This document shows positions 1-64,000 of a DNA stretch of 64,000 nt, piece after piece. The position numbers and the translations under genes are program-made. Below the pieces are notes generated by a model. The model searched no databases. It was not told where the DNA came from and saw only the letters and a list, made by a program, of their open reading frames with translations. The stretch comes from Acholoe squamosa (taxonomy: Eukaryota > Annelida > Polychaeta > Phyllodocida > Polynoidae). Within the stretch, counting starts at the first letter, position 1, and each line of letters opens with the position of its first letter. Location of the stretch: NCBI GenBank assembly GCA_949317995.1, contig OX439050.1:53197777-53261776 (forward strand), in the 5' to 3' direction.

Positions 1-1086
1 CATTTTCATTGCACACTCTACGATACACACTAGTCACCATTACAGTGCACGTGGGTAGACCGCCCCGGGAGGCACTGCCTTGTGGTTAAAGAATGCTCTT
101 AAAATACCTTTAACTGAATCGTGACTTCACACTATCCACAGTAACATAGTCTTGTCTGAAAAGCTGATAATTCAAGGGGCGAGGTCTTCTCAGACTTAGG
201 GTGATAATTACACATGGGAGATTGCCTCCCGTCCTCTTTCTACACGTGTCACACCAGTCTCATATTTTCTGCGAAATGGGTTTCTCTTCCCTAGAGGAAA
301 TTATTTAATATTTGTAGTCAGGGTCGCAAAGGTGACTCCATCTGCCCGTTTTTCTTTAACGCAGATGGTTTCAGGTTGGTGCTGAGTGTGAGTCGTGGAT
401 CGACCACGACCTGTGGCCACCAGATGTCAGGTTTGGCGTGAGTGGGGGCAATTAGAGAGAGGGCATGGAGAGGGGGGGGTGGTATGGTCAGTGCACAGGT
501 AGTGTGTGTATTGTTACAGCATCCACAATAACTGGTTACCATTCACAGTCCAGGTGAGTGGTCCTGTATACCCCCCCCCCACTTCTACACACACTCTCAC
601 CTCTTTACCTTTCTTCTACATCTAACTATCAATAAGTCTAGCCCAGCAGCCCAGATGTCATAACTCAACCTCCCTTATCGAGACTGGGGCCCGAGTCTAA
701 CTATCCAAAAGCTTTACTACCCCAAATATGTGTTTGCATTTTGTTAGATTTATTAACAGATTTTCAAAATTTCAGAATTTCTTATTTATGTAGTCCTTAT
801 TTCATTTGTACTGCAGTTGTCCCAAGGACACCCATAATTTACAAATACAGCTCAATGTGATAGCTAACCCCCAGGTGCATAACCTCCCTATATCACAGGA
901 GAGTCAGGTTCCGGCACTGGCATGCATATTTGTATGGTTGGTAACTAAGTGACAACGATGACAAATTTGTTAATGTAGTATATAAATAGCATTGTGGCTG
1001 TCTTTATGTGGACTGGGAACTAATAGATTCTGATTAGTCGGTGGTTAACTAGACTGTAGTAAAGATCCTTTTACCTCTCCGATAGC
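1..1086. other. non-coding flank, no gene seen
   Basis: No open frame here looks protein-like; the short frames are broken by C/G homopolymers and low-complexity sequence. There are G and C runs near 470-490 and 570-580. Nothing else is recognised. Confidence 0.6.
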
Positions 1087-1325
1087 CCTTTAAGGGATGC
1101 ATTAATGCATCATGCCCATTGATCGTAATGATGCATGAATGCAGCCCTGGCAAGTAACTCGCCAGGACTTCATTCATACAATATTCCGACCCTGCAGAGC
1201 CAATATACACTCACATAGTTTAGGCATGATGCTCCAATAAAGTGCTGGCGAGCAGACTCGCCAGCACTTCATTGGTGCATCATGCCGACCATGATACACT
1301 CCTGCATCAGCGGTCCTTAAAGTGA
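1087..1325. repeat. dispersed palindromic repeat, copy A
   Basis: Two adjacent imperfect hairpins. The first has arms of the GATGCATGAATGCAGCCCTGG type, the second is an almost perfect stem around GTGCTGGCGAG / CTCGCCAGCAC closing with GGTGCATCATGCC. The copy is bounded by CCCTTTAAGGG on the left and GGTCCTTAAAGTG on the right, like other members of this family in the window. The open frame on the minus strand across it is a by-product. Confidence 0.8.
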
Positions 1326-1839
1326 TAACAGAGTAGAGTAGTGGGCTGGAGTAGGTATGGTATTGAACAGTAGTGGTCACACAATGACCAATAAGACACA
1401 CTCAGGGTAGGCTTATTGTCCACCATGGGGCTGCACTTCTAAGGTCTGGAGGACGAGATCTGACGTGTCCACCCACGGTCAACCTCACCACATGCGCATT
1501 ATTCAGTAGTGGGTTGGTTGGGACATTGTATCATGCACTCATTGTTATGTGCTGTTTTTTACGTGGGTTTTTCTTCCTTTTATCTTATTCTATATTCTTT
1601 TCTTATTCACAAATGTTTTACTCAGGAGTTGCTTGGAGAAAAGAAATTCTCAAAAAGAAAAAAAGAACAAGAAAAACGCCTTCTTAAAATTACTTTCTAC
1701 CAGAATCATCGACCAGCTCATGCATTTTACCATTAACACTAACAAGATGTTTACACTGCAACAGTTTGCCTCGTGTGTGCTTTATTACAATTCTCCATCA
1801 TTTTGGCTCTGATCTCGTGACATTATGTTGGTACCAGAC

Positions 1840-2010
1840 TCGTGCACCACCATGATACTTGAATGCAGCCCTGGCGAGTAACTTGGCAGGGCTACAATCA
1901 TGCATGACACCGACCCTACAAAGTTGATACACTCCTGGAGGGTCAGCATGATGCACCAATGAAGTACATGAATTGCCAGTATCCAGCTACAGAGGATGAT
2001 GCAGAATGAA
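1840..2010. repeat. dispersed palindromic repeat, copy B
   Basis: Contains GAATGCAGCCCTGGCGAGTA followed by the degraded complementary arm and GCATGATGCACCAATGAAGT. It has the same units as copy A in a more diverged state; the second hairpin is truncated. Confidence 0.7.
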
Positions 2011-2514
2011 CCTTCAACGAGAATACTCGTGTCGTACCATTACCTCGGTTCACCTGATTAAAGCTGACTTCCCTGCGCTACAACCACAACCGTAGGTAGT
2101 TTATCAGAATCTTATTTACCTTATAATTGTTGTTCTCTGCTTCTTTATATTCGATGGAGACATCAAATTTGTTACTTACCTGAAATTGAAAAAAAAATAG
2201 AGAAAAAATATTAGTATTTCATATGAGTTTAGTCATCATTTTAACATAAAAAGTCTATGTGGAAATTCAAAATGAAGTGTAAACCTACATGTACACAAGC
2301 AACATCAGTGATACCATGGAGACTAAACGTCTTATACACTTTATGGTAATAGTAATGATATATTTGTAAAACACTTATTGGTGAAACATCTGTCTCTCCT
2401 TGGCAGGCTCTCAATTAATGTCCCCTATTGTTGCAATGCTAAATGGCTGGATGATTACCCATAACCATATACACACGCCTGATTTCACTCTAAACTGTGA
2501 TTCCCCATGATTTT
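2011..2514. other. non-coding, AT-rich
   Basis: AT-rich sequence without a plausible coding frame or recognised repeat. Confidence 0.5.
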
Positions 2515-2800
2515 AACCCTTTAGGAGCCAAATGATATCCCAAAATTCATGTTTCTGTGTCGGAATGATGCACCAATGCAGTGCATGCAAGCTTACTCTC
2601 CAGCACTGCATTGGTGCATCATGCCAATCTCTTGAGGCATATAAGCCTTACATGGCCAATATGATGCATAAATCTAATGCATACATCAAGTAGGCATGCT
2701 GCATTTAAATGCTTCGTGGTCTTTAATGGTAAAATGTCTGTAAATGTAGCCTTGTGATTCATGATGCCTACCCATAGGACAACACCGTGAACACATGATG
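2515..2800. repeat. dispersed palindromic repeat, copy C
   Basis: Starts at AACCCTTTAGGAG and contains a hairpin with arms GATGCACCAATGCAGTGC and GCACTGCATTGGTGCATC at 2569-2622, then degraded ATGATGCAT units. Same family as copies A and B. Confidence 0.75.
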
Positions 2801-5800
2801 CAAGGCACGTGCAACAATACAATAAAAACACAGAAATGTGCAATTTCTCCTCTCTCCTTTCTCCCCCTTTTGGTGACAGAGATTACACTGACATCTAGCG
2901 GAACAAAGTGGACTTTACGTCATGGCGGCTGGGTAGTTTCCGGTTGGACATTATCATCATAGGGAGGGAGTGTGTGTGTGTGTGGTGGCGGGGGGGGGTA
3001 GACAGATGCTTGCTGCCAAACTATCAAGGGGTTTCATCTCAATGATAACCAAGATCTGTTTGTTGGGTAATGATAGAGTTGGATCTAAGGGATAAGGATA
3101 GTTGATGGGTTTTATGTTGTCTCTGCCATCCACACATCTTGTCCACAGACGTACTCAGTTGTCTCTGCTCCAAAATAGTTGGCTCTTGTCCCTGTCATCA
3201 TCGACCTCATTTAGTCCTTTTTATCCAAGGACATTTTTATTGAAGAAAACATCAATATTTTCTTCCTTAAGAAAGAATCAATATTTCCTCCCTCCTCTCT
3301 GCAGATCTACATGTTTTATCCTAGATATCACAATTTTACATAATATCTAATTTAGGATTTAAACTGTAAGCTTAAATTTCAAGACCAAGTACATATTATA
3401 GCTTCATCATAGGATCTCATCCCCCAATCCATTTCCCCATCCCCTTAGTTTTTTTTAAAACCCACTGGCACTAAATCTAATAGCTTCAATTACCCCATGA
3501 GCTTTAAACCCATCCTTATTAATCACAGAGTTACCCTTTATATGGCACTCATTAGATCACATTGAGTTAGACTGCTAATCATCCATTTGTACCCTCACCA
3601 CACCACATCCACTCATCACAGCCAATCAGAGCTAACCTACTTAAATGGCTTTGTGACCGCATGGTTTGTACCGGCTTCACTGATTGGCTCCTTTATAGCA
3701 GATGCTATACTAGACTCTGGGGGACCAGATGGCTTTTTCACTGGTATCCCACTGGTGCTTGGTGACACGTGACAGAGCAACTGGCGAGATTTGAGGTATC
3801 ACCACGAGTCCCTATCTCTAATAGACCTGGGACGATCTCCAAACAGGAGATTTTACCATAGGTGGGTAGGTTGGCGGAAGATACCATATACAAATGTCAA
3901 TTGCGTATACTACTCAGATGATGAAACCGTCCACATCGCCTGACCTTAGATAAATGTGATAGACAAAGTGGACGGATGGCGCTCTAATAGAATTGAAAAT
4001 ATCCATTTATATTAACACTGAGAAATAGATCCAGAGGAATGCCCATTGTCTCCCCCATCGACAGAAGTGTAGTTAATGAGGATCCATTACCCGCACCTAG
4101 TTATGGTTACACTGGGGGGATAGCGTTCTCCCTGTATTACCCTTCTTCAAAATACTGGTGAGGTTATCACTTTCTTTGAACTCTCCTATAGCACACCCAC
4201 ACACCGCAATTTGTGTCAATCTTTTTATTTCTGCAGCCTATATGCCTGCCTACCTTTCCTAACTGACAACAGAGCAGCGCTCGTCCTGGTAGATAAAGAC
4301 GACACCAAGTATACTCAGCGTCTCAACGACCTATTTGTGTGACGTCACGAGGACGTGTCTCACTCTCACCTGCCATTCCTAATGCTAGTTATGGGGACAT
4401 AAGTACGTCACATCAAGGGGGATATGACGTCACATACACACTTGTGACGTAACCAGTGGGACTTCTATCTCTTCACTTGTCAGTGTCGTCTGTAAATAAA
4501 GCCTTCTCCAGTCTGGACTAAGCTGCATGACACCATCACCTGCAAACTGAGCAATCAGTTTATAAATGGTAGCTTACATCTTGTCAAAGCAAATCTTGGG
4601 TGAAACAAGGAGAGATAGATTTCCATTAATGACTGACACAAGGTGCAGGTCGAAATTAAAAGGAGCTATACATCGGCAGAGGTGTATTGAGGAAAGTTGG
4701 TCTAACAAGGTCGGTACTGGTAAGTCTATAAATCGTATGACACCCATTCATCATAATTTGGGCTTGTAATCCAAGCTACTAATACACGCTCCCGCATGGT
4801 AGTCCATCATAGGACCAGAGCTTGTTCAAAACATTGTACCTCTAGACATAAATGTTAGAGGGAAAGAAAATAAAGACACAACGAAAAGCAGCAGGTCAGC
4901 ATTCATATGCTTCAGCGCAGGACAGTGGTGGGAAGTGAGAGTGATTCAAACCTACACCGGTGATGACATAAAGGGAGGAGGAGAAAGGGTGTGTCCACTT
5001 TGTAAAGTGACGGTGGACTAAACCTTTACACAAAGCTGGGAGTAGGACCGGCTGTAGGATACCCTTCTCCAGTTAAGTGTCTAACGGGTGATGTACCTCA
5101 AGTAGTGTACAATGACGTCACTAGGTGTCACCCCGTATGGAGGACATAGACACAGGGAAGTGGCTGAGGGATAGACAGGGTGGGGGTGGGTGTATTGTAA
5201 TGGTCATTGTATGAGTGACCACAGGAGAGCAGGGAGGATGTAATCCCTAACACCTGCAGACTGTGGCACAGGGTATCAGTGTATGTAGAGGATGTAACCT
5301 GCCCCCCCTTGCCGCCATGCAGGTGGCGAGTGGGGTGCTGTTAACTAGTAAACCGTTTATCTAATCATATAGCACGCATCCCATAGGTACAGGTATTGAA
5401 CCTACCTCCTCCGACCCAGATAGACATGATATTCTGTCTTACCTTCATTATTATTTGATCTTGTTTCTTTTTAATTAAGCCTTACATGTATTGGATCGTT
5501 GCGTCGATCCTGGTGCCACACTGTTATACATCACTAGCATATCAAGACATAGAGGCAGCCATACTGGCTTCAGGGCATTGCATTGCAGTGAGGCCCCCAA
5601 CTCCAGAGCGGTATAGTACATTCTGGAACAACATAATAATAAAATCATCCTTACAAAGATGTGAATAATCATTGATCTGCATAACTGAGCTTGAGCTTGT
5701 CTCTTCTACTGACACAGAATCATATTCATTGTGTACTACATCATATTATGTCAGTTTTCTACACAACGTATCAACTATAATTTATATACATTTTGATAGC

Positions 5801-6469
5801 TCTAATAGATGTGAGAGACATGTGATAGATAGGTGGGATGTTTAGTTATGTATCAGGAGAACAGACCCAACATGACCCATCTACTTGACCTGAGATGTGC
5901 CCAGACCATCTAAACCAATAAATCTATTTAAACTGTGTCGTAGGGTCACATGCAGACTCTATCTGTATTTATTTAATTACTCTGATACATGTACCAAAAT
6001 ATTAAAAAATATATAGTCAAATAGCTACCTTCGCAAATTTGTAACCCTAGTAGATTATAAGGGGCATTTGCACTTGCACTATGGCTAATTTTGATACACA
6101 AAGAATTTTTTTATATAACTTATCTAGACCTGTAATGTACAACATAGTTTTATGTCAGTAAGCATATGGGTTTCCAGATTTTAAATCAACGTTTTCCTGC
6201 AGTCTACCCCTCTAATTTCAGCTTTATTCATGTATCTCTAGAAGAGCGGCTTCTTATTATTTTAAATCTAGCCTAGTGCATTTTGTTCTCAAAAACTTTG
6301 CTTCTTCTGACTCACTATACGTGTAAATAATTCCCATCCCCCCCCCCCACAACGTTAAGGCTTTCCCCGATTCCCCCATTCTTTCTCTTCCTCTCCCATC
6401 CACACAATCCTTATGCATCCTTTCATCTTCAATCTTTGTTTTTCTCCCTTTCTCTTCCCCACCCCCAGC
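2801..6469. other. non-coding with promoter-like islands
   Basis: No convincing exon. The stretch 3600-3710 has a CCAAT box in forward form (GCCAATCAGAG), one in reverse form (GATTGGCTCC) and CTTTATA, a promoter-like arrangement. CRE-type TGACGTCA sites occur at 4340, 4425, 4445 (variant) and 5113. A CTCF-like match on the minus strand, with one mismatch, lies near 2890-2910. The remainder is AT-rich or simple sequence. Confidence 0.5.
4340..4452. promoter_or_regulatory. CRE-like cluster
   Basis: TGACGTCA at 4340-4347 and 4425-4432 and TGACGTAA at 4445-4452. TGACGTCA is the established CREB/ATF palindrome. Three sites in 113 bp is more than chance predicts for an 8-mer, but binding is inferred only. 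Confidence 0.4.
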
Positions 6470-6860
6470 ATACATTCATGCCCATTATGTGGAACCCCGT
6501 GGGATCTCATACTTATATATGGACGCTGCGGCATTTCGCTGGTAGCCCCATGTTGACAGTGTGTATAGGACGGGAATCAGCGACTTCCCACCTGGACACA
6601 TCAAAGCACCGCCCAGCAAACATCTCCTTATGTTCATCCACAGTCCTTTCTGGGCCATGTGATACCTATATATGGTCCTTGGTCTGCATTGGTGCATCAT
6701 GCCTACTCTTCAAATATATATGTGCTAAAACCATAGGGTCATCATAATGTAGCATGCAGTATTGGGGGCCTTTCCTGAAATCTACTGCAAGCATGCATCA
6801 GCACGACCAAAGGGCATCATGTTGGAGCATCATGCAAACCTTAAAGTGGGAATATTTCTC
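6470..6860. repeat. degenerate palindromic repeat region, copy D
   Basis: Scattered units of the family remain (CTGCATTGGTGCATCATGCC near 6684, then GCATGCATCAGCACGACC and GGAGCATCATGC), ending with CTTAAAGTGGG. The arms no longer pair well, so this is probably an old or broken copy. Confidence 0.5.
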
Positions 6861-8107
6861 TATACACCTGGGATACACCTGGGTGCAGCCCTCCCACCCT
6901 ACCCCCTCCCACCCAGACCCCACCTGTGTGGCTTATAAGGATTATCTACCATTATGAGTGCGTTATTTAGATTCCCTTCACGCAGTAGGAGGTATGTGTA
7001 CAGAGAACACCAGGTATTCTCAGCCTTAACTTGCTCTATTTAAAGGTGGAAATATTTTTGGCTGGAAATTGACAAAAAAGAGATGAAGAAAATCGCATAT
7101 TTACCCTGAAGGTTTTATGTTTGCATTTTGAAAGCCAAAGGGCAACAACAGTGGATGTGTGGTTATGTGTGAATATTGTTTTCTTCATTACACGGGGATA
7201 TTGATTTTATTCGCGGTGCTATTTCAAAAGGCAAGATCAGTTTGACAACGAATACATGCACTATCCTCACTAATCCAATCCTTTTCATTTTCTGCAAAAT
7301 TATTATTCAATATCAGTCTGATATTGATCCATATACCTTATAACCATAGGGTACCCAGGTTTGATTTTGCAGTCAGTACGTCATACATACTTTCTATCGC
7401 TTGAACCAAGCTCTGAGGCAAATACAAATAAATAAAAAAAAAACAGACTGGTGATCTTATTTGCATAATTGGCAATAGTTTCCCCAATCATTTAGATCCA
7501 TAAGATACACCCAAGAAATCACACACTTGGCACACCAGGTGATTGTCATAATCCTATGATTACCCGACAAAAATATTTAAGATTGATGATATAATTCTAA
7601 AATATGCATAACGTATGCTTATTGTCACTCTAAACCTTTCAGGACATCATACTACTTAAAATGTCATCCGATGAAATGGTTTATGTAGATCTGAAGAGTA
7701 AATCTTCACAAATATTAAATGCTAACTATACTCAGATTATACATCCTTGATATGCTGCACCAATGCCTTGTTGGTGATAAGGCATAGGCACTGTATTTAG
7801 TCTTCATTTCGGTCATAGAATATGAACCTGGAGGCGGCCCTTAAAGGATTAACCCTGTTATCACATAATAGATAAGTAGGTTCTAGATTAACCACACTGC
7901 CCTCTGGTGGTGGTTGTGATGGTATCAAAGGAGATACAGCTTCTGAAGGTCATCCGTCTGTTCAAGGTCAATATTGGTTACCGATGACTGAGCAAATAGC
8001 GGAACGTCTAACAAAGGGTGTGGTGTCCACAGGGGCACAGCGCAGGTGGCTGAAACGAGACTTCTGATTGGTCGAAAAACTAGAGATTTCTTGGTAGAGC
8101 GTATCGC
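6861..8107. other. non-coding
   Basis: No gene seen. Includes a remnant of the palindromic repeat family near 7750-7860 (TGCTGCACCAATGC, then CCCTTAAAGGATTAACCC) and one strong CTCF-like site at 7895-7910. Confidence 0.5.
7895..7910 (-). promoter_or_regulatory. CTCF-like site
   Basis: On the minus strand the sequence reads CCACCAGAGGGCAGTG, which fits the established animal CTCF core CCASYAGRKGGCRS at every position. Occupancy is not shown by sequence. Confidence 0.5.
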
Positions 8108-8245
8108 CGCCTTAGTGCAAGAAGGTTGTATCTGCATTTACAAGTTTTGCAGGAGAGGCAAAAGAAGTGTTCCACTTACTATAGCACAAAGTGGAAACAG
8201 CAATATTACCCAGGACCTGTAGGCACGAATATTAAGCTAATAGAT

Positions 8246-8348
8246 CATGGATGTTGGAGCCCTAGGGGAGTCTATGCTGGATATACCCGAGCCGCGGAGC
8301 GGCGAGGGTATATCCAGCATAGACTCCCCGTGGGCTCCAACATCCATG
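8246..8348. repeat. 103-bp near-perfect palindrome
   Basis: Arms of 17 and 24 paired bases separated by a 2-nt mismatch (TA against GT), around a 17-nt centre that itself has a GCCGC/GCGGC stem. The outer arms begin CATGGATGTTGGAGCCC. Translating either strand gives the same peptide pattern, which explains the mirrored short open frames here. Confidence 0.9.
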
Positions 8349-8532
8349 AACTAATAGGTTTATACCACGATTTCCTCCATTTTGTATTAATTTCTTACCT
8401 GAAATCCAAAGAATATAGCCAGGCGAAGACATTTTGTAAGTGCAAGTGACACGGCCCGTGTCCGCTCTGCGCGAAGCCATGATTGTTTTTGTTCCTTGCC
8501 GGGAGGGGTACCGCCGTGTTCACACTCACTTT

Positions 8533-8809
8533 TCGTATGGAATCCAACCATGACACGTCTTCAAATTAATAAATACATATCCTTAGACATTCTAGATGAG
8601 TACTCCATGCTTGATATGTCCGATATATTCGAAATAAATAAGAATCCATTGATTTTTCCATCGTAAGCGAGTCGCGGTCTGCCATTCCCACCCGCCTCCT
8701 TGTTCGGCGAAAGTGTGTCAGTGGCCCGGATGTGGATATAGGTCATCTAGAATGTCTAAGGATATGTATGTTTTAATTTGAAAACTTGTCATGGTTGGAT
8801 TCGATACGA
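8533..8809. mobile_element. MITE-like element with 67-bp TIRs
   Basis: Arms 8533-8599 and 8743-8809 are complementary at 62 of 67 positions; they begin TCGTATGGAATCCAACCATG and end ATTCTAGATGA. The 143-bp interior has no coding frame of note. It is nested in the 8108-9244 element. The superfamily is not recognised. Confidence 0.8.
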
Positions 8810-8883
8810 AATGCGGGTGCACATACGGACCTATCACCATCAGGTTAGTAGTCTTCAACTTTTGCTTTTGGTTTCCTCACCGT

Positions 8884-8950
8884 TCAGTGTGGCGCTATGG
8901 CTAAGGCCTTCGCCTACCACCACTGTGGCCGGGGTTCAATTCTGATACAA
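8884..8950 (+). repeat. tRNA-Arg-like SINE head
   Basis: TGGCGCTATGGCTAAGGC at 8890-8907 resembles the D-arm/A-box of tRNA-Arg (TGGCCTAATGGATAAGGC), and GGTTCAATTC at 8933-8942 is a B-box. The two boxes have tRNA spacing, but the anticodon and acceptor stems are not convincing. Most likely the RNA polymerase III head of a SINE. Confidence 0.55.
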
Positions 8951-10759
8951 GTTGGGACGATTTTTCACATTGAAACAATGGCGAGGCTAAATTTCTATGT
9001 CCGCCAGTGTCTCCAAAAATATTCTAAGTCCAACTTGACCCCGAAAAAGTATATATCAAAAATTCTAAAAACGCACAAGGGTGGTATATGCAGAATATAC
9101 CACGTATATATCGCATATAAAACCACCGGAAGTGCCAGAATAGTGGTATAATATAAACATAGCTTCAATACTTTTATAGTAGCTAGATATAGGTCGATCG
9201 ACGTTTTTCCAAAATGTCAGTTACAACCTTCTTGCACTAAGGCGAAAGTATGTACTTGGATGAATGAGTACTCATGTTAACCGGTCGTGTCTACGATCTT
9301 AGGGCTTCCTTTTATAGGGATTAATATAGCAAAAGATGGTGGTATCAATAAAGAAGCATATAAAAGAGCGTTAGCAATGATTCTGCATGTAAATGCGGAC
9401 ATCAGTCTGTCATAACTATAAATCGAGTTATTGGAAGTATTGGGTATTGGAAGCAATGTCATTTGAACGATGGCTTTAATGATTTTTAATCTTCTTATTT
9501 GAGGCACCTTTTGTGGACCTTTCTGGTGTTGAATACACATTGGGCACAATGTTAGCTCAATATATAAAATCTATCAAACTATCAAAGATATTGATGATTA
9601 GAATTGCATTTTCTACAAGAATACAGGGAGATTCAGATGATATAATAAGTATACCCGTTACAATGAGGTGTGTAGACAGACCCACTACTATTGGCCACTG
9701 GCTGGTCTAAAGCGAAACACACTGATAAGAACTAATAAGATGGGACCAGCATGTCCCTGGACGTGGGTGTAAACCAGGGCCTCCATACTGAGTCCTATAC
9801 AACGTGTACTCAACCCCTCCCCACCCCCACAGACACACATTTTATACAGCTACACGTACCAAGATGTAATTAACTTCAAGATCGACCACTATACTACACA
9901 ACAAGATCAGACAAGATTCAATCAGCCCTCGGGTGGAATTACTTCCACCAATTTCTTTCCAATTTCCACTGCTCCCCTCCGCCCCTATTTCCTCCCATGC
10001 ACATGACTTGAAGAGGAGATTCAGGAGGGACTTTGCTCCCCGGAGGATCTGCTTCTTTTGGCGGAGCCTCCTCCCCCCCCCCCAGACCCCGGCACCAAAT
10101 GAGCATCAGGCGGTATCTTCATGTCTGTTCCCATCAGGGACCTGCTTCCCTATCATGTCTGCACCCCGAGAGACACCTCACATCACACGATTAACATGAG
10201 GAGCCTCTCAGGTAAAAAAAGGAGAATTTCTGCTACATCATGTATACCCCAAGGGGTAGGATATATTCACCCAGTTTCACCCAAGTAGTTTCCTATTTAA
10301 AGGATAGGGATGCAGCAACAATGTGTCATGGAATATGAAAGTCCTATCCGGCAAAAAATCTGTTGCTCCTGAATGTGGTTTTTCCTCAAATCTTGTGACA
10401 TTCAAATTTCTCTCGTCCCCCGGTGAGCACCTAAAGCTACAATCCATATCACATTCAGGTTCATTCCTGGTTCTTTGATATTCAGTATACTTATTCCAAG
10501 TGAGACCATGATAGTCCGGCCACCGCTGTTGCATACAATGTCGGTCGAACCTCAAAATTGACGGACGATTGAAGCATTATAGATTTGTATAGAAATGCAC
10601 CATCCGTGGCTTAGTCAGGTCCCATGTATGACGGACTATCAAAGGACGGATTATCGAGGTCACACTGTACCTTTCTGTTTGTATATCATGTGCTATAAAT
10701 ACCACCTGTCAGTTCTATACTTCCATTTTAAGACATAACAATTTTTTTTAGACCTCATA

Positions 10760-10845
10760 CACTGAAAAAAATATCGTCGAAATAACGAAGGATCTCTTGC
10801 CCCAAAGTTGCCAGAGATTCTTCGTTATTTTTACATCATTTTCAC
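10760..10845. repeat. small foldback element
   Basis: AATAACGAAGGATCTCT pairs with AGAGATTCTTCGTTATT across a short loop; the outer sequence begins CACTGAAAAAAAT. It resembles the CACTG-ended element at 24616-24870 but is much shorter. Confidence 0.55.
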
Positions 10846-11162
10846 AGAGATCCCTTGTACCACCACACTGCCACCTGGAGATTATATACTGGCTCCCTGT
10901 TGTGTAATTACGGTGGTTCATTGTTCAGGTTTACAAGGGCCCCGTGTAGATTCAACAGTTGGTTCTTATAGTGTACCTCAGTCTCCTCAATGGACATTCC
11001 CAATCATTACCACTTACTCCCTACAAGTAACCCCTGGTACTTTTTCTGTCTAGAAAGGCCTCTCATAGCTCATCTCTACAAAAAGCCAAACCACAGCTTT
11101 AATAGAGGTCTCTGTGAACGACCCACAACAAAGCAGAGATCGATAAAAGAGGTTGCTCAACA

Positions 11163-11182
11163 ACCCACCAGGTGGCGCATCG
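11163..11182 (+). promoter_or_regulatory. CTCF-like site
   Basis: CCCACCAGGTGGCGCATC fits the CTCF core CCASYAGRKGGCRS. Inference from motif only. Confidence 0.45.
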
Positions 11183-13024
11183 CCGCCCCAGCCTCGTTTT
11201 GGGACCAGGCCTGATTACCCACAATACACAGGGGTGGTTGCTCACGCAGACAGCAGACAGACATGATAAAAGAGCAGGATGATCGGCAGATCAGCACAAG
11301 TGGGTGGTGGTGTGGGTGGGTGTGGTAGAGTGGATGGGGGAGTGTAGGAAGACTTGGGATATTTCTGTCTTATTATTTAGACACCAGAATGAAGAAGTGC
11401 TAAATAATTCTAATATCATGAAAAAAAACATTGACTGGTTTTCCCAAAATTGTTGTCTATATTGTGTTGTTATCTTAATTATTCCCAACTTGAAAGGGAT
11501 CGATTTGAAATTCAAAGTGCAGTACCCACATGTAGCATTTGAATCACGACATCAGAGTCTATATTCTTATCTGCAGGAAGTTTGAGTGGGGGGGGGGGGG
11601 GGGGCACATAACCAGATCATAATTAAGTCTACCCCTGCACAATAATGGTTACTAGGAGTTTGCATGGCCGCAACAACAGGCCCATCTCCAGCACCCTCCG
11701 CCCCCCCCCCCCTCTCCATCCTCCTACCTCATAGTTTTAATTACACCAGAGACACAGACAGTGACCATCAGGGACTTCCATCTAGCTCATCTATAGGTGG
11801 GTAGGGCAAGTAGCTACTTCTGTAGTCATCGTGTTGGATCCATCTGTCTTTAGTGTCTTGGGAAAGTTAGGTTAGCTATGATATAGGAAACTGGAAAGAA
11901 GGACAACATGGGCATATGATCACAAAGGACTGGGAACCGGTACTACAGGTACTATTTTGCTTGGTCAGGGGATGATACTACCAATTGGTAGCTGGGGTGG
12001 GATGGGGAAGGGGGGTTCTGTTTTAGGGCAGGTGCTGTAGGCAGATAACTCATCAAGTTTCAATATCAAACCGGTGTCATCTCACGCGAACCACTAATCT
12101 GTGGGCTAATGATGGTTTAGATCTAGGTCGTTATGGGCCGCTATTGAATTATAGAAGATGTGACACAATCTGCGAAAAGGGGGCTTAGTGCAGGGGGTTC
12201 TAAGACCCCTTTTCCCAGTACATGTCACAGATATACTTGATATGAGCCAGAATAGGTTACGGGACAGCTGTATACATGACTTTGTAATTAATTGATCGAA
12301 ACTTAATGTATATGATACGATTGAGATACTACAATCAATGTTAACCAGTAGAATTATGTGTGATTTTCCAAAATCATTCACATACCAGAATGACCATTTC
12401 TGATAGCAAAGCTGTCTAAAATCAACGAGTTGATTGTTAATAGAACAATTATTGACCTGCGATGAGAAAACGAAAGAAGGATTGCTAGAAACTAAGTCAT
12501 AGAGAGAGTCGATAGATAGACAGTAAAAGACGCACATTATTGCCGTCACTGGTGTCTGTTTTCTTCCATGGTTGATTAGAAAGTACAGCGGAAGAATTCA
12601 ATTTTGCAAATTGGTGGTTGTTAGGCTTGTCTTTCCAATCCATATGCTCTGCCTAAACACCCCTACAAGCCCCCCCCCCCCACCCCAGCCTCTAACCACA
12701 ACAAATGACCACCCACACCCCCTACACTGTCCATCCCCCATTGAAGAAGCACCGAAGCCGTGTACCTTTACATGAGATTCAGAGCTGCTCATTCCGTGTC
12801 TACACCCATTATCGCTCATCCGAACCGGAACTACCATGCTCCTTTACTCCCGGCGGATGTGCCCACACGAGACGCTGCCCCTAGTGGCAACTTATCTGCG
12901 TGCGCATCGCGGGAGGAACTAATCCCGTGATGCCTCAGTTTGTGGAGCTTGTGGCGCAGTGGCTTCTGGGTAGTGAGCAGTTTCCCTAAAGAACTGCTCC
13001 CCCGGGAGCAATGGAGCACGGCCT

Positions 13025-13553
13025 GTGCACCCCGGTCCCTGCACTCTCTATTGGAGAATGATACCATCCATGTTATGGGTTTTTAAAATGAACCCCTTTT
13101 CAACAAATTTTGGCTCTTTTTCCATGAAAAGCACAAACTTTTAGGGTATTAAAACACCCCTTTTTCTGCTAAATCATGGAAATCTTATGCAGGGTTTGCC
13201 ATATCTGGAATATGAGATAAAGGCATTCCCCATATAATAGAATAATGTATGAAATTGTATATGCATGAAGGTGTTCATTGCAAAAAAGGCTTCTTTGTAA
13301 TCACATAAAACACCTGAGGTTGTGCATTGGATGAACCAGGCAGATAGTGGCCCCTTTTTATAATAAATGCAGAGTTACTGCTAAAAATAGACCCCTATTT
13401 TTACTTCTCACCAACATGTTCTGGAAAAAAAACACCCATTTTTCCAGTATTCACAAACATGCAAAGTTAGAGAGAATTGGCCCTTTCCTCTGAGTTTCCA
13501 TAACATGGATGGTGTCAATTCTACTATGGAAGTGCGGGGACCGGGCTGTGCAC
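13025..13553. mobile_element. TIR-bounded non-autonomous element
   Basis: Arms 13025-13078 and 13498-13553 are inverted copies with a few indels. Shared blocks run from the outside inwards: GTGCAC, CCCGGTCCC, GCACT, then ACCATCCATGTTATGG. The interior is AT-rich with repeated CCCCTTTTT tracts and no transposase frame. No clear target duplication is visible and the superfamily is unknown. Confidence 0.7.
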
Positions 13554-15352
<1,799 letters not shown>

Positions 15353-17846
15353 AAAGTATTCATACGTACAGTTTACTAAGTTTTCAAGGCAGATGTGTCC
15401 ACACTCTGCCTAAACCTGTATATTTCACAACCACTGGAAGTTCAACCTTACAAAATATAATTTTTCAACCGAATTTCAAAACTTTAAGATTTGCCAAGCT
15501 ACGTGCCATGGGGTGTAGTACATGTATGGTGGCATATGGAGTGGGGCGGGGTCCCAGGGGTTCCAGGGTCGGCATGATGGTACAGGCAATGGGAATCCCC
15601 GGGGGCATCCTTCCCCCGTGACGTCATCATACAGGTGTACTAATCGTAGGCTAGGTTTGGGTTAGGGATGATGGATGGCATCTATCAGACGTCTACTATA
15701 GGCCATCTCATAATCCTGCCACCAGAACATAGGGAACTCACATGTGACAATTGCAGAGCTGTAGTCTATGTTTTATTTATGATTTCTTATTGGCATTTTG
15801 GTATGAAGGCCGAGATACATAAATTCAGATCTGATTGGTCAGTCGTGAATGATGCATTCTTCCTTTCCTACTGATACCCCCCCCCCCCCCACCAATCCTA
15901 CAACATGATCGGATGGGTACAGGCTTATGATAAAGAGGACCGTACTTCGTCTATCCCATTTTTTCTTTCACCAAATCTAAGGCCTAAAAGAGGCAAAGTG
16001 ACTGTGTCCACTCCCCTGTAAATCCACCACTGATGATATTACAGACGTGAAGCACCATCAAACCAACATTTCACTTGGATCAGAAATGTACAGAGGTTTA
16101 TAGTTCTGAGTCTATCCAATGGAGCTCCTACATGAATGTCATCTGGTTGTGGAGGGGTTTTAGCGATGGGTAAGTTTAGGAAAGCTGCTCCGTCCAGGGA
16201 CTCATCACCGAGCAGTACAGAGCAATTTCCAAACTGCTCACGATCCTATTCTGAATCCAGCCATCCATCAATCAAACTCTAAATGAATAGGTGCTCAGCC
16301 TCCTTACCTAGCTTAATACTCCCCAACACGCACACAACCAAATGGCCTCCTACCCCCCCCCCCCTCCACATACACCGATCCTCTCAATGCTCATCCAAAA
16401 GGTAGTTTTGTAAACTGCCATATGGAAAGAATGCCCTGTGCTGCACGATAGGGATCATCCCCTCTGCGTGGCCGGTGGTCTCCATTGATAAACTTGATAT
16501 CATGAATTTATACAACAAATGGAAATCTAAAAAAAAAAGTGAGAATTAAGCAGAAAATATTCGGCGCGGAGTTTCCTTTCTGCATGGCTTTCTACATTTA
16601 TTGACCCGCCGAATAGTCCAAGCGCACTCCTCTACATCATCCTCGTCAGCGTCACTGGGGCTTGATTTGTTTGATTATCCTCTCCTAACAATACACACAG
16701 ACAACTTCATTATCATCATTACTATACACAACTGGGCTGTGCCCATGTGTAGGTGATATGAGTAACCCCACTCCATGGTGGCTAACCCTTTAAAGACCTT
16801 ATACTGCCTCCAGGTTCATGTTCCCGGGGGGGGGGGGCTACTCACTCTATGATGGTACCCGCCGACTGCCAAACTACCGGCCCCCTAAATCAAGGGGATC
16901 AGACCGGTCCTAGTTTCCATAAATGATGCACCAGTCCTCTAATTTCAAGGCCCTTGATCCACCTGTCCCCTGATTTCAAGGGATACAGAGCGACTGGTCT
17001 CTGTCAGATGGTTTGTTGAGAACGCCCTTTTTTTCAGTGTTTATATGACAGTTTATAAACCAATTAGGACAGAGACAAACACTTAGTTTCACCATCAAGG
17101 TGCTAAATGGAATGTTATAGAGCTGGCTTTGTCTCTCTCCTCTATGATCTGCAAAGCATCAGACAATCCTAATTATAATTTGATTAGTTAGATGTGCTGA
17201 TGGCCCCCTTTCTTAAGGTGCACCCAGTCACCGGTCCCTGTTTTTGGGCCTGTGTAGCATCTCACCGATCTCGGTTTTGAGGGCCGTTTGGCAGTGGGTA
17301 CCCCATCCGACCTTGAGTGCCCCCTGGGTCATGTTCCTTAGTTGTCATGTTGTCGTATTGGAGAGTCTACTCGAAAGCACCGTTCTGTGCAGTATTTGAA
17401 CCTTTCAGAAGAGTACCAGGCCAAAAACGTTGTTCATCATACATTAAAATAAATCCTGGTAGGTAACTCTTAAATGCTGCATTCAAGTATATTGATATAT
17501 ACATGGGCTTTATTGGTGTTATACTGCACTCTGCTGCCTTCAAAGTTTTAAGTGAGTGAGCTGTTCTCAGATGGCATGGAGTCTGTAGGGGCTGTTATTG
17601 TAGCATTGTCAAGGTGGATCCTATAATGTGATAAATGGGGCATGGGTGAGCAGCTCAGAGCACTTTATATCTATTTATAGAATGTATAGAAGGAGTGTAA
17701 CTCAGTAATGGGGGCATCCCACTCAATGTGCAGATAAGAGGTCATCAAGGGGCGCCTCAATTAACCCTTCTGTGAGACTAACAGGGATAATGGGTTAACC
17801 TCATTGGATAACTCCCCACATGACAATACCCAGAATGCATCGTGAT

Positions 17847-17886
17847 GAGCAGCTCATATGCTCAAATAGTGTCGCCCTCTGGTGGG
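17847..17886. promoter_or_regulatory. GAGC-N-GCTC beside a CTCF-like site
   Basis: GAGCAGCTC at 17847-17855 lies 15 bp from a minus-strand CTCF-like core (CCCACCAGAGGGCGACAC, 17871-17886). The 9-mer recurs across the window and at two other places it sits beside a CTCF-like motif. Function inferred only. Confidence 0.4.
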
Positions 17887-18718
17887 AAGCTCAATCAGAA
17901 ATCAGCCAATCAGAGCTCACGGCACAGGAAGGACGACCAATCAGAGCCACCGACACATGAGGGATCGTCGGTGGGCAGTGCGCATGTACAGAGTGTCTCT
18001 AATGGAGGAACTTCCGGTACTGATAGAGGGTTTCACTCTCCATTCTTACCGCACTGTTGTACTCAGTCTCTGTGTTCGGTGCTTATTACGTAATCTCAGG
18101 TACTGGTTCCGACTGGGTTCAGCAGTCACGGCCATCACCACCAGTGGGGCAAAGAACACAATATTCACGTTAGTCTATCTTTGCCATAACGATATGCGCA
18201 TTGAATCAATGGATGTCTTCTAAGTTTCAGAAATTGAGTAGAATTGACGTATTTGATGATTAGACTGATAATGTTATTAATTTCCCAAACTGGATTACTA
18301 TGCTGGCCATACAGAGGCATTATCAATGTACAGCCCAAGTCCTCCTTGTCTCGGGCTTCTCTAGCCCACTTAAAAGCGTATATATCTCCTCTTTCCTATC
18401 CCCTCTGATGTGTGTGGAGCACATATGCATGGGTACCGACACATTCCTCTGTGAAATTGTGTAATGTAGTTCTCGCCATGAATATGACCTTAGCTGTCGA
18501 AATGGCGTTAAACATCTATTACTCACTCCTCTCTGTATCTGTTACATAACTACATCTGTATCCACTGACCATCATCCACATCCATACCCACTCCCACTAT
18601 TCTACTCTCCCTGTCCATGCTATTCACCTCATTGTCACACAGCGGAACAGGAAGCTCACATTAGAGCCCTAATCTCACCTTCACTATTGGAGAGTTCCAA
18701 GTGTCCAGGAAGTGTACA

Positions 18719-18754
18719 TGACGTAGCTGTGACGTACGTAATGCATGACGTGAG
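18719..18754. promoter_or_regulatory. TGACGT cluster
   Basis: Three TGACGT half-CRE/bZIP sites (TGACGTAG, TGACGTAC, TGACGTGA) in 36 bp. Confidence 0.35.
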
Positions 18755-20189
18755 GAGCGTCTGAGGTATTGATTGAGGGTTGTGCATTGTTCTTGATCCA
18801 GCTCGATACAATCAGAGACAGGGAAGAGAGGGGGAGAGGACAGAGAGAGAATTGGGGAGAGAGGGGAGGGTGACACTAATAGATGCTAGCTGCAAATCCA
18901 GTATCAGAGTTAACGCTTGTAAGTGGTAACGGTAGGTTGAGTGGGGGAGGGGGAGGGGGGTTGATGCCGCTTATCATATGTTAGCATCTTGCATGGTCGT
19001 TTGGTGTGACATGCCTTTATTGTCTTATCTATTTTATTGTATCATTCATATTTTAATGGCCTGAATGCAAACTGAAATTATAACTGGCGCAATACTAGAA
19101 ATACTGAGGAAGTTATTGCCATTTGAGAATCGGTTATAACAGGGGATGAACACTTCACGACTGCAGTCTTCCTCCAATATTAGGATAACTTTCCATCACT
19201 CACAGTGACTTGCTGACTAACTGCATTATCCAATATCACAATGGATAATGATGCTTGGATTCATTTCCCTGGGGGCAACTGTGAAGCGACCAAGATTCCG
19301 ACCAAATTCTGATGAATGTAACAAAAACAGAGAAAACATGCCCGCTCCCTGCGAAACGTAGGAAATTGTCTGTTTGAATAGAATATTGGGATTTGGAAGT
19401 TGGCTATTTGCAGAGGGAAAATGGGGAGAGGAAATCTGCAGAAGCGGCAGTGTGACTACTGGTGCCGCCGAGATGAAGAAGAAGAGGCGTGATGTGGGGA
19501 GCAATGCAATTTGTGGTTTGATACCGGCTGGGTGGGCGATAATAGGCAAATCTTGATCAATACCGAGGGCCGCATCAGATATCAATTAAAGCTCATGGAG
19601 GTGCTGAGGGCAGGGCCGCTTGTGCTCTTGATTCACATCCACCGAGCCCATCCCATAAGGGGAGGATTAAGATGGGCTCTCGCGAGACTTAACGTTAATC
19701 CCGCACGCCATGATGGCCATGATGAATCAGCAGTATTGTGCTCTGTTGGTGCGACTAGAGACTCTGCCGAAAACTGGTACTAGGCGTCTATTGTAAACTG
19801 CCAGCTTTTCACGACATCGTCATACATTGGCTCTGGGCTTATAATCTACAAGGTTTAGACATTTTATTGCAAAGATCACTGAGTTATTGTATATGTATTA
19901 ACTGAACACGCTCTATGGCTATACACTATGAATGATAATGAACTGTATTGTCTAAATTAGAAATGGGAACATTTAGGTCTAAATTTTGGGGTGTAAAATA
20001 TTGAAATGGTTCTAGTTTTTAATTGATTTACATTACAGGTGGCCTATGTAGTCTGGAGGACTGAATGTGTAGACAGGTTTTGGGGGTGAAAGAGTCATTG
20101 TGAGAACCAAATCTATATAGCTTCTAGAGGCACCATTCCCTGGTGTCCACCCCCTTTGTCTCCAGTTCCACGCCCTTCTGTACCCTTTG

Positions 20190-20345
20190 AGGGGACCATA
20201 TGATGCATCTTGGCTAAATGGTCCTTAGCTGTCATGATGCATCAAAGTAATGCTGACTGAGTCTACTCCACAGTCTGCATTGTTGCATCATGCCGACCCG
20301 ACGGCAGTGTATCAAGACCACAAGGTAGGTATGATACATGAATGC
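20190..20345. repeat. degenerate palindromic repeat, copy F
   Basis: Contains ATGATGCATC, CATGATGCATCAAAG, GCATTGTTGCATCATGCCGA and ATGATACATGAATGC. These are the units of the dispersed family with poor arm pairing. Confidence 0.6.
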
Positions 20346-20644
20346 ATACCCGATGAGAAAAACCCACTATGGTTGCTTTCAATCATAATTTCTACTAAAA
20401 GACCAAACACATCAAATAAAAGCGATATAATATGTGAGCCTTAGAGGGCTAAAGAACCCAACAAGTAAAGACTCCTATATCAGATCTTCATCTGTCTCCA
20501 CCCCTCTTCACCTCCTCCCCCATCCTTGGAAATCATGATAACCAACCACCTTCTTTCCCTCCCTTCTCTGTCTTACCACAATACAACAGGGACCAGCATT
20601 GGGTGAGACACCAGCTGGTGGCTGTCAGAGAATAACCTTGGAGA

Positions 20645-20789
20645 TGACCTTGAAGATGACATTGGCTGTGACCTTGAGAATTGAAGCTTGTGACCTTGGT
20701 GGAAGTGTAGGATGGGGTTGAGGTCCATTTGTGATGAACATCATGGCTCTCACATGCCTACCCGATCCACAGTTACTGTTATGACCTTG
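20645..20789. promoter_or_regulatory. nuclear-receptor half-site cluster
   Basis: TGACCTTG at 20645, 20669, 20691 and 20782. Its complement CAAGGTCA is the extended half-site of FTZ-F1/SF-1 and ERR-type monomeric nuclear receptors. Binding is inferred. Confidence 0.35.
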
Positions 20790-21671
20790 TGTGACCTCTA
20801 ATAGGGGTGACAGTGTTTAGTTACCATAAGGCTTTTAGTCAGGTCTTTTGGTGAGGACACAGTAGACGCTTCCATGCATTGTAGAAACCATAGAGCATAC
20901 TTTATTGAAATGGAATGAATAAGGATAAACCTGAGCCCCAGTGTAGCATGACCGAGTGTCACAACAAGTAACAGACTGACAAAGATTTATTAATAATTCC
21001 ACCCTGACCATCCAACCTTGAATTTTCTGTAGCAGAGCAAGTGTGCTGAAAAGTATTAAAAAGTAAACGTGGACGAACCAATATGATGTCCATAAATGTC
21101 GGATTCGTGATACATCACTGATGTTGGGAGAAAGCTGAGACCAATTATTATCAATATTAATATTTATGCTTACCTGGAAACTGTATGTGACTATCTATGT
21201 CCTGTGAATTATACAGCAGTTATCAGAACTGTGCTAGGTTCTCTTCTCTCTCCTCTGCTACCTAGTCAATATTTTCATTCCACAGCATAGACTCATATGG
21301 CCAATGTTCAACAAACTGTATAATTATGGAAACTTATTGAAGTGATATATAGTTATCATGTTCAATCAATAGAGAAATTAAAGACCTTTGCCAATGGTTT
21401 ATCCAGAGTAAATTGTACATTATATCTATGCAACTCATTATACATGTATATTGAGCTGGGATGATAGAGGACTGGGGAGGGGAATGGGAGGTGTGAGATA
21501 GAGGTTTGAAGGGAGGAAGTTCCTCCCAAAGTGTCAACCACACATTTGTCAATAATTAAGATGATAAAGAAATAATCAGGCCTGGTGACATCCTCCGGGA
21601 GCCTCCCATTGACGAGTGCCGCCCCCTGCCGTGACACACGGCGTTAACAATGGATGACTTCAATCTGTCCT

Positions 21672-21715
21672 CGTCACGTCAGCGTCTGACGTAGAACGGG
21701 ATGACGTCACGTCAC
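21672..21715. promoter_or_regulatory. TGACGT/CRE cluster
   Basis: Several TGACGT units in both orientations, including a full TGACGTCA followed directly by CGTCA. CREB/ATF-type binding is an inference. Confidence 0.4.
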
Positions 21716-23816
21716 AAGCAGACGACATTTCCGAGGCTCGTCTTCCCACCTGTCAATCATTGCGTGCTAAACCCCGCCCCTCACGTGACGACACCTAGGA
21801 CGGTAATGGATTCCGCAGCCAACTTCCGCCGCTCTCTCAAACCATTGACATAGGACGAGGTCCTATAGGCATTCACTTTGGGAGATCCATTAGGGATGAG
21901 ATGCAGTGAAGGGGAGAAAGGCATGGTGTATTATAAGAAGGGTAGAGGTGTGTGGGTATTCCAATAGTAGGAAGGGAGTGAAGAAGGGTAGAACTAAATA
22001 GAGAAAAGTCAATGATGACCAGCAGATGGAGGAGACGCGGGGATTTGGGTGATCATGATACGAGTTTAGGGAGTTGTCCAGTCTTGAAAATGTATACACC
22101 TACTGGTTCGTCACATGTTTTATGTTTCATTTTCATGCATGATATATTTCTTTTCTATCTTTCTTTTTGAATAACCAATAATATGCAACGTTGGTTTGAT
22201 GCTCAACTGTCGTGGCAGAGACATAGGAAGCAATTTCTTTTCATTGGGGGTCAGGAGTCTCGGTTGGGAGGGGGGAATTTACTTTAAGACTATAGGGGAC
22301 CTTCTCATTACATGTATTGCGGGCCTAGGCCTCCCTGTCAACCGCCCCCCCCCCACCCTCTCCTCCTCCACTGCGTGGATGTAAGAAAAGGGAGGGCAAC
22401 AATGAAATATTCCTAGAAATAGACCCTAGGCATAGACACCACAAGAAGTGATTCCCGCGTCACATCACTTTGAACTAGATAAATGACATGAAGTAAATGA
22501 TCCCAGAACCATTTTGTTGGTCCCACACACTTTGCACAACCAATGCTAATCCATTAATACAGGGTTCTTCAGATCAATAGCGCCTCCCCAACCATATGCG
22601 CATGCACCATCTTAGATGAGAAAGAGGCTGACATAGGTCACGTGACAGCAGCTTGCCTGCCATATTAATGTCGTCTAGACTCACTTTGGGAGTGGTACAT
22701 TGGGGGAATAGCTGGAAGGAAGGCACAATGCATTAGAGTGGAATGGGTGGGCAGTCGGAGGAAAAAGACAGAATTCAAGGAAAGTCTCAGGAAAAAGAAT
22801 GAAAACATAGATTGATAGTATGAGATGAGATGGATATGTTGATATATCTATTTCAGACTGTTTTTGTTTATTATTCTTTCACTGGCTACGGATTGGAGGG
22901 GAGACTGTATGTATAAATTACAAGGTAGGTGGTATATATCTATTTTTGTGGAGAAATTAGGCAATGCAGGTGGAGCAAGCATAAGCTTTAAGCCCATATA
23001 CTGGGAAAAGGTGGAGGAGAAGGGACTTAGAGTAGGGATGGTGGATGATGGACTCGGAGTAGGGATGTAGGGGATCAAGAGGGAGGTGTGCCGGGATGAG
23101 GAGCAGAGGCCCCGGAGGTCGGCTTCAAGTACACAGGAGACCTCCACCATCCATTATCGCCCTCTGCGCGTCTGTCGCCCTTCATGAGCGGCCTGCGATG
23201 AAATATGAACGCGATTCATAAATTGTTTTGTCAGCTTCCATTTGCTGCCTGCTCCTAAGTGTATCTTTGCCAGGCGGGGCCAGCCAGGCGCAGAGGGCCC
23301 AAATGGATGGCCCGCTCACCCGGCAGCCCTCCATCCACTGCCTTGAAATGCCCAGTGGCCAGCAGAGGCTTGGGGTGGGGGGGGGATGTGGGCGATATGT
23401 GGGGGTGAAGACGTCAGAGGCCGACCCGACGCTAATAGATCAAGGACGCATGCGCGGCAATTTCAATAACGGACATCAATTTAGGCAGATGTGTGTGAGG
23501 GAGACGGGATAAGAGAGATGGGGCAGGGAGGAGGGGGTGAGTGAGTAGATGGGATAGAGCAGTCTCCCTCCACAATGATGGGAAGCCTGGAGATGATGGT
23601 GACATATGTTACCCTAATGAATTTTCCTCTTATTGAATATCCCCCACAGGCAATGATCCATTGGTACCATTATACCATAGGTATATGGGCTGGCAGTTGG
23701 CAAATGCAAGGAAGGATGCAAAGAAGAGTGCCTGTGAAATGCCTTTTATGCCATGAAACAGGAGAAATGTGGAAAGCAGAAATGCCTATAGATGATGTGG
23801 AGATATAGAAAGAGAG

Positions 23817-23821
<5 letters not shown>

Positions 23822-23864
<43 letters not shown>
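23822..23864. repeat. (GA)n microsatellite
   Basis: About 21 GA units followed by a G run. It generates Ser-Leu repeat frames on the minus strand that are not genes. Confidence 0.95.
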
Positions 23865-23871
<7 letters not shown>

Positions 23872-24615
23872 TAGAAGGAGAGAGAGACATAGATAGTGGT
23901 AGAAACATAATGAGACAACAGGGACACAACATAGTAGGGACACAACATAGTTGCATCAAACAAATATTGCCAGGGAAGCGGCTCATCGACTGAGAGTGTC
24001 GTGCAGGTCTTGGCACTGATCCCCTGGATTGCTCTGCCCAGCGATTAATTACATTTTGGACGGGCTTTAATAATTAAAGGCATCTATCATAGGCCGTGCC
24101 TGTGTGTGTAGCAGAAAGGGGGTGAACGATGGTCGATGTGCCGTGTCAAGAAGCGAGACGACGGACGTCAAGCTGGTCCTCATACAAAAGCCGCCCTTCA
24201 GCCCGTAACTCTTTAGGAACAGCAGAGTGCCTTAATCTTTCTGTAGGCATGGTGTATAAATTGGACAGAAGTGAACATCTCATCAGTATACAATTTACTC
24301 ACTAAGACTCACTAAGCCAATCTTGATTGGTTGATAAACCAACGTTTACACACCCAGAAAGGTCATTATGATACACTGAAAAGGTACAACAAACCACAAA
24401 TGAACCTTGAGCCATAACGCTATCCGCGATTCTCTCTTTCGCAGCCAATATCTTGCTGCGATTGCCTTCCTATCCTTTGTATGGCATTTTTATGCTCTAT
24501 AAGGACTCTTCTACTTAGGAATATAACTCTGCATGTCTGTTGATATAATTGATGTACATGCTGTCCTTCTGTTCAAGATCCTTGACCTGTGTTTATGGTT
24601 ATTATAATCTCTCTG

Positions 24616-24870
24616 CACTGAGAAAAAGATTTCTTACTCACTTGAGTCTAGATCCGGACTCATCCAATGTCGCAAAAATGAGTATGTTTCGAGACTCAGC
24701 CTGATCTTTGGATGATGCTCAGACAAAGCTAGAGTATCACCCAAAGATCAGCCTCAGGATCTGCCTGAGTATCATCCAAGGATCAGGCTGAGTCTTAAAC
24801 CATACTAATTTTGACGATATTACCTGAGTCTGGATCAAGACTCAAGTGAGTAAGATTTTTTTTCTCAGTG
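24616..24870. mobile_element. foldback/MITE with CACTGAG ends
   Basis: The ends are CACTGAGAAAAA and its complement, and pairing continues through TCTTACTCACTTGAGTCT. A second, inner inverted pair is built from AGACTCAGCCTGATCTTTGG. Most of the 255 bp can fold on itself. No coding capacity. The CACTG terminus is shared with some CMC/Chapaev-type transposons, but assignment is only suggestive. Confidence 0.7.
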
Positions 24871-24949
24871 TGATGCACTTCTATAACCTGAGTACTCTAC
24901 TATATTCCGCCATTACACTGACCCCCCTCACCCCCTCTCATCTTCACTG

Positions 24950-25190
24950 ACTCTCCAAAATCTTAAACTGACTCTCCCACCTCCTTCACTGACTCTCCCA
25001 TCTCCTTCATTGACTCCCCCACCTCCTTCACTGACTCTCTCACCTTCCTGAATCTCCCATCTCCTTTCCTAAGTCCCCCATCTCCTTCCCAGACTCTCCA
25101 ATCTCCTTCCTTGACTCTCCCATCTCCTTCACTGACTCTCCCATCTCCTTCGCTGACTCTCTAACCTCCTCCCACATTCCCACCACTTTC
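24950..25190. repeat. 21-bp tandem repeat, about 11 copies
   Basis: Degenerate units of the form CTGACTCTCCCATCTCCTTCA in head-to-tail order. Confidence 0.85.
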
Positions 25191-27519
25191 CTTGACTGCC
25201 CTAACCACCCCAGCTCCCCATCTTGCTGTCGGTCTCGTTCCGGCGCGCGATGCCGACGCAATTAACTTGTCAGACGTTGAAAGGCGACCGGTGTCCGGGG
25301 ACAGCGAATATTTACACCATCCCGGATTATCCACACCGCCCACCAACAATAGCCGGGATGGCGTACGCCAGGCATCAGCCACATCAGACACTGCCAAAAG
25401 GCACAGGCCTGTGTCTGCATGCAATATGGGGGTGCCATTTTATGGATGCAGAGAGGGGAGGTTGTGAGGAGGCTGAAGGCAACATTTGGTATGTGTGGGG
25501 GAGCTTCAAACTGTTAAAGCAAGGGAGAGACAGACAGAAATAGAATATGGAACTTGTGTTCAGAACAGAGTATATCAGTTTTTGAAAGCTAAAAGTATAA
25601 AGATATAGTGGTGGAGAGACACAAAGGAGGATTTGAGATTTGAGGTGTGTGTGTGGGGGGGGGGGGTACAGTGAGTAGTATATGAAATGACAGCGCAGTG
25701 GATTTTCCATGAAGCCCATAATGTTTTGGCCTAATACGTGTAAGGAGTGGACAAGGGAAAGGGATATGGATATCCCCATTTCTTCAGATGCTACATAAGA
25801 GTCAAAGGAACTATTTTCCCCTCTTCGTTTTCAAATTACTAGATGTACCAACATTTTATTTTAAAAGACATCCGACATGGCATTTCAGTAAGTGCATGCA
25901 GTTTCATCACTACCTTTACTCAACATTATGATGTGGATTGAGTGTGTTAAAAGGGGGAAGAAATGGAGACATTATTGTATGTAGGAGTTGATTTTATGAC
26001 AGACACGATAGATGACTATACCCACCCCCACCACCTCCCCCATTCCCAAGCCCACCACCAGTGCATCTAACAGACTGGAAATCCTCTTAAACTACACGCG
26101 TCCCACGTCTAATGGCCGCGTCCCGTGTGCCACCCTGATAAAGACGCGGCCTGCGACACTCGCGTGAGGCGTCCTACCAAACCCTCCTCCGCCCTGATCC
26201 TCAGTCCCCATCCACCCACCCACCCACACACCCACATGTCTCCTCTCTCTGTCAGCAAATGTCAAAATCGGAAAATTGCACAAATCAAGTCACATTTCCC
26301 CGTCGTCGCTCAACCGAACTAACCAAATTAGGAAGATTTTCGCGGCGGTCGGAGAGGTGGACGGGCTGAGCAGAGAGGAGTAGGGGAGGGATGAAGGGGT
26401 GGGATAGGAGCTGTAAGGACGACCGACGACGCACTTGGAGGAGGCAAGATGGCGGCCGAGGGCGGCAGACATCTTTATCTTGTTACCGGTGAACTGCCTG
26501 CTTGGATAGAGAGACGCCCGGGTACCGATCACGAACCCAATCAGTGCGTCCTGTCTCCATGGTAACGCCATCCTACCACACTTAGGGAGTGCTACTCCTC
26601 CTAACTACCTCAATCTTTACCTCTTAGACCTAACTAGTAACCCCGGCACTACCCTCCCCCGCAGCCCAAAGTACACACTACCTCAGACACAAGCTTTAAG
26701 ACCTCCTTCTTTCTATAGGGAACAGAGTCATTCCTGTATGGAGGTGGTTATCTTAAATTTACTTATGTAACTGCCCCCCACGGCCATTTTGGATCTGGCA
26801 GAGGATAATCTCTTATCTTCCCTTCCACCCACAGAAAACAGTGGGAATTGAAAAGACTGATAATCTGCCTCTGCCTCTATCTTAATCACCTTAAGTACCT
26901 GTCCATTGTTTTAGGTGTGAATGGAGGGGATTAGCCTGAGAGGGAGACAATGGCTTGGTTTTACTCAGCGTGGATTATATGTGCCCTCTAAGAAAACTTT
27001 TAAATTTTAATTTCTCTTGTATTTGAAGTACTAAGTCTATATAAGTCTATATAATGCTTATATTGTTTAAGTTTAAAGTATTTGCTTTCCAAAGGTATAG
27101 ATATTTAGAATATAGCTTCATATAGACTATTAGGAAGGAACAACCAAAGTAAACTGTACAAAGAGGCCAACTGCTGATCTAGCCCCCGACTACATGAGCC
27201 ACCTAGGTAATTTGGTTGGTACTAGCAATGGCTCTGTCCCGTTTAATACTGCCACTCTCCTCCCTACCATGAATACACTACCCCAACTTTCACCCTAAAT
27301 TCCCTTCAAACCCTGCCACTATCCTCACAAACAAATGTCATAGGTGTATAGTACCTCAATCTTTGCCTCTCACACCTCGGCCTAGCCCTGCTGAGACACT
27401 ACCCACCATGTGCCACACATACCCTGCTTCAAACTTCACTCCTTTGAATCCCCCACCCTGCCACTACTTTTCTATATATATAATCATCTGTCTATATTCG
27501 ATGCTTTTCTTATACTACT

Positions 27520-27870
27520 GACTCAATACTTTCCATAAACTAAGTACTAACACGATACTTTCCATATACTACTGACTCAATACTTTCCATAAACTAAGTA
27601 CTAACACGATACTTTCCATATACTACTGACTCAATACTTTCCATATACTGCTGACTCAATACCTTCCATACTAAGTACTGACTCAATACTTTCCATATAG
27701 AACTGAGTCGATACTTTCCACATATACTACTGACTCAATACTTTCCATATACTACTCAATACTTTTTATATTCTACCTACACGATACTTTTTGTTTAATA
27801 TGCCACTTAATATGTTGTACTTTCCATATACCACTGACCCAATACCTTTCATGTATTACTGACTCATTAC
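27520..27870. repeat. tandem repeat of about 25 bp
   Basis: Around a dozen variable units built on ACTGACTCAATACTTTCC, alternating with an ACTAAGTACTAACACGA variant. Confidence 0.85.
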
Positions 27871-27872
27871 TT

Positions 27873-27875
<3 letters not shown>

Positions 27876-27940
<65 letters not shown>
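27876..27940. repeat. (AT)n microsatellite
   Basis: 65 bp of uninterrupted AT dinucleotides. Confidence 0.95.
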
Positions 27941-27941
<1 letters not shown>

Positions 27942-28129
27942 TGCTGACCAGATATGACCAGATTAGTATTTCATAGTTGGGCCCCCCAGCACCCCCAGTC
28001 AATGTGCTCCATCTATGCACTACCCATGCCGATGACTGTCCTTCTACTCTCCCATCTACCCAGCTACAATCCCCTCCATTCAGCACCCTGCCCCTGACCC
28101 TAACCTTATGATCCTCCGACTTCCGCCCA

Positions 28130-28410
28130 CATTTGGCTGAAGTGCGCATCAGTTATTAACAGAATAAGCGGCCCTGTGCCGTCAGCCGCGGACGTCCAAA
28201 TAGATTGTCCGCCCTTCCCGTCATCCCCGGCCTCCTCCCTAATTGAGCCTCGTTCTCGGCCCTGATAGAACCACGTGACCCGGCGGATGACGGCCGCCAC
28301 TTCCGGTCGGCCATTTTGTCGTGCCGACGACGGCGGTAATGGCGTCGACGACTCGGGCCCTGGGATCGGCAATTGCGTCTTTGATTTCGTCTTCCAATTC
28401 CATTTGTCAG
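28130..28410. promoter_or_regulatory. CpG-rich promoter-like island
   Basis: GC- and CpG-dense compared with its surroundings, with CACGTGAC, ACTTCCGG and GCCATTTTG motifs close together at 28272-28318, an arrangement common in TATA-less promoters. No downstream exon can be identified, so this may equally be an enhancer. Confidence 0.35.
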
Positions 28411-28770
28411 CGATCACGCGACGTGGGAGACGAGGCGCGAGACTCGGCGAGAGGAGCAGAGAGAGAGGGATTGCAGCTTAGCGGGAGGTTGGGAATGTAT
28501 GAGACGATCAGTGGATGGGAAAGGAAAGGAGGTAGCATAGGGAAGAGGAGGGGAAGGAAAGGGAAGAGGAGGTCCTTGGATTTAAGAGAATAGTGTCAAA
28601 AGAAATCAGTAAAAGTTAAGGGAAATAAAAAGAAAACACACAAAAAGGAAATCACAAACTTAGTAGCCGTGGTATACTGTACATGTGTACATTTCACTGC
28701 AACTTTATCACCAGAACATATATGAGACACACACAAGGAACTGGCACAAAGACACTGAATGAATAGACTA

Positions 28771-29051
28771 AGGGAGTGGTCATTAATTTTCAGACCCCTC
28801 CCGAGGGGTGGGGGGCTAAACAACTTTTGACCCCTCTTGAGGGGGGGGGCTAAAAAAAATCACCCTCTTTTTTAGCAAAAAAGCCAGTGAGCTACTAGAG
28901 ATCAAAGAGGGGTGCGAAAACTCTCCGCGCCTGTGGCGCGGGGGGGGGCACAAAAATTTTTGACTGCTGTCGAGGGGGGCGTAAAAAATTTTCGTGCGTC
29001 GGCGCGAAAACCCACCACCCCCCCCCTGTTGATAAATAATGACCACTCCCT
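28771..29051. mobile_element. MITE-like element, AGGGAGTGGTCATTA ends
   Basis: The 15-bp ends AGGGAGTGGTCATTA (28771-28785) and its complement (29037-29051) are perfect inverted repeats. The interior alternates G/C runs with CTAAAAAA and GCGAAAA blocks. No coding capacity and no certain target duplication. Confidence 0.75.
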
Positions 29052-29590
29052 AAAGGGTAACAAGAAGACTTGACCTGAAGTCATGAGTTTTAATAGGATC
29101 AACATGATAACCAGAACTGTGCATGTATGGTGGCGAGCCGTCATGGAAACAAGTCACTTTATGGCAGTAATATCACATAGCTAGATGCTACCTCACCATC
29201 GCAGCATTTTAATTCTGCTACACTGGTGAGTCATTCTAAAATCCGGTATACATGCATGCAAATGTGCCTTCAAATGCCGGACAAAAGTAATAATAGATAT
29301 ACCGTGGGATTATCAGGAAACGTGAAATATGGTTTTCTTCTGAACTTTCCAATCAAGATTTTATGCATATCAAAGCAACACGATTTTCTGACATGACAAT
29401 CAACGAGGATAAAGCAACATGATTAGCTGTAGTGGCATGGCAGGTAATCAACATGATTCAGAATTTAGCACGCCTCCAGGTCAGACATTATTCATTTTCA
29501 TAAAATACCTGACACGGCTACACATTCATATTGCTATAATGACCATTAAGACTACATCCATATATGGGTGTTACTGACACATTATTGTGA
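29052..29590. other. non-coding
   Basis: No gene or known repeat seen. Confidence 0.5.
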
Positions 29591-30070
29591 CCCTTGAATA
29601 ACACTGAGGGTAGGGGGCATGATACCTTGAGGTTTATTTTATTCGGTTGTCATTATGCAGTAATAAAGGGTTACATCAATGATCATGCCGATCCTTCAGG
29701 AGGGTATCATTCCTGTAGGATTGACATACTCTGGGATTATTTCAATATCCCTGGCGACAATATAGGCCCCATAGGCATAGTATTGTCAATATGTTGTCTT
29801 AAGGGGTGTTGGAATAAGTCCCTGACAAGTAGACTCACCATCATGTCCATTGGTCGTCATGATGCATCAATGAAGTGCTGGGAAGACTGCTCGCCAGCAC
29901 TTCATTGGAGCATCATGCCGGCCCTCCAGAGTTTGTGTATTGATCCCGTAGGGTCGGCATAATGCATGAATGTAGCCATGGGTAGTTACTCACCAGGGCT
30001 GCAGTCATGCATCATGACAACCAATGGGCATGATGTATAAATGCATCAGCGGTCATTAAAGGGTTAACTG
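29591..30070. repeat. dispersed palindromic repeat, copy G
   Basis: Two hairpins side by side: 29857-29922 (arms around GATGCATCAATGAAGTGCTGG / CCAGCACTTCATTGGAGCATC) and 29954-30020 (around GCATGAATGTAGCC / GGGCTGCAGTCATGCATC). It ends with ATTAAAGGGTTAAC, the boundary shared by several copies. The 122-codon frame across it is a by-product. Confidence 0.8.
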
Positions 30071-30257
30071 ACTAGTGGTCAGTGAATGGTCAGCACCACT
30101 GAGTTCCTGCACATGCATGCGTGCTACCCCCACACAAAGCATCCAGTCCAACATCTTAGCAATTCAAATAATCCGCAGTGAAATGAGCCGCCCTCTCTCT
30201 ACCCTCCCAAATCAGATCGCCATGGACGGATATTGGCGCCACAAGGCGTCCACCGCT

Positions 30258-30314
30258 TCAAGGTCAATCGGGTGACGACCTTCAAATGACCTTGACACGC
30301 AAGGCTGACCTTGA
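30258..30314. promoter_or_regulatory. TCAAGGTCA cluster
   Basis: TCAAGGTCA at 30258-30266 and two TGACCTTGA at 30287-30295 and 30306-30314, full matches to the FTZ-F1/SF-1/LRH-1-type extended half-site. Three 9-bp matches in 57 bp is unlikely by chance; binding is inferred. Confidence 0.45.
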
Positions 30315-32330
30315 CATGCTATCGTGGTAAGGGAGAGGGGGTTGCGAGGGGTAGGGAAGGTCAGGAGAGGGGTGAGAGGTAGCCTGAGCGGTCTGAACTA
30401 TGCAACGACCTGGTCAAGCAAAACAGATTGAATTTATTGGTTTTGTGTTTATGACAGGAAAGCATTACATAAACATGACTGTAGTGATGAGGGGAGGGGT
30501 AACTGACTGGGTAGCTGAAACCACAAAGAGTGAGAAAATGGGTTATAGGGTGACAGAGGAGAGGGACATGCATCAATGGGTTAGCGGGTGAGGATGACTC
30601 GTATGACGTACTTTGCTCTGCGCCATGTAACGTCTCATGACGTATTGATAGTTCTAAAACATGGCATAGAACTGAGTTCGCCATGTGACCTCTGTGATGT
30701 GTGGAAGGTCATATGTCATGATTATGTTATATGTAGTGTCCGTTCATATGATATTGTCGTGACCATTGTTCTCTTTGCCACGATGTGAGTCTAATTTATC
30801 ATGTATCAGCTAATGAAATACATTTCTATTCTAATATTCATGAGCATGATAAGACATTCTTGTTTAGAATATAAGTACCATTTTACCTGTGCATCTTGAG
30901 CAGTCTAGTCACCCTTTACCCCAAGAACGTCGACTTACCTGAAAGAAAGGGAAAATGATTTTTCTTTAATACATATAATATTAAAATGTCATCGTAGCTA
31001 GCCAGATTTCACACACATGCAGGGATTAGGTAATTGTATCTTCAAAACATACATTGTAACATCACATTAGCATCTACCGTTTTATCACAAGAATATTTGA
31101 CTGAAAAGGGAAAAAGGACTTGTGGCTGAATCTCGTGTGCCAAGTGAGAATTACCCCATCAGCAATGCCCATGTTTTACTGCCTGTTTCCTCTGTCACAT
31201 TGATTAAACCTTTAATGACAATAAAGCATCACATTCACGTTTGGACTTCAATAACATGCATACACCCTCTTTGCAAAGTCAATGCAATACGTATTGACAA
31301 ATTCCACAGGGGTGTCTTTGCTTCAAAAAGCAACCACTATTATTGCTATCACGCCTCAAAGCCCAAAGTAGCAAAGAACGATTTCAGACAAAATATGCTA
31401 CGAGATGATAAAATCAATCTTCTTTCCTGACAACTTCAGGTTTCCTCCTCCCCTAAAAAAAGTCATTGACAGGTTCCCTCAGAGCCCCCACAAAAGGCAA
31501 TAGATCAGCCACCATGAGCAACTCACACACCCGCTCACAGAGCAGCTCATTGTGTTTTCTTTTCACTCCCTTCTCCTGCTCCCACAAGACCAATGGGAGC
31601 GCAAAGAAAACATGAAATATTGATTGTTGAGGAGAGGGGTTGTGGGGGGTGGGGGTGGTGGATGGGTAGTTAAGAAGGAGGGTTGTGGGTGGGGGTGATC
31701 AGATCATATTGTTGGAGTGTGGTTTTGTGGCATGTTGTTTGTTGTCGTTGTAGTACCTTGTTGTGGTTTTGTAGGATGAGTGAGCGATGATTGGGGGGGG
31801 GGGGGAGCTGTCATTGCTACACAGGTTAAGGGTCAGCTAACAAAGTTCTTATCATTTCACACTTAGAATCATCTTTAAATTCTGACAGATTCTTGCTATT
31901 ATTTGGAACAAGGTCTATAATGGTTTAGCCATGACCTGGTGACATTTCTCCAGCAAATACTTGGGTTATAATTATAACACGTGTAGTAATAATAATGAAC
32001 CTATCATGCATGATATTGATATGGGGTATCAGTGTGTTGATATGGGGCAACAATGTATATACTTGAATATTTGATGAACATGCGGCAACAAGGAGACAAA
32101 AAAATCATAGATATGGAGGGATTACACAAAAGTAGAGAACTTGAAGCAGACAAGCCCCCACCCCCTATTATTGTCATGTCTGACTCGTCTCATTGCCCAT
32201 GGACACCTCTTGTCCCCTCACACACATCAGCTCACACGGTTGTCAATGCATCTTGTCTGCTTCTGTTGGCACATCCTGGCATTCACTATGGCGCGTCCCA
32301 TTGGTGAATTCAGAACGAGGCCGCAGGCAG

Positions 32331-32347
32331 TGTCGCCCCCTGGCGTC
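32331..32347 (-). promoter_or_regulatory. CTCF-like site
   Basis: The minus strand reads GACGCCAGGGGGCGACA, matching the CTCF core in full. It lies just left of the hairpin cluster at 32394-32462. Confidence 0.45.
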
Positions 32348-32393
32348 AAAAAGCGGAAGGCTTTTTAACAAGAGGCTGAAAAGGGTATTGCCT

Positions 32394-32462
32394 GGCGTCC
32401 GTGACGTCCTCAATGGACGTGGTGCTCTGACGGACGCCAAGGGGAAGGGATTAACCCTTCCC
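32394..32462. repeat. cluster of short perfect inverted repeats
   Basis: GGCGTCCGT (32394) pairs with ACGGACGCC (32430); inside it ACGTCC pairs with GGACGT across TCAAT. A third pair, GGGAAGGG and CCCTTCCC, flanks ATTAA at 32442-32462. Confidence 0.8.
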
Positions 32463-33289
32463 TACCCGGACACGTCAGTGAGCAGTACAATAGCACCCGG
32501 AGCTACTCAGTGAGCTGCTCCACGGTAGATAGAATGGGCCCATAAGGGACAGGAAAAGGCAGGGTAGGATAAGGTAGGGCAGGATGGACAAGTGTAAGGC
32601 ATAGTAAGGCAGAATGGAGAAGGATAGAATAGAGAGGATAGTGTGACACAGGGTAGGGAAGGACAGAACAAGATACGGCTTTGAAGGATAGAATATGCGG
32701 CAAATACATGAGGGAGTATCGTTGGAAAGAGGAAGGGGGGGGGGGATACCGGTACACAAAATCACACAGATGAAAGAGCAGGAAAGATCAATTCTAACAC
32801 ATCTTGAGAGAGAAAGGATGGAATGGAAGAACAGGACAGAGCTTGTAGGAGTTAACCCCATTGCCTATGTGTGAGCAGGATTGGGTAGTAGTATATGGAA
32901 AGTGGGTTTATGATATGGCAATCTTGCATGTCCAGGTGTGCATGTAAGGGGAACAGTAAGGCATCCAAACACCGTCAGTCATGTTGTGAATTTGGACCCT
33001 CTAGGTAAACCACATGATTTTTTTCTACTTTCAATATTACAAAATTGCATAGGCATCTTTTGTCTGAACTGTGGTTTCAGCGCCCGCAAGCCTTTGCTCA
33101 TCCAAACGCAACCTTCTCCATTTCACTTCTAATTGTTTTCTCCCATTCTAGGATTACACTCGCTGACAGTGGACGGTATTGATGAGCAGACAGGACTATT
33201 GGAGATGGGTGACAGCACAAGGCATTATGTCCTCCGGCCCTGTGTACCTGTGGCTGAATGTGGTTGTGTGCTAGGAGGGGGAGAGAGCT

Positions 33290-33658
33290 TAGCCCTTTGG
33301 TAATCGCATAGTGTATTTATACATTTTGCCATTTAGTGGGTGTTCCACCAAAGCCGATTTATTCCTTATTTTGAATCAGTCATCTTTCCGATGCATTTCC
33401 ACCCACTTCCGTCTTTGTCAATGGATCACACGCTTATGATTGTCATGATTCATGAATGCAGTGCCAGCGACAGTACCCAACCTGTCTGCATCCATACAGG
33501 TTTTTTTGGGTTTTTTTTGCGGATTTATACGTTCCCAGAGGGATGGACTGATGTACCATTAGTATTGATTGTATGTAAATATGCCCTCATAGCACTGCTG
33601 AACTATGACATCCAGGGGGTATGAATCTGGGGGTATTGTGCTGCCCTTAATGGGTTAA
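33290..33658. repeat. palindromic repeat family member, copy H
   Basis: Bounded by TTAGCCCTTTGG and CCCTTAATGGGTTAA, with CATGATTCATGAATGCAGTG inside. The second hairpin arm is lost, so it is a decayed or rearranged copy. Confidence 0.5.
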
Positions 33659-35408
33659 GTTGCAGTGATGACTTCAATGGGAGGTTGCTGGTTGCCGGTA
33701 AGTCCCATGTCAGACGGCTGCTGATTGCGCTGGTGCCGCAGTGTCAACACTCGGCGACCATCATCTATATAAACGCGTGTCCTATTTGCCGACCCTAGTG
33801 TTGACTCAGATATCAAACCACAGACACACGCTCCCATCTTCCACGTCTATGGAAGGCCACTTTGGTAGAAGCTGGTTTCATGACACATGTACATGCAAAG
33901 TGAAACCTATTTGACGTACCCACAGCTATGGTATTAACCGGGGTGTTAACAAGTCATCCTCAATACCCATGGGAAGGAAGGTTGTTTGGGAATGCCAAGA
34001 AGAACTTTGGATTAGTTTTAAAAAAAGAACATCGTCTTTAAGTTGTCTTATCTAGCCTAGTGTGTCCCTCGACAGAGTACTGGTGACTTTAATGTTTGAT
34101 ATGATATAGATAATAACAAAGAGGTATCCTCTGTCCAATAAAAGTAACAATCAAACAATATCACTACTTTCAATCTTAAAAGCAAGGTCTTATTTCGAGC
34201 ATCTGATTGAAACTGACAATTTTGATCATTGGATAATGATTAACAAATGGACGTATGCTACCTCATTGTTGTTGAGACTAAAGATATTCTCTTTTAGATT
34301 CAATCACTAATATACCCGGGTATTTCAGTAATTCACTCTGCTTTCTTGATTGAATCATGTTATATTTCTTCATTTCAGAATGGTAGAATTTGTCAAACTG
34401 GCGCTTCATGGGTTCCCCTCACTCTACTGATGGGTACAGACCAGCAAAAGGCCCAACCACACACAAGCAACCAGCCAACGGTGACAGCAGCCAATGAGAG
34501 CAGAGCAAGCAGAAGACCCGGATGTCAAACGCTACGTCAACAGAGGGCGCCACCTCAGCAAGCCGCTCAAGTGCCCGGATGTGTCTGGGATGATAACAAG
34601 AGGCATCATGGGAAGGCTTGTCCTCCTCCATTACTCTGCAGAGGCTGCCGAGTAGTGCATTCAGTGACCTGACCAATGTTCTATATTGTGTGCCAATATC
34701 TGACTTTACGCCAATATCCACACAGTTGATAACAGGGATAGGCTGGGGCCTGTAAGTTTGTTGCTTTTAACATTAGTACTCGCCAATAAAAGTTTTTTCC
34801 AGGTGATGGAGTTCTTGTGATTGTAGTCGTATGGGTGTGTTATATAGTCTTTGTAAATAATAATAATGCATGGCCTTAAGCTTGCTAATAGTTCAAAGTA
34901 TTAATGTCCTTTCCCTGTGATAATCCTTTGTGTCTGTTTTCTCGATGTTACTATGGAGCCATGTTTCATGATAATATCATTACCGTAATTCTCGGTTATT
35001 AACAAGTTTCAAATATATGGTATTGTGGGTGTCGGGAATGTAATTTGCGGTGGTCCATTTTGTGTAGGGCCTTTTTCATCACCATAGAAATGTTTGGCGT
35101 CCTCCAAATATAATTAGGATTTGTGGTGAGCCATTTTGTTTATTCCATCACCATAGAAATGCATTGGGGTGCTGCAAATATAATTAGCACTTATGATTAT
35201 CATTCAATTAATAGCTTAAACTAATCTGCCTTTCTAGGAACTTTCGTGTCTCGGAAGCTTTTCTTTTTCCATCAATTTCTCCTTATAGATAGAAGACAAC
35301 GGTAAAAGGCAGAGTTTAAGTTCCCAATAACACCATCAACCTCATGGTCACAGCCCTCCTCACCTCTACTAACTCTCTTAACCCCACCTGACGCTGCTCC
35401 GATCCCAA

Positions 35409-35443
35409 TGACCTTGAAACGACTTTGAGAAAAGTCAAGGTCA
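35409..35443. promoter_or_regulatory. inverted pair of TGACCTTGA sites
   Basis: TGACCTTGA at 35409-35417 and its complement TCAAGGTCA at 35435-35443, an everted/inverted arrangement of a monomeric nuclear-receptor site. Confidence 0.35.
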
Positions 35444-35454
35444 CCCCTCCTGGT

Positions 35455-35473
35455 GCTGCCATCTGGCGGTGAT
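35455..35473 (-). promoter_or_regulatory. CTCF-like site
   Basis: The minus strand reads CCGCCAGATGGCAGC, a full core match including the AGATGGC variant that is common in invertebrate CTCF sites. Confidence 0.45.
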
Positions 35474-36500
35474 AGCGGACCGGAAGTGACCTCTTTCTCC
35501 TCCTGCCCCTGGCGGCGGCAACGGAGGACACTCTGTCCCCGCCCCTCCTCACTCAATGAAGCCCGGGCAATATTAGAGGAAGAGCCGTGATTCTGAGCGA
35601 TATTAGGGGGTATTGTCGGGGTCGCCCTTTGTGGCTGCAGCAGAAGCCATCAAACGGCCTTCATGGTGACCTATTAGTGACCGTCTGGCCGTGTCAGCGG
35701 TAGGGGGCCGCAGAATTGGCCTTGATTTCAGGGGGATGGCTCCCTCTGACCCGCAGGAAGCCCCTTTAGACCCCTCACCTACAGTGCTATGATGCTCCAC
35801 TACGGCAATTTTTCATCTTCCTGACTGACCATCATCACCTCAGAACTGACGAGTGGCTTCTAGCTAACAACCGAGTGCAATAGCTAGGAATCGTGTAAGC
35901 CTGATCAAGTATGTTACGCAGAAGACCCTTTCCTTGTCCGTGTTGATCCGCTACTTTCCAATGACAAAAGTGCAGTCGGCTCTCGGTTCCTCATATTTGG
36001 AAAAGGCAAGAAAAAATGTCCGAGGAAGCAAATCATCCAAGGACGTAAGGCCAAATATAATATAGACTAAGAAAGCATAGATCTAGCTGTAGATCTTCTG
36101 GCTGAGGTAATGTTGGATCTGAGGAATCAGATGTTCAGGGAAGCAAGGGCCGAATGTACGTACACGCTGTGTCTATGGAGTGAATCGAATAATATCATCT
36201 AGCTTTTCATGTACCAAATGATGTGGATTCATTCTGTTATAACCAGGACTTCTATGAATTACAAGTATACGCAGTCCAAATATTGCTTTACTGTAGTTGC
36301 TTCTTGGTATATGTAAAAAAATATATTTTCAATGTATATTCAGCCCATTTCCCTGATAGACCTCCCATGACACATCCCCTCAGATTGCCCGTAGAGTGAA
36401 GCACGGTCTCAGTGAGCGGCCTAAATTGGGCACCGGAAAAGGGCGTCGGTCGCCGACAAGAATAGGAGGTGGTGAAGAGGGTCTGCTGATGATCCCGTTT

Positions 36501-36528
36501 GACCAGCAGGAGGCGCTCTGAGCTGCTC
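36501..36528 (+). promoter_or_regulatory. CTCF-like site abutting GAGCTGCTC
   Basis: CCAGCAGGAGGCGC is a full CTCF core match and is followed three bases later by the recurrent 9-mer palindrome GAGCTGCTC (36520-36528). Confidence 0.5.
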
Positions 36529-36552
36529 CAGGGCGGGAGAGCAGCCCCAACT

Positions 36553-36570
36553 GACGCCAGAGGGCGGCAG
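36553..36570 (+). promoter_or_regulatory. CTCF-like site
   Basis: GACGCCAGAGGGCGGCAG, a full core match, only about 35 bp from the CTCF-like site at 36501, in the same orientation. Confidence 0.5.
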
Positions 36571-37250
36571 GATCAAGACAAGAGGTGCTCCAGGAGGGCG
36601 GGAGAACTGACTGACCGCTCCTACTCGACTTGTCTGTTATTGAAGTCCTCTTCTCCATAACCCCATCTCAACCCTCTCAGGCCTTTCAACATCTCCCCAA
36701 TACTGACCATGTCCCAGTACTGACCACTGCGGTCTGTCTAGTCTGTCCTTCACCCTGTCCTTCACATAATCAGCATGCCAGGGATAGATATAGAGTGACA
36801 TAGAGAAGGAAGAAATAACTGCAGATGCAGGGCAGCAGAGCTAACCAGGAAGATCAATATCCCCGGTTGATACCTGGAAGCTTCAAGGCAACTGTTATTC
36901 TTCAATATACCCAGTATCTGAGGCTTGCATCTTGTATCGAGTAGAATTTCTTTGTGTTCTGGTAGGGTCAATATAGTTGGAGGACTCCATAATTGGTACT
37001 TACTTAAATGACCTATTTTCACTGCAAAACTGCATTCTTTCTTCAATACACTGCCCCACCCAAGTCCGGGACAAGTCTCAGTATCGCTTTAATACATTCC
37101 CTAACACACAAAAATCCCCCTGGTGACAGGAAGTGTCTCTACCCCTAAAAGATTCCCCACCAGGTGTCGTGACAGGCGCTGCTCCCACATTATCCTTCTT
37201 CTATTATCGCCCACCCAGACACGCATTGCGCATGCGCGTCACGATCGACG

Positions 37251-37266
37251 CGCCGCCTGGTGGTGA
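37251..37266 (-). promoter_or_regulatory. CTCF-like site
   Basis: The minus strand reads CCACCAGGCGGCGCG, close to the CTCF core. An NRF1-type GCGCATGCGC lies at 37228-37237, and GAGCAGCTC at 37384. Confidence 0.45.
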
Positions 37267-37901
37267 CATGTTAATTGAGCAACTGGAATTTGATTACAGA
37301 TCCCATGGCCTGGAGGCCTGGGGGTAGGAGGGGGTGGGGTTAGGAACTGGAGGGGTTGGTCGGGCTGAGAGGCGATGCTTGAGGAGCAGCTCAGAGAGCA
37401 GTTTTAGGGTGGAGCAACTCACAGATCAGACAACAATGAGCAAACTGGTGTTATACTGATCCTAATATAAAAGACTTTGAGAATACAATGTCTTGTTTTG
37501 TGTTGTTTTAGCTCCACTTGCCGCTGTTACTTTTATGTCATGTTTCGATACTGCAAGAGAGAAAAAAGCGTTTGTAATATACCTAGATGGCTTCGCCTTT
37601 GATGAGCTATCAAGGCCATGATTCTTGAAACATTTGGTCTTCCCATTTTTTTGTGACATTTCTTATCACATAGCTCTGTCACTTTCAACTTACCTTCATC
37701 TTTTATCATTGCTTATACCACGGTTATAACATTTTAGAACGATTTTGGGTGCCCAAACTGGATAATCTGAGTGCTTTTATTTCAGGATAGAGGGACTTAG
37801 AGTTGACACTTGAATATTGACAGTGTTCATTTTCTATAGTGTTCTTATATGCGGCAGCAGCTATGACATAGCTTTGACAGTGGTTCATACCGAAAAAGCT
37901 C

Positions 37902-37974
37902 AGCATTACCTGGGATCAATCCAGGGACCTTCTGATATAAAGTTTTGCATCTTATCCATTAGGCCACGGGGCTG
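37902..37974 (-). pseudogene. tRNA-Arg-derived pseudogene or SINE head
   Basis: Read on the minus strand, this 73-nt stretch has the tRNA-Arg D-arm motif GTGGCCTAATGGATAAG, a TATCAGAAGG segment like the 3' side of the Arg anticodon stem, and a B-box-like GGATTGATCC. The acceptor stem does not pair and the 5' side of the anticodon stem is lost, so it is not a functional tRNA. Confidence 0.65.
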
Positions 37975-39009
37975 GACAATAGTGTTGGGTTAGATGAATC
38001 ATATGTCTGGGACCCTATGGACACATTCTTCATTGTCTCACTTCTAGGTCTCACCCTTTGTAACACATTCATGTGCTGCTTATAGAACACTGCAGAATGG
38101 CCTGCGTCCAACCCAGTCACGTGACCTGGAGCTGCTCATACACAGGCACTCTTCACGTTACGAGTAACTCACTCAAGCATGACCAGCTCCCCATCACCCC
38201 TCACCCCTCCGACAGGTTACAGCCTCCCCCCCCCCTCTAACCCCCCAGGACACCACTATCCTACTCCACCCCTGTTCTGACATGCAAAGTCAGGAGGGGG
38301 ACCCTGGTAAAAAGGCCACAGCTCGAGGGGTCGGGGGGATTGTGTCTGTGAGAGTTATGGATGAGTGGGTGGATGTGGGGGGTCTCAGTTCTGTATGAAA
38401 CTCTTGGGTCCATGTGTTAATCAAGGATATATCTGGTTTCTATACAAAAGTACAATCATTCTCTTGTCATGCCACTGTATTCGGAATAGCCTTTAATACC
38501 TGACTTGCCATGGTAACACCTCGGGGTGATACGTCATGCACCCACGATAAGCTCATATAATATAGCCTATAACATGAGAAACAAGTACCAATAGTGGATA
38601 TAATATTCAACAGGATAATTATACAATATTTATACCCATTATCTGTCGCTATTGAGCTTTGAATTTACAAATATATGAATTGATAAATAAATACTCATGC
38701 TCTTGCTCTCTTTTGACTAGGAGAACTGCACCCCTCCCCACCCCATCTACTTCATCGATACTCCCTAAGTGGGGTCCATACCCTGGGAGAGGACACTGTT
38801 TATGGTCCTCAAATCTTGGCCTACACTTATATCATGTCATGAAGACCCGACCCCACCCCCCTGGGTAGAGCACGTGCCCCCACCTTAATAACAGCCCCAA
38901 GACTGTGCGCATGCTTTATGAGGGCATGGCGTGATTTGCTTGGGCTGCTGGTGGCCGGCAGGTTGGGTAACTCACCTCCAGGGGCGGGCAGGGCACCAGC
39001 AGTAAAGGA

Positions 39010-39034
39010 TGGGGGTGGGTGGGGGGAGAGGGGG
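39010..39034 (+). other. G-quadruplex-type motif
   Basis: Four G runs of at least three bases separated by one to three bases (GGGGGTGGGTGGGGGGAGAG, then GGGG), a classical G4-forming pattern. Confidence 0.6.
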
Positions 39035-41659
39035 ATCAGATGGTGGGTCAGTTAGGGGAAACTGGAAGTTGCACAGGATGAAAAAAAGAGAAATAGGTCC
39101 ATCTCTTCAGCAGAGGCTAACATAGGACACTTCAATGCAGGTTTATCTGACTTCTATGTGTCACACATCCTTTCCCTTAGGATCGACAGAATCCAGGGTG
39201 AAAATCCACAGATAGAATGCTACTCAATTTGGTTGAACATGCTCAAGGGCTATACTAGATAAAGATTACATGAAAAATCAGCTATTTTCCTTTCCTTTGT
39301 TTCTGAACTCAGGGAGGCTCTGTGGAAAGATAAGAAACTAATACCCAGAACTAGTATCTCATCTTGGCCACAACTTTACTATCGCCACAACGACCCCACT
39401 GACAATGACAATGACGAATTGTTACAGTAGATGTGGCGGAAATCAGATGAAACCCAGTCCTGGTTGTGGATTTATACAGACCAGAAGGCATCTGTAAGGG
39501 CTTTTTATTTCTCTCTATTCTTAGAAAAGAAAAGAGATATATTTTTATTTCTACCACTGTGAATGTCTGTGTGACGAGGCAGGAAGGAGTCAGAGGGGGG
39601 GGTGAGGGTCAGAGGGTGCCGCCTGTTGTCAGCGTCCGTTACTAATGAGTGTTGAGAGATCTCGCCGTGTCTCGCCTAGCTCGAGATCTGAACGAGACAT
39701 CCCCACATGGCGCTTTTAAAAAGTGTATTTGTGTTTGAAACTCACTTTTAAATTCACGAAAACACTATACATTATAAACCCCTTCTTTTCTAGTGGGTAT
39801 GTATCTATAAAGTAAATATGTGAATCATACTCAGAGTTACTGTGGTCGTAGATATTTTCACTGCTATGAATGTTCACGGAAATGACAAAAAGCACCATTT
39901 CAGGTGTATTTGTATTCACGGATTTTCAGAATCAATAATGATATTATCAAAAGTTACTGAATGTACTGATGACTGGTGGATATAGAGGTTCGAAATGATA
40001 ACCAATTTCAGGCAAAATCCTTGGCAAACCTAAATCTCATGTCTGGTACAAACAGTAGCCATTGTTTCTTTGTAATAGTTTTCACAGTAATTGTGACCTG
40101 GCATCCTGAGGGACAGTGCATCAAGGTGCTAAATGCTTTGAAGTATGACCCCCCTCCCCTACACACAAAGCGTAGGCCTACATAATCAGTTAGGGAAAGT
40201 TACTTCCCTTGGATGTTTCAGAAATATTCACTATGGACATGAATTCACGGACTTTTGAATTCAGTGAAAATAAGCGAAAATATTTACAGAGTGGAATAAT
40301 CTATGACCACAGTAATTCATATATTTGATCTCATATTCTGTTTGCCAATAGCCTAATAATGACATCCGAGGCCTTCTCAATATTGAAGACATTGTTTCAA
40401 ATTCAGCTTCTCAGCTTCAGAATCAGGATAGTGGGCGGCACGGTTTGATAACTTTTCCTTAAGGTCAGAAAGTGGTAAACGTATCATGACACACAAAAAA
40501 ACACACATACACAACCAACTGCCAGCAGCTAGAATCTGTCACCATTTTATCTCCAGACTATGTAATCAGATTGCCCCTCATGTATTCTAGAACTCAGTGT
40601 TACTCTCCTGATGTACCCCTCTAGCTCTTTGAGGTCACCATCTTGTTTTAATACACTAATAATGCATTCTCCTTGGTCAAAATGTTTCATGAACACTGGT
40701 CAGATTGATAAACGCAGCCATGGCGTTAAACTCACCAAAACTGCATTCACGCGTCATCCCCCAAGCCAATGCTAAAGAGTTGACATGATACAATTCTAGT
40801 GAGTATAGATTCTTCAGCACTGTATTGGTCCATCATAACAGCACAGGAACAAAATCGTTGAGGTCTTTTCGGCCCTTAAAGGACCCTCCCCCCCCCTCCA
40901 AACTGTATCATGTGTTGTCCAACATCCCTCCGTCCTCCGCCAAAACACGTGCCCTGCCAAATAAACAGCGCATGCGCAGGGGGCACGTGGCTATTGTCAG
41001 ATGAGACTTAGAACCCCAGTCACTTTTATTATGTAGATTTTTACTATCAGAAAAATACAGATGTATTGCGAAATTCATCAATGCTCCCTTTTTAAATGTG
41101 AAATAAAGGTCTATGACTACCTTATCTGTGACTCTTTCAGACGTAATACATTCTTCTCTCCATCATTTCTCTTTTTGCATAAAATAGCCACAGGGATGTT
41201 TTTGGATCTACATTGTACAAGTCTCTGATCTTGGTTACCTAATAATTTCGGCAACTGGTGTATCATGAGATTGGGTCTTGTTTTTTTTTTATATTTTATG
41301 CATTTGATGCACACTCTGTCTGGCCCCAGTATGTGTTACTTCACATTCCTGTAGTTATAAATACAGAGCCTGAATGTCACAGACAATACCCTCTCTTCTA
41401 CCACCACCTTCACCCACACTGACACTGTTTTGGGATGGGACACAAACGATGGGTCTCAGTGACAGGCCAAGAGGAGGATCTCTTTCCTCTACTTTTTGCA
41501 CTGGAATGTCTCATCCCAAGTCATGCCTACTCCACCCATAATATGTCCTAACCATCAAGCTAGACGATTGTTTACTGTTTTATTAACCTCATGGACTATC
41601 CATACTACATAAGCATGGCATTATATAGAGCACCATGTGGCCCTGTATGATTTAACGTA

Positions 41660-41845
41660 AGGACCGCTTATATGCAGGAGTGCATCATGCCCATTGGTCG
41701 TCATGATGCACAATGAAGTACAGGCGAGTCACCAGCACTTTATTGGAGCATCATGCCGACCCTCAAGGTGGCGAGTTACTCGCCCGGACAGCTTTCTCGC
41801 CTCATGGTGACCAATGGTGGGTTACCGGCACTTTAAGGATTAAAC
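41660..41845. repeat. dispersed palindromic repeat, copy J
   Basis: GTCATGATGCACAATGAAGT pairs with CAGCACTTTATTGGAGCATC, followed by GGCGAGTTACTCGCC and a CTTTAAGGATTAA boundary. Same two-hairpin organisation as copies A and G. Confidence 0.75.
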
Positions 41846-42730
41846 CTACCAGGGACGCATAGAGTTTCAAACACCAGGGCTTTAAAACTGTATGTGGCCC
41901 TGAGATGTATAACGGTCGATCAGGATGTCTGGTATGTCACCAGGTCAGAGGTTGTTACAGTGACTATAGCTGGAGAGGACAGGGGTGGTATAAACTGAGA
42001 TAACGCCACGCGAGACGACCAGATAACGCCACACTGGAATTCGGTCTGCGCATGTCTGCTCTATCAGGATCAGCTTCCGGTGGAGCACTTCTGAGGCACT
42101 TCTGAGAAGAGACACAAAACGTGTTCATCGGGCAAAGGGCAACAAAGGGTTAGTGTGTGTCGGGCCCGCTGGGGGGGGGGGATATCAAGGGAAGTACAAG
42201 TGACGAAGGAACATTTATAAATTCATATCTTCCACCACCCACTCTCCTTGATGTTTATTCTGTCATAGCTCAAAAAAACAGCACAAGTGAGTGTACCCTT
42301 GAGTGACTGAGGTGGATGATGTGGAGTTTTGCTACGTTTCCACAATGTATTGTTATAGCAGTACCACATAGATGTATGGTACCATTCTTCCACAAATTTA
42401 CAAAATCGCAATTCATTGACAATAAAGTGCCACTTGCTTATTACTAGTCTCCATTTATAGCTGTATTCATTAATGTTGTTGTTGAATAGTTTTTATTGGC
42501 AAAACACTCGTACAAATGCTTTTCACCGAAGCCAATTATTGTATAATTGATACCTTTTATTTACTTTTTTATATTAATCTAGGCATGGAGGGTTGTGCCC
42601 CAGCCAATGTTCGGTAATGCATGGCAAAGTGATAGGACCAGTACTATCATACAGTAAGGGCGCTCTCCCACTACGTAGTAGTAAAACTAAAGTCTAAACA
42701 CTGCTCCTCGACTCACCCCCTACTGCCTAC
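41846..42730. other. non-coding
   Basis: No gene seen. Contains GCGCATGTC and CTTCCGGTGG motifs near 42050. Confidence 0.45.
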
Positions 42731-42980
42731 ATTAACCCTTTAACGCCCGCAGACTGTTTTGATACACTGTGCCATTTAAATGCATCATGATACATGAATG
42801 CACTGACAATGTCATCAGGGCTGCATTTATGCATCACGTGCCAATCCTGCAGTGTTGATACCAATGGGTCTGCTTGATGCTCTGCTCGCTGATACACTCG
42901 CCAGCGTTGCATTGGTGGTAGTAGTGCATCATGAGGGACAACCTGGAGGCATCATAGGAGTGCTGATAAGGCTTAACCCA
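42731..42980. repeat. dispersed palindromic repeat, copy K
   Basis: Begins TTAACCCTTTAACG and ends AGGCTTAACCC. Inside are ATGATACATGAATGCA / GGGCTGCATTTATGCATCA and a second pair around CTCGCCAGCGTTGCATTGG. The full bounded form makes this a good guide to the unit length of about 250 bp. Confidence 0.75.
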
Positions 42981-43558
42981 TAGCAAAGGTTTAATAGCGA
43001 TCTTGGCAAATGATAATAACAACAACCCACACGCGTTTTGAATCACTCCCTCGCATGTTGAAACACTTTAAGTCGCGTGCAGGAAAAAAATTGAATTTTT
43101 ATTACGTTCTTAAAAGAAGAGTACCCAATTTAGATGTGCAAGGAACCAACAGAATACACAGTTGCTGAGGGGAGTACACGCAAAGAAGTCTGATGTTTTA
43201 GTAGGAGTGGAGTGGTTATGATAGTGGTAAAAGAGATGGGGCAATCAAGGGGATTCAAATAGCCCTGGGGGTGGGCAGTAAAATGTACATCTTTCTATGT
43301 TGAAATTGCCATGTACACGAGCTAGCATAATGGATATTTCTGTGTTTAATGTTTGCAGAAAGCTTGCAGAGAAAGACAGAGAATCTCACATTTTGCTGGA
43401 GGCTGCACATATTGGTATGGCAACCACCGGGTATCCAGACATTTATTCACGTAGACGCGTTTACTTAGACCTAAGCTCAAGTCTTATTACATGTAACCAT
43501 AATCTGACCTCTTTGGTCACTTATGAGCATCTGCAATGACCTATAACATAAGACTGTC

Positions 43559-43724
43559 CACTGGCGGCTTTAGAAGGGGGCGCGCGCCCCCTCTTTGCCA
43601 GTACTGTAGAGTATTTGCTTATTTTAGACCCAAAGAATTGCTCCAAAAAAGAAGGTGCGCCCCCCCTATGCCCCCACCTTTTGGGGTGCGGCCCTTCCTT
43701 TTTCAAATCTTGGATCCGCCACTG
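43559..43724. mobile_element. MITE-like element, CAGTGGCGGATCC end
   Basis: The ends CACTGGCGG and CCGCCACTG are inverted. The right end read outward-in (CAGTGGCGGATCCAAGATT) and the interior CCCCC/GGGGG blocks are typical of short transposon-derived repeats found in many invertebrate genomes. The minus-strand frame with a WRIQDLKKEG-type peptide is a known kind of repeat by-product, not a gene. Confidence 0.65.
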
Positions 43725-43856
43725 AAATTTCAGCCACATATTCGAATCTATGACCATGGTCACCTGTATATTTAAGCTAGCCCATCTTCAAACAGCAGAG
43801 ACGTACTAGCCGTCGTCGACGATACGTCAGACACCGGGGCTGCCCCACTTCCGGCT

Positions 43857-43884
43857 GAGCTGCTCGGCCTGCCCCTGGCGGTGA
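43857..43884. promoter_or_regulatory. GAGCTGCTC abutting a CTCF-like motif
   Basis: GAGCTGCTC at 43857-43865 is followed two to three bases later by TGCCCCTGGCGGTGA, a minus-strand CTCF-like motif one G short of consensus. It is in the same relative orientation and spacing as the pair at 36501-36528. Confidence 0.4.
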
Positions 43885-44334
43885 CGTATCAAATTAACCA
43901 GCTCATCCCGCGTCTAAAAATCTCACAATAGAGCGAGATCTCACACAGACTGACCTGAATTGCTAATCGCCGATTGGTCAGCTACAAGAGCACGTGACCA
44001 GACTTGATAATCGCTGATTGGTGGTGTTCTGTGTGTTGCCCATGGGCAATACCATCTTCCGGGAGAATGTATGGGAACTAGAAGATGCTCTGAGACAGTG
44101 TTAGGACTTGAGAAGGATATCTGCATGATGGTCTAAAACAAATTCTTGGGTTATAAATTACATATTCTTGCATGCTCCATCTTATCTAACATATTTCTAA
44201 AATTTCCAGCAGTAATTAAAGTGCTGGACATTATTGAATAGAGATGCTGACGGATTATTACAATTAGGATGTTGCTGGACATACCGGTAATTGGGCGTGG
44301 GGGGGGGAGGGTTGCTGTAGAAAATAGAACCCAC

Positions 44335-44510
44335 CAATGATAGAGTGCATCATACACCAATACAGCCTATATTCACCAGGGCTGCATTCCAACATCACGC
44401 CAACACCATTGACCTAACACATTAAATCACTATGCACCAGTAAAGGTATTATCTTGAGGCTCTGTGTACAGGCTCCTCCCAATTCACCAATACTCCGCTA
44501 AGGGGCATTA
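44335..44510. repeat. degenerate palindromic repeat, copy L
   Basis: GAGTGCATCATACACCAATAC and CAGGGCTGCATTCCAACATCA are recognisable units of the family. Pairing is weak. Confidence 0.5.
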
Positions 44511-44654
44511 AAAATCTAGGTCCCTCAGACAGGGCTTGGTGTGAGGGCTGATTCCGTGGCAGCCACTTTGAGATGAGTAATTATAGCTTCATTGGTTGCC
44601 GCCCGCCGAGCCATGCAAGCAAGCTTCCATCCCTTCCTCAGCCCCTACCCAATC

Positions 44655-44890
44655 CCATCATCCTTTCCTCGTCCCTATTGAATGAGTGAATCGCCTTTGG
44701 TCGGAGCCACAGACAAGATTGAACAGCAAGACGGCACCAAAGGTGCTCACCAGTATGTCAGTATAAGCCTAATCCATATGTCATATTCCATATTTCACTA
44801 CTCCAGACCTTATATATGCTGTTCAATCTTGTCTGTGGCTCCGACCAAAGGCGATTCACTCATTCAATAGGGACGAGGAAAGGATGATGG
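44655..44890. repeat. perfect 74-bp inverted repeat with 88-bp spacer
   Basis: Arm 44655-44728 (starting CCATCATCCTTTCCTCGTCC) is matched without a mismatch by the complement at 44817-44890. No coding capacity. Perfect arms mean recent origin or ongoing gene conversion. It may be a MITE, but no terminal motif or target duplication is obvious, and it directly precedes the minisatellite at 44936. Confidence 0.9.
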
Positions 44891-44935
44891 CATCTCGTTC
44901 AGACGCTAGCATCGGTCATGAATGCAGCTCTGGGT

Positions 44936-45475
44936 AGTTACTCACGGGTTTACTCCCCATGGCTGCATCCATGCATTATTCTAAGGAGTTACTCATGGGT
45001 TTACTTCCCATGGCTGCATCCATGCATTATTCTGAGGAGTTACTCATGGGTTTACTCCCCATGGCTGCATCCATGCATTATTCTGAGGAGTTACTCATGG
45101 GTTTACTCCCCATGGCTGCATCCATGCATTATTCTGAGGGGTTACTCATGGGTTTACTTCCCATGGCTGCATCCGTGCATTATTCTGAGGAGTTACTTAT
45201 GGGTTTACTCCCCATGGCTGCATCCGTGCATTATTCTGAGGAGTCACTCATGGGTTTACTTCCCATGGCTGCATCCGTGCATTATTCTGAGGAGTCACTC
45301 ATGGGTTTACTCCCCATTGCTGCATCCATGCATTATTCTGAGGAGTTACTCATGGGTTTACTCCCCATGGCTGCATCCGTGCATTATTCTGAGGAGTCAC
45401 TCATGGGTTTACTCCCCATGGCTGCATCCGTGCATTATTCTGAGGAGTTACTCATGGGTTTACTCCCTATGGCCA
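44936..45475. repeat. 51-bp minisatellite, 10.5 copies
   Basis: Head-to-tail units of 51 bp beginning AGTTACTCATGGGTTTACTC and ending GCATTATTCTGAGG, differing by a few substitutions. The unit contains GTTACTC, CATGGCTGCATCCATGCAT blocks of the dispersed palindromic family, so it appears to be a local amplification of one copy. Because 51 is a multiple of three, two forward frames stay open across it (44918-45661 and 44959-45555); neither is a credible gene. Confidence 0.95.
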
Positions 45476-46128
45476 ATCATAAAAAAAGAGTCAAAGTTAG
45501 AAGAAGGTCAATCCAGAGAAGGTCAACCCCCCCCCCCACACACACACACTTTTAGCTGTAAGGCTACTTTCCACGTCCTTACAAATCTTAATCAATGCAT
45601 GCGGCCCTCGAGACACTGTGCGGCCTTTAAGTGGTTAGATGTGCATCACAGAGTACACTGAAAATATAGACTAATAGAAAAGTGATCAGTGCAGATGAGT
45701 TTAGGTGATCTTTTCCAATAGATGATTGAAGGTGATCATTTTGATCACCTCATTTCTGCCACCAGGGGCCCCTACTATCCATCTATGTTATAATTTTATG
45801 AATCATGCCCGAGGATATGCATTGATTTAAAGCTATACTGAGAGTATTGGTGATCAAAATTTAATCATAACCACACAATATTGGAAATGTGAACCTGTAG
45901 AATTCATTTTACAAAATATGAATCTATTCAAAAGAGAATGATTCTGAGACAGGTACTTTAAGAGCTTAGACACTTTTTCTGTTTCAAATGTTTCATTCAG
46001 AAATGAGAATAACCAACCATTAGTAAAATGCAAACCTATACCATGTGGGGTCAATTCCAAAAGGGTGGATGTACTGATCACTTATTTTATATATATATAT
46101 TTCCTGTGTAGTGACCTAACTGACCATC
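45476..46128. other. non-coding flank of the retroelement
   Basis: No gene seen. GGTGATCATTTTGATCACC (45731-45749) is a perfect short palindrome and TGCCACCAGGGGCCCCTA (45757-45774) a CTCF-like match one G short. The last four bases, CATC (46125-46128), are the target-site duplication. Confidence 0.5.
46125..46128. other. target-site duplication, left
   Basis: CATC directly before the 5' LTR, repeated at 62141-62144. Four to six bases is normal for Ty3/Gypsy integrases. Confidence 0.8.
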
Positions 46129-46424
46129 TGATATACCATTTTATTATTCCACAAATTCTAACATATTTTGTATTAATCAAAGAAATATCTATGAAATTAA
46201 TACATAGGTTGGTTCTAAGAGCTATAAGAGCGCTCAAACTTTGTATAAGAGCGTTCATGCCCCACTGCACACCAGCCACAGTCAGTTAGACAGAGTTTAT
46301 GACATCAAAGGCTCCGACCTAATGGTTCACTGCACAATATAATAAAAATGAGGGTCTCAGTGTGCGACCTCATGGTTCAATGCACAAATTAATAACTTGT
46401 AAGTGAATGCAACCGGCCGTCACG

Positions 46425-46542
46425 GGTGCCTGAGCACCGCTGACGCCGTCATGAGTGTCTGAGCACTCTAAGGACTGAACAATGGGTTACATAAGCACGA
46501 CGCCATAACCTTCCGGTCGCTCTAGCGTCGCTCCTGAGCAAC
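46425..46542 (+). promoter_or_regulatory. three CTGAGC hairpins in U3
   Basis: Hairpin 1 (46425-46438) pairs GGTGC with GCACC, loop CTGA. Hairpin 2 (46453-46468) pairs GAGTGT with GCACTC, same loop, with paired G:C to A:T change. Hairpin 3 (46527-46542; 61195-61210 in the 3' LTR) pairs GTCGCTC with GAGCGAC, intact in the 3' LTR and broken by one A in the 5' LTR. They could be dyad protein-binding sites or RNA structures. Confidence 0.65.
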
Positions 46543-46736
46543 CTAGGTCAAATATCAAAAATTCTATGGAAAGCCCATAATTAGACGGTCAGAATGAGCC
46601 CAAGATCAAGGCGGAACTCCCAGTATTAAGGAAGTTACGCCATGGAGACTGAATCGACCTCCGAGTAAGCTACAGACAAACCGGCGGGAGTTACGCGCCT
46701 ATCCAGCGGGCATTATAATCTTGGCACATTCAGCTC

Positions 46737-46757
46737 CGCGCATGCCCAAAATGGCGG
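46737..46757 (+). promoter_or_regulatory. LTR core promoter candidate (NRF1-like, YY1-like)
   Basis: CGCGCATGCCC followed at once by AAAATGGCGG. Both motifs are hallmarks of TATA-less animal promoters. Also present at 61405-61425. Start site inferred to be just downstream. Confidence 0.45.
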
Positions 46758-46816
46758 TTATACAAGCATAAACGGTCGAGATATGAGGGTCTAAAGATGC
46801 AGAACCGACCAAGACA

Positions 46817-47068
46817 ATGGGGGCCATAGCGGCGTCCATGGGGGTCCTTTGTCCCCCTGTGACACTTGAAAGGGTCCCCTCAAACAATTGTAGAGTTAGG
46901 CAGATGCTGCTGGCTCCAGTCAGTCTGGAGGTGCTTTTCCAAGATTTGCTACAAATAGCCTGTCTGCACCTCCAGGAACACACAACACCAAGAACCGCTC
47001 TAGAGGTAACATCTCCAGTCATCTCCTGCTACCTGCTATACCACTGCACTATGGTGAAACTATGCTAG
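46817..47068 (+). CDS. short upstream ORF in the LTR R region
   Basis: An 83-codon frame starting at an ATG in strong context (A at -3, G at +4), repeated identically in the 3' LTR at 61485-61736. If transcription begins near 46770 this would be the first good start codon of the genomic RNA, so it is either a regulatory upstream ORF or a first coding exon; AGAGGTAACA at 47001-47010 resembles a splice donor. No similarity is recognised. It could equally be chance, since a longer minus-strand frame overlaps it. Confidence 0.25.
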   Translation: MGAIAASMGVLCPPVTLERVPSNNCRVRQMLLAPVSLEVLFQDLLQIACLHLQEHTTPRTALEVTSPVISCYLLYHCTMVKLC

Positions 47069-47348
47069 ACAGGCATTGGTTTCCTACCATTAGTGGCCAG
47101 AGGCTATCTTCTTCAAGACTTCCACCTGAGGGTAAAGTTATCCATTATTACATTATTCCTCTAAGCAGCAGGTCAGGAGCTAGGTGTGGGAACCCACCTA
47201 GAAGTATGCTGGACACTGTATTATTAATACCTCACAGGTGGAGTGGAACTGAACATTGTACTTTATAAATTACTGTATGTTTACTGTATGTGCAAACTAC
47301 CTACATACTACTGTATGATTGATATTTCTTACATGTTGCCTAAAGCTG

Positions 47349-47354
47349 AATAAA
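47349..47354 (+). terminator. polyadenylation signal in LTR
   Basis: AATAAA, with the functional copy expected at 62017-62022 in the 3' LTR. Confidence 0.55.
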
Positions 47355-47472
47355 CCAGTGACAACTGGAAATAACACTATTTATTATGAGCCTGCTATAT
47401 TTACTACATACACCACTAGTCATATGATATTTCTCATATGACAACTTGATCATGCCAATTACTAGTATGACA

Positions 47473-48487
47473 AAGTGGTGGAGAACATCCTACTAAGATC
47501 CCATATCTCACAGGCTCATAAAAATTAAAAGCTGGTAACACAACTAAAAACAATCATGCACACAGTAAGTTAAAGCTGGTACCGCAACTGGGAACAATCA
47601 TGCACACAGTAAATTAAAGCTGGTACCGCATACACACAGTTAGACCCACTCCACCCACCCAGTGACCTTGACCTTGACACCATACCCACCAAGGTCACCA
47701 GTGAGATCTCCCACACATCAGTGAGATCTCCCACACATCAGTGAGATCCCCCACACATCAATGAGATCTCCCACACATCAAGTGAGATCTCCCACACATC
47801 AATGAGATCTCCCACACATCAGTGAGATCTCCCACACATCAATGAGATCTCTCACACAACAGTAAGATCTCTCATATATCAGTGAGGTCTCCCAAAACGT
47901 CAGTGAGGTCTCCCAAAACGTCAGTGAGGTCTCCCAAACGTCAGTGAGGTCTCCCAAACGTCAGTAAGGTCTCCCAAACGTCAGTGAGGTCTCCCAAACG
48001 TCAGTGAGGTCTCCCACACGTCAGAGAGGTCTCCCACACGTCAGTGAGGTCTCCCACACGTCAGTGAGGTCTCCCACACGTCAGTGAGGTCTCCCACACG
48101 TCAGTGAGGTCCACCACACACATCAAGGCCTTATCAGTCAAGCTGGCAGAACAACACACAAAGACCTTACGTAGTCAGGGGCCTGTTGAAGAGGTCTCCC
48201 TCCCACCAAGATCTAGGAGGCCCACAGGAGGCAAACCAGCCTCCAATACAACAGACCCACACTCAGTAGACCCCACACCACCCACCCTGTCTACTCAGGG
48301 AACAACCAGTTCTCAGGGATCCAACATTTCCCAGGGATCTCTACAGGACGCCCAACTCACGCTATCTACCTCAGGGGAAGAAGGATCTGCCTCAGGGGGT
48401 GGATCCACACCCTCATCTAGATCCTCCACCCCAGCTCCAGCCTTCGACAGCCACTCCTCCAGAGACACCTCCCCCACACCCTCCATC
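47473..48487 (+). other. 5' leader of the retroelement
   Basis: Holds the expected primer-binding region right after the LTR (TGG at 47476 or 47479; the tRNA is not identified), about 2.6 copies of a 44-bp repeat (47525-47640, unit TTAAAGCTGGTACCGCAACT...), a TGACCTTGACCTTGACA run at 47663, the 20-bp array, and then an open but ATG-less stretch in the gag frame from 48068 on. Confidence 0.6.
47699..48110 (+). repeat. 20-bp tandem array in the leader, about 20 copies
   Basis: Units of CAGTGAGATCTCCCACACAT, grading along the array into CAGTGAGGTCTCCCAAACGT and then CAGTGAGGTCTCCCACACGT; three units have an extra base. Each carries TGA, so all frames are closed across the array. Each also has a donor-like CAGTGAGG. 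It is not a CRISPR array because there are no unique spacers. Confidence 0.95.
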
Positions 48488-50125
48488 ATGGACACCGATG
48501 AAGGCCCCCAACCTAATCAGACAGCTGAGAAGATAAGGGCCTATGAGAAGGCCATCCAAGATGCAGTTACTGCCCTAGAGACCAACAAGTCCCAGCAGGA
48601 GGAAAGGGAGAGGATCCTCAACCAACAACTGGCGGAGAGGAATGCAGCAATAGATGCTCAACAGAAGGCCATGGAAGATCAGCGGAAGTCCCTAGAGAGA
48701 CAACAACAACAGATAGCAGATCTCATGAAGATGGTATCATCCCAGACCCCACAACCTCACACACCTGCCATCACACCTGTTGTCACACCATCTGCCTCTG
48801 GATCCAAAGATGACATCATAATCTCCATGGTGTCCAACATGACCAAGCTCATAGACAATAAACAGCAGGACGACAGAAAGATCAGGATACATGAGGTAAC
48901 AAAACCCAAAACCTTTTCACACCCATCACCACTCATGTCAACAGCATTATTCATTGATCACAAATTCCCAGAATATCTGAAGGATAAGTACAAAGTGACA
49001 GACAGTGACACCATGGTAACATATTTACCCAAGTACCTCGAAGGACAAGCACTAGCTTGGTTTGAATCCTTCAGGGAAAGTGCCACACCTGATATGTTGA
49101 CATGGACCAATGTAGTGAATAAATTAAAAGAGTATTTTGCTACTCGAGACAATATAATCTCAAGGACTGCACTCCGTGCACAAAAGATAGATGAACCTGT
49201 TCTAGACTATGCATGCCATCTCAGGAAAGTGTGTAATGCCCAACGCCAGAACGATGAAACCCTAAGCAAGGCATTTACCCAAGGCATGAGGCCCTGGATC
49301 TCTATAGCTCTTGAGAACAAGAAAATAGACTCTTTTGACCAAGCCCTAGACCTAGCCCTAGAGGTTGAGACCCAAGAGAGATCTAGGAAGGTAAGGGATG
49401 CAGAAACCAACCCACAGCCTACTAAGAAAAAGGTCCAGGAAATCAGCACTAGTCCAGATGAAGATGTTAACCTAATGTCTAGTGCCCATGTAAGGCAACA
49501 GGAAGCTAAGGTTGCATCAAGAGACCCTACCGGTAGATACAGAGGAAATAACTATGACCCCAACTACCAATCCAATAGAGGTAGAGGTAGAGGGGGCAAC
49601 AACAACAACCGGGGGGGTCACAACAGCAGGAAAGACAACAGCTCTTCCAACTCCAACAATGGTAACTCTTCATACAGTGATAGGAGAGACAGAACCCCAA
49701 GTAATGGCAGATCCTATAATAATCAAGGATCCAACAGTAGGAGCCAGAGTCCACATAGGAACTACAACTCTGGATCCTACAACAACTCTGGATCCTACAA
49801 CAACAGCCAGGGTTCAAACAACTCTGGATCCTATAGTCAAGGATCCAACAGTAGGGGCCAGAGTCCACATAGGAACTACAACAGTGGATCCTACAACAAC
49901 AATGGCGCCTACAACAACCAGAGATCCAACAACTCCGGTCAATACAGCAACTCTGGTCAATATAACCAGGGTTCCAACCCACGCCAGGAGGATTACAAAC
50001 CTGACACAAGAGGTTACCAAGGGAACCAACAGAGTAACCCCCAAATACCACCTCATGTCATGGATCAAATCTCCAAACTCCTGGTGGCAAGCATCTCAAC
50101 CACCCCACAGAACCAGGAAAACTAG
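48488..50125 (+). CDS. gag: Gag
   Basis: The capsid polyprotein of the element. The frame is open from 48068 but its first ATG is at 48488 (A at -3, G at +4), giving 545 aa; upstream codons (low-complexity Ser/Thr/Pro) would need a non-ATG start or splicing. In numbering from 48104, residues 140-211 form a Gln/Glu-rich coiled coil, and 230-430 match the retrotransposon Gag/capsid fold, with YLEGQALAWF at 311-320 and a helix-rich tail. From about 477 to 650 is an RGG- and Asn/Ser/Gly/Tyr-rich region containing a 38-residue internal duplication. No CCHC zinc knuckle exists, which is unusual for the family. The stop TAG at 50123 sits inside a frameshift signal. Confidence 0.9.
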   Translation: MDTDEGPQPNQTAEKIRAYEKAIQDAVTALETNKSQQEERERILNQQLAERNAAIDAQQKAMEDQRKSLERQQQQIADLMKMVSSQTPQPHTPAITPVVTPSASGSKDDIIISMVSNMTKLIDNKQQDDRKIRIHEVTKPKTFSHPSPLMSTALFIDHKFPEYLKDKYKVTDSDTMVTYLPKYLEGQALAWFESFRESATPDMLTWTNVVNKLKEYFATRDNIISRTALRAQKIDEPVLDYACHLRKVCNAQRQNDETLSKAFTQGMRPWISIALENKKIDSFDQALDLALEVETQERSRKVRDAETNPQPTKKKVQEISTSPDEDVNLMSSAHVRQQEAKVASRDPTGRYRGNNYDPNYQSNRGRGRGGNNNNRGGHNSRKDNSSSNSNNGNSSYSDRRDRTPSNGRSYNNQGSNSRSQSPHRNYNSGSYNNSGSYNNSQGSNNSGSYSQGSNSRGQSPHRNYNSGSYNNNGAYNNQRSNNSGQYSNSGQYNQGSNPRQEDYKPDTRGYQGNQQSNPQIPPHVMDQISKLLVASISTTPQNQEN

Positions 50126-50161
50126 GATGTCACAGTGCCGATGGGCCAGTGCACTGTGACA
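50116..50161 (+). promoter_or_regulatory. -1 ribosomal frameshift signal (gag-pol)
   Basis: The last gag codons are GAA AAC TAG, forming the heptamer GGAAAAC at 50116-50122, a near-consensus slippery site of the G GAN NNN kind. Five bases on, TGTCACAGTGC (50128-50138) pairs perfectly with GCACTGTGACA (50151-50161) over a 12-nt loop. Pol is open in exactly the -1 frame from here. Heptamer, spacer and stem all fit known retroviral frameshift signals. Confidence 0.75.
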
Positions 50162-53100
50162 CCCCAAATACAAACAATCAATCAGGATTAACAAAGATCC
50201 AACCAGAGACAATTGCTAGTGCCAATCTACCATCTAACAGACAGAGACGTCCATCAGTGATACACATCACCCCACCAGATTCATCATCAAAGGATACAGG
50301 TGAGAGTACCAAGCTTTCTATTGTACTTCTTCAAAATGGCTGTATCAATGCAAATCTATATGATGTTTCAGATGTACAATGTTTGGTTGATACAGGTGCT
50401 ACTATCACCTGTGTCAGACAATCATTCCTCATGGATCTCCAAAAGAGATTCCATATCCAACTGAGGAAATCTAAAATCAACATCCACTTGGCAGATGGAT
50501 CGGTGTGTCATGTTAGACATTCAGCTATGCTGAACTTTAGAATCCAAGGTGTCAGATTCCAATACCAATTTGCTGTAATACCCAACCTCACACAGCCCAT
50601 TGTACTCGGCACAGATTTCCTAAGCACTACAAAATCTCAAATTGAATTTAATGTTGATCCTGAACAAATTCTCAAACCCATTAGGGCAGTGAGGGATTTT
50701 ACCATCCCTCCATTCTCTGAACTTGCAGTACTGGGTAAGGTCACATCTACTCAATCACTGCAAGGGAAAACTGGAGTAGTAGATAACCTCCAAAGAAATA
50801 ACAATGCCCCATATCTAGTCCAAAGGGCAGCAGTAACCCCCAGGGAAAATAACAAACATCCCCTAGTGTTACTCAACACCAGCAGGCGCCCACATAAAAT
50901 CAAAAAGGGTGCCATCATAGCTCTATTTCAGGAAGTCAAGGAATCTGATTTAGAAAAACCTCAACAGGTGTCAGACACTACCCCACACACTGATCAATCC
51001 ATCTCAGCCATACGGCCTGAGGATGTAACTCAATTCAGTGACACAGACTCAGACTGTGAGTCCACATATGCTGACCCTGAACCCAACTCAATCAGACTCT
51101 CTGAAATAGCTGCTATACATAGTGAGGCACATGACCTCGAGCCAGAATTGGAAGAGAATGTTCCACCAAAATCTGTGCTCACATCCAAAGATCAGCATGA
51201 TAGATTAAAATCACTGCTGACCAAGTATGATGATGTATTTGTAGGAAAAGATGGAGACATTGGTGCCACACACCTGTATACACACTCAATACATGTAAAA
51301 CCTGAGGCAGTACCATGTCATTTCCTACCATATAGACAAACACCAGAAAAACAGGCCGCAATAGGGGAAGAGTGTGAAAGGCTAGTACAACAGGGCATTC
51401 TAAGAGAATGTGCCGAGGGCCCCTGGGCCTCCAGATCCTTTTTAGTACAAAAATCATCGGGAGGCCATCGGCTCGTCACAGATTTTCGTTATTTGAACCA
51501 GAACACGATAAATCAAGCCTTATCTACACCCCGGGCCGATGACACTCTAGACATGATAGGGTCACTCAGACCAAGAGTATTCAGTAAGCTAGATGCCCAA
51601 CAGGGATTTTTTCAAATTCCTATAAGACAGGAGGATCAGCATAAAACCGCATTCATAGCAAATGACAAAAAATATGTCTATGAAAGGATGCCGATGGGTT
51701 TAGCGACGGCACCGGCGGGATTCTGCCATCTAGTCACATTAATTCTGAACAAACTCAAGTACAAATGTGCCCTACCATACCTAGATGACATATTGGTATT
51801 ATCACCATCAATCGAACAACACTTCCATGACCTGGAAGATGTGTTCAACAGCCTAAGAGTTGGTAAACTCAAACTGAAGAAATCAAAATGTGAATACTTC
51901 ATAGACAGAATAGACTTCTTGGGAATGAGAGTCACACCCATGGGACTACAACCATCTCCCACAAAGGTGGAGTCAATCAAAACCTTCCCAACACCAAAAT
52001 CAGTCAAAAATGTCCGATCCTTCACAGGCCTATGCCAATACTTCAAAAAGTTTATCAAAGGTTATGCCCAAATTGCTAGACCATTATATGATCTACAGAC
52101 ACATCTCAAAGCATTTGTCTGGACAGAAGAGGCAGATAATGCTTTCAAAACATTAAAGCATGCCCTCTGTACCAATGCTCTTCTCAGATATCCAAACTAT
52201 GAGAAAGAGTTCAGTTTGGCAACTGATGCTTCCAATGTGAGTTTAGGAGCTGTACTCTCACAGAGAGATAATGAAGGAGTGCTCAGACCAGTAGCCTTTG
52301 CAGGTAGAACCCTCTCAAAACATGAGAGAAATTACAATACCACAGAGAGAGAACTACTGGGAGTAGTGTATGGAGTATTACACTTCAGACACTATCTAGA
52401 GACTAGACACTTCCAATTATACACAGACCATGCAGCCCTAATCCCACTGCTAACCAATACAGGACTCACACATAGATGGGCCAGATGGGCTCTAGACATA
52501 CAGCAATTTTCATTCACCATCCAACACGTGAAAGGTGATGATAACACACCACCAGATGCTATGTCTAGAAGAGAATACCCAGACTCTGGACCCATGACTA
52601 ACCCTCCACCCCCACCAAGGAGAGTTAGAGCAGCCAGTAGAACCAAGTTTGCAAAAGTAACAAAGAAAGTACCATTCAAAAGGGATGATCCACCCAACAC
52701 CATTGAAAGGCCAGAGACACCCATTAGGGGTATCTTGAAGCAATCTACACACTATGTGTTTTGCCACTGTGAGAGAGAATACTCACAACTCTTTCCAGAT
52801 AATGACTTCGAGCCTATTGAATTCTCATCACTCAATCAGATAGTGAAGGTAACTCCTAAGGAGCCACCCTTCACCCCACCTGACTCAGATGATGAAGATC
52901 CAGAAGACACAATATATGCTATTACTCAAGCAACTTCTAAATCAGTCAGATTCTTTGAACCAATGCAGGGAGAGGAAACATCAAACCATTTGTGTCCTAT
53001 GACCACACGCTCAAAGACTAGAGAAATGATTCAGGAGGGCACACCAAAACCCCCCACACAATCACAAACTATTCTAAATGAGAAAAAGGTCACAGGAAAC

Positions 53101-54879
53101 AAACCTACCAAAACCCCACCTGCCAGGAAAAATGTCACAAAAGACACTGCATCTACTAAATCAAAGAACTCTGAGACAAAGAAGAATGACAAAAAGCAAA
53201 TTGTGCCTTTAAAGAAAAAGGTTGCCACTCCCATTAAGGCGAGAATAGGCCCTCCAAAGGAGCCTACACACCAAAACAAGAGTGACACACCCCAACAAAA
53301 GGCACAAGATAGGCCAATAGTCGATGAAAAAGAAAAAGAAAGAGACAGAATAAAACAACATGTGCTAGATATAAATCAACTACTGGATCAGATTCCCGAC
53401 ACATCCATCTCAGGTACAAACCTTGGCTTGGAACAAAGGAAAGACAAGGACCTATTGCCCCTCATACAATATCTTGAGGATGGGACCTTGCCTGCACCAA
53501 AAGCACAAGGAAACAGAATCATCAACCAAGGCCAGACATACACCTTGGTAAACGGTACATTAGTCCATATATGCCCCATAAATTGGAGAAAAACCAATAC
53601 TGTACCACTTCAAATTGTTATACCACAGCAATGGGTAACAAGTACACTACAGTATTTCCATGACTCACCTACTGGCGGCCATCTTGGTTCAAGTAGGATG
53701 CTGTCAGCACTCCGACCTAGGGTATATTGGAAGTCTATGCTAGCAGACACTACAAAATATGTTTCCACCTGCCACACATGCCTCACAGCAAAAAGGCAAG
53801 TACACTCACACAAAACACCAATGACAGTGAGAGAGTACATGACTTCACCAATGAAGTTCCTAAACCTAGACGCGGTGGGACCACTTCCCACAACTGCCAG
53901 GGGAAACAAACATATACAAGTCTGCATAGATTATGCTACCAGATATGCAACAGCTTGGGCTACTACTGACTTAAAAGCTGAGACAACAGCAGCAGAGTTC
54001 TACAAGAATATAATTTGTCATCATGGAACACCAGCCACTCTTCAAACAGACAATGGGACATGTTATACAGGTGCAAAGTTCACAAAGTTAACTAAACACC
54101 TCAAGATCAAACATAAATTCTCCTCACCATACAGGCCACAATCAAATGGGCTTGTAGAGAGATTCAATGCTAGCATAGGCACAGCACTCAGAGCATTCTG
54201 CTCAAAGCACCAAAACAATTGGGATTCATTTATTGAACCCATAACCTTTGCATTAAACAACACTGAATCCCAAACCACAGGATTCACCCCTTTCTTCCTA
54301 CTCCATGGAAGAAACCCAGCCACCCCAATGGACTTAGGGCTGGGAATACAGGAAGACATATCCACAGTAGCAGACCATGTAGCTAACATGATAACAAATC
54401 AAGATACCTCTAGGAGGAAAGCTATAGAAAGGGTCGCCAAGCTACAAAAGGAAAGAAAGGATAGATATGATAAGAAACTTACACCACAGGAAATCAAGGT
54501 CACCGACATGGTGTACCTAAACATACCAAGAATCCTGACCAATACAGAGTGTAAGAAACTTCAACCCCTTTTTATGGGACCATATGTTGTAGTAGATAGA
54601 CCTAGTTTGACAAGTGCCAAACTCAAAAACTTGGACACCAATCTATTGGTGGCCAGACCAGTGCACATAGACAGACTGAAAAAGGTTGTGGCTGTCAGAA
54701 ACAATGAATTTGCACACAGGCTTATTCCACATGAGGCCAAATACTACAGCAAAATTGTAAGGAACAAAAATGATATCACCCTTACAAGAGAAACCACAGG
54801 CATAGGCCCTATCAAGCCTAGGCCTGCACACCACATACTAAGAAAGACATCTAGGTGTGGTGCAGTTTCAAGAAATTAG
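50122..54879 (+). CDS. pol: Pol: protease, RT, RNase H, integrase
   Basis: Read by -1 frameshift from gag; there is no ATG near the start. Numbered from 50149: aspartic protease with DTGA at 81-84; reverse transcriptase with DFRYLN at 445, catalytic D482 and YLDD at 544-547; RNase H from TDAS (D693) to about 806; then a linker of about 290 residues, rich in Lys, Pro and Thr; integrase zinc finger (His1171 and its partners, then CHTC); DD35E core D1241, D1301, E1337; GPY/F module MGPYVV at 1476. The order RT-RH-IN marks Ty3/Gypsy. All catalytic residues are present and no stop interrupts the 1,576 codons. The long linker is atypical; no chromodomain is seen. Confidence 0.97.
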   Translation, partial: LGCHSADGPVHCDTPNTNNQSGLTKIQPETIASANLPSNRQRRPSVIHITPPDSSSKDTGESTKLSIVLLQNGCINANLYDVSDVQCLVDTGATITCVRQSFLMDLQKRFHIQLRKSKINIHLADGSVCHVRHSAMLNFRIQGVRFQYQFAVIPNLTQPIVLGTDFLSTTKSQIEFNVDPEQILKPIRAVRDFTIPPFSELAVLGKVTSTQSLQGKTGVVDNLQRNNNAPYLVQRAAVTPRENNKHPLVLLNTSRRPHKIKKGAIIALFQEVKESDLEKPQQVSDTTPHTDQSISAIRPEDVTQFSDTDSDCESTYADPEPNSIRLSEIAAIHSEAHDLEPELEENVPPKSVLTSKDQHDRLKSLLTKYDDVFVGKDGDIGATHLYTHSIHVKPEAVPCHFLPYRQTPEKQAAIGEECERLVQQGILRECAEGPWASRSFLVQKSSGGHRLVTDFRYLNQNTINQALSTPRADDTLDMIGSLRPRVFSKLDAQQGFFQIPIRQEDQHKTAFIANDKKYVYERMPMGLATAPAGFCHLVTLILNKLKYKCALPYLDDILVLSPSIEQHFHDLEDVFNSLRVGKLKLKKSKCEYFIDRIDFLGMRVTPMGLQPSPTKVESIKTFPTPKSVKNVRSFTGLCQYFKKFIKGYAQIARPLYDLQTHLKAFVWTEEADNAFKTLKHALCTNALLRYPNYEKEFSLATDASNVSLGAVLSQRDNEGVLRPVAFAGRTLSKHERNYNTTERELLGVVYGVLHFRHYLETRHFQLYTDHAALIPLLTNTGLTHRWARWALDIQQFSFTIQHVKGDDNTPPDAMSRREYPDSGPMTNPPPPPRRVRAASRTKFAKVTKKVPFKRDDPPNTIERPETPIRGILKQSTHYVFCHCEREYSQLFPDNDFEPIEFSSLNQIVKVTPKEPPFTPPDSDDEDPEDTIYAITQATSKSVRFFEPMQGEETSNHLCPMTTRSKTREMIQEGTPKPPTQSQTILNEKKVTGNKPTKTPPARKNVTKDTASTKSKNSETKKNDKKQIVPLKKKVATPIKARIGPPKEPTHQNKSDTPQQKAQDRPIVDEKEKERDRIKQHVLDINQLLDQIPDTSISGTNLGLEQRKDKDLLPLIQYLEDGTLPAPKAQGNRIINQGQTYTLVNGTLVHICPINWRKTNTVPLQIVIPQQWVTSTLQYFHDSPTGGHLGSSRMLSALRPRVYWKSMLADTTKYVSTCHTCLTAKRQVHSHKTPMTVREYMTSPMKFLNLDAVGPLPTTARGNKHIQVCIDYATRYATAWATTDLKAETTAAEFYKNIICHHGTPATLQTDNGTCYTGAKFTKLTKHLKIKHKFSSPYRPQSNGLVERFNASIGTALRAFCSKHQNNWDSFIEPITFALNNTESQTTGFTPFFLLHGRNPATPMDLGLGIQEDISTVADHVANMITNQDTSRRKAIERVAKLQKERKDRYDKKLTPQEIKVTDMVYLNIPRILTNTECKKLQPLFMGPYVVVDRPSLTSAKLKNLDTNLLVARPVHIDRLKKVVAVRNNEFAHRLIPHEAKYYSKIVRNKNDITLTRETTGIGPIKPRPAHHILRKTSRCGAVSRN

Positions 54880-55704
54880 AAACAAGATTGAGATACCAAA
54901 GTCATAAGATTTTCAAAATGTATTCCAAATTCTCTTCATCCACACATAAGACATGTGTGACTGATAATGAATTACTATGTATATAAAGCCAATCAAATTT
55001 GTAAATATATCAGTAGGTTATTGCCTCTGAAAGGGTCAAAGACTGGGACCCCCCAAGTAAAGCAGACATGAAGTCTAAGAAGAGTAAGGGTAACACAATG
55101 GAGTGTCTAAAGCCTAATCCCCACATGAAAGAGCGCGCTATGCCAACACAGCAGTCTATAGAGATCAATTGACCTTATAAGCTACCCTCAGACAACTGTC
55201 TAGACGGTCATGAATGGCTGTCCTGGATGACAGGAGGAGCTAATTACCAGTACACAGACTACACAATAGACCCCACAGTTAGCAGACACTGGAGATTAAT
55301 GCATTGTCTCCAGAGAAACAATACCAGGCCCACAATGGATGTGGGTAGGGTAGGCTACATAAGAAGCACTGTGGACCATAGCCCACCATCAGTCTTCATC
55401 CAGCTGCAGTCTGGAACACAAGTCTACAGGACCCCACTTGGGAATTAGCCAGCCCACTTCTCCATTAGGAGAGACTGCACTAGGATAAAGAACACACCTA
55501 CTTCACCTTCAACCTGACCTTACCATTTACTGGTCAACCTCTATAGACTCACCGGACATATTGCCAAGACAGCTCAATCTTGCAAAGGTACAGTTTGAAC
55601 CACTTCATTTAAAGTGTTACACCATACACTTAGACTTTACCAGCACCAAATCACTACAAATTTGACAAGACTTTAAAACAGCAAACTTGCTTTACACAAG
55701 CACC
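54880..55704 (+). other. pol-env gap
   Basis: 825 bp without a long frame other than the small candidate at 55227-55448. Pyrimidine-rich stretches ending in AG at about 55468 and 55546 are possible splice acceptors for an env mRNA. Both are predictions from local sequence only. Confidence 0.5.
55227..55448 (+). CDS. possible small accessory ORF
   Basis: 73 codons from ATG; the frame is open for a further 20 or so codons upstream. The translation is of mixed, protein-like composition (several Trp and Tyr, no low complexity), beginning MTGGANYQYTDY, and matches no family I know. It could be an accessory protein, an exon of a spliced env message, or chance. No strong start context. Confidence 0.3.
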   Translation: MTGGANYQYTDYTIDPTVSRHWRLMHCLQRNNTRPTMDVGRVGYIRSTVDHSPPSVFIQLQSGTQVYRTPLGN

Positions 55705-58329
55705 ATGGGGAGACTGAGAGTTTCACCCATACTGCTAACTATGCTGTTATTATATACTATAAAACCACTTACTGCAGGCTATACACCTGTGGTGAGACAA
55801 AACATAGGAGTAGTATTCAAACCTAGCCCTCAACCATTGGTCAATGGACATACAACCACAACACTGTTGTTAGCTATTCCCTACAAGATACCTCGGGCAC
55901 CCGTTACCCAAGGATCCATAAGGGATAGAATACTCCATTTGACCACTCCTACTCTACAAGATCATACCTCTGGCCAAATTATCCAACAAGCTAAGGAGCT
56001 AGACACCTTGCTGGAAATTGCAGACAAGGAGATAAATGAAACACTAGCCTCCATCAAATTGTTCTTATCCAACCCCATAAACACATTGGACAAGGCCAAA
56101 AGAGAGGCCATACTGGGTTTTCTAGCACCCCTGTTTCGCGGTGTGCTAGGTCTAGCCACAGTAGAAGATGTAAACCAAGTAATGGGACAGCTCAAGAACA
56201 TAGATGAAATACTAAGAAAATTTGCTAAACAGGATCAGGAAGCAGCTAATCTCATTGAAAAGATCACAGACAGACAAGATAAGTTTGTCAAAGCATACAT
56301 CCAAGATAAGAAGGTACTGGACAGCACAATCAACACCATAGGTGACACTGTCAACCTGTGGGCCTCTAACATGTCCAGGTCACTTGACTCATATTCAAGG
56401 CACGAGAAAACTCAAAGGGAGAAAATGCAAGTATTAAATGATGCACTAATTATCATAGCAGCAAGAATGAATACAGTTCAATCACTGCAAAGGACAAATG
56501 CAGCCCTGAGGATGCTATCATCAGGGATCCTAACCCCTGATATAGTACCACCCTCAGACCTTGCTAGATACCTAATTGACATTAATAACAAACTTAGGAT
56601 TACACACCCTGGAGCACAAGTCGCAATTAATGACTTAGATTTCTATTATTCACAGAAGCTGACCTCATACACTTACTCAGCTCACCATATATATATTCAT
56701 CTGGACATTATAATTCAATCTACCACCTCAACCTTCAAACTGTACCAAATGATTACATCACCCATGCCTATAGACACACAGGAGACCCCCACCAGAGGAG
56801 TCACCAAACTACAAACCACAACTGAGTTTCTAGCAGTATCTTACGATGAATCATTATTTATCGAATTGGACTCAGCAGATATGCAGGCATGTGAAGGTAC
56901 TACAGTAAAGGTATGCAGAGATGTAAATGGTAGAATCAATAAACACAGGCCTACATGCCCTGTAGCCATTTTTACTAACCAGGCTCAACAGATTAAGGAA
57001 CATTGCAAGTTTACAGTTTCACCACTGCAAGCACCTACCACCCATGCTATTTCCATTTCTGAAGATGAGTATCTGGTCACTACTAATGAACCCCATTACT
57101 TTATCAACTGCCATGGTAAAACGTCTGAAACTCGAAAAGCCCAGTCCTACTCAATCATAGGTGTACCCTGTGGGTGCACGATCAGTGTAGGAGAATTTTC
57201 TCTTCCAAACACAAGGTTGCCCTGTAACTCAACCTTATCATTTCATTACATTCTCGAGACAATTAATTTACCATTCATGGCAGCACTTAACAAAATTTCT
57301 GAAACCAAACCAGATGAAAGAGAGAATCTTCCAAATTTCCCAGTAGTAAACCTTTCTAGAACCTTAGAAAAACTACGGGAAAATCCAATCATGGATGATA
57401 TTACTCAACTAAATTTAGAGCCCTTTGCCAAAACAGTATTAAAAGATGCCTCCAACCTTAATAAGGAAATGGAAACGCGCTACGAGGAATCATACCTACG
57501 TCGAGTTACAGAGCATCCAATCTTCCAAAGCTTAGCACTCATCCTAGGGATATCAGCTCACATTTTTATAGTATACATACTACTCAAATTATACAGACTA
57601 GGAGGGACTGTAGCCTACCTGCCTACAGCCAAAGCATTCAGACTAGTCACCGAGCTGCCCCTACACAAATTGCTCCCAGATAAGAATCCTACCAAATTAA
57701 CCCCTACAGAGGAAACCCACACCCCCTTCCTCACAATTCAGGAAACCCACACCCTGATAATTGCTATATTATTCACCCTGACCATCTACTCAGCCTACAG
57801 AATAATGAAGTACCTTAAGAAATTTGCACAGACACACTGTGGCAAGAAAAATGTGGCCAAGCGCACAAACCCCACAATATATTTTAAAATATATTGTGGA
57901 GACTCAAACTTCGCGCTACCCTTGAGGCCAATACCACATGAATTTGATGAGATTAAATCAGCAGCTGCCCCTACCTATAAGGATATAGTGGTTAAAACCT
58001 TCCCACTACCTAAGGCTATATTTACCTGGAATGGACCAGCAGTTATAACAACACAGAGAGGAGAATTTGCTTATCACCTCCCTCAGGTGATACACCTACC
58101 TTGGCGCACTAGGTTCAGTACTATACCAGCCCTTAAAAACAAAGGACTGTACTACTCCATGCTTCTCCAAAATGATTGTGGCACCAGCCCGGTGACCATG
58201 ACAGCACTGGAAAATACAACAGATATAATTATTGACGAACAACAGGAGGAGACCGCAAGGTCAAACATGCAGACTATTGCTAATTTTCTAAACCACCAGC
58301 CCTCCCCGGTGACTGTGGAAACAGCCTAG
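55705..58329 (+). CDS. env: Env, F-like fusion glycoprotein with C-terminal extension
   Basis: 874 aa from the ATG at 55705 (CACCATGG context). Residues 1-24 form a signal peptide. KAKR at 130-133 is a furin-like site, followed by a hydrophobic, Gly/Phe-rich segment (GFLAPLFRGVLGLA) like the fusion peptide of baculovirus F and errantivirus Env proteins, then long heptad-rich helices (about 150-260), conserved-looking cysteines (about 400-510) and a membrane anchor at 608-627. Those proteins normally end soon after the anchor; this one continues with a second hydrophobic segment (684-700) and about 170 more residues of unknown fold. The frame has no break. Probably made from a spliced mRNA; role inferred as cell entry or intercellular transfer. 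Confidence 0.85.
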   Translation: MGRLRVSPILLTMLLLYTIKPLTAGYTPVVRQNIGVVFKPSPQPLVNGHTTTTLLLAIPYKIPRAPVTQGSIRDRILHLTTPTLQDHTSGQIIQQAKELDTLLEIADKEINETLASIKLFLSNPINTLDKAKREAILGFLAPLFRGVLGLATVEDVNQVMGQLKNIDEILRKFAKQDQEAANLIEKITDRQDKFVKAYIQDKKVLDSTINTIGDTVNLWASNMSRSLDSYSRHEKTQREKMQVLNDALIIIAARMNTVQSLQRTNAALRMLSSGILTPDIVPPSDLARYLIDINNKLRITHPGAQVAINDLDFYYSQKLTSYTYSAHHIYIHLDIIIQSTTSTFKLYQMITSPMPIDTQETPTRGVTKLQTTTEFLAVSYDESLFIELDSADMQACEGTTVKVCRDVNGRINKHRPTCPVAIFTNQAQQIKEHCKFTVSPLQAPTTHAISISEDEYLVTTNEPHYFINCHGKTSETRKAQSYSIIGVPCGCTISVGEFSLPNTRLPCNSTLSFHYILETINLPFMAALNKISETKPDERENLPNFPVVNLSRTLEKLRENPIMDDITQLNLEPFAKTVLKDASNLNKEMETRYEESYLRRVTEHPIFQSLALILGISAHIFIVYILLKLYRLGGTVAYLPTAKAFRLVTELPLHKLLPDKNPTKLTPTEETHTPFLTIQETHTLIIAILFTLTIYSAYRIMKYLKKFAQTHCGKKNVAKRTNPTIYFKIYCGDSNFALPLRPIPHEFDEIKSAAAPTYKDIVVKTFPLPKAIFTWNGPAVITTQRGEFAYHLPQVIHLPWRTRFSTIPALKNKGLYYSMLLQNDCGTSPVTMTALENTTDIIIDEQQEETARSNMQTIANFLNHQPSPVTVETA
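57872..57899. repeat. perfect 28-bp palindrome in env
   Basis: CCACAATATATTTT followed at once by its exact complement, with no loop, within codons 723-732, between the second hydrophobic segment and the C-terminal domain. Confidence 0.95.
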
Positions 58330-58478
58330 ACTGCCCACAGCCTAGGCTGCCCCCAGTCCACCACCAGGAGACAACACATCAGAGACAGTATTCAGAACTT
58401 TTCGGACAATTTGCCGGCCCTGAAAAGGGCCTTTGGGATGGCGGGTTTTTACACCCTAGGTTTCAGTCAGTCGGGATC
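58330..58478. other. gap between convergent env and antisense gene
   Basis: 149 bp between the env stop and the antisense stop. It contains GGCCCT-GAAA-AGGGCC (58416-58431), a six-pair stem closed by a GNRA-type tetraloop. No polyadenylation signal is seen for the antisense transcript here. Confidence 0.6.
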
Positions 58479-58958
58479 CTACCACAGATCCTCGGGTTCA
58501 ACATCAATGGGAGAGTCCGGGGCCGAGTCCGAGCCATACATATGGCCGTGATCCTGCTCCCACTCAGCGAGCCGGGCCTCCAGCATCCCCAGTCCATACT
58601 CAGCAGCCGTGGATGGATTCCCGGATGCCGCAAGATCGAGGAGGGATGCCGCCAACAAATAATCCCATAGCACTCGCTCCCGCGGCCCTAGGTTATAATC
58701 CATGGGCCAGAAACCCATACTGCCCAAGGCCCTAGTCAGAAGGGCCACAGTGGCCCCCCGACGCAAGGCTGAGCCCAGGAAATAATGGCAGGAGTAACTA
58801 CAGACCATCACATCACCATGCTCAATGATCTCTTTGAAATTACTCACTATGTACCCATAATGGATGGTCTGGTTAGACTCAACCAGGGCCCTAGCTGGAC
58901 TCCCCACCTCCATCACCTGGGGGACAGGCAGAGCAAAGAGAGCTTGTAGGTGGGCCAT
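58479..58958 (-). CDS. antisense accessory protein, 159 aa, unknown family
   Basis: The only long frame between env and the 3' LTR, opposite in direction to gag-pol-env. The frame is open for 233 codons from 59180; the ATG at 58958 lies in a near-ideal ACCATGG context, so 159 aa is the likely product. Residues 1-20 are hydrophobic, 33-110 are mixed and probably folded (with CSYSC at 53-57), 98-110 look helical, and 133-158 are strongly acidic (ending in a Glu/Asp-rich tail and Trp). No family is recognised. A TATATAA box on the minus strand lies at 59238-59244. Position and orientation recall the antisense HBZ gene of HTLV-1, an analogy only. A captured host gene is another possibility. Confidence 0.6.
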   Translation of the reverse strand: MAHLQALFALPVPQVMEVGSPARALVESNQTIHYGYIVSNFKEIIEHGDVMVCSYSCHYFLGSALRRGATVALLTRALGSMGFWPMDYNLGPRERVLWDYLLAASLLDLAASGNPSTAAEYGLGMLEARLAEWEQDHGHMYGSDSAPDSPIDVEPEDLW

Positions 58959-59020
58959 GGTACTACAGCAGTGACTTCCAGAGAGGAACTGATGCTCCAA
59001 TACCAGCCACACACTCCTTA

Positions 59021-60776
59021 AATGGACACACACACACCCCCCCCCCCCCCACCCTGAACTGTCCACTGACACCAAGCTAGGCACTGCCACAGACACATGC
59101 CAAAATCTGGCACCTAACACCTCAAGTGCCACCACTGCATGAGCACACCAGGGAGGAGACTCACATCTCACTCCTGACACACCTCCACTGTCAATGAAAT
59201 TATCAAAGTATTAGAAAAAAAAAAAAAAAAAAAAAAATTATATACACAGCCACTTGTTGATGTATAATATGAAAATCTATGGTATTCTCACAAAATCAAT
59301 GATTAAGGCGCGCATATACGCGCAAAATTGCGAAATTGCAAATTACAAATTGTAAAATTGTACAAATCTAACATTAATATACATGAATGCAGGTAGATAA
59401 CTAAGACAGTTTTTGTACCCACTAGCACTTGTATACTATGCCAAGGTTTACTTAAAGTAACACACTTTAGGTATCCAAGAAAATTGTTGGAAAAATGAAT
59501 GAAAAAAAAAAAAATTGTTGAGAAAATTGTTGACATAAAACATGTTTACTTAAGATACTCACCAAATAAATCTCTTTCAGGGACACATACTCAAAAGGCT
59601 AAGGGAAAAGTCAATCAAGCAGCGGCCCACTGCCGAAATTGCCAATTAATACCCATATAGCAAATCAATGAGTAACTCAAAGACAAACAAGCCCATTGTA
59701 CATGAAGTACTTTGTTTTTCCGGCCCTCGGAAAAATTTGTCTCAAATCCCATAAATTGAATAGTGTAATCTAGATTGTACGTTTGTACCCAATTTGCACA
59801 CTAAAATTGTATGTTTGCACACCAGATTGTACGCTTGTACCCAATTTGCACACTAAAATTGTATATTTGCACACCAGATTGTACGCTTGTACCCAATTTG
59901 CACACTAAAATTGTATGTTTGCACACCAGATTGTACGCTTGTACCCAATTTGCACACTAAAATTGTATGTTTGCACACTAGATTGTAAGTTGTATCCAAT
60001 TTACATTTGATTTATATGTTGCACATTATACTGTATGTCTGTACCCAATTCATACACTGAAGTCAGATTTTAAAAAAAAAAAATCAACATTTCTATGTAT
60101 ATCCAAGCTGTACGCAAAATTATATTTGTACATACAGAAACTATCAATTGAACGCAAAATTATACATTGGCATACTAAAATTGCCAAATGCACGCGAAAT
60201 TATATATTTGCACACTAAAATTGCCAAATATACGCGAAAATTATATATTTGCACACTCAAATTGCCAAATGTACGCGAAATTATATATTTGCACACTAAA
60301 ATTGCCAAATATACGCGAAAATTATATATTTGCACACTTAAATTGCCAAATGTACGCAAAAATTATATATTTGCATACTGAAATTGTCAATTGAACGCAA
60401 TTACACGCGAAATTGTAAATTTGCACACTGAAATTGTCATTTATGTTCAATTTGCACGCTAAATTGAATATTAAATGCCAAAATTGCACACTATTTGCCA
60501 AATTGTATGTTGTACATAAAAGATGGAAAATTGTACCCAATATTGATGTTACATAAGCAAATAAGCTATGGTATGGTAAGATATAGAAACTCGGAAATGT
60601 ACTTATACCCAGGAGAAAATTGTTTATACTGACAAAGCTCTACCACAAAAATTGCATTTGAAGCACTCCCCATTACTTCAAATCCTCTTACAAAACAGTA
60701 TATAACTCCAAAATAAGGTATAAATTGTATAAATTGTACATTCCCTCGGCGAAATGACGGAGTTTCGCATTCTTTT
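59021..60776. repeat. AT-rich minisatellite block before the 3' LTR
   Basis: No credible gene. A C run at 59037-59050 and an A run at 59215-59237 are followed by AT-rich sequence built from GCACACTNAAATTG and TACGCGAAATT units. Four 52-bp units occupy 59772-59979 (AGATTGTACGCTTGTACCCA...), and about six 40-41-bp units occupy 60150-60395 (ACGCGAAATTATATATTTGC...), alternating in an 81-bp higher order. Open frames in the second array on both strands reflect the repeat. Confidence 0.9.
59238..59244 (-). promoter_or_regulatory. TATA-like box for the antisense gene
   Basis: TATATAA on the minus strand, about 280 bp upstream of the antisense ATG and next to a long A/T run. Inference. Confidence 0.3.
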
Positions 60777-60789
60777 GGGGGAGAGGGAG
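60777..60789 (+). other. polypurine tract
   Basis: GGGGGAGAGGGAG ends 7 bp before the 3' LTR, the expected place of the plus-strand primer. Confidence 0.85.
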
Positions 60790-60796
60790 TATTCTA

Positions 60797-62140
60797 TGAT
60801 ATACCATTTTATTATTCCACAAATTCTAACATATTTTGTATTAATCAAAGAAATATCTATGAAATTAATACATAGGTTGGTTCTAAGAGCTATAAGAGCG
60901 CTCAAACTTTGTATAAGAGCGTTCATGCCCCACTGCACACCAGCCACAGTCAGTTAGACAGAGTTTATGACATCAAAGGCTCCGACCTAATGGTTCACTG
61001 CACAATATAATAAAAATGAGGGTCTCAGTGTGCGACCTCATGGTTCAATGCACAAATTAATAACTTGTAAGTGAATGCAACCGGCCGTCACGGGTGCCTG
61101 AGCACCGCTGACGCCGTCATGAGTGTCTGAGCACTCTAAGGACTGAACAATGGGTTACATAAGCACGATGCCATAACCTTCCGGTCGCTCTAGCGTCGCT
61201 CCTGAGCGACCTAGGTCAAATATCAAAAATTCTATGGAAAGCCCATAATTAGACGGTCAGAATGAGCCCAAGATCAAGGCGGAACTCCCAGTATTAAGGA
61301 AGTTACGCCATGGAGACTGAATCAACCTCCGAGTAAGCTACAGACAAACCGGCGGGAGTTACGCGCCTATCCAGCGGGCATTATAATCTTGGCACATTCA
61401 GCTCCGCGCATGCCCAAAATGGCGGTTATACAAGCATAAACGGCCGAGATATGAGGGTCTAAAGATGCAGAACCGACCAAGACAATGGGGGCCATAGCGG
61501 CGTCCATGGGGGTCCTTTGTCCCCCTGTGACACTTGAAAGGGTCCCCTCAAACAATTGTAGAGTTAGGCAGATGCTGCTGGCTCCAGTCAGTCTGGAGGT
61601 GCTTTTCCAAGATTTGCTACAAATAGCCTGTCTGCACCTCCAGGAACACACAACACCAAGAACCGCTCTAGAGGTAACATCTCCAGTCATCTCCTGCTAC
61701 CTGCTATACCACTGCACTATGGTGAAACTATGCTAGACAGGCATTGGTTTCCTACCATTAGTGGCCAGAGGCTATCTTCTTCAAGACTTCCACCTGAGGG
61801 TAAAGTTATCCATTATTACATTATTCCTCTAAGCAGCAGGTCAGGAGCTAGGTGTGGGAACCCACCTAGAAGTATGCTGGACACTGTATTATTAATACCT
61901 CACAGGTGGAGTGGAACTGAACATTGTACTTTATAAATTACTGTATGTTTACTGTATGTGCAAACTACCTACATACTACTGTATGATTGATATTTCTTAC
62001 ATGTTGCCTAAAGCTGAATAAACCAGTGACAACTGGAAATAACACTATTTATTATGAGCCTGCTATATTTACTACATACACCACTAGTCATATGATATTT
62101 CTCATATGACAACTTGATCATGCCAATTACTAGTATGACA
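60797..62140 (+). repeat. 3' LTR
   Basis: Same length as the 5' copy with four transitions (61169, 61208, 61324, 61444). Here the third CTGAGC hairpin is intact. The polyadenylation signal used by the element is expected at 62017-62022. Confidence 0.95.
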
Positions 62141-62144
62141 CATC
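62141..62144. other. target-site duplication, right
   Basis: CATC, identical to 46125-46128. Confidence 0.8.
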
Positions 62145-63461
62145 CTACACTATGGGCACCACCTGCCATCCGCTGCCCTCCAACCCTGGAGGATCCATCA
62201 CCCTCCTCACTCAATAACCAAGCCTGATCTTCCCAATACACATTTATACAAGGCCCTTCCACCACCCCAAAAATAAATGAATAAATAACTGTTATGGACC
62301 TCCTCCTCCCAATATATAGAGGATGGGTTAGGAGATGGAAGGTGGCTTAGCGGAGGGGAGGTGGATTTCCATCTGGCCTTCACATATCCTTCATAGTCAC
62401 CAAAGGAAGGGTATAAGTGAGAGGGGTGCGGGTCTGGGAGGTCATACTCAATGGTCAATTTCTCCTGACAGCAGTGTGAAAAACCATATGCTGTGGATGA
62501 GAAGAAGAGGTCGGGCTGGGTGATATGTGAATGCCGGGTGCTTCTCGCCGTGTAGCGGCGCCTGTTTTCGCATTGAAATTGAACTACTCGGCGAGCTTCT
62601 CAATGGGGAATCAGGCCGAGCTGCTCTCGCACAATGACCGCCATATTTGAGCAGTTGACGCGAGCATAATGCGAGGACCGTGAGCTATTGATTGACTCAC
62701 CCCAAAAGACGGCGGCCGTCGACCACCATTGCAACCCTCTTCTCTCAGCCGCCCGGGGCTGGGGAATGGTGGAGGGGGAGGGCACTAGGTAAATTGCCGA
62801 CCACGAGGAGTTGTTTCTGTGGCCAAGGTGCAAGCTCCACAACGGGCGAGGAAGAAAGATGGCGATATGAAAGTTTTTAGTCGAGGGCCGATGATACCAA
62901 ACCTATAACCAAAACAACGCTATTCTAAATATCAAAGTTGTGGCTGTTTCCCGGCAAATATGGAGTATATTTGATGTCTCAAAAGAGGTGGGGTGGGGGG
63001 GAGCTGTAGTTCTGCAATTGATACCTACATGTATCTACCCTTAAAGAGCAAGTGCCACCTCAGTGCCTTGTGCGGCACCTCGGCCGGCTGGTCTGGGCGA
63101 TATTGGGGGACATGAGGATCGACTGGGGTGACGCCAGGCGGCGAGGGGCGGTATTAAGTTTAAGGTATCACAGTGGTGATTCTATGCAGCAGACGGTGGG
63201 TGTCACCTGCTTGTGGTGATAATGAAGACCTCAGGTCGTATTGTGCTTGGAGACCTTTGGGTGGGAGGTGAGGGGGAGGAGTCAGGGATGACTGATGGCT
63301 TCAGAGTGGACCACATCCCACACTGCCAGCAGGGTGTAGGATCATACTGGGATCAACCCTTTAAGGACAGCAAAATACATTATAGTCCAGTAAATTCTTT
63401 CAAAAAGTGTGCATGTTGGTATGAAAGCATGGAATTTGGTCCAGAGGTACTCCAAGATTAA

Positions 63462-63544
<83 letters not shown>

Positions 63545-64000
63545 CATTGAGTGATAGGCACCACAAATTGGCTCTTTCCTAGGCTAGGTTATCCAATGAG
63601 GTATGTCTGTGTGTACATATTGTGTAAAGCGTGTATTATTTAATGCTGTATGGGGGGGGGGGTTGGGAGCATACAAAACACCTTGGAAGGTGTGGTGTGT
63701 GTCTGTGCCATATTGGCTTCTTTCTCAATGATAACCTTGTCTGTAAGACGCCCCCCCCCCCTCACCCCCTGAGCCACAATGCCCCCCACCCCCACCCTGC
63801 CGTCATATGACACATGGTTTACTTCGCAGCGCCCTCTTTGAGGCAGTTGTGGCGTTATCCTGATCCTGAGGTCAAGGTCACTGCAGCCTCGTTATCGGTG
63901 TGGGCACATCACGTGGTTAGGTCGCCATGACGACAGGCGATCCCCACTCTCATTGCCTTGACCCTAGATCTGGCAGAATAGCACCACATAATGATAGAGG
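62145..64000. other. non-coding right flank with a regulatory-looking island
   Basis: No exon recognised. 62530-62880 is dense in motifs (TGATTGAC, GCCATATTTG, GAGCTGCTC at 62618) and CpG-rich, resembling an enhancer or promoter; 63060-63170 is similar. TTAACCC-type repeat boundary ACCCTTTAAGGA is at 63357. TCAAGGTCA lies at 63872-63880. Confidence 0.45.
63464..63541. repeat. (AT)n microsatellite
   Basis: 78 bp of uninterrupted AT dinucleotides. Confidence 0.95.

What the first reader, a model, noticed from the sequence alone, without database searches (positions are those of the whole stretch)
58479..58958. HBZ-like antisense gene between env and the 3' LTR
A 159-aa frame runs opposite to gag-pol-env, with an ACCATGG start, protein-like composition, a CSYSC motif and an acidic tail, in a part of the element where the plus strand has no long frame. 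Stops would be expected every 20-25 codons in such sequence, yet the minus strand is open for 233. Antisense genes in this place are known for HTLV-type retroviruses; I know of no such gene with this sequence in Ty3/Gypsy elements. The HBZ comparison is positional only.
Basis: partly seen in the sequence, partly recalled or inferred. Interest (0 to 1): 0.85.

Follow-up and report, generated by a model that had tools for sequence, protein, structure and literature searches.

The report
Conserved antisense gene in retrovirus-like element
A retrovirus-like mobile element, present in more than a thousand copies in one (probably animal) genome, carries a small extra protein gene written backwards between its envelope gene and its end; sister copies show that selection preserves the protein, and the gene seems to have its own promoter and a histone-type RNA end.

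Summary
The 159-aa antisense frame (58958-58479, minus) is a real gene. It lies in a 16-kb env-bearing Ty3/Gypsy provirus (LTRs 46129-47472 and 60797-62140; 4/1344 differences; TSD CATC). Of 52 genome copies ranked by envelope similarity, 50 were fetched: 42 keep the frame fully open, 4 damage it, 4 lack it. Between the two main allele classes the ORF differs by 14%, with dN/dS 0.19-0.28 and dS about 0.4; the other five frames give 0.3-2.5. Neutral simulations never reached the value for three alleles and did in 0.1% for a fourth.

Two things go beyond the finding. First, it looks like a complete minus-strand unit: TTTAAG at 59022, initiator TCAGTT 32 nt on, 32-nt leader, ACCATGG, ORF, then a histone-mRNA-type stem-loop (RF00032, E=6e-4, below Rfam's curated cutoff) 47 nt after the stop, kept in 78 of 80 copies. 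Second, allele divergence peaks on the ORF and the last 17 leader bases: dS 0.43 against 0.05-0.07 in env/pol. A third lineage (421 exact junctions) lacks the unit.

It is not HBZ: no bZIP, LxxLL or basic cluster. No homologue found. Antisense ORFs before the 3' LTR are known in plants and fungi. Transcription and function are untested.

The parts
46129..47472 (+). 5' LTR (1344 bp, TG...CA)
   Evidence: 99.7% identical to 60797-62140, 4 mismatches, no gap; TSD CATC
48488..50125 (+). gag
   Evidence: Pfam Ty3_capsid 3.7e-7, Retrotrans_gag 2.6e-5
50038..54879 (+). pol (frame stop to stop; ATG at 50431)
   Evidence: Pfam RVT_1, RT_RNaseH, Integrase_H2C2, rve
55705..58329 (+). env, 874 aa, relative of proteins with a Baculo_F domain
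   Evidence: P0001 (60% identical, PF12259 precomputed) and P0002-P0005; a direct Pfam scan of the window env gave no Baculo_F hit
58372..59161 (.). unit absent as a whole from a third lineage of the element (absence seen in four fetched copies; their junction occurs 421 times genome-wide)
   Evidence: L026, L029, L034, L035; junction count
59017..59022 (-). TATA-like TTTAAG of the antisense unit (candidate)
   Evidence: CCATTTAAGG present in 78 of 80 copies
58985..58992 (-). initiator-like TCAGTTCC, predicted start at A 58990, 32 nt after the first T of TTTAAG
   Evidence: motif in 75 of 80 copies; spacing 32 in 72 and 31 in 1 of the 73 copies with both motifs
58959..58990 (-). predicted 32-nt leader; its last 17 nt share the high allele divergence (dxy 0.348)
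   Evidence: ACCATG in all 80 copies, ACCATGG in 79
58479..58958 (-). antisense gene, 159 aa, 17.5 kDa, pI 4.6 (values for copy L002)
   Evidence: dN/dS 0.19-0.25 in 34 diverged copies and 0.25-0.28 in four later ones; neutral simulation; 44 of 46 env-sampled copies with the region have no indel against the window
58416..58431 (-). histone-mRNA-type 3' stem-loop GGCCCTTTTCAGGGCC, 47 nt after the stop codon
   Evidence: RF00032, 23.5 bits, E 5.7e-4, below the gathering score of 34; kept in 78 of 80 copies; dxy 0.002
58393..58403 (-). purine-rich GAAAAGTTCTG, candidate histone downstream element (U7 site; name recalled)
   Evidence: inside the RF00032 match; present in 76 of 80 copies
60797..62140 (+). 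3' LTR

Best explanation
An env-bearing Ty3/Gypsy endogenous retrovirus of a eukaryote, probably an animal (more than a thousand copies, recently active), carries a self-contained accessory protein gene in antisense between env and the 3' LTR. Shown: the frame is protein-coding and under purifying selection, exists in at least two deeply diverged allele classes on backbones that differ far less, and is absent from a third numerous lineage. Inferred from sequence: RNA polymerase II starts at about 58990 from an adjacent TATA-like/initiator core promoter, makes a short mRNA of about 0.6 kb with a 32-nt leader, and the 3' end is formed like that of replication-dependent histone mRNA (stem-loop plus U7-type element), so the message would lack poly(A) and be favoured in S phase. 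Inferred with less certainty: the 17.5-kDa acidic, probably helical protein acts in trans as an accessory factor (host counter-defence, or control of the element's own activity) and not as a DNA-binding bZIP repressor. Allele classes moved between backbones by template switching during reverse transcription and are retained by diversifying or balancing selection; copies without the gene are complemented in trans or do not need it.
For: Selection: window against L021 dS 0.432, dN 0.085, ratio 0.198, other five frames 0.46-2.24; over the five copies given this six-frame control the other frames range 0.31-2.54. 34 diverged copies 0.190-0.254, and L095-L098 0.250-0.277 (L095 is the place of L025). 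Neutral simulation: mean ratio 0.75-0.84, none of 3000 runs as low as observed for L021, L025 and L052, 0.1% for L033, and 64-87% of runs gain a stop. Of 46 env-sampled copies with the region, 44 have no indel against the window. Variants seen in one copy have N/S ratios of 0.49 and 0.74 (stops counted as N), those shared by several 0.20 and 0.30, as expected if constraint acts on replicating lineages and relaxes in dead insertions. Peak: dxy between class A (16 copies) and class C (24) is 0.021 in env, 0.022 in the 3' flank, 0.144 in the ORF (60 fixed differences of 477), 0.020 in 59001-59200; synonymous excess over env in copy L011 P=1.5e-13; 9 of 66 differences in CpG context. Unit: RF00032 match on the antisense-message strand only; the strict motif occurs once in both strands of 64 kb, and a TTTC-looped 6-bp GG stem occurred once in 150 shuffled windows; motifs kept in 75-78 of 80 copies; the unit is missing as a whole in four copies.
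Against: No RNA or protein evidence was available. The stem-loop scores 23.5 bits against Rfam's curated cutoff of 34, the 45000-63000 scan at gathering gave nothing, and the folded region is not unusually stable (z -0.55); the tail after the stem is GGC, where stem-loops L105 and L106 elsewhere in the genome have ACC. Of the 80 copies, 44 come from the env sample, 35 were picked by similarity to the ORF itself and one is the window, all with ungapped ORFs, so 78 of 80 is partly shared descent and choice. TTTAAG is a weak TATA box and both promoter motifs are short. No homologue of the protein was found, so there is no function by relation. 421 gene-less junctions against at least 791 + 343 with the gene show that it is dispensable in at least some contexts. 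That the host is an animal rests on the Env relatives alone.
Confidence: 0.72

Rival explanations
1. Chance open frame in GC-rich non-coding sequence of the element.
For: ATG ORFs this long arise in 2.9% of local shuffles; no homologue; low-confidence AF2 model, mean pLDDT 49.4.
Against: dN/dS about 0.2 across 34 diverged copies with control frames mostly near or above 1; neutral simulations fail to reproduce it; 42 of 50 env-sampled copies fully open.
Confidence: 0.03
2. HBZ-type antisense regulator: an LTR-driven, spliced antisense transcript coding a nuclear transcriptional repressor of the sense promoter.
For: Same position and orientation; an acceptor-like string CATTGACAG|TGGAGG lies about 225 nt before the ATG in 72 of 80 copies.
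Against: No Pfam match, no LxxLL and no basic cluster; adjacent promoter-like and 3'-end signals make an LTR start unnecessary; the acceptor-like string is also present in the four fetched gene-less copies.
Confidence: 0.12
3. The coding signal is real but the antisense RNA, or the sense-strand RNA of this segment, is the main functional product, and the gene is mainly an antisense silencer or decoy.
For: Antisense retroviral RNAs often have non-coding roles (PMC10186651, abstract and section 6 read).
Against: Codon-wise constraint with freer third positions (positions 1, 2, 3: 20, 11, 35 changes for L021) is a protein signal; a non-coding RNA role does not explain it.
Confidence: 0.1
4. The allele peak is not balancing selection but one or a few accidental recombinations that put ORFs of an old sister lineage into a modern backbone, followed by neutral amplification.
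For: Only two large classes (40 and 31) plus nine other copies in five small clusters among 80; two class C-type copies also have 7-8% diverged LTRs, so they belong to distinct subfamilies; env shows 7 fixed differences and 5 shared polymorphisms between classes.
Against: The peak is confined to the ORF and 17 nt before the ATG, with promoter, 3' UTR and stem-loop nearly uniform; several intermediate alleles at 92, 94 and 96%.
Confidence: 0.45

Closest known systems
Antisense additional ORFs (aORF-3R) of plant Ty3/Gypsy elements Grande (gene23), RIRE2, Retand (TRP28) and fungal Boty
   Same: Antisense protein ORF between pol and 3' LTR, orphan protein, long 3' internal region, often with tandem repeats; Grande gene23 has its own promoter upstream (PMC7264820 and PMC11963269, passages seen)
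   Different: Here in an element that also has env, probably of an animal; no Pfam match, so no TRP28 domain; a histone-type 3' end and ORF-limited allele divergence are not described in the passages that I read
HBZ / APH-2 of primate T-lymphotropic viruses; HIV-1 ASP
   Same: Antisense gene in the 3' part of a provirus
   Different: No bZIP, no long sense frame opposite it, predicted own promoter, no sequence similarity found; HBZ features other than those in PMC10186651 are recalled
Replication-dependent histone genes (3' stem-loop, RF00032)
   Same: Stem, TTTC loop, CCAAA before the stem, purine-rich element after it, short distance from the stop codon
   Different: Protein matches no histone or other Pfam family; tail GGC in place of ACC; score below Rfam's cutoff
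Errantivirus-like Ty3/Gypsy endogenous retroviruses with Baculo_F-type Env
   Same: gag-pol-env order, Ty3-type pol, two Env relatives carry PF12259
   Different: 16 kb, 1.3-kb LTRs, long second Env C-terminal part, antisense gene (comparison with errantiviruses recalled); no phylogeny was built

Membership tests
HBZ family | C-terminal bZIP domain | tested here: not met
   0 Pfam families at E up to 10
HBZ family | LxxLL motifs / basic nuclear regions (recalled) | tested here: not met
   no LxxLL in the window protein or copy L062; window protein 1 Lys, 7 Arg, no run of three
HBZ family | transcription from the 3' LTR | not testable with these tools
   no RNA data; adjacent promoter-like motifs found
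Antisense aORF (aORF-3R) of Ty3/Gypsy elements | antisense coding ORF between pol and 3' LTR of a Ty3/Gypsy element | tested here: met
Antisense aORF (aORF-3R) of Ty3/Gypsy elements | present in most copies of the family | tested here: met
   46 of 50 env-sampled copies hold it in whole or part; exact junctions 791 + 343 with, 421 without
Antisense aORF (aORF-3R) of Ty3/Gypsy elements | shared protein family (TRP28, in Retand) | tested here: not met
   no Pfam match at E up to 10
Histone-type 3' end (RF00032) | curated Rfam score | tested here: inconclusive
   23.5 bits, E 5.7e-4, gathering 34
Histone-type 3' end (RF00032) | 6-bp stem with 4-nt loop, 25-60 nt after the stop (distance recalled), right strand | tested here: met
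Histone-type 3' end (RF00032) | cleaved, non-polyadenylated mRNA | not testable with these tools
   no RNA data
Baculo_F-type env endogenous retroviruses (errantivirus-like) | Env homologous to Baculo_F | tested here: inconclusive
   no direct Pfam hit; relative P0001 at 60% identity carries PF12259

The most novel reading that the evidence does not exclude
An endogenous retrovirus carries, on its antisense strand, a complete S-phase gene unit with a histone-type 3' end, coding an accessory protein whose allele classes are held by long-term balancing selection: a polymorphic antagonist or immunity-specificity locus that decides which copies of the element, or which host genotypes, are compatible.
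Probability: 0.25. Interest if true: 0.93.

Novelty: new variant of a known kind. Interest (0 to 1): 0.8.

Why it matters
A 2023 review states that there is no evidence to date that endogenous retroviruses code antisense proteins like those of HTLV and HIV-1 (PMC10186651, section 6); this one does by the standard test of selection. A histone-type 3' end on a retroelement gene would explain why poly(A)-selected RNA-seq could miss such genes and would tie expression to S phase. The ORF-limited peak of allele divergence makes it possible to ask, inside one genome, how a retroelement diversifies and keeps an accessory gene. I saw no report of a retroelement gene with a histone stem-loop in the listings (titles and abstract starts only, open-licence library).

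Tried and rejected
Homology: protein searches of 5.8 billion sequences with the single protein (774 word-sharing candidates) and with a 29-row alignment (the 8000 best candidates) gave nothing at E 10; Pfam, PHROGs and PDB sequences gave nothing useful; the one PDB hit, a coronavirus domain at E 0.04, is not credible (no stretch passes alone). IMG/VR scans found no relative of the antisense protein or of the Env; GTDB was scanned for the antisense protein only (none). AlphaFold2 alone (pLDDT 45.9) and with 29 rows (49.4) gives an all-helical, low-confidence model, so I ran no fold search. Splicing from the LTR was considered for a conserved acceptor-like string and ranked below the adjacent promoter. 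I first took L052's unrelated upstream sequence for a cassette edge, but it reads as a nested LTR-like insertion near 59010 (by eye). Diverged env families L091-L094 hold no match to the antisense protein within the 1.5-kb flanks fetched (tblastn). Host naming failed; a mollusc is a guess from the best named Env relative, Argopecten, 22% identity. Host histone stem-loops as a control were sought with one pattern, which had only 4 hits; two were fetched, L105 and L106, RF00032 at 32.9 and 33.5 bits with the match cut by the end of the piece. Neither lies after a frame that I recognise as histone (the L106 frame has no Pfam match, and no similarity to the antisense protein). So the host's own histone 3' ends were not established; a second pattern did not complete.

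Full report
Setting. The window holds a complete retrovirus-like element, 46129-62140. Its LTRs are 1344 bp each, differ at 4 positions without a gap, start TG and end CA, and are flanked by CATC on both sides. Between them lie gag (Ty3_capsid), pol (RT, RNase H, integrase) and an 874-aa env. The best Env relatives are 56-60% identical ENA proteins, one with a precomputed Baculo_F domain; the window Env itself has no Baculo_F hit in Pfam. The window lies in a 1.48-Gb assembly of 63 contigs. Exact 35-36-base junction strings occur 791 times (non-class-C type with the antisense gene), 343 times (class C type with the gene) and 421 times (without the gene), so the family is large. These are lower bounds, since no mismatch was allowed. 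That the host is an animal is an inference from the Env relatives.

The observation. By length alone it is only mildly surprising (2.9% of local shuffles reach 159 aa from an ATG).

Selection. From the genome I took 52 copies ranked by similarity to Env P0002, which does not look at the antisense region but does favour intact envs. 50 were fetched; the two others appear open in the antisense frame. Of the 50, 42 are open over all 159 codons, two have one stop (L011, L050), one has two frameshifts (L030), one has a 66-bp in-frame deletion (L038) and four lack the gene (L026, L029, L034, L035). So 44 of the 46 with the region have no indel against the window. A protein search scored the best 150 of 1673 candidates and all 150 are open, but these are score-selected. 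Diverged copies allow a rate test. Window against L021 (66 differences): positions 1, 2 and 3 differ at 20, 11 and 35 places, dS 0.432, dN 0.085, ratio 0.198; the other five frames give 0.92, 1.60, 1.31, 0.46 and 2.24. The 0.46 frame is the sense frame whose third positions coincide with those of the antisense frame, and it has 6 stops. In the five copies given this control (L011, L019, L020, L021, L022) the antisense frame has 0.145-0.267 and the others 0.31-2.54. In 34 diverged copies the ratio averages 0.218, range 0.190-0.254; L095-L098, fetched later, give 0.250-0.277 (L095 is the place of L025). Placing the same substitutions at random gives mean ratios of 0.75-0.84; the observed value was not reached in 3000 runs for L021, L025 and L052, and in 0.1% for L033; 64-87% of the runs gained a stop. 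In 14 copies aligned base by base, chosen among those with ungapped ORFs, the flank upstream has one to four indels each, many in homopolymers. Variants private to one copy have N/S ratios of 0.49 (class A) and 0.74 (class C), stops counted as N; shared variants 0.20 and 0.30. This is the pattern of a protein constrained while the element replicates and released after insertion. Env in four copies has ratios of 0.10-0.16; pol pieces give 0.03 (L100, 11 differences) and 0.58 (L101, only 3 differences).

Divergence peak. Class C copies differ from the window by about 14% in the ORF but, where ungapped, by about 2-3% in env and 1-3% in the 3' flank. Between 16 class A and 24 class C copies (of 40 and 31; the rest were fetched without env, or have gapped or short env matches) dxy is 0.021 in 1030 bp of env, 0.022 in the 3' flank, 0.144 in the ORF and 0.020 in 59001-59200, with 60 fixed differences in the ORF and 7 in env. 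Finer bins put the 5' edge between 58976 and 58975: 0.348 in the 17 bases before the ATG, 0.006 in the next 15, 0.047 in the next 20; the stem-loop has 0.002. Neutral divergence between the classes is about 0.05-0.08: env dS 0.051 and 0.061, pol dS 0.067 (one copy), LTR 7-8% including gaps (two copies). ORF dS of 0.43 is six to eight times that; the contrast with env in copy L011 has P=1.5e-13. CpG decay does not explain it (9 of 66 differences in CpG context, 40 transitions). The AT-rich tandem repeats before the 3' LTR also show high values from about 59940 on, which I take for alignment of repeats. So the alleles are older than the backbones that carry them. Inference: alleles from diverged lineages were exchanged by template switching and have been kept; whether by balancing selection or by chance is open. 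No donor lineage was found.

A possible complete unit. Minus strand, after the stop codon: 47 nt, then GGCCCTTTTCAGGGCC, preceded by CCAAA and followed 12 nt later by GAAAAGTTCTG. Rfam's Histone3 (RF00032) matches it full length at 23.5 bits, E 5.7e-4 in the 951 bases searched, below the curated cutoff of 34, and nothing in 45000-63000 reaches gathering. Copies L042 and L052 give the same score and gene-less L034 none. The strict motif occurs once in both strands of the 64 kb; in 150 shuffled windows it never occurred, and a GG-stem with TTTC loop occurred once. As a plain fold the region is not unusually stable (z -0.55), so the case rests on the specific motif, its strand, place and conservation. 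Of 80 copies (79 plus the window: 44 from the env sample, 35 picked by similarity to the ORF; duplicates L001, L060, L074 and the gapped L030 and L038 left out) 78 keep the stem-loop 47-49 nt after the stop, 76 the GAAAAGTTCTG, 78 CCATTTAAGG, 75 the initiator-like TCAGTTCC, and the spacing is 32 nt in 72 of the 73 with both promoter motifs. ACCATG opens the frame in all 80. Together: TATA-like box, initiator, 32-nt leader, strong start codon, ORF, short 3' UTR, histone-type end, about 0.6 kb in all. The four gene-less copies lack 58372-59161, the whole of it. Their junction carries bases that I could not place on either side by eye, so deletion and original absence are both possible; deletion is simpler because both main classes have the gene at the same place.

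The protein. 17.5 kDa, pI 4.6 (copy L002), 29 allele rows 81-99% identical to the window, invariant stretches in the central part (for example ATVALL, PRERVLWDYLLA), acidic C-terminus ending in LW. No relative in the collections that I searched. Structure prediction is helical but unreliable.

How it most likely works. Shown: protein-coding, constrained, diversified, dispensable in a lineage. Inferred: own promoter and histone-type 3' end, hence expression in dividing cells without poly(A). Guess: a trans-acting accessory protein, because copies without it prosper beside copies with it and because ORF-limited diversity suggests an interaction partner that varies. Counter-defence and self-limitation of the element remain equal candidates.

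Comparison. Position and strand are those of HTLV HBZ, but its defining features are absent. The nearest described kind is the antisense additional ORF of plant and fungal Ty3/Gypsy elements, with Grande gene23 transcribed from its own promoter (PMC7264820, passages) and antisense coding regions in all Retand clusters surveyed, 97% with TRP28 (PMC11963269, passages). LTR elements of rotifers with extra ORFs are described in PMC5408684 (passages); an annelid survey mentions antisense ORFs only in its introduction (PMC8220671, passages). A review finds no evidence of antisense proteins from endogenous retroviruses (PMC10186651, abstract and section 6). Searches for precedents: read as listings; the library lacks most subscription journals.

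Verdict. I rate it a new variant of a known kind, with two features that I have not seen described: a histone-type 3' end and an allele peak limited to the gene.

Noticed in passing
46129-62140: Complete young endogenous retrovirus with open gag, pol and env; LTRs 4/1344 different; all 52 scored copies have an open env match.
   Followed up: partly
58372-59161 (L026, L029, L034, L035): A lineage without the antisense unit; its junction occurs 421 times exactly, more often than the class C junction (343).
   Followed up: partly
57750-58329: Env has a second hydrophobic stretch (by eye) and a C-terminal part after it that is shared with P0001, P0002, P0004 and P0005; unusual for a fusion protein.
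   Followed up: no
57872-57899: 28-nt perfect palindrome inside env.
   Followed up: no
47699-48119 and 59772-60398: 20-bp tandem array (20.9 copies) in the leader before gag, and 52-bp and 41-bp arrays before the 3' LTR; the 41-bp units carry minus-strand TATATAA.
   Followed up: no
44888-45661: 51-bp tandem repeat outside the element, open in two frames on the plus strand.
   Followed up: no
L038: Copy with a 66-bp in-frame deletion (residues 32-53) in the antisense gene, otherwise open.
   Followed up: no
L052:1-980: LTR-like insertion (by eye) with TATATAA and AATAAA just upstream of the antisense gene of this copy.
   Followed up: no
L106:1-475 minus: Another histone-type stem-loop (33.5 bits) about 100 nt after a frame with an acidic stretch and no Pfam match; no similarity to the antisense protein.
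   Followed up: partly
58363-58380 and 59146-59166: Similar short strings (ACCAGG...AGAC...CACATC, by eye) at both ends of the antisense unit, a possible trace of how it was gained or lost.
   Followed up: no
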